The position numbers were made by a program, and so were the translations under genes. Source: a virus. Taken from it: DNA of 22,825 nucleotides. The notes beneath the pieces are model-generated. The model was not told the DNA's origin. It worked only from the letters and a program-made list of their open reading frames with translations, and did no database searches. Where the stretch lies: the IMG/VR virus record IMGVR_UViG_3300038436_000246, positions 1-22,825 of that record. One strand, written 5' to 3'. Of the stretch, positions 1-22,825 are shown piece after piece; position 1 is the stretch's first letter; each line of letters starts with the position of its first letter.

Positions 1-357
1 TTAATTGCTGATTAAAAGCTCGGTGCGGGTCTGTTTTCGGCTGCCGGGTTTGAGGCTCATCGAGTAGGTCAGGGGAACCTCGTCTATATTATATTGGGAG
101 AATAACTCCCGCACCTCTTTTGTATCGTTCAGGGTCATCAGGAAGCGGCCCTTGACATCCTTCAGCACTCCTGCCAGGTCAATGAAGTCCTGCCTCTCGA
201 AATCGTGTTTGTATCCAGGTATGCACCAGTATGGAGGATCGAGGAAAAACACGGTGTGCGGGCGATCGTACCGCGGAATCAGCTCCCTGAAATCAAGGCA
301 CTCTATAGTCACCTGGGTCAGCCTGATCCATGCATCCTGGATGGTTTGTTCCAGGCG
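1..357 (-). pseudogene. DNA adenine methylase, C-terminal remnant
   Basis: This is the C-terminal half of a D12-class (Dam-like) N6-adenine DNA methyltransferase, a common right-end gene of phages that protects their DNA from host restriction. The frame contains VTIECLDF, then RPHTVFFLDPPYW with the catalytic DPPY motif, then GRFLMTLNDTKEVRELF and the typical C-terminal TELLISN. Reading upstream, similarity continues for roughly 15 residues beyond the GTG at 312 (LRLEQTIQDAW) and the frame closes at a TGA at 397-399. The N-terminal half of about 130 residues, with the FxGxG cofactor-binding motif, is absent; instead the sequence passes into a DUF1353 gene in another frame. There is no convincing ribosome site for the GTG at 312. 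I infer an inactive remnant. A functional split enzyme is unlikely without the cofactor-binding half. Confidence 0.85.
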
Positions 358-494
358 TAGCGATCTTTGGCGATGATCAGGCCATCGCTCCTGATCTCAA
401 AATACTTTTGGATTACCGGACGTTCAGGACGGATATCCGTTTGAAAGGCCCAGTCACCGTCCAGATAGTTTTTATAGCCCGAGTAGTATCGCAT
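318..494 (-). pseudogene. DUF1353 protein, truncated after residue ~48
   Basis: This 58-codon frame begins MRYYSGYKNYLDGDWAF, runs through QTDIRP and KYFEIRSDGLIIAKDRYAWN, and ends PSRMHGSG. The first 48 residues resemble the start of DUF1353 phage proteins, in which a QTDI segment is followed by a YAWNG-SG turn and then a conserved HDALY segment. Here the family match stops exactly after YAWN, and the remaining ten residues are the methylase DNA read in the wrong frame. Family members are usually more than 100 residues. The ATG at 494 is 29 bases after the lipoprotein stop, with only a weak GAG-type ribosome site. I infer that one deletion removed the 3' part of this gene and the 5' part of the methylase gene. 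Family assignment is from memory of the motif pattern. Confidence 0.7.
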
Positions 495-523
495 CAGCTC
501 TACTGTAATGCCTCAGGATCCCT

Positions 524-1165
524 TTATTGCACCACGTCTGTTATGGTTGAGGTCGGCGGGCTTTCCACTACCATAGATGATCCAGCCCCGTTCCCTGTCA
601 TGTGGTCTTCACGGTCATTCAGCGAATCAGATACGTCACCGCCGTCAGTGTTTACACGGTCGCCTGAATTTTGCCCGACCCTATCCAGCACCTCAGCCCC
701 GGCAAGCAAACCGATCCCCAATTTACCGCCAGCGCTGTTGAGAATTGTCCCGGCAAAGTTTCCGGCAGAATCCAGGAACTCAGCAAATGCTCCCTTCGGC
801 ATTGGGGTATAGTCCTGCGATTCACCGCCTCCAGCAATCACCTCGATAACATCAACCAGACGCTGATTTGTCTGTGATACTGTCTGCAATGCCTGGTGGC
901 TGACAAATAATGCCTGCGACGCTTCAGTTGATAAATTCCAGGTGGTGGCGGCCTGGATATGGCTCGATGCCTCTTCCTTCCGTGCTTCGTATTTAGCCTT
1001 TCTCACGTCCGCCTGCTTAATCGCCACCCGCTCCCAAGATCCGAAACGGCTGGTCGAGGCAGAGACGATCTCGCCGGTGGGGAGTGTGAGCATTTGCGCC
1101 TGGTCAGCGCATCCGGTCAGCCATAGAAATGGCATCAGGATGAAAAATTGGATGGTTCGCTTCAT
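524..1165 (-). CDS. Phage-encoded lipoprotein of unknown function
   Basis: The product is a predicted lipoprotein of 213 residues. The N-terminus MKRTIQFFILMPFLWLTGC is a type II signal peptide with lipobox LTGC; the mature protein would begin at Cys19. I chose the ATG at 1165, not the upstream ATG at 1177, because GGAGG stands five bases before it and because the signal peptide then starts with MKR. The mature part has a charged alpha-helical stretch (KQADVRKAKYEARKEEAS), a Gly/Ala-rich weakly hydrophobic stretch (FAGTILNSAGGKLGIGLLAG) and an acidic, Ser/Thr-rich tail. It lies between the fibre-assembly gene and the DUF1353/methylase remnants, where phages often carry accessory genes. A role in superinfection exclusion or lysis (outer spanin) is possible, but nothing in the sequence proves either. 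Confidence 0.7.
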   Translation of the reverse strand: MKRTIQFFILMPFLWLTGCADQAQMLTLPTGEIVSASTSRFGSWERVAIKQADVRKAKYEARKEEASSHIQAATTWNLSTEASQALFVSHQALQTVSQTNQRLVDVIEVIAGGGESQDYTPMPKGAFAEFLDSAGNFAGTILNSAGGKLGIGLLAGAEVLDRVGQNSGDRVNTDGGDVSDSLNDREDHMTGNGAGSSMVVESPPTSTITDVVQ

Positions 1166-1193
1166 GGGTTCCTCCATTGCTGATTGTTGTTTG

Positions 1194-1679
1194 TTACCAG
1201 GTGACGGCCTCGACCTCGGCCACGTTGGTCGCCACCTTGATCTCCCTCAGTTTCTTTCGCCGGGACTTGGTCAGGGGTCGCAGCACGGTGAGGATTGCCT
1301 TGAGCACGGCCTGGGCATCAGCAAGGGCCAGTGCCCGGTCAATTCCGTCCACGTCCGGGACATCACATTCAGACAGCGACAGGAGCTGGCCGGTGCGGAT
1401 AATCCTGTCCAGCTCCACGGCCGCCTCCATCCCGCCTTGATAGGTGAAGAGACCCACCGTGACCGGGGCCGCTTCCGCCGCCTCATAGGCCGCCTGGATC
1501 TCCAGCCGCTTTGCCTCCCTTGCCTGCTCCAGCAGTTCCAGATCAGTGTGTTCCGGGTCCGGGCTGTTGCCGGCCGCCTGCCATGCAAGAAACTCCTGCC
1601 ACTTCGTCTCTTTCGGGTTCTCCGGGATATGCTCACCGGTGGCAATAACCAACACCCCTTTTGAAATCCGTCTATACAT
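1194..1679 (-). CDS. Tail fibre assembly-like protein (DUF4376 type)
   Basis: The 161-residue protein has the features of small chaperones encoded next to phage tail fibres. The N-terminal third contains WQEFLAWQAAGNSPDPE, the WLAAGN-P-P motif seen where fibre-assembly proteins begin their helical part. A helix (LLEQAREAKRLEIQAAYEAA) leads into a DUF4376-like domain (APVTVGLF, YQGGMEAAVELDRII) and a C-terminal helix ending REIKVATNVAEVEAVTW. It probably helps trimerise or attach the fibre encoded just upstream at 1688-3112. The start is well supported: GGAGG lies six bases before the ATG. The gene is separated from the fibre gene by only eight bases, so it is surely co-transcribed with it. 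Confidence 0.75.
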   Translation of the reverse strand: MYRRISKGVLVIATGEHIPENPKETKWQEFLAWQAAGNSPDPEHTDLELLEQAREAKRLEIQAAYEAAEAAPVTVGLFTYQGGMEAAVELDRIIRTGQLLSLSECDVPDVDGIDRALALADAQAVLKAILTVLRPLTKSRRKKLREIKVATNVAEVEAVTW

Positions 1680-1687
1680 TGCGCCTC

Positions 1688-3112
1688 CTACATCCTTGCG
1701 TTAAGCACAGCATGGAACCTTGCCCGGTTTGCGTCGGTCAGTGATGTCCCCAGGGACAAACTGCCGAAACCCGAATCGCCTGCAAAATTCACGGAGGAAA
1801 CCGAGTAATCAGTTGTCGCCTCCACGCAAAAAACGTTCCCTGACGCTCCAGAACTTGTGCTGTAAATGGTTACTGTCGGTATCGTCCGCATCGTTGAGAA
1901 CCTCACCTGCGTAGACAGCAAGATGCTTGGTCCAGATTGTTTGAACTCATAGCAGCCATTGTTGGTTACCGTGCCCGGTGCAGTGCCCAGGTCGTAACTC
2001 TTGCGATAGTAGCGCTCACAGAGCTTCAACTCATCCCCGGCCGGGCGGTGCGGAAACTCCGCCGGGATCAGATCCACCCCGCCATAAAGGCCGGTCATGG
2101 CAATGTAATTGCCCACGGTGGTCTCCCAGTCCGTTGCCCCTGCTGCTGAGTAGTATTCCCCGGCCTGCCACTGGTCCAGGGTGCTGGTGGCCTTGGCCCC
2201 CACGGCCGCCACCCCCACCAGGAGGACCAGGCCCCGGTTGTTGCTGCCCTCGATCACCTTTGCGCTGGGCACCGGCACCAGCATGGGCACGGTCTGCACC
2301 GCCTCGGCTGTCCCATAGCTGAAGGTGGTGACATACGAGTTGCTAAAATCGCCACTGAGCAGGGCCACGGAATAGGTGCCGGTGATCTTGGCCTTGAAAG
2401 GGAATTTAAAGGCCAGGTAACGGCCGGCGATCAGCTGGCAATCCTTGAACTCGACGAACTTGCGGAACCCGTGGCCATACTCCCCGCTTGCCAGGGTGTC
2501 GGCGGTGGTGACCGTCAGCTGGCCGGCCTTGCTGAATCCCGCAAAGCCGGCAACCTGCTGGGCATTCACCACGGCGGAGTGGTTGGCCCCTGTACACTCG
2601 CACATATCGACAAAATACTTTGCCGTGGTGGACACGGGCACCGCCGCGCCGGCGTTTGCCTGGTCAATGCCAAAGTCCCCGTTGATGAAAATGTTTTCCC
2701 CAGGCCGCACCGCCTGCGCCCAGGGCCGGACATCGCCGGTAAGCGCCGGGGTGGTCGCATCGGTGTCCACCAGGGCCAGGGGTACATAGTCCCCGGTGGG
2801 CACGGTGGTGGAGGCCACCACCGTGCCGGAGCTGTTCACATAGACATAATTGAGGCTGGAGGCGGTGAGGGCAACACTGCTGCCGGCGATCTCGTAACGG
2901 ACCCCGGCCACCATCACCACCATGGTGGTGTAATCCACGGCCAGGCCGGTGCCGTCGGAGATCGCCCCGCCGGCAATCATCATGTTCTGGGAGAGTTGGC
3001 TGCCGGCCAGGAAATCATCAATTTTCTCGTTGTCGTGCCATTCGTCATCCCAGTCAAAGTCACCTGGTGCCGGCATCCGTTTTATTAATTTGGTCGTATA
3101 GCTGTTAGCCAT
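1688..3112 (-). CDS. Tail fibre / receptor-binding protein
   Basis: The 474-residue protein sits where transposable siphophages encode the host-recognition fibre. The N-terminal part (KLIKRMPAPGDFDWDDEWH, NEKIDDFLAGSQLSQ) resembles baseplate-attachment segments of phage fibres. The region from about residue 45 to 130 is rich in Thr/Val/Ser beta strands and ends with TGDVRPWAQAVRPGENIF. The middle looks like a carbohydrate-binding or jelly-roll domain. Near the C-terminus is ELKLCERYYRKSYDLG, a signature seen in many phage fibre C-termini. It probably forms the trimeric receptor-binding tip. AAGGTG precedes the ATG. The downstream DUF4376 gene is its likely chaperone. Host receptor specificity cannot be read from the sequence. 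Confidence 0.75.
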   Translation of the reverse strand: MANSYTTKLIKRMPAPGDFDWDDEWHDNEKIDDFLAGSQLSQNMMIAGGAISDGTGLAVDYTTMVVMVAGVRYEIAGSSVALTASSLNYVYVNSSGTVVASTTVPTGDYVPLALVDTDATTPALTGDVRPWAQAVRPGENIFINGDFGIDQANAGAAVPVSTTAKYFVDMCECTGANHSAVVNAQQVAGFAGFSKAGQLTVTTADTLASGEYGHGFRKFVEFKDCQLIAGRYLAFKFPFKAKITGTYSVALLSGDFSNSYVTTFSYGTAEAVQTVPMLVPVPSAKVIEGSNNRGLVLLVGVAAVGAKATSTLDQWQAGEYYSAAGATDWETTVGNYIAMTGLYGGVDLIPAEFPHRPAGDELKLCERYYRKSYDLGTAPGTVTNNGCYEFKQSGPSILLSTQVRFSTMRTIPTVTIYSTSSGASGNVFCVEATTDYSVSSVNFAGDSGFGSLSLGTSLTDANRARFHAVLNARM

Positions 3113-3121
3113 GGTGTCACC

Positions 3122-3610
3122 TTATGCGGAAAGGGTCAGGACCCAGGTCATGGTCAAGGTGTCCGCCGCGCCCTTGTTCTTGACGGCAAACACGGTGCGG
3201 CAGAGCATGGTCCCGGCGCTGGCACTATTAAAAATGCCGGCCTCGGTGATGGCACCTGTACCGTCGCCGGCCGCCCAGTCCGCCACATAGGTTACTTTGT
3301 TGGCGTCCGCGCCGGAACCCTGGGTCACGCTGGTCAGGGCGTTGCGGTCCAGTTCTGTCTGCAGGGCGGTGTCCCCGGCCACCGGGGCCGTGGTGCCGGT
3401 GCCGATGGCCATGTGGGACATGGCCGCCTCGCCTTTGTCCGACATCTGGTCCGCGATGTGGTTCTTGCCCGTGGTAACCACCAGATTGTTATACCATTCA
3501 TCGCATTTCACCTCGCCGTCCGGCCCCTTGTGCAGGATATGCAGCCGCCCGGTAATGCTCACCCTCTCGTTAATCCCTCTCCTTACTTGTATCTGCAATC
3601 TATCCTCCAT
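3122..3610 (-). CDS. Small phage tail protein, tail-tip/fibre region
   Basis: This 162-residue protein belongs to a widespread type of small phage tail proteins of unknown detailed role. It has HILHKGPDGEVKCDEWYNNLVV at the start, the core HMAIGTGTTAPVAGDTALQTE, and the ending ITEAGIFNSA-GTMLCRTVF-TLTMTWVLTLSA. The GTG-T-P---DT-L--E and E-GIFN---GTML-RTVF patterns recur in tail proteins encoded between the tail-tip protein and the fibre. It is likely an adaptor or a structural part of the tip or side fibre. TAGGAGG lies six bases before the ATG, so the start is secure. It is nine bases from the giant tail gene upstream and nine from the fibre gene downstream. Confidence 0.65.
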   Translation of the reverse strand: MEDRLQIQVRRGINERVSITGRLHILHKGPDGEVKCDEWYNNLVVTTGKNHIADQMSDKGEAAMSHMAIGTGTTAPVAGDTALQTELDRNALTSVTQGSGADANKVTYVADWAAGDGTGAITEAGIFNSASAGTMLCRTVFAVKNKGAADTLTMTWVLTLSA

Positions 3611-3619
3611 TTGTTCCTC

Positions 3620-6600
3620 CTATCTGCCAAAGGGTTGCGCGGCATAGCCGCTGGAAATCGTGCCCGGCGAACCGTAGCCGGTGGAAAATGCTAGATTATC
3701 AGCAACGGTTACGATTCCGTTGTCTTCCGTGTAGTAGCTCCAATATTTTTCCCAATAGCCGCCGATCAGCGGCCACTCGTATGAAATCCAGGCCCAAATC
3801 CAGGCCCATATTGTGTCAATATGGGCAGAAACCTCCTGGTGTGATCCCACCTGCTCAAAGGCAAACACCTCATCAGGGTTGCTCTCGCCCCATGTCTTCA
3901 TCCCACCAAACCCGATTGTGCCGAAGTCCCCGGAGCCAAAACCGAAATCCCGCCAGACCGTCAGCATGTCAAGTATCTGCACCTGCTCCTCTACCAGTAC
4001 GTTCATCCCTACCCCCAGCACCTCCGCCACGGTCACGGTCTCGGCCAGAGTCTCCTGAATGGCCCACAGTATCTCCAGTGCCTCCGCAATCTGTACCTCC
4101 TCGGCCAGGTTGGTGGTGTCCGTGCTGGCCAGCTCATCCTGCACATGGACATGGTCCACCAGGTCGATATACTTGCCGATCAGGGCCGTCAGGCTGTCCA
4201 GGACCAGGACCGTGTCCCCGGCCGTCTGCTCCAGCAGCACATAGCGCAGGCACTCGGCAATGATCCGCAGATGGTTGATAGTCCTGTTTTTGCCGCTGCC
4301 GAACTGCCGGGAGACCTCCTTGATCCGCAGGGGCATCTTGCGGATCTTGTGGAAGCCGGCCGAAGTGAGGGCAATGATGTCCTCCTTTTCCAGTTCCGCC
4401 TGCTCCAGGTAGGTGTTGAACTCGTAGACCGTGGACGGATAGGCCATGACGGCCAGGTAATAGTCCGCCAGGGATGCGGCCATGGTGGCGTTTCTGACCA
4501 GGTCGAACTTGAAACCCTCCCGGTCCTCCCGCAGGCCATGGGCCGCGATTGATGCCGCCTCCTGCTTGATGGTGGAGGCCAGGAACGTCTCCTGGTCGGC
4601 GGTCCGGTCCACCTGGTAGAGCAGTTCAATGGAGTTGACCAGATCCTGGACCGGCTGCCGGGTGGCCTTGATCGAGCGCAGTTGGTAATTTTCCGGCCCC
4701 AGGTACTTGGCAATGGACCAGTCCCCTGCTTTTTTCCGCACGGCCAGCTTGGCCAGGCCGCCGGACCAGAACAGCCTGCACCTTGCCTGCCGGCATACTA
4801 TCTTGAGGGCCTCGGACACGGACAGACCGCCATCAATGACCCCGTCAATATTGTAGCTGTTGGCGCCGAACCAGGCCCCGGCCGTTGCAAAGCTGGCGGT
4901 GTCGATGTAGGCGGAGGGCCAGCCGGCCTTGCCCAGCAGGGTCTGCAGGACCTGGTCCGGCCGTTTGCTGCTGCTGCCGGTGACCGTGGCGGTCACGTTG
5001 TCGCTGTAGATCCGTTCCCGCTTGCGGAACTCGATAACAAACCGGATCAGGGGAATGAACACGTTGACATCATTGACCGTGCCCACATAGCGGACCTGGA
5101 CCTTACGGCCGGCAAACCATGACCAGGACGGGTCAATGTAGTCGCTCAGGTCAAACCGATCGACCAGGGTGCGGGAGGGTGATGTCTGGCTCAGGATTTC
5201 GATGGCCTGGTTGTCAGTCAGGAGCGGGATGACATCGTCCGGGCTGTTGGTGTTGTAGATCTGGGCATTGCTGCCGGCCCCGGCCAGGTAGGGGGAGACC
5301 TGGGAGGCGGCATTGGTCATGACGGCATCGAAGTTCCAGGTGAGGGTGGCTTCGTTAATTTTGGCGTAGGCATGTGTAACGTTGGACCCGTAGACCGTGA
5401 ACTTGAGGCCGTTCTGGCCAATCCATTGTAAGGGAATATCAATTAGCCCTGGTGCAATTGCGCGATAATCCCAAGTTCCCAGGGTCACTCCGCTACTGGT
5501 CACCACCAGCTTGACTGATGCCAGGTATACCCGGAGGCGGAGGTGAGAACTTGTGTACACCGCTCCGGCCGGGATATCCTCGTTATAAAAACTATAGTTG
5601 ACTGAGAGATATGAGGACCCGTTATAGGGCGGTTCAATGACAACCGGCCAGGCATAGTTGCATTCTCTCGCAACTACTGGAGTGCCGTCTCCGTCCAGGG
5701 GGTGGATGTGGCCGGAGGCGCTGGCCCCGTAGCTGCCATCGCTGTGGGGGTGGGTGTGGTGGTCACCTGTGACGTGATCATGGGGATGGTCAAGGTCCAC
5801 CTCGGCGTCCAGGTGGAAGATGTCATCAGCGGCGGGCCTGGCCAGCCGGCCCACCACCCCGATGCCCTCCACCCACACCTCCACATAATCATTCAGGTAG
5901 GTGTTGGTCTCCCAGTGGGCCACCTCCAGATAGGCGGTGGTGACCAGGCCCTGGTCCTTGGGCGCCGGGATGGTCACGGTCTCAATGGATAAGATCTTGT
6001 ACACCTCATTGATCAAGGCGCTGGAGCTTGTTTTGTTGGCGTCATAGGCATAATGGGCCTGCCAGGCGGTGTTGTCGGCCAGGGTGATAAACTTGAGATA
6101 TTCCAGCTCCTGGCCGGATGGCGAAAACCCCACATAATAGGGCTTTTCGGAAAATATAATCTTGCCATAGGTCGCGGTCAGGTCGATGGTATAGGCCGGC
6201 GGGGCCGGCCGGCCGTCCACCTTGACATCGGTGACGGAGGCAATGGGCAGCTCTCCCAGGAGGTAGGTGTGATCGGTGATCAGCTGGTGGACCTCGGCGT
6301 TGTCCGGGTGGCTGGTCTTTTCCGTGCCACTGTATCCCCGCGCACTGACCGTGAACACTCTGGAGGTCCGGCTGCTGTACAGGATTTTTTCTTCCTCCAC
6401 CTGGAGGATGCCGGAGGCCGTAAACCCCGCCGCGCCAAGATCCTCATTACATTCGATCGTGGTTGACCCCTTGGCGATGGAACCAAACAGGGTGGCCCTG
6501 GCTGCGGTCTTGACACACAGGGTCTTGCATTCCCCGGCGCTGCCGATGATCAGGGGAATAGCCTGGCCGATCACTTCCGGCATGGCCTTTGGCCACAAGG

Positions 6601-7072
6601 CGGCGGTGACCGTGGCCCCGCACCGGCCCACATAGCGCATGTTGATGGAGACCAGGTCAAGAGTCAGCAGCCGTGATGCCTCATCAAACCGGATGGGGTC
6701 CTGCACCACAAAACGGTCCAGCAGCAGCTTGTCGCTATCGGTCAGGCCGTCAAACCACTGATATTGCAGGACCCCCACGTTTTCCGGGTCCTCATGCAGG
6801 AAATACTCGGAGAATGGTCGGGTGCCACCGTTCCACAGGGTGACCGACACCTGCCTGGTCTCGGCGGTGAAATCGCTTTCAGCGCCGGAGCTGTCGGCAA
6901 GGGTGCCCCAGTTCTCCACCAGGGCCTGATACACATGGCCGCCAAGGGTGATGGCCTGGTCAGAGATATAGACATTGCCGGCCACCGGAAACTGAAAGAC
7001 CAGGAGCTGCCTGGGTTTTCGGCTGCTGCTGTTCTTGGCGGCAATGAAGGCGGCGGTCAGGTCGGTGCGCAT
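3620..7072 (-). CDS. Giant tail-tip / central baseplate protein (1150 aa)
   Basis: This is the largest gene in the window and fills the place of the siphovirus tail-tip complex. The N-terminal ~160 residues (LLVFQFPVAGNVYISDQAIT to INMRYVGRCG) look like a hub/distal-tail region. The central-to-late part, with LVNSIELLYQVDRT and the preceding RSIKATRQPVQD, resembles gpJ-like receptor-tip proteins. Residues 429-458 hold nine histidines in HxH patterns, suggesting metal binding. Residues ~980-1060 have short acidic repeats (DTVLVLDSLTAL, EEVQIAEALEIL, ETVTVAEVL, EEQVQILDML). Near residue 1085 is a Trp-rich segment (TIWAWIWAWISYEW). The ATG at 7072 overlaps the preceding stop (TGATG). It appears to combine functions that lambda divides among gpL, gpI and gpJ; this is an inference from size and position. 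Confidence 0.75.
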   Translation of the reverse strand: MRTDLTAAFIAAKNSSSRKPRQLLVFQFPVAGNVYISDQAITLGGHVYQALVENWGTLADSSGAESDFTAETRQVSVTLWNGGTRPFSEYFLHEDPENVGVLQYQWFDGLTDSDKLLLDRFVVQDPIRFDEASRLLTLDLVSINMRYVGRCGATVTAALWPKAMPEVIGQAIPLIIGSAGECKTLCVKTAARATLFGSIAKGSTTIECNEDLGAAGFTASGILQVEEEKILYSSRTSRVFTVSARGYSGTEKTSHPDNAEVHQLITDHTYLLGELPIASVTDVKVDGRPAPPAYTIDLTATYGKIIFSEKPYYVGFSPSGQELEYLKFITLADNTAWQAHYAYDANKTSSSALINEVYKILSIETVTIPAPKDQGLVTTAYLEVAHWETNTYLNDYVEVWVEGIGVVGRLARPAADDIFHLDAEVDLDHPHDHVTGDHHTHPHSDGSYGASASGHIHPLDGDGTPVVARECNYAWPVVIEPPYNGSSYLSVNYSFYNEDIPAGAVYTSSHLRLRVYLASVKLVVTSSGVTLGTWDYRAIAPGLIDIPLQWIGQNGLKFTVYGSNVTHAYAKINEATLTWNFDAVMTNAASQVSPYLAGAGSNAQIYNTNSPDDVIPLLTDNQAIEILSQTSPSRTLVDRFDLSDYIDPSWSWFAGRKVQVRYVGTVNDVNVFIPLIRFVIEFRKRERIYSDNVTATVTGSSSKRPDQVLQTLLGKAGWPSAYIDTASFATAGAWFGANSYNIDGVIDGGLSVSEALKIVCRQARCRLFWSGGLAKLAVRKKAGDWSIAKYLGPENYQLRSIKATRQPVQDLVNSIELLYQVDRTADQETFLASTIKQEAASIAAHGLREDREGFKFDLVRNATMAASLADYYLAVMAYPSTVYEFNTYLEQAELEKEDIIALTSAGFHKIRKMPLRIKEVSRQFGSGKNRTINHLRIIAECLRYVLLEQTAGDTVLVLDSLTALIGKYIDLVDHVHVQDELASTDTTNLAEEVQIAEALEILWAIQETLAETVTVAEVLGVGMNVLVEEQVQILDMLTVWRDFGFGSGDFGTIGFGGMKTWGESNPDEVFAFEQVGSHQEVSAHIDTIWAWIWAWISYEWPLIGGYWEKYWSYYTEDNGIVTVADNLAFSTGYGSPGTISSGYAAQPFGR

Positions 7073-7440
7073 CAGCTCACCACCTCAAGGAGCAGCTCGC
7101 CGGAAAACCGTTGGTGATAGGTCTCCGGGAAGTTGAACGGGTTGGTCAGCATCCTGACGGTCATCGACACCCCGTCTTCATCGTAATAGGTGAAGGTGTT
7201 GAGCGATCCGTCAGCGATGGTGTCATACCAGGTGACCAGGGCGTCAAAGTCGGCCTGGGACAGGTTTTTGAAGATCAGCCGCCGGGTGCGGATGTCGATG
7301 CCCAGCTCCTCCACCTGCATGGAGCCGCCGGCGGTCCGGTCCATGGCCTGCAGCTTCTCGTGGGGCTTCTCAACCGGGTAGCGGATGCCCCTGGAAAATT
7401 GCAGCTCACTGGCCCCCAGCTCAAACTTCGGCGCTGCCAT
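7072..7440 (-). CDS. Minor tail protein, distal-tail-like
   Basis: The 122-residue product follows the tape measure gene directly and precedes the giant tip protein, the position of the distal tail (Dit/gpM-like) component in siphophages. Visible features are the N-terminal FELGASELQFSRGIRYPVEK, a middle RTRRLIFKNLSQADFDALV, and a beta-rich end (TFTYYDEDGVSMTVRML, FSGELLLEVVS). The 'fold back to a line of beta strands ending in a short basic-acidic tail' fits a tail-tube-end protein, but I recognise no named family with certainty. The ATG at 7440 overlaps the tape measure stop as TGATG, and its stop overlaps the next ATG in the same way, so its translation is coupled on both sides. Confidence 0.6.
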   Translation of the reverse strand: MAAPKFELGASELQFSRGIRYPVEKPHEKLQAMDRTAGGSMQVEELGIDIRTRRLIFKNLSQADFDALVTWYDTIADGSLNTFTYYDEDGVSMTVRMLTNPFNFPETYHQRFSGELLLEVVS

Positions 7441-9332
7441 CAGCGTCTCGCCTCCCGCCGCCGTTGTTCCTCGGCAATGGCTACTGCATCACCCCGGCTG
7501 ATCTGCTGGTTGAAATTGTTGACGATGGTGGCGTTGTTCACCGTCCGTGAGTTGCCCCCGGTCCTGTCCAACCACTCCTCAGTGGATTCGTCCCAGTGAT
7601 TTTCCGGCGGGCCACTCGAAGGAGCCGACGGCGCAGTAGCCGACGCCTGCAAGGCTCGGAATTTAGCTATCAGCTCATCGAGCCCCTGCATAACCGCGCT
7701 GCCGTCGAAGGTGGCATACAGGCCGATGGTGGTGCCGTCGATCTGCTGCGCCTTGCCTTGGAACGCGTCAAGCCGCTCCTCCATGGTCTGGGCCGCAGCG
7801 TTGAACGAATCGGTCAGGATCTGTGTCTGGGTCTGCATGTTATCCAGGTAGATCCCTGCCAGCTCCTCGCCCTTGCCCCATGCTTCCTCTGAGAGTTTTC
7901 CCAATTCGTTATAGAGCCATTCCTCAACCTGAAGGGTGTCGCCGCCGTATTTCTTCCACTTCGCCGCCTTCTCCACCAGCTTGCTGGCTTCCCTCTCGAA
8001 GTAGCGATCCGCGTCAATGCCGGCTTCGGAATACATCTCCTCAGTTGCACGCCCCTGTTCGTCGGCCAGCTTCTTGGCATCATCGACCAGCTTCTGGCGC
8101 GCATCGTTCATCTTCTTTTCCGCATCGGTCAGCTCTCCGACCGCCGCCGCATTCGCCTTGATGGCATCCTTGCCCTTGATCCACGATTTTGTTGATTCGT
8201 CCCAGAGCAGGCGTCCATCCTTGACCGCCTGGTTGAACGCCGCCATCGAGATCACGGTCACGCCCGTGGCCTTGGAGATATCGGCCAGCTTCTTGGCCAC
8301 CTCGTTGTTCGCCCGGTTCAGCCGGTCGGTTTCATCGGCGATGCCCTTGAGATGCTCATGCATCACCAGCCATTCGGAGCCCTTGTAGGCCAGGACAAAG
8401 GCGGTAAGTCCGGCCTGGATCATGCCCAGCGCCGTTGACAACGTGAATGCAGCCCCGGAAAGCGACCGCACGGAGGTGATGACTGCGGCCGCGCCTGTCG
8501 CCACCTGCGGCAGCAGCAAATGGATAGCGGCGAGCGCGCCGACAAAACCCTTATTGTCGTATAGCACCAGGGCGGCGTCACCAACCGCCACCTTGATGTT
8601 TGCAAACGTGGCCGCGAGGGCCTGCAGTTCATCCGCCTTGGTCTTGCCCTGGTTGCCGAGCTTCTGGATCAGGTCCCCGCCTTCTTTTAGGGCGGCGTTC
8701 ATGAATGCCTGCTTGCGCTGCGCGTCGGTCAGGGCCTCGGCGGTGGTGTGGTTGGCCTGGGCATAATCGTCGTAGGCCTTTTCCAGATCGATCAGGATGC
8801 CCAGGTTGTCTAAGATCATTTTTGATTCACGGGCCGAGGCCAGGGTGATGTCGTTGAATGACTTGGTAATGTCCTGGCCGGTCTGCTTGGCTGTGGCGGC
8901 GGCTATTTTCATCATCGCGGTGATGGCCTCCGGCTGCAGGCCCATCATCATGGCCGTGCCGGCGTTGCGGACCAGGTCCGCCTCGGCGACCGCTCCGTGC
9001 GATACCTGTTTGAGCGACTCAATCATCTTGGTCGCATCCGAGCCGAAACTCGCGGCCATGGAGGAGAATGCCTGCTTCTCCTGCTCGGCCTTGGCGGCCA
9101 TGTTCATCATGCCCCAGGCCTCGCGCAGGGCGAGCAGTCCGGCGGTCACCTCAACCCAGGCGGATTTGATCCCGTTCCAGCCGGCCTTGATCCGATCGGT
9201 AATGGTCTGGTTCTTCTTCTCTATTTCATCAAGGTTGGCGTTGAACTGGTCTTTGAATTCGCGGACGTGCATCGTCCCCTGGTCATCGACCCAGAGTTCA
9301 ATCGCTACTCGCGGGTTGCTGCCTTCGGCCAT
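7440..9332 (-). CDS. Tail tape measure protein
   Basis: The 630-residue protein is mostly alpha-helical, Ala/Lys/Glu-rich, and lies directly after the frameshifted tail chaperone, the standard place for the tape measure. Early residues form a helical rod (NANLDEIEKKNQTITDRIKA); residues ~80-220 carry a typical tape measure core (AAKAEQEKQAFSSMAASFG, ITKSFNDITLASARESKMIL). Residues ~262-318 contain two hydrophobic helices that could insert in the host inner membrane during DNA ejection. A WDEST--W motif occurs twice, near residues 377 and 580. The C-terminus (RTVNNATIVNNFNQQISRGD) is the common beta-strand ending of tape measures. By the usual ~0.15 nm per residue the tail would be about 95 nm long. 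GGGAG precedes the ATG at 9332. Confidence 0.88.
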   Translation of the reverse strand: MAEGSNPRVAIELWVDDQGTMHVREFKDQFNANLDEIEKKNQTITDRIKAGWNGIKSAWVEVTAGLLALREAWGMMNMAAKAEQEKQAFSSMAASFGSDATKMIESLKQVSHGAVAEADLVRNAGTAMMMGLQPEAITAMMKIAAATAKQTGQDITKSFNDITLASARESKMILDNLGILIDLEKAYDDYAQANHTTAEALTDAQRKQAFMNAALKEGGDLIQKLGNQGKTKADELQALAATFANIKVAVGDAALVLYDNKGFVGALAAIHLLLPQVATGAAAVITSVRSLSGAAFTLSTALGMIQAGLTAFVLAYKGSEWLVMHEHLKGIADETDRLNRANNEVAKKLADISKATGVTVISMAAFNQAVKDGRLLWDESTKSWIKGKDAIKANAAAVGELTDAEKKMNDARQKLVDDAKKLADEQGRATEEMYSEAGIDADRYFEREASKLVEKAAKWKKYGGDTLQVEEWLYNELGKLSEEAWGKGEELAGIYLDNMQTQTQILTDSFNAAAQTMEERLDAFQGKAQQIDGTTIGLYATFDGSAVMQGLDELIAKFRALQASATAPSAPSSGPPENHWDESTEEWLDRTGGNSRTVNNATIVNNFNQQISRGDAVAIAEEQRRREARR

Positions 9333-10073
9333 GCTCCCTTACCTCGCTGTGGATGGCGAGCACCATCCGGCGATATAAAGGCCGGCGGTGCGGGGGAATA
9401 TCCAGATCATCCAGGGCCTGAGCCAGCCAGGCATGTTCCAGCTCGCCGCCGGGCACGGCCAGGTTATAGACCGCAAGGATCTGCTTGGTCTCCCGGTCCC
9501 AGGAGCTGACCGGGCAGGAGTCGCACTCGGGCTCGATGGAGTCGGCGCTGAGATTCTCGCCGCACTGCCGGCAGTTGACGGCCGGGTAGTCGAGCCAGAA
9601 GCGGACGGCGGCGAGGACTTTTTTTTTGTGTCCTCTTCGCGCTCGGAGTTGAAGCGCTCGATGTCCCTGGTGACCTGATTAATCCAGTTGTTAAAGGCCG
9701 GTGAATGGCGCATTAAAAGGATCTTTGCCGCCTCGTCGCAGGCGATATCCGGCACCAGCCGCGCCTTTTTCGGCGTCTCCAGCAGCACCAGCCGGGCGAG
9801 GTCCAACCCGGTCAGCCCGCGCCACCCCTCGATCACCCAGGCGCAGAACATTTTCATATACTGCTCGCCATCGAGCACGGTGCGCTTGGCCATGTGCGCC
9901 ACGTCCCATTCGATCCGCTGGGACTTCTCGACAAACTCCTGCTGCCGGTTGCCCAGGGGCCGCACCAGAACCTCAAAGGTCTTGCTGCCCGGATAGGCCA
10001 CCCAGATCCCTGGCTGCTCCAGCCGGGTGTCGATCAGATCCGCGAGGTGTATTGCTGGTTGCGGTGTGTCCAT
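9298..10073 (-). CDS. Tail assembly chaperone, -1 frameshift fusion (gpGT-like)
   Basis: The gene lies between tail tube and tape measure, the place of lambda G/GT-type chaperones that coat the tape measure during tail assembly. From the ATG at 10073 (GGGGGAG just upstream) the zero frame encodes 152 sensible residues ending SEREEDTKKK. At nine consecutive A's (9619-9627) followed by G, a -1 slip at A AAA AAG continues into 106 further residues, VLAAVRFWLDYPAV..., which contain CRQCGENLSADSIEPECDSC-like paired cysteines and end inside the tape measure gene at 9298-9300. The total is 258 residues. The -1 frame downstream is clearly protein-like, while the zero frame there is Ser/Pro/Arg-rich shadow sequence. 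An ordinary indel or sequencing error in the A-run would look the same, so the mechanism is inferred. Confidence 0.72.
9339..10073 (-). CDS. Zero-frame product of tail chaperone gene (gpG-like)
   Basis: Without frameshifting, translation from the ATG at 10073 yields 244 residues. The first 152 form the chaperone proper: HLADLIDTRLEQPG, a beta-rich section KTFEVLVRPLGNRQQEF, the WDVAHMAKRTVLDGEQYMKMF segment, and a helix around AFNNWINQVTRDIERFNSE. After the A-run the zero frame stays open for 92 codons to a TAA seven bases before the tape measure ATG, but the residues (SSPPSASGSTTRPSTAG...) look like an out-of-frame reading of the real C-terminal domain. In most phages the short product stops soon after the slippery site. 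Here, either a long nonsense tail is made and tolerated, or the A-run has changed length. An in-frame GTG at 10085 is possible but less well placed. Confidence 0.5.
   Translation of the reverse strand: MDTPQPAIHLADLIDTRLEQPGIWVAYPGSKTFEVLVRPLGNRQQEFVEKSQRIEWDVAHMAKRTVLDGEQYMKMFCAWVIEGWRGLTGLDLARLVLLETPKKARLVPDIACDEAAKILLMRHSPAFNNWINQVTRDIERFNSEREEDTKKKSSPPSASGSTTRPSTAGSAARISAPTPSSPSATPARSAPGTGRPSRSLRSITWPCPAASWNMPGWLRPWMIWIFPRTAGLYIAGWCSPSTAR
9618..9636 (-). promoter_or_regulatory. Predicted -1 ribosomal frameshift site
   Basis: On the minus strand the site reads AGAGGACAC followed by nine A's and G. The last seven bases, A AAA AAG, are the same slippery heptamer used by Escherichia coli dnaX. 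An AGAGGA Shine-Dalgarno-like stimulator stands six bases upstream, as in dnaX where the spacing is a little longer. A 5-bp GC stem (CCGGC/GCCGG) about 30 bases downstream is weak and may or may not help. Confidence 0.6.
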
Positions 10074-10075
10074 GC

Positions 10076-10161
10076 TCCCCCTCACCCAACCCTCTCCCGC
10101 TAGGGGAGAGGGGGGAATATGCCTTAGTGCCTTACGCCTTAGTGCCTCAGTGCCTTTCCCT
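10076..10161. repeat. Composite intergenic repeat, copy A
   Basis: The gap between tail tube and chaperone genes is almost wholly repeat. Read on the minus strand it has units of the GGCACTGAGGCACTAAGGC type (10118-10161), then a hairpin CCCTCTCCC-CTAGC-GGGAGAGGG (stem 10090-10098 with 10104-10112) and GGGTGAGGG. The 34 bases 10128-10161 match 21787-21820 in inverse orientation with a single difference. Such CCCTCTCCC/GGGTGAGGG elements are common dispersed repeats in bacterial chromosomes. Its left end supplies the G-rich ribosome site of the chaperone gene. Confidence 0.8.
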
Positions 10162-10172
10162 AAGCCTTTCCA

Positions 10173-11219
10173 TTACGCCAACGGATCCGTGGTCAGCGTC
10201 GAGATAATCGCCAGCTGGAATGGCTCGGTGAACGCCATCCCGGTCGGGGCCGCGGCCGCGCCGTAGACGTTGAATTTCAAGCTGAACGGGATCTTGCCCG
10301 CGCCGTTGACCGGGGCCTCCGGGTTGTCGACCTTGAGATGGGTGAAGCTGAACTTCCACTGGTACTTGTAGGTGGATTCGATAGTCTTCCCGGTGAACGT
10401 GATATCCATTTTCTTGCTGATAAAACCGTCCCAGTCGGTGAAAAACGCATCATTCGCGGTGTTGTACCTGGGAAACTTCATAGTGATCGTCGCCACCGGG
10501 AAGCCGTTATCCGTAGGCTCGTCCACCCCTTCCTGGCCGGCCACCGGCTCCGAGTCCATGGGCCGGTTGAAACTGATCTCGATTTCTGATGGATAGATTT
10601 TCATCGTATCATCGAGGGCCGCGGCTGATTGATCGTTGACCCGGACCACTGTGTCCTTGTTCATGATGATCCGGTTGGCCACGTCCGGCATGGTGACGTT
10701 GGCCATGGTCACCGTGGTGTTGGTGGCGCTGGCCCGGTCGAGCTTGTCGGCGATACCATCAAAATCGATGTCCACCGGCTTGTTCATTTTGGCGACGAGC
10801 TTGAACCCGTGCAGTTTGAGCGAAGGTAACTCCCACACCTTATTACTCAGCTTGAGCTGGGCCAGGGTGCCGAACTTGCCGATGACGTTGGTTGCCAGCT
10901 GCAGGGTGTGCAGGTAGGCGGCAGTGGCCCCCTGTTGGGCCGGCGCTCCGGCCGTGCCCATGATCAGGGCCATCTGCGTTTCCAGGCCGCGGTACCGACC
11001 GTACGTCTTGAGCTGCCCCTTCAGCTCCTGCAGTCCGGCGTCCGCCTGCTGGATCCACTCCTGGCCGGCGGAATCGTCAGGCTCCGTGGCCACGGTAACC
11101 TTGATCCCGTCGGAGCGGATCAGCATGCCGTTGCCGGCGCCGCAGGCGACAGGGGTGTGCCAGGTTGCTGCCTTCTTGAGGGCGACTACGACCTCGCGGC
11201 CGGTGATTTCGTTTGCCAT
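10173..11219 (-). CDS. Major tail tube protein
   Basis: The 348-residue protein follows the head-tail joining genes and precedes the tail chaperone, the invariable position of the siphovirus tail tube protein. It starts MANEITGREVVVALKKAATW and has a beta-rich course: a FGTLAQLKLSNKVWELPSLK segment, an insert around PVAGQEGVDEPTDNGFPVA, then FPRYNTANDAFF and KYQWKFSFTHLKV near the end. It would polymerise in hexameric rings around the tape measure to form the rigid non-contractile tube. No tail sheath gene accompanies it, unlike Mu itself. GAGGAG stands seven bases before the ATG. At 348 residues it is longer than minimal tube proteins (~200), suggesting an added surface domain; that is inference. 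Confidence 0.72.
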   Translation of the reverse strand: MANEITGREVVVALKKAATWHTPVACGAGNGMLIRSDGIKVTVATEPDDSAGQEWIQQADAGLQELKGQLKTYGRYRGLETQMALIMGTAGAPAQQGATAAYLHTLQLATNVIGKFGTLAQLKLSNKVWELPSLKLHGFKLVAKMNKPVDIDFDGIADKLDRASATNTTVTMANVTMPDVANRIIMNKDTVVRVNDQSAAALDDTMKIYPSEIEISFNRPMDSEPVAGQEGVDEPTDNGFPVATITMKFPRYNTANDAFFTDWDGFISKKMDITFTGKTIESTYKYQWKFSFTHLKVDNPEAPVNGAGKIPFSLKFNVYGAAAAPTGMAFTEPFQLAIISTLTTDPLA

Positions 11220-11222
11220 GGG

Positions 11223-11417
11223 TTACTCCTCAACGGGTTGCGGTTTGCGGTTCACGGTTTGCGGTTTGCGTCCGGTCTTTTCCACTTCGCGCAGCAGGCC
11301 GCCGGCGATATAGATCCTGGCCGTCTTCTCATCCAGCTCGAACACTTCGTCTTTCACCAGCCGCCGCAGCCGGGGGTGGAATGTCTCCGGATCCGGGCCG
11401 GGGTAATAGACTTTCAT
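11223..11417 (-). CDS. Small DUF2635-like protein with repeat-derived tail
   Basis: This 64-residue protein lies between the gp37-like gene and the tail tube gene, where Mu-like phages have a ~50-60 residue DUF2635 protein. The body is MKVYYPGPDPETFHPRLRRL, VKDEVFELDEKTARIYIAGG and LLREVEKTG. The DUF2635-like pattern is an early P--G----DP segment followed by a residue-spacing motif before a final GDV/GGL. The last 14 residues, RKPQTVNRKPQPVEE-type, are encoded by a 7-bp tandem repeat and are probably a recent addition. GGAGG lies seven bases before the ATG, and the stop is three bases from the tail tube start. The family call is tentative because the protein is short. Confidence 0.55.
   Translation of the reverse strand: MKVYYPGPDPETFHPRLRRLVKDEVFELDEKTARIYIAGGLLREVEKTGRKPQTVNRKPQPVEE
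11236..11269. repeat. 7-bp tandem repeat (GGTTTGC), five units
   Basis: Five consecutive degenerate copies of GGTTTGC (one is six bases, one is GGTTCAC) run from 11236 to 11269. Because three units equal 21 bases, the minus strand encodes a seven-residue period, RKPQTVN, at the C-terminus of the small protein 11223-11417. Confidence 0.85.
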
Positions 11418-11421
11418 GGGG

Positions 11422-11859
11422 TTACCTCCATCTGGTGTAGCGCAGGGTGACGTCGATCATCTGCAGGGCGCGCGTCTCATCGATGGGCAGCGGCTTGGAT
11501 TCGCCGATGCTCACCTGCTCGCTCAGGTCAGCCACCCCGGTAAAGGTATCGTCCAGGGCCGCCAGCACCTCCTTGGCCATAACCAGGAGGCCCTTCTCGC
11601 TGGCCGAGGAGTCGCCCATGATCGCGGCGCCCGGCTTGTGCAATTTCGTGTAGATCCCGGCCCGCAGGGTCAGGACGTCCTCACCCTGATTCGCGGTCTC
11701 GGTGGCCAGGACCGTGCCGCCGTCCTTGAGGGCGATGGCCGGATAGCCGCCTGACATGCGGATCAGCTCCAGGTCCTCGGTGACGTAGATATCCACGTCG
11801 CGGACATAGGTGATGTCCGTCTTGAGTTTGACCAGGGCCGCGGCGATCAGGGCTTCCAT
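11422..11859 (-). CDS. Head-tail joining / tail terminator protein (Mu gp37-like)
   Basis: The 145-residue protein follows the DUF1320 gene and precedes the tail tube, matching Mu gp37 (DUF1834) or a tail-terminator role. Its architecture is the usual one: an N-terminal helix MEALIAAALVKLKTDI, a beta strand with YVTEDLELI, a PAIALKDGG strand, LTLRAGIYTKLHKP, a central helix SEKGLLVMAKEVLAALDD, and a C-terminal strand QMIDVTLRYTRWR. The ending V--RY is typical of terminators that cap the tube. The ATG overlaps the stop of the DUF1320 gene (TGATG), so both are made together. I judge function from position and fold pattern, not from a decisive motif. Confidence 0.62.
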   Translation of the reverse strand: MEALIAAALVKLKTDITYVRDVDIYVTEDLELIRMSGGYPAIALKDGGTVLATETANQGEDVLTLRAGIYTKLHKPGAAIMGDSSASEKGLLVMAKEVLAALDDTFTGVADLSEQVSIGESKPLPIDETRALQMIDVTLRYTRWR

Positions 11860-12281
11860 CAGTATCCCGCCAGGGTGTCGGGGTCGAACGTCCGATCCGT
11901 GCTCGATGTGGCTGGGGTGTCGGCCGGGCCGGTACCGGCCGGGTCATTGACGCCCAGGGAGATATCGCCCTTGGCCACGGAGCGCAGGAACTTGACCGCG
12001 TTGTCGTAGCGATCCTTGCGGCTCTGCGGCGGCCCGGCGCCCAGGGCATACAGGTTGAAAATGGCGATATCCACGCACAGCTTGCGGATGATGTCCGGCA
12101 CCGGCGAGAGCGGCAGGGTGTACCTGCCGCCCAGGTGGCCGTCGATCTCCACCCCGGCATCGGTGATCGCGGTATTGACCACCGCCTCGACCACCGCTCC
12201 GGTATCATCCTCGTCGGTCAGGCCAATCAGCTCCTGCTCGCGGATCTGCGCCCGGATGTCGTCAATGGTTGCGTAGGGCAT
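11859..12281 (-). CDS. DUF1320 head-tail connector (Mu gp36-like)
   Basis: The 140-residue protein has the DUF1320 pattern: YATIDDIRAQIREQELIGLTDED at the start, then VVNTAITDAGVEIDGHLGGRY, LPLSPVPDIIRKLCVDIAIFNLY, and RYDNAVKFLRSVAKGDISLG. Proteins of this family (Mu gp36, HI1506-region homologues) are head completion proteins that dock below the portal. The C-terminal 30 residues (DPAGTGPADTPATSSTDRT) are flexible and low in complexity, as is usual. TAAGGA lies seven bases before the ATG. It is two bases from the upstream gp35-like gene and overlaps the following gene. Confidence 0.88.
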   Translation of the reverse strand: MPYATIDDIRAQIREQELIGLTDEDDTGAVVEAVVNTAITDAGVEIDGHLGGRYTLPLSPVPDIIRKLCVDIAIFNLYALGAGPPQSRKDRYDNAVKFLRSVAKGDISLGVNDPAGTGPADTPATSSTDRTFDPDTLAGY

Positions 12282-12283
12282 CG

Positions 12284-12556
12284 CTATTCCTTAGGTGCTG
12301 TCGCGTCCAGGTACAGCTTGACCAGGTCGGCCTTTTTCGCACCGGCCGGGGTCGCCACCTTGAGCTCGACCAGGGCATCCGTCAACTGGGCAACGGTCAT
12401 CTTGTCAATGTCTGATTCCTGGCCATCCTCGGCCAGCACAACCACACCCAGCTCCAGCAGGCGGGACGCCTGCGCTTCCTTCAGTTCGACCTGCGCCCCG
12501 ATCGCATACGGTTTGCCGTCATGGTGGAGCGGGCTGTTCACGGTATATTTCTGCAT
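12284..12556 (-). CDS. Mu gp35-like protein with HeH/LEM-type domain
   Basis: The 90-residue protein has two small parts. Residues 1-45 (KYTVNSPLHHDGKPYAIGAQ, VELKEAQASRLLELGVV) match the short beta-rich domain found after the major capsid gene in Mu-like phages. Residues ~52-88 (DKMTVAQLTDALVELKVATP, AGAKKADLVKLYLDA) match a helix-extended-helix (HeH/LEM, SAP-like) motif, which can bind nucleic acid or protein. The gene lies between major capsid and DUF1320, the position of gp35 in Mu. AAAGGAG stands six bases before the ATG. Its function in assembly is not established for the family. Confidence 0.68.
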   Translation of the reverse strand: MQKYTVNSPLHHDGKPYAIGAQVELKEAQASRLLELGVVVLAEDGQESDIDKMTVAQLTDALVELKVATPAGAKKADLVKLYLDATAPKE

Positions 12557-12574
12557 GATGATCTCCTTTAAATA

Positions 12575-12595
12575 AGGGGGCGGAGTTCGCCCCCT
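12575..12595 (-). terminator. Hairpin after major capsid gene
   Basis: A perfect 8-bp stem AGGGGGCG/CGCCCCCT encloses a 5-base loop, just after the major capsid stop in the direction of transcription. It is followed by TATTT, so it could be a weak intrinsic terminator. It could equally be a 3' stabilising hairpin that raises the amount of capsid mRNA relative to downstream genes. Confidence 0.55.
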
Positions 12596-12596
12596 G

Positions 12597-12631
12597 TCTG
12601 TCTTCTGTCCTCTGTCAACTGGCTTCTGACT
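12597..12631. repeat. 7-bp tandem repeat (TCTGTCN), five units
   Basis: Five 7-bp units TCTGTCT, TCTGTCC, TCTGTCA, ACTGGCT and TCTGACT run up to and into the major capsid stop codon. The first three are exact at six of seven bases. It does not encode protein. Confidence 0.8.
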
Positions 12632-13562
12632 ACGCCACCGCGTCGACGATCATGTAGCCCAGATCGTTGGCGGTGATGACCTCTTTGACCGACTCGCCGG
12701 CGCGTACCCGCTGTCCGCCGCGGAGGCCGATGTCCTTGTCCGGGATGGATCCGGCGATCTGGCTGCCGAACTGGGCGGTAAATCCGAAGGTCACGCCGTT
12801 CATCGGTCCAGCGTTCCGGTCGCGGCGGAGCAGGGCCATGTGCTTGCCCCAGACCCTGGAAATAGTCGCGGCCTGACCCTTGCGGGCGGTGTTGACCCAG
12901 CCCTCGCCGACCAGGACCTCCTCCAGTTCAAACAGATCGGCGATGGCCTTGCGCTGCACAATGCCGGAATCTCCGGAGTTGCCGAGCACCGCCTTGACCA
13001 CCTTGGGGTGCATGCACAACTTGCTGAAGACCGCCCGGCCGAGGACCGCGATGTTCGGCCGCATGATGCAGGCGTCGAGCCCGGTCATGATCACTCCCAG
13101 CGGATCGGAGTTGACGAAATCAGAGAACTGGCTGGTGCCGGACAGCGTTATTTTGTTCGCGGTGGCATATTGCGTTGCATCAAACACCAGCGCTGCCGAA
13201 CGGATCTCGCGATCTAGGGCGACCAGGTCCATGATCCCCTCGGTGGCCCGGCCCAGCAGGTTATAGTTGGGCGGGGCGTTGTCGATGTCCGCCTGGGGGA
13301 TTGGATCATCCAGGCCATAGTCCTTGGTCGAGTCCGTCACCTCCGTCGCGGAGAAGCCCACCTCGTTGGGCCTGGACCTGCGGCCGACCTTGGTGTCAGG
13401 CACGGTGAACCCTTCGGCCATGGCGTGTTTCATGTATTTGAACTGCTGGGTGCCGACAGGCACCCTGGGCAGAACATCATCGGCAATCAGCCGGGGGTTG
13501 CGGTAGGCAATGGCGATGGCCGTCAGTTCCGGTTGAATGGGAAACGGTGCATTGGTAGACAT
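12630..13562 (-). CDS. Major capsid protein
   Basis: The 310-residue protein is the main shell subunit. Its start, MSTNAPFPIQPELTAIAIAY, then RNPRLIADDVLPRVPVG and EGFTVPDTKVGRRSRPNEV, is a very recognisable pattern of phage capsid proteins with an HK97-like fold. YGLDDPIPQADIDNAPP and LDREIRSAALVFDATQYA follow; the C-terminus GYMIVDAVA is also conserved. It differs from Mu's own gpT type. It lies right after the decoration protein gene and the protease/scaffold gene, completing the usual order scaffold, decoration, capsid. AAGGAG is eight bases before the ATG. A hairpin follows the gene. No proteolytic delta domain is apparent at the N-terminus, so maturation by the I-type protease may act chiefly on the scaffold. 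Confidence 0.88.
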   Translation of the reverse strand: MSTNAPFPIQPELTAIAIAYRNPRLIADDVLPRVPVGTQQFKYMKHAMAEGFTVPDTKVGRRSRPNEVGFSATEVTDSTKDYGLDDPIPQADIDNAPPNYNLLGRATEGIMDLVALDREIRSAALVFDATQYATANKITLSGTSQFSDFVNSDPLGVIMTGLDACIMRPNIAVLGRAVFSKLCMHPKVVKAVLGNSGDSGIVQRKAIADLFELEEVLVGEGWVNTARKGQAATISRVWGKHMALLRRDRNAGPMNGVTFGFTAQFGSQIAGSIPDKDIGLRGGQRVRAGESVKEVITANDLGYMIVDAVA

Positions 13563-13630
13563 GTGTGTACTCCTTATCTTGAGTTATCGTCTGTTAGTCG
13601 CAGGCAGCGGGCCTCAGTCATCAGCTCAGG

Positions 13631-14008
13631 TTATCCCTGGATCTGGCCCGGGCTGAGCTGCACGTCGATGATATCGCCGGACACTCCTGATACTCTGGCT
13701 ATGCCGATCACCCGGTTGTTAGTTCCGGCAGCCGGGGCGGCGGCCACCCCCTTGCCGTTGGCGTCGCTGGTGATCATCCCGCCACGAGTTACGGTGCCGC
13801 CGAGTTCGACCTCGGCCACGCCCACGGTTATCACATCAACCCGGTCACCTGCGGCAGCTGCTCCCAGGGAGTCTGATACTCCTAACAGGTCATCCGACAC
13901 GGCAGCGCCCTGAATTACTTTGTTGTCGGCAGCGCCGGGCTTGACGATCCGGTACGGACTGATCGCGGCCCCGGCTTCCAGATTTTCCATCAGTATTGTT
14001 TTCGGCAT
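13631..14008 (-). CDS. Capsid decoration (cement) protein, DUF2190-like
   Basis: The 125-residue protein is small, Gly/Ala/Val-rich and beta-stranded: AISPYRIVKPGAADNKVIQG, VSDDLLGVSDSLGAAAAGDR, DVITVGVAEVELGGTVTRGG, and IGIARVSGVSGDIIDVQLSP. This is the pattern of DUF2190-like capsid cement proteins that trimerise on the outer shell. Its position directly between scaffold and major capsid agrees (lambda D or SPP1-like placement). GGAGAT stands seven bases before the ATG. The 68-base gap to the capsid gene contains only the capsid ribosome site, and no promoter is visible. Confidence 0.78.
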   Translation of the reverse strand: MPKTILMENLEAGAAISPYRIVKPGAADNKVIQGAAVSDDLLGVSDSLGAAAAGDRVDVITVGVAEVELGGTVTRGGMITSDANGKGVAAAPAAGTNNRVIGIARVSGVSGDIIDVQLSPGQIQG

Positions 14009-14041
14009 GATTATCTATCTCCTGTGTTGAGGGTAAGTGGT

Positions 14042-14085
14042 GGTTAATCGCCGGTTAAACTCCGGTTACGCGCCGGTTACGTGGC
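14042..14085. repeat. 11-bp degenerate tandem repeat, four units
   Basis: Four units starting GGTTA (GGTTAATCGCC, GGTTAAACTCC, GGTTACGCGCC, GGTTACGTGGC) lie head to tail. The last two overlap the final codons of the protease/scaffold gene (GHVTGA), and the first two lie in the gap before the decoration gene. Confidence 0.75.
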
Positions 14086-14542
14086 CCACGGCCTGGGTGA
14101 CGGACACTGTCCGTCCGGCCTTGGCCTCGCTCTCTACGAATTCTCGCGCAGCCTTGGCAATGGCATCGGCATCGTCCTTGTTCGGCCCCTCTTTGTCCCT
14201 GGTCGCGATCTCCTGGAACAGGCCAGATGCGGGCAACCCCTCCAGGAAATTCATGAACCAGGCCAGCGGCGACGCCTTCTTGCCCTCGCTGAACTCCAGC
14301 TCCGCGCCGCCGTCGAGCTGCTCCATGAACTGCTTTACCCCGGCATCGAGCAGGGCAGGAGGCAGCTTGCCTTTGCCCTCTTTTGGCCAGTTGCGGGCGA
14401 TGAATTCCGTGATGCCGCGCTTGCGCTCGGCCTCCGCGAATTCGCGCTGCGCCTCTTTTTTCCCTTCCTCTTTCGCCTTGGCCGCTGCGGCGTCTGCCGC
14501 GGCCCTGACATCCGCCTCGGAGAATTGTTTTTCGTCCGGCAT
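14066..14542 (-). CDS. Nested capsid scaffold (Mu gpZ-like), internal start
   Basis: Within the protease gene, the ATG at 14542 (codon 208) is preceded by GGAGGTCATC, a full Shine-Dalgarno sequence at five-to-six-base spacing. Initiation there would give a 158-residue protein beginning MPDEKQFSEADVRAAADAAA, in the same frame as the protease and sharing its stop. Mu makes its scaffold Z from an in-frame start within I, and lambda makes Nu3 within C, so the arrangement is expected. The product is rich in Ala, Glu and Lys, with helical segments (EAERKRGITEFIARNW, AKAAREFVESEAKAGRT). It would form the internal core on which the capsid protein assembles. Confidence 0.75.
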   Translation of the reverse strand: MPDEKQFSEADVRAAADAAAAKAKEEGKKEAQREFAEAERKRGITEFIARNWPKEGKGKLPPALLDAGVKQFMEQLDGGAELEFSEGKKASPLAWFMNFLEGLPASGLFQEIATRDKEGPNKDDADAIAKAAREFVESEAKAGRTVSVTQAVGHVTGA

Positions 14543-15163
14543 GATGACCTCCGTCTTTTCCGGTTTATCGTGATAGACCGCCGAGGCCATTTCCTCCGGG
14601 CGGTTTGCTTCCTGCTTCAGGGCGTCGGCGTCCCAGGTCGGAATGACCCGGTCAGCGACCTCGACCCCGTCCCTCTCGATGAGCCATTCCCGCAGCCTGG
14701 TGAATATCTGGCCGATGAGCCCGATGGACCACGCCTCGGAAAACTCGATGTATTCCTCCCCCTCCTCGAACTTCAGGTCCGCCAGCCCCTTGACTGCCGG
14801 CGGCATGGCTCCGAGAAAGCCGACGTGCCGCAGCCGGCCGTCCGGGTAGAAGGCGGCGCTGCGCTTCTTATATCTGCCGGCCTTGACCAGTTCCTCAAAC
14901 TCGGGGACTACATCCCCGGCCAGGGCGAACAGCCGTTTGGTTCCGTCCACCACGTCGCTCTTCAGCTCGCGGATCCAGCCGAAGGCCGGGGCGTTGTCCT
15001 TGGGATGGCCGACCACCACCGGCGGCTCGTGCTCGGCCGCGTTGAAGGTGGCCACCGCCTTGTCGATCAGGGCGTCACCGTCATGTTCGGCGCCGGTGGA
15101 ATCGCGCTGCTTGCCGCCCTTGAAAATCTCTATCCAGTCGCCAAAGCCCTTGAATTCAGCCAT
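14066..15163 (-). CDS. Prohead protease-scaffold, Mu gpI-like
   Basis: The 365-residue protein is a Mu I-type capsid maturation protease fused to an assembly scaffold. The N-terminal half begins MAEFKGFGDWIEIFKGGKQ and carries EPPVVVGHPKDNAPAFGW, with likely catalytic His53, and YKKRSAAFYPDG, with likely nucleophile Ser102. This is the herpesvirus-assemblin-like serine protease arrangement. The C-terminal half from residue ~208 is helical and charged (ADAAAAKAKEEGKKEAQREF), typical of scaffolds that the protease later digests. The start at 15163 has GGGAG eight bases upstream; the open frame continues further 5' but lies over the G-like gene and looks like shadow. An internal start gives the free scaffold (see 14066-14542). 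Confidence 0.87.
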   Translation of the reverse strand: MAEFKGFGDWIEIFKGGKQRDSTGAEHDGDALIDKAVATFNAAEHEPPVVVGHPKDNAPAFGWIRELKSDVVDGTKRLFALAGDVVPEFEELVKAGRYKKRSAAFYPDGRLRHVGFLGAMPPAVKGLADLKFEEGEEYIEFSEAWSIGLIGQIFTRLREWLIERDGVEVADRVIPTWDADALKQEANRPEEMASAVYHDKPEKTEVIMPDEKQFSEADVRAAADAAAAKAKEEGKKEAQREFAEAERKRGITEFIARNWPKEGKGKLPPALLDAGVKQFMEQLDGGAELEFSEGKKASPLAWFMNFLEGLPASGLFQEIATRDKEGPNKDDADAIAKAAREFVESEAKAGRTVSVTQAVGHVTGA

Positions 15164-15165
15164 TG

Positions 15166-15678
15166 TTATTCTCCCTTGATGATGTGTTTGGCCAGGATCG
15201 CGCTGATCTCCGGGCCGTCTTCCTTCTGCACCAGAATGAACGGCCGGGCCGGAATATCGCCCCAGGGCAGTTTCACCTTGCGGGCGTGGCCCCGGACCCC
15301 GAACCTTTTGCCACCTTTGCTTGTGCGGTAGTGCGGGCCGACCTGCATGGTGAATGTCCCGAACTCTCCTTTCTTGGCGCCGTAGTTGTGCACCCCGGCA
15401 TAGACGACATTGGTTCCGACCCGGACGCTGTTCTTTGCCGGCACGCTGGTGATGGAGTTCATCAGCCGGTTGGTGTCGCGCAGCGCCTGCCCTTTGCGGT
15501 GCTGCAGCTTCGCCCATTTGTCCGGCCGGCCGGACCTGGCAAAGTTCGTCCGGATCGACTCGCGGACAATGGCGCCGACCTTGCGCATGGCCGCCGTGGA
15601 GTCGGTCATGCGATCGGCGATCCCTTCCAGGACCTTGTTGAGATCCTTGCGGTTGATTTTCAGCGTGATGCCCGGCAT
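15166..15678 (-). CDS. Virion morphogenesis protein, Mu gpG-like
   Basis: The 170-residue protein belongs to the phage virion morphogenesis family (Mu gpG, P2 gpS), which takes part in tail completion or head-tail joining. Typical features are KVLEGIADRMTDSTAAMRKV and IRESIRTNFARSGRPDKWAK, with the core N-F---G-PD-W--L, followed by LRDTNRLMNSITSV, VVYAGVHNYGAKKG, and the C-terminal IPARPFILVQKEDGPEIS. I chose the ATG at 15678, not the TTG one codon earlier, because it has GGGG seven bases upstream and overlaps the stop of the small gene before it (TGATG). The gene is two bases from the protease start. Confidence 0.88.
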   Translation of the reverse strand: MPGITLKINRKDLNKVLEGIADRMTDSTAAMRKVGAIVRESIRTNFARSGRPDKWAKLQHRKGQALRDTNRLMNSITSVPAKNSVRVGTNVVYAGVHNYGAKKGEFGTFTMQVGPHYRTSKGGKRFGVRGHARKVKLPWGDIPARPFILVQKEDGPEISAILAKHIIKGE

Positions 15679-15809
15679 CAACGAACCCCGTTTAAACTAC
15701 TTTTAAATTCCTCTGTATCGAGAGGCCGCCCCTTCGTGCGGGTGTTGGGACGCCCGCCACGGTTTTTGCAAATTAGGGCCGTTTTTGGCCTTTTCTCATC
15801 ACTGCTCAT
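15678..15809 (-). CDS. Small basic protein, 43 aa, GRP repeats
   Basis: This 43-residue frame, MSSDEKRPKTALICKNRGGR then PNTRTKGRPLDTEEFKSSLN and GVR, fills what would otherwise be a 120-base gap. Its ATG overlaps the end of the F-like gene, has AGGG five bases upstream, and its TGA overlaps the ATG of the G-like gene. It has 11 Arg/Lys residues and two GRP triplets (GGRPN, KGRPL) that resemble the core of AT-hook DNA-binding motifs; the C-terminal third is acidic then neutral. Coupled overlap at both ends and protein-like composition make it very probably real. I do not recognise a named family. A role linking DNA or portal to head assembly is only a guess. Confidence 0.7.
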   Translation of the reverse strand: MSSDEKRPKTALICKNRGGRPNTRTKGRPLDTEEFKSSLNGVR

Positions 15810-16626
15810 TTTTGCCCTGGTCGCGTCGCTTTTTTTTCAGCAGCTCTTTCAGCTCCTGCTGCCGGCTCAGCTCCTTGAGCACAGCCGTTGCCAGCTGGGC
15901 CGGGTAGGTGGCCAGCCGCTCCTGCATGGCCGTGCCCAGGTCGCCCCAGTAATCCTTGCCCGGGTTGCGCTCGAAACCGGGATCCGGCAGGAGCTGCTTG
16001 GCCGGCATTCGTTCGCCGCTGACCGGACTGACCGGCTCGATCAGCCTGCCGGTCGGGTCCTTGTCCTCGATCTTCAGGCCGCGCTTGCCCACCTGCGTCT
16101 CGGTCAGGGCGATCACCGAGCAGCGGCAGCGGTAGCCGTTGGGCGGGTACCAGGTGTCCCATGTCGGATGATTCGCCGGCCAGACCCTGCCGTTCATGGC
16201 CAGGTGCTCGGGCCGGGTGCGCGAGTCGTTGACCGCGCTGTACATCCAGTAGGGCACGACATCCACATCCTCATTCAGCTGCCGGTACCGGCCGACGTTG
16301 TAGGCGGTCTGGATGTTGGTGCGGAAGATGTTGTCCACCCGCCAGGCCCGCCTGCCGGTCCAGCCCCGGCGCTCGAAGATGTCGCCGCACTCCTTTTTGA
16401 ACTGGTCGAAGGATGTGCCCTGGTCGATGGCCCGCTGCAGGGCGGTGAACACCGTGTTCAGCTGGTCGCCCTTGGCGATGCCGGAAACCGCGAACGCCTT
16501 GACCTTGGCCTCGTCGGCCAGGGCCTTGAAATCCTTGGGCCGCATCTGGACCTTATCCTTCCAGAACTGTTGGGCCTCCCACATGGGCAGCGGCTCCAGC
16601 TTTATCCTGCCAAAATCAATCGTCAT
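15799..16626 (-). CDS. Head morphogenesis protein, Mu gpF-like
   Basis: The 275-residue protein is the minor head protein of the Mu F / SPP1 gp7 family that follows the portal gene. The diagnostic centre is IFRTNIQTAYNVGRYRQL, then YWMYSAVNDSRTRPEHLAMN with the conserved R-RPEH, and GYRCRCSVIALTE with the C-C pair. The N-terminus resembles DUF-type WKDKVQMRPKDFKALADEAK. It ends with a basic helix, LKELLKKKRRDQGKNEQ. The protein is brought into the prohead with the portal and may protect or guide the packaged DNA end. The ATG overlaps the end of the portal gene by 11 bases, and the stop lies over the start of the 43-residue gene. Confidence 0.9.
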   Translation of the reverse strand: MTIDFGRIKLEPLPMWEAQQFWKDKVQMRPKDFKALADEAKVKAFAVSGIAKGDQLNTVFTALQRAIDQGTSFDQFKKECGDIFERRGWTGRRAWRVDNIFRTNIQTAYNVGRYRQLNEDVDVVPYWMYSAVNDSRTRPEHLAMNGRVWPANHPTWDTWYPPNGYRCRCSVIALTETQVGKRGLKIEDKDPTGRLIEPVSPVSGERMPAKQLLPDPGFERNPGKDYWGDLGTAMQERLATYPAQLATAVLKELSRQQELKELLKKKRRDQGKNEQ

Positions 16627-18124
16627 CGCGTACCCGGGCCGTGGCCCGGCCGTAGAGTTCAGCGGCGTAGAGCGCCCGCTCGGTCATGTCCTGCAGCCCG
16701 GTCATGTCCAGCGCCGGGAACAGGGCCAGCAGATTGAGCTGCGCCTCCTCGAAGGTCGAGGCATCCCGCACCGCCTTGAGGATCAATGCCTCGTTTCCGG
16801 CAAGGTCCACCCCGGCAAAGGCCGTATCGGCCAACCCCTCCAGGGCCTGCTGCTCCGGTGTGAATTTCGCTTCTCCCCTCGCCCCAGGGGAGAGGGGAAC
16901 AGCCTCGGCAAACATCGGCGCTGGTCCGCCCTGCGGCACCTGGAGCAGCTTCGCCCCAGCGTCGGGCCTCGGGTAGCCGTAGGTCTCGTAGAAATAATCC
17001 TCGGCCACCGGCAGCCCCAACTCCTTGACCACGATCCGGTCCACCTCGGCCCGCGCCTGCAGATCATCGCCCTCCTCCGTGACCAGGTCGAACCAGGGAT
17101 AGAGCCGGTCCGCGAAGTTGAAATCCACGATCCAGCGGATCAGCGACTCGTTGAGGCACTCGGCCAGCAGATCGGCATCCGCCTTGCGGATATCTCCGCG
17201 CACCTCGTCCTGGGCCTCATCGTTGCCGAGCTTGCCAGGCGTCCCCTCGGTGGAGGCGGACTGACCCAGGACACGCACGGCGATCTGCCGGTCCATGTAC
17301 TCGCACATGGCCTCGTAGGAGACATTGCCTGAGCGCGCCGCCTCCAGCAGATCGATGGCCATGCCCTCCGGGATGATGATCCCGGTCTCCTGGTGGATGG
17401 CCTCGATGGCCTCCAGCAACGTATCCTTCTGCTCCTGGGTCGCTCCGGCCGGGTAGGTGCCCTTGGGGGTCGGCGAGCCGAAGCGATCGAGGAAGGTCAG
17501 CCAGAACTTGATGCCATTCTTTTTGAACCAGGTCGGCCACCACAGCGACTGGCCCAGCCCCTGGCCGTAGGGATTGTCGCTGCTGCCGAAAGTAAAACGG
17601 ATGAACTTGCGTTCCGGTACCGGTTCGCCGGTGATCATCGCCGCGCGGGTGAGCAGCCGCAGCTCCCGGTCCACGGTGAAGACGAAACGGCGCGGGTGCT
17701 TGCCGATCAATTTGCCCGGTACCCACCGTCCATCCCGTGCGATCCACAGCACCTCGGTCTCGAAATGGCCGTACAGCACCGCCTGCATCAGTTCCTGGAT
17801 CGCCTGAGTCATGTTGGTCCGGTCCAGGGCGTCCAGGACAAAATCGGCGATCTCCTGCGCCCGGGCCGAGTCGTCGGCCGGGATCACCTTCCACTCCAGG
17901 CCGGCGATGGAGAGATACCGCGTCTGCAGCACCGCCCCGGCCCGTGCGTCCCGCGCCACCTCGTCATAGAGCTTCAGCCCCTTGCCCCGCCCCTCGCTGA
18001 GCACGGTCGGGTCCGGATTCTCCAGGCGGCCCAGGTAGCCGGCAAAGATATCGATGTCCTTGACGGCGACCGCTACTTCGTCGGTGACCGGCGCGCCGGC
18101 TGTCTTTGTCTGCTCGTCGCTCAT
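16616..18124 (-). CDS. Portal protein, DUF935 family (Mu gp29-like)
   Basis: The 502-residue protein matches DUF935, the Mu-type portal: YEVARDARAGAVLQTRYLSI-like start, GLEWKVIPADDSARAQEIAD, ELMQAVLYGHFETEVLW, FGSSDNPYGQGLGQSLWWP, FLDRFGSPTPKGTYPAGATQ, and the helix with YEAMCEYMDRQIAVRVLGQS plus KADADLLAECLNESLIRWIV. It forms the dodecameric ring at the packaging vertex. Residues ~409-418 (VPLSPGARGE) are encoded by a GC-rich hairpin repeat that has entered in frame in a loop near the C-terminal domain. The ATG overlaps the terminase stop (ATGA). Its full length and intact conserved blocks suggest that it still works. Confidence 0.9.
   Translation of the reverse strand: MSDEQTKTAGAPVTDEVAVAVKDIDIFAGYLGRLENPDPTVLSEGRGKGLKLYDEVARDARAGAVLQTRYLSIAGLEWKVIPADDSARAQEIADFVLDALDRTNMTQAIQELMQAVLYGHFETEVLWIARDGRWVPGKLIGKHPRRFVFTVDRELRLLTRAAMITGEPVPERKFIRFTFGSSDNPYGQGLGQSLWWPTWFKKNGIKFWLTFLDRFGSPTPKGTYPAGATQEQKDTLLEAIEAIHQETGIIIPEGMAIDLLEAARSGNVSYEAMCEYMDRQIAVRVLGQSASTEGTPGKLGNDEAQDEVRGDIRKADADLLAECLNESLIRWIVDFNFADRLYPWFDLVTEEGDDLQARAEVDRIVVKELGLPVAEDYFYETYGYPRPDAGAKLLQVPQGGPAPMFAEAVPLSPGARGEAKFTPEQQALEGLADTAFAGVDLAGNEALILKAVRDASTFEEAQLNLLALFPALDMTGLQDMTERALYAAELYGRATARVRDDD
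16872..16893. repeat. Repeat hairpin inside the portal gene, copy D
   Basis: TCTCCCCT (16872-16879) pairs with AGGGGAGA (16886-16893) around a 6-base loop. It is the same kind of CCCTCTCCC/GGGAGAGGG palindrome as the intergenic copies, and here it is translated as PLSPGARGE. Other Mu-type portals would show whether these residues are extra. Confidence 0.65.
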
Positions 18125-19662
18125 TGCATGTACCCGTCGAATTTGGTGCCGATCCGGCCGCGGCCGGTGGACTGGTATTCAAACACGCCGCCGCCCTGGG
18201 CCTGCAACATGCTCACCGCGCCCTCCAGGGCATCCGGACCGTCGTCGTTGATGTTGCGGTTCAGGATGTAGATCAACTGTTCCACCAGCAGGTCCTGGTC
18301 GCTGTGGCCCTTCTCGAAGAGCAGCTTGCCGTACTCGACCAGGTAGGAGAGCGTCCCGATGGTCCGGGCCTCCTTGTTGGTGTTGTGCTGCACAGCCTGC
18401 CAGGGCAGGTAGCGGCCTACTTCCTTGGCGTAGTTGTAGATGGCCTCGTGCAGGAAGTCCTTGAGCATGTTCTCCTCGATGCCGATGGTCCCGCCGTAGG
18501 CGTCCACCTGCTGGTAGGCGGCGGCGAACATCTCGCCCGGGCTCGCCCTCCGGATCCAGGCATGCAGGCAGCGAAACAGCATCTTGTCGCGCTGCAGGCC
18601 CACGGTGATGATCGCCTTGTAGTCGTTGGCCTCGCCGTTCTTTGCGCTGGGATCGACAAAGGTGGCCACCAGCAACTGCGGCATGAGTACCTCGATGTGC
18701 GGCCGCTCGTAGAACTTGAACCAGGGCTCCTGGAAGGGCGAGTCATCGGCGCCGGTGAGGTTCATCATCTCGGCATTGAAGTCCCGCGTGCCCATGGTCC
18801 GCTTCTTCTTCTCCAGCCGTTCAGCCGGCCAGAGCGCGGGCCACAGGGGTCGCTGATCCTCCTTGCCGTAGTCGAGCCAGGCCCGATAGACCCTGGAGAC
18901 ATAGAGCTTCTCGCCGGTCTCGTCCTTTTCCGCGATCAGCTGGGAGAGCACCGATTTCGGATGAAACAGGTTGCCCACCATGACAAAGGTGTAGCCGGTG
19001 CCCATGGAGCCGATCACCGCGCGGCGCAGCCAGCGCAGTCCCTTCTCCACCAGCTTCGGATTCTCGACGTTCTCATCGTTCTCGAAATCATCCACCGTGG
19101 CATAGTCCGGCCGGTGCTGGCGGTTCTTCAGGCCGCGCACCTTTTCCCCCTTGCCCCTGGCCAGGGTCCGGATCCCGTTGTTCGTGGTGAAATCGCCGGA
19201 CTGCCAGACCTGGCCGCGCAGCTCGCCGAAATCGTGGCGCAGCCGGGGATTGTCTTCCAGCTCCAGCCGGATCGGCAGGGTGAAGCCGGTGGCCTGGTCA
19301 TTGGTGTCCGAGACCAGGAGCTGGAACTGCCGCAGCCCGTAGCAGATGTTGCGCACCGGGATCGCGAAGCTCCAGAATGTGGACTTCGCATGCTCGCGGG
19401 GTGCCGCCACCAACACCACCTCGTCGCGCAGCTCGGACAGCCCCTCCCACTCCTGGTGGCACTCGGCGAACGCCACCGGGAAATAGTGGGGCAGGTAGGT
19501 CTTGCAGAAATAGAGCAGATCGTTGCGGCCGCGCTCGATGCGCGCGGCCTTCTTCGCCGGGGTGTCATCCTCGAAGGGCGAGACCGACTCGGTGATCCAG
19601 CCCTTGAGCTGGTCAACCCACAGGTCAAACCTGTGCTCTGTCAGTTGCGGCCGTTTCCTCAC
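18121..19662 (-). CDS. Terminase large subunit
   Basis: The 513-residue packaging motor has an N-terminal ATPase and a C-terminal nuclease. Walker A is near residue 87 (VAAPREHAKSTFWSF), Walker B near 186-196 (DYATVDDFENDEN), with the coupling region at VIGSMGTGYTFVMVGN. The nuclease begins at LLVATFVDPSAKN with the first catalytic Asp, continues at YGGTIGIEENMLKD, and ends at NINDDGPDALEGAVSML with the last acidic residues. It pairs with the small terminase encoded just upstream. The GTG start overlaps that gene's stop (GTGA), with GAGGCAG upstream; an ATG is not available. In Mu the equivalent gene is 28. It packs DNA from integrated copies with host flanks in transposable phages. Confidence 0.92.
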   Translation of the reverse strand: MRKRPQLTEHRFDLWVDQLKGWITESVSPFEDDTPAKKAARIERGRNDLLYFCKTYLPHYFPVAFAECHQEWEGLSELRDEVVLVAAPREHAKSTFWSFAIPVRNICYGLRQFQLLVSDTNDQATGFTLPIRLELEDNPRLRHDFGELRGQVWQSGDFTTNNGIRTLARGKGEKVRGLKNRQHRPDYATVDDFENDENVENPKLVEKGLRWLRRAVIGSMGTGYTFVMVGNLFHPKSVLSQLIAEKDETGEKLYVSRVYRAWLDYGKEDQRPLWPALWPAERLEKKKRTMGTRDFNAEMMNLTGADDSPFQEPWFKFYERPHIEVLMPQLLVATFVDPSAKNGEANDYKAIITVGLQRDKMLFRCLHAWIRRASPGEMFAAAYQQVDAYGGTIGIEENMLKDFLHEAIYNYAKEVGRYLPWQAVQHNTNKEARTIGTLSYLVEYGKLLFEKGHSDQDLLVEQLIYILNRNINDDGPDALEGAVSMLQAQGGGVFEYQSTGRGRIGTKFDGYMQ

Positions 19663-20174
19663 TGCTGCCTCGCGTACTCGCCCTTGAACTGGATGATCAG
19701 CGCGTCAAAGTTGCGCGCCAGAACCTTCAACCCCTCCGGATCCATGTCCCGCAGCTTGATAGCCAGCCACTCCAGGTTGCCGAGGAACAGGGCCGGGCGA
19801 TCGATCTCCGGCGCCACTTCCTGGGTCTTGGCCGCCTCGGCCCGCTCGATATCGTCCCACTTGCGGACAATGGCCGCGGTCTTGGACAGCGTGTCCATGA
19901 CGGCGCTGTCGCGCTCAGACGGCCGCAGCCCCTTGACATAGGTGAGCTGCTCCTTGAACATCGCCCGCAGCTCATCAACAAAGGCCCGGTGCCCCTGGCG
20001 GGCCAGGTCCCATTCATCCAGGTCGGATGAGGGCCGCTTGCTCTCGGACTTCCACTTGGACAGGCTGGTGACTGACACGTCCAGCCGCTCGGAGATCTCG
20101 GTCAGGGTGTTGCCCTGGGCGTAGAGATCCTTTGACAGCCCTTCCTTGGCCGCGCGATCGCCTTTAGCTCCCAA
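19659..20174 (-). CDS. Terminase small subunit-like, HTH protein (DUF1804 type)
   Basis: The 171-residue protein has an N-terminal helix-turn-helix, LYAQGNTLTEISERLDVSVT followed by SLSKWKSE, which should bind the phage packaging site. Then come EWDLARQGHRAFVDELRAMF, a conserved W--AR element, and a long helical part (SERDSAVMDTLSKTAAIVRK, EWLAIKLRDMDPEGLKVLA) expected of an oligomerising small terminase. Mu-like phages carry DUF1804 or gp26/gp27 genes here, directly before the large terminase. The start is a TTG at 20174, with GGGAG seven bases upstream, overlapping the previous gene by 11 bases. No ATG lies near it, so the start is the least certain part of the call. Confidence 0.7.
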   Translation of the reverse strand: MGAKGDRAAKEGLSKDLYAQGNTLTEISERLDVSVTSLSKWKSESKRPSSDLDEWDLARQGHRAFVDELRAMFKEQLTYVKGLRPSERDSAVMDTLSKTAAIVRKWDDIERAEAAKTQEVAPEIDRPALFLGNLEWLAIKLRDMDPEGLKVLARNFDALIIQFKGEYARQQ

Positions 20175-20415
20175 GGCCCAACTCCCGCCGCAGCCGGTTG
20201 ATCTGGCTGTTCACGCCCTGCAGCTTGACCGCGGCCGTCTCCAGGTTGCGCATCTGCTGCGCCGCCATGGCGATGTCCATACTTTCAGGGTCGCTTAATG
20301 CCGGGTTGATCTCCTCGCGGATCACCCGGCACAGCCCCTCGATGCTCATGCGCAGCTGCAGCCGCTCCTGCTCCAGGACCGACAGCCGGCCCAGCATCTG
20401 ATCTCTCTCGCTCAT
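20164..20415 (-). CDS. Small coiled-coil protein, Mu gp26-like
   Basis: I place the start at the ATG at 20415, which forms an ATGA overlap with the previous gene, and not at the in-frame ATG 45 bases upstream. This gives 83 residues, almost wholly helical: MSERDQMLGRLSVLEQERLQ, LRMSIEGLCRVIREEINPAL, AAQQMRNLETAAVKLQGVNS and QINRLRRELGLGS. Heptad-like leucines suggest a coiled coil. The gene is between a membrane protein and the small terminase, as gp26 is in Mu. Its function in that family is unknown; a link between lysis and packaging modules is not supported by anything I can see. Confidence 0.65.
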   Translation of the reverse strand: MSERDQMLGRLSVLEQERLQLRMSIEGLCRVIREEINPALSDPESMDIAMAAQQMRNLETAAVKLQGVNSQINRLRRELGLGS

Positions 20416-20750
20416 TCGTCGATGTCCTTCGGGTTGGTTTTTTTGCGCACCAGCGGGCAATACTGATTGTGCCTCGCCATGTTCGTCGCATCCGACACGA
20501 CCTGGGTGGTGTAGACCAGCTGCTCCCGGTAGTCAGTGCCCAGCTTCTGCGTCTCCTGGACCAGGAGCACGTTGTCCTCGTACATCTTGACCACCGATTC
20601 AAAGCGCCGCTGGTGCTGGAATGAGGTGTAGGCGTTGACCACCCACGGCCCCAGCACAACTAGGACCACGATGGACAGCACCGGCCAGGTGCCGATTGAT
20701 TCAACTATGCCGGCCAGGGCCGTAATGGTTGCAAGCTGTTCCGGGGTCAT
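20412..20750 (-). CDS. Membrane-anchored coiled-coil protein, DUF2730-like (Mu gp25)
   Basis: From the ATG at 20750 (ATGA overlap with the zinc-finger gene) the product is 112 residues. An N-terminal helix MTPEQLATITALAGIVESIG is followed by one membrane segment, WPVLSIVVLVVLGPWVVNAY, then a helical, charged cytoplasmic or periplasmic part (SFQHQRRFESVVKMYEDNVL, LVQETQKLGTDYREQLVYTT) and a polar tail (NQYCPLVRKKTNPKDIDE). DUF2730 proteins of Mu-like phages have this plan and lie in this place. A lysis role such as holin-like pore or inner spanin is possible because the lytic transglycosylase is nearby, but there is no direct sequence evidence. A longer 144-codon frame starts further upstream and overlaps the zinc-finger gene; I reject it. 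Confidence 0.65.
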   Translation of the reverse strand: MTPEQLATITALAGIVESIGTWPVLSIVVLVVLGPWVVNAYTSFQHQRRFESVVKMYEDNVLLVQETQKLGTDYREQLVYTTQVVSDATNMARHNQYCPLVRKKTNPKDIDE

Positions 20751-20962
20751 CGTGATTTCAATCGCTCCTTCTGTGATTTGCACGGAGCGCACAGGGTGCA
20801 TCCTGGCATGGCCACCCGTCGCTCCATGGGGATCTCCTTTTCGCACCAGGCGCAGATGGGAGCGCCGAGCCCTTCCTTGCCCGCGTCGCCCCGGGCGATC
20901 TCAATGAGCGCGGCCATCTCACGCGGCTCGTTCGCTGTTATGTCGTCTATAAAATCAGGCAT
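20747..20962 (-). CDS. TraR/DksA-type C4 zinc-finger protein
   Basis: The 71-residue protein, MPDFIDDITANEPREMAALI onward, ends in a four-cysteine zinc finger, ICAWCEKEIP with GCTLCAPCKSQKERL, as in TraR/DksA proteins. Small phage members lack the long coiled coil of DksA and may bind RNA polymerase's secondary channel. They are common in the lysis region of Mu-like phages. The start at 20962 is chosen because the N-terminus PDFIDDITA is typical and the longer upstream reading (to 21061) is repeat-encoded (PHPACGRPLPAGEGNF). The repeat reaches up to the start codon, so the ribosome site is only TGAG. The ATG of the next gene overlaps its stop. Confidence 0.8.
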   Translation of the reverse strand: MPDFIDDITANEPREMAALIEIARGDAGKEGLGAPICAWCEKEIPMERRVAMPGCTLCAPCKSQKERLKSR

Positions 20963-21040
20963 AAGGCACTCAGGCACGGAGGCACTCAGGCAAAAGTTAC
21001 CCTCTCCCGCTGGGAGAGGTCGGCCGCAGGCCGGGTGAGG
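20960..21040. repeat. Composite intergenic repeat, copy B
   Basis: Read on the plus strand, GGCATAAGGCACTCAGGCAC-type units (20958-20990) are followed by a hairpin CCTCTCCC-GCT-GGGAGAGG (21001-21008 with 21012-21019), a small CGGCC/GGCCG hairpin and GGGTGAGGG. The order of parts is the same as in copies A and C. It lies directly upstream of the zinc-finger gene start. Confidence 0.75.
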
Positions 21041-21090
21041 GCCGCCCGTTTCCATTTCCATATCTCGTGCAGCCGCTCCAGCCAGGCCAC
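20986..21090 (-). CDS. Possible 34-aa ORF, C-terminal half repeat-encoded
   Basis: From a GTG at 21090 with GGGGGAAGA upstream the frame reads MAWLERLHEIWKWKRAALTR then PAADLSQRERVTFA. The first 15 residues are amphipathic and look plausible, whereas LTRPAADLSQRERV is the classic translation of the GGGTGAGGG/CCCTCTCCC repeat. An ATG at 21135 would extend it to 49 residues. It could be a small lysis-region gene whose end was overwritten by the repeat. Weak evidence. Confidence 0.25.
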   Translation of the reverse strand: MAWLERLHEIWKWKRAALTRPAADLSQRERVTFA

Positions 21091-21146
21091 TCTTCCCCCT
21101 GCATGCGTAGGATGTGGTGAGCTTGCGAACCGCATCGCGTCCTTCT

Positions 21147-21650
21147 TCACGCCTCGATCATTCCCAGCCGGATCGCCTCGATCCGCCTGACGTAGTCCGT
21201 TGTCTGCTTGGCATTGGACCCGCCCGTCACCTCCGGCAGCATGGCCCGCACCGCTTCCCAGACTGTCGGCCGGTCGGTCAACTCCTGGGCCTTGATGATA
21301 TTCCCCGGCCCGGCGTTGTAGGCCCCGAAGGCGAAGCGCAACCGCTCCAGCCCCTCCTCTTTTTTAAAGATGCCCCACATCTGCCGCAGGTAGTGGCAGC
21401 CGAACATGATGTTGGTCTTGGGATCGTCCAGGTTCGGCACGACCTGGAAGTGCTTGGCGATATCCTTGGCCGTGCCGGGCATGATCTGCATGATCCCCCG
21501 CGCCCCGACCGGCGATACCGCGTCATGGCGCAGGCCGCTCTCGGCTATGCCCTGGGCCTTGAGCCAGGGCCAGGAGACCAGGCCGTCGAAGTACATGAAT
21601 GCGAACTGCTGAAAGTATTTGTCGTACTCTTTGGTCACCTCGGCCTCCAT
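21147..21650 (-). CDS. Lytic transglycosylase (SLT), phage endolysin
   Basis: The 167-residue protein has the soluble lytic transglycosylase fold: LKAQGIAESGL with the catalytic Glu, then SPVGARGIMQIMPGTAKDIA, NIMFGCHYLRQMW and FAFGAYNAGPGNI. It cuts peptidoglycan and releases 1,6-anhydro products at the end of the lytic cycle. No signal peptide is visible, so it needs a holin or another route. The ATG at 21650 has AGGGG at about nine bases, but a GTG five codons in has GGAGG at exactly five bases and may be the true start (MTKEYDKYFQQF). In Mu the lysis gene is also first in the late operon. The upstream hairpin may mask the ATG's ribosome site. Confidence 0.9.
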   Translation of the reverse strand: MEAEVTKEYDKYFQQFAFMYFDGLVSWPWLKAQGIAESGLRHDAVSPVGARGIMQIMPGTAKDIAKHFQVVPNLDDPKTNIMFGCHYLRQMWGIFKKEEGLERLRFAFGAYNAGPGNIIKAQELTDRPTVWEAVRAMLPEVTGGSNAKQTTDYVRRIEAIRLGMIEA

Positions 21651-21659
21651 ACACGTTTA

Positions 21660-21683
21660 CCCCTGGCGGTCACCCGCCAGGGG
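21660..21683 (-). promoter_or_regulatory. Strong hairpin in leader of transglycosylase gene
   Basis: A perfect 10-bp stem, CCCCTGGCGG/CCGCCAGGGG, encloses a 4-base loop, ten bases before the ATG at 21650 on the minus strand. Its 3' arm includes the AGGGG that would serve as the ribosome site, so the RNA hairpin could hold back translation of the lysis enzyme. No U-run follows, so it is not a standard terminator. Confidence 0.5.
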
Positions 21684-21786
21684 AAGGATGAAGAAGAGCG
21701 CCCGCTGCCGTTGCTCTTACTGAGGTTTATAGGAGATTTGCGGGGAGGTGTTTAGCCGGATGGGTCGGGATATATATGTATGGGTA

Positions 21787-21862
21787 AGGGAAAGGCACTG
21801 AGGCACTGAGGCGTAAGGCAAGAAGAACCCCTCCCCCTTGACGGGGGAGGGTTGGGGTGGGG
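21787..21862. repeat. Composite intergenic repeat, copy C
   Basis: On the plus strand, AGGGAAAGGCACTGAGGCAC and continuation to 21820 match copy A with one mismatch over 34 bases, in opposite orientation. They are followed by CCCTCCCCC-TTGAC-GGGGGAGGG (21829-21851) and a GGGTTGGGGTGGGG tail. The stretch 21684-21786 beside it has a weak 6-bp stem (AAGAGC/GCTCTT, near 21695-21719) and an AT-rich stretch (ATATATATG near 21768-21776) that could be part of a late promoter; no clear -35/-10 pair is visible. Confidence 0.8.
21829..21851 (-). terminator. Terminator-like hairpin after the 77-aa gene
   Basis: A 9-bp GC stem CCCTCCCCC/GGGGGAGGG with a 5-base loop lies 19 bases after the stop at 21870. 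On the minus strand it is followed by GTTCTTCTT, a pyrimidine-rich stretch. It may separate the regulatory gene pair from the late operon. The stem belongs to repeat copy C, so the terminator may have come with the repeat. Confidence 0.5.
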
Positions 21863-21869
21863 GTGGAGG

Positions 21870-22103
21870 TTACAGCTTCCGCTCCGCCTGGCTGAGGATC
21901 TCGATCACCCCGTCCAGGATCAGGACCAGGCCGAAGGCCGCCTCCTCGGTCAGGGGGTGCTCGTTTTTCGCGTCGGCAAAGGTCTCGGAGAGGAAATACA
22001 GCACGTGCCGAGCCGTGCCGACCTCATTGTCAGCGCCGGCCATGTCACCGTACATCGGCGGGATATGCAGGCCCTTGGCCTGCTGCGCCTGGGCGCTCAT
22101 CAT
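21870..22103 (-). CDS. Hypothetical 77-aa phage protein
   Basis: The protein reads MMSAQAQQAKGLHIPPMYGD, then MAGADNEVGTARHVLYFLSE and NEHPLTEEAAFGLVLILDGV and IEILSQAERKL. The second half is two helices with a mildly hydrophobic face (FGLVLILDGVIEIL), too short to count as a membrane segment. I recognise no family. ATGs at 22103 and 22100 are adjacent; the first overlaps the Rha stop (ATGA), with AGGG five bases upstream, so translation is coupled to Rha. It is the last gene before the terminator-like hairpin and the late operon, which suggests a regulatory or accessory role in the early-to-late transition. Confidence 0.65.
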   Translation of the reverse strand: MMSAQAQQAKGLHIPPMYGDMAGADNEVGTARHVLYFLSETFADAKNEHPLTEEAAFGLVLILDGVIEILSQAERKL

Positions 22104-22825
22104 AGCACCCTTATTCCGCGCACCATTCTCAGGATAGTGCCACGACTGCGGTCCGTGCGCTCCGTCTTGCGGACGGGTATCCCGGTCTGGTACAGGGCCT
22201 TGAAGAAGTTGTTGTAGTCATAGGGGACTTCGCCGTTTCCGCCGCACCATGCCTCGTACTGGCGATAGAGCACGTATTTCTCGAACAGAGCGTTGCAATC
22301 GACGGCGCAGCGCTGGTCGATGAATCGGCGGATATGGTCGGTGGAAAAGGTGTACATCGGTTTTTCCTGACCGACGGTTGGCATCAGATCGCCCTGGGCG
22401 ACCAGCTTGCCGACCTTGACCATGAGGTCGGACATAACGCTGATCAGGTTCTGGATCACCGGCGTGTCGAGCATGGCCTGGTGCAGGTCCGCGCGGTTCC
22501 CTGTCATGACCGCCGCTTCCATCTGGTTGAAGGCCGCGATATACGCCTCCCGCCAGCGGACCGCAGGCGCTCCGGTGAAGCCGAAGGCCAGCATGGTGAA
22601 GCCGTCCCTGGTCATCTCAACCATGGGCAGCATCCTGCCGGTGGGGTCCTTGTATTCACTGGGCTGAAAATTCAGCTCAGCGAACTCGGCTGAACACTCC
22701 AGATTTGCGATGGACTGAAGAACGTTTTTGTGTTTTTTGTCGAAGAAGTTGGCCACATCCAGCGAGGTGGTGAAGATCCTGCCGCCCTTGACCGTGAGGT
22801 GTTTCTTGATGGTGCTGATCTGTTT
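22100..22825 (-). CDS. rha: Rha-type regulator with D5/P4-primase-like C-terminus (5' cut by window)
   Basis: The frame is open through the right edge, so the N-terminus is outside. Visible 241 residues begin KQISTIKKHLTVKGGRIFTT then SLDVANFFDKKHKNVLQSI, with ELNFQPSEYKDPTGRMLP, MTRDGFTMLAFGFTGAPAV and REAYIAAFNQMEAA: the phage regulatory protein Rha domain, named for its interference with phage growth in integration-host-factor-deficient cells. After a linker (DLMPTVGQEKPMYTFSTDH) the C-terminal ~75 residues, RRFIDQRCAVDCNALFEKYV then YRQYEAWCGGNGEVPYDYNN and FFKALYQTGIPVRKT, resemble the winged-helix tail of D5/P4-type primases. Both parts suggest nucleic-acid binding and a regulatory job. 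A downstream start at GTG 22756 exists but would cut the domain. Confidence 0.82.
   Translation of the reverse strand, partial: KQISTIKKHLTVKGGRIFTTSLDVANFFDKKHKNVLQSIANLECSAEFAELNFQPSEYKDPTGRMLPMVEMTRDGFTMLAFGFTGAPAVRWREAYIAAFNQMEAAVMTGNRADLHQAMLDTPVIQNLISVMSDLMVKVGKLVAQGDLMPTVGQEKPMYTFSTDHIRRFIDQRCAVDCNALFEKYVLYRQYEAWCGGNGEVPYDYNNFFKALYQTGIPVRKTERTDRSRGTILRMVRGIRVL

Follow-up and report, generated by a model that had tools for sequence, protein, structure and literature searches.

REPs and REPINs are short palindromes headed by GTAG that are scattered in intergenic regions and occur as inverse pairs flanking a RAYT (TnpA-REP) gene (PMC3116915, PMC8266576, PMC2817692). They may also be assembled into BIMEs or composite REP clusters, mosaics in which the REP modules alternate in orientation (PMC2817692). 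In the Pseudomonas fluorescens group, mobile elements have been reported to be free of REPs, forming REP deserts (PMC3390384). A second class of intergenic repeats consists of heptamers, such as GGGAATC in Xanthomonas and GGGGATT in Nostoc (PMC4692102) or TAACTGA in Beggiatoaceae (PMC4679880), and of the paired octamer sites of Geobacter metallireducens (PMC2700814); no heptamer arrays were found on the plasmids examined (PMC4692102). Fresh REP movement has almost never been observed, and the passage of REPs or short arrays between genomes is an open question. Our literature search found no report of phage-borne heptamer or octamer arrays, of phage-borne REPIN insertions, or of phage arrays matched to a host, an absence that is not proof.

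Here, repeats of both classes are described in the late-gene junctions of a Mu-like phage of Desulfobacterota. The explanation that we favour, with moderate confidence, is that intergenic repeats of the host lineage were inserted there separately and at different times, the REPs among them probably moved by RAYTs.

Repeat modules of the phage window

The window, i.e. the whole stretch of 22,825 nucleotides (22.8 kb) analysed here, is a Mu-like phage contig carrying ordinary late genes (by comparison with PHROGs and Pfam); its closest relatives are located in Desulfobacterota genomes, and the virus is assigned to sulfate-reducing bacteria. Relatives were gathered with the large terminase subunit as query and compared by protein comparison and junction alignments, their host assignments depending on MAG binning. 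The features considered are:

9339 to 10085, minus strand, tail assembly chaperone gene, downstream of copy A
10079 to 10087, minus strand, tail of copy A, GGGTGAGGG, a few nucleotides ahead of the chaperone ATG at 10072
10090 to 10112, no strand, palindrome of copy A, CCCTCTCCCGCTAGGGGAGAGGG
10119 to 10161, minus strand, octamer array of copy A, AGGCACTN, with one irregular unit (GGCGTAAGGC)
10173 to 11219, minus strand, tail protein gene, upstream of copy A
11234 to 11270, no strand, heptamer array of 5.3 CGGTTTG units, in the gap upstream of the tail gene
12597 to 12628, no strand, heptamer array of 4.6 TCTGTCT units, in the gap upstream of gene 12284-12556
14042 to 14079, no strand, 11-mer array of 3.5 units of GGTTAAACGCC, at the junction of the protease gene and the next gene
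18121 to 19662, minus strand, terminase large subunit gene
20747 to 20963, minus strand, DksA/TraR-type zinc-finger gene, its start codon adjoining copy B
20964 to 20992, plus strand, octamer array of copy B, AGGCACTC/AGGCACGG
21000 to 21041, plus strand, REP unit of copy B, CCCTCTCCC-GCT-GGGAGAGG, then hairpin GGCCGCAGGCC and GGGTGAGGG
21107 to 21136, plus strand, GTAG-headed REP GTAGGATGTGGTGAGCTTGCGAACCGCATC, with the endolysin gene on one side and copy B on the other
21147 to 21650, minus strand, endolysin (SLT transglycosylase) gene, between copies B and C
21787 to 21813, plus strand, octamer block of copy C, inverse to that of copy A
21829 to 21864, plus strand, palindrome CCCTCCCCCTTGACGGGGGAGGG and G-rich tail of copy C

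The three composite copies, already located at these positions by an earlier note, each comprise an octamer array of the AGGCACTN type, a CCCTCTCCC/GGGAGAGGG palindrome and a GGGTGAGGG-like tail. They are built more loosely than first described: the tail of C reads GGGGTGGGGG and B contains the extra GGCCGCAGGCC hairpin. The motif AGGCACTNAGGCA, with at most two mismatches, occurs 11 times in the window versus 2.4 expected (maximum of 6 among 100 shuffles), and the CCCTCTCCC..GGGAGAGG palindrome, whose expected number is 0, is present in A and B, and in C as the variant CCCTCCCCC..GGGGGAGGG. Aligned without gaps, the best-matching 34-mer of A and C is identical at 33 of 34 bases in opposite orientation, in agreement with the earlier note, which had however counted two inverse copies: B and C share their orientation, so that only A is reversed among the three.

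This palindrome has no GTAG head in A, B or C, and no RAYT neighbour was seen for it in an unsystematic look, whereas the GTAG of the REP at 21107-21136 directly adjoins a short palindrome with the stem GATGTGGT..ACCGCATC. This second REP, the two heptamer arrays and the 11-mer array had been missed by the earlier note. A search of Rfam gave no match. All seven repeat features (A, B, C and these four) are located in gaps, which together cover 4.4% of the window; the exceptions are about one third of the 11-mer array and about one tenth of A, which overlap called genes. The description of BIMEs (PMC2817692) invites comparison with this mosaic of modules in alternating orientation, but in the present case the palindrome is paired with a short tandem array, and a phage carries the whole.

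Could the composites be functional phage parts, i.e. intercistronic hairpins or regulator-binding arrays tuning late gene expression? They lie at gene starts, the tail of A could provide a Shine-Dalgarno sequence, B and C form hairpins that are both listed as terminator-like on the transcribed minus strand (with weak tails), and similar roles have been proposed for the Geobacter octamer sites (PMC2700814) and the Beggiatoaceae heptamers (PMC4679880). Terminator-like sites are nevertheless not in excess in the window (17 versus 11.0 expected from shuffles, sd 3.6), and place, orientation and sequence of the repeats are not conserved among phages whose flanking proteins are 80-84% in common. Moreover, B, which ends precisely at the start codon of the zinc-finger gene and is in frame with an ATG upstream, displaces the sequence ahead of that codon. 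A functional role thus appears very unlikely. Counting against the favoured explanation, A, B and C do not fold better as single strands than shuffled sequences do (z of -0.8 to -1.6).

Empty and filled junctions in related phages

The earlier note had proposed that related phages would lack the repeat at the same junctions, and clean empty sites do exist: B (about 80 bp) is absent from L008, L142, L322 and L323 (the last two being near-identical to each other) and A from L042 and L327, in each case between colinear flanks. Depending on the phage, junction A is empty, or holds octamers and palindrome, or these two together with a GTAG-REP, or a REPIN; the composite is present in L326 and an unrelated REPIN in L092. 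The gap following the endolysin gene is likewise variable: L322 and L323 have a GTAG-REP there, as the window does, whereas L008 and L142 have octamers and L092 has a REPIN. The region matching the 11-mer array holds a palindrome in L008 and an octamer array in L142. The CGGTTTG unit is also repeated in L092. As close relatives carry different pieces or none at matching junctions, the repeats would appear to move.

Presence of the repeat at the same place in relatives, which the earlier note had counted against its own proposal, was found for some copies and not for others: the C palindrome is common to the window and L008 at one and the same junction, and the A composite is probably shared with L326, while B is missing from the four phages above. 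The C palindrome, and probably the A composite as well, are therefore older than the window lineage. On these alignments, the composite is best described as a mosaic whose modules are apparently gained and lost separately.

Mu-like phages transpose through the chromosome and carry terminal host DNA, which raises the question of whether junction pieces were acquired by exchange, homologous or illegitimate, with host DNA that is packaged or lies alongside, rather than by REP transposition. The packaging of host DNA at each end of a Mu-like phage (PMC5977238) and the absence of a target duplication at the insert are compatible with such an exchange, but the inserts correspond exactly to small repeat modules, with no neighbouring unique host sequence, and the two REPINs of L092, although at different junctions, have common ends and part of their spacer in common; we regard exchange as unlikely.

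Repeats and RAYT genes on host-lineage chromosomes

The host-like nature of the parts is borne out by the REP unit of B, whose 28-base signature recurs on the chromosomes of 4 among 74 genomes of the host family: two copies in SURF_48, the MAG holding a sister phage, 12 in G097, 20 in G098 and one in G099, the reversed control pattern having no match in SURF_48, G097 or G098. The CCCTCTCCC palindrome unit is also found in unrelated virus contigs, and is thus not host-specific alone. A search of 395 genomes from the phylum did not recover the intact composite, which the earlier note had treated as one mobile unit to be counted on the host chromosome (the one match was not an array), pointing to an assembly of modules that would move separately. 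The octamer, scored in hosts with a 20-base pattern, is scarce in SURF_48 (one chromosomal array and one on the phage contig); a 13-base pattern was dropped as near chance level.

The GTAG-headed REP is connected with RAYTs. Its family flanks RAYT genes inversely (G002:C20, G233:C12 and G025:C128). In SURF_48, REPs of this family bracket, in inverted orientation, a RAYT (NF047646, 190 bits; MAG membership of the locus depends on binning), as do octamer arrays TTAGGGGA, likewise inverted, with a type of unit that L322 and L323 also carry. With at most three mismatches, the REP of the window itself is found once in each of 4 of 258 class genomes, among which the window's host may not be included, and not in SURF_48; a high host copy number was not found among these 258 genomes.

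An independent phage-host pair gives a similar picture. Junction A and the post-endolysin gap of L092 each hold a REPIN made of two inverse REPs and a spacer (fold z of -7.1 and -3.4), cognate to the host RAYT, as the same family brackets the RAYT of G003; the REP has 29 copies in G003 and none in 10 other genomes. For this pair as for the GTAG-REP of the window, the GTAG head and the inverse flanking of RAYTs are those of known REP/REPIN systems, and the difference lies in their placement in phage late-gene junctions.

Origin of the short tandem arrays

Arrays of period 7-8 number 134 in 1.15 Mb of relatives (11.7 per 100 kb; 122 in 1.02 Mb, or 12.0 per 100 kb, after deduplication), versus a single one in four other Mu-like phages totalling 151 kb, making the relatives about 17 times denser. 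Nearly half of them (65 of 134) are in gaps, which represent 5.9% of the relatives' DNA. Like the described heptamer and octamer arrays, they have a period of 7-8, are mainly intergenic, sometimes form inverse pairs and use a unit of the genome's own; in contrast to these, they are phage-borne and partly host-matched, their units matching the own host in 8 of 31 cases versus 4 of 124 for other hosts (Fisher p = 3e-4).

Such arrays may simply form in place, by polymerase slippage from local seeds in unconstrained junctions, with nothing transferred; they would be favoured by host replication or repair, phage and chromosome sharing one mutational process. Slippage is the proposed source of heptamer abundance, as cited in PMC4692102, and would account for arrays of very different units at one junction in sister phages and for a density close to the 12.7 and 13.1 per 100 kb of two hosts. 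However, the irregular 34-base block common to A and C in inverted orientation requires copying, the matching of units between phage and host is specific, and slippage cannot generate REPs and REPINs, so that we consider formation in place somewhat unlikely.

A broader proposal, distinctly tentative and on balance rather unlikely, is that in Mu-like phages the late-gene junctions serve as natural traps for host RAYT-driven REP transposition and keep a record of independent insertions of host-cognate REPs, that this machinery also includes the 7-8-bp arrays, and that phages thereby spread both between hosts. The inclusion of the arrays is suggested by the inverted octamer arrays bracketing the SURF_48 RAYT. 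A general RAYT-array link was not supported: short arrays are found beside 5 of 30 RAYT loci of the class (period 6-7) versus 1 of 20 control stretches (period 10), and since most RAYT genes of the class lack them, the link depends on the SURF_48 locus.

Taken together, the favoured explanation, separate insertions of host-lineage repeats, would involve the following steps. Each composite combines a REP-type palindrome with a short array of 8-bp units in tandem, and another REP, headed by GTAG, lies close to them. A host RAYT (REP-associated tyrosine transposase), a single-strand HuH enzyme, would transfer GTAG REPs and REPINs to the DNA of the phage, either while it is a prophage or while it replicates, a role that we do not extend to the CCCTCTCCC palindrome. 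The octamer and heptamer arrays may be seeded with or beside REPs, or else from host DNA, before slippage lengthens or shortens them. Repeats would persist at junctions because insertion elsewhere disrupts genes.

Sister phages that differ cleanly by a REP or an array allow such events to be dated, and provide empty sites, donors matched to the host and a candidate enzyme. Phage-borne REPs run counter to the rule, as reported, of REP-free mobile elements (PMC3390384), and these phages may offer a route for the horizontal spread of heptamer arrays, proposed earlier without a mechanism (PMC4679880).

The repeats and the phage that carries them

On its minus strand the window, a 22.8-kb virus record, carries late genes of a Mu-like phage. 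These comprise the genes for the terminase, portal and protease, for a MuF-type and the major head protein and for the tail, together with those for an endolysin, a zinc finger of DksA type and a regulator of pRha type. The nearest relative is L008 (terminase 96%, DNA ~85% across the common block), the same contig as QZJD01000062.1 of the metagenome-assembled genome (MAG) 'Desulfobulbus sp. SURF_48'. Desulfobacterota form the majority of the 28 genome matches to the terminase. Since the window's final 75 bases (22751-22825) are identical to the end (12071-12145) of the 12.1-kb contig L555 (IMGVR_UViG_3300038436_000260), L555 probably represents this phage's early half. It has an extra copy of the REP unit of repeat B at 9202-9231, within the 3' portion of a gene.

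All three composite repeats reported in the earlier note exist, with minor details corrected, and four other intergenic repeats had been overlooked:

10076-10161, minus strand: copy A, octamer array, palindrome and tail
~20960-21040, plus strand: copy B, same parts
21787-21862, plus strand: copy C, same parts, its octamer block agreeing with that of A in 33 of 34 bases in inverse orientation, as had been noted
21107-21136: GTAG-headed REP, intergenic
Starting at 11234, 12597 and 14042: arrays, intergenic

REPs (short dispersed palindromes), REPINs (two inverse REPs with a spacer) and RAYTs (REP-associated tyrosine transposases) are already known (PMC3116915, PMC8266576), as are intergenic heptamer arrays (PMC4692102, PMC4679880, PMC2700814). 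Mobile elements of the P. fluorescens group are reported to lack REPs (PMC3390384). No report of phage-borne repeats with a host match was found in the literature searched.

Empty and filled junctions

Insert B (~80 bp) lies immediately upstream of the zinc-finger gene start codon, at a site where junction alignments reveal uninterrupted sequence in the related phages L008, L142 and L322/L323 (GGAAACGGG-AACATG and similar), and B lacks a target duplication. In the window the insert shares its reading frame with an ATG upstream, so the zinc-finger protein may gain an N-terminal extension. Copy A, between the tail assembly chaperone and tail protein genes, is missing from the short gaps of L042 and L327 and present, with a GTAG-REP added, in L326 (tail protein 84% identical); in the phage L092, an unrelated REPIN occupies this junction. 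At C, the palindrome is common to the window and L008, the array part not being alike, while L142 harbors a related G/C-rich piece and L322/L323 a second inserted palindrome. Absence from relatives at the same junctions, which the earlier note had proposed checking, is thus found for A and B, but the palindrome of C is also in L008, and A also in L326. This pattern among a partly redundant set of relatives indicates that B is the youngest copy, and that the palindrome half of C predates the split from L008; individual modules have been gained and lost separately.

Modules on bacterial chromosomes and in other viruses

The REP signature of B, GGGAGAGGNNGGCCGNAGGCCGGGTGAG, occurs in four of the 74 genomes of the family set (SURF_48 twice, G097 12 times, G098 20 times, G099 once). 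Heptamer-like stretches (CTTCTGTC and CTGCCGA, for example) come after the B-type REP in G097 and G098, which argues that a REP plus a short array is a chromosomal style too, with units differing from those of the phage. The AGGCACTN octamer was detected in 11 of the 258 class genomes, being frequent only in a few (12 matches in G011, 11 in G018), and often forms a pair of inverse arms in a longer element. Host links depend on MAG binning. The complete composite was not found among 395 phylum genomes (a single match, lacking the array).

The REP unit is not confined to this phage group, as unrelated virus contigs have it, often within ORFs (ORF calls being mechanical). In the contigs L560, L226 and L561, a GGGAGAGG..GGCCGNAGGCC..GGGTGAGGG unit lies within long ORFs, in up to three copies per contig. 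L119, a contig without protein similarity to this phage, has the composite's palindrome flanked by two inverse octamer arms (7600-7690).

Short tandem arrays

The 79 terminase relatives contain 134 arrays of period 7-8 (122 arrays in 71 loci once near-duplicates are removed), 65 of the 134 outside mechanically called ORFs, in 5.9% of the DNA, compared with one array in 151 kb of four other Mu-like phages. Some phages have their own unit recurring at several places (CAGGAGT in L021, GAAGGGT in L030, AGGAGTA in L038). For four phage-host pairs, array units matched the own host in 8/31 cases versus 4/124 for other hosts (Fisher p = 3e-4; small samples, 150-420 kb per host, prophage contigs or stretches excluded). 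Host array density ranges from 2.3 to 13.1 per 100 kb, and phage density falls inside this range. In L044, L054, L028, L076 and L095, short arrays are paired in inverse orientation as the arms of a hairpin, separated by a few tens of bases, and such pairs recur at several sites within a single phage or prophage.

Association with RAYT genes

SURF_48 encodes a RAYT (NF047646 match, 190 bits, cut-off 80) at G002:C20:2045-2920, with inverse GTAG-REPs of the family of window 21107-21136 on both sides. The gene is also bracketed by inverse octamer arrays (TTAGGGGA x12 / CCTAATCC x4.6), and has a 29-bp piece on both sides, on the same strand each side. These arrays are telomere-like G-rich repeats around a transposase. 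The same GTAG-REP family flanks the RAYTs of two other genomes, G233 and G025.

The strongest case for a RAYT link is independent of the window: L092, binned in genome G003, carries REPINs at junction A and behind the endolysin gene. The REP of these elements occurs 29 times in G003, three copies lying on the phage contig, and is absent from ten other genomes. Members of this REP family also bracket the G003 RAYT, which lies on a 198-kb contig. No head motif and no transposase could be assigned to the CCCTCTCCC palindrome. RAYT-family matches occur in 222 of the 258 genomes of the SURF_48 class (119 above cut-off); G011 and G018, the genomes richest in AGGCACT octamer arrays, have none.

A possible route onto the phage

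The comparisons show presence, absence, host match and the RAYT association of two REP families. We infer that the enzyme acts on phage DNA, along with the sequence of events and any consequence for gene expression. Most likely, a RAYT would bring host REPs onto the phage during residence or replication. Arrays may be carried along, copied between junctions, as the inverse A and C with their 33/34 shared bases would suggest, or grown in place, and selection would keep inserts only between genes.
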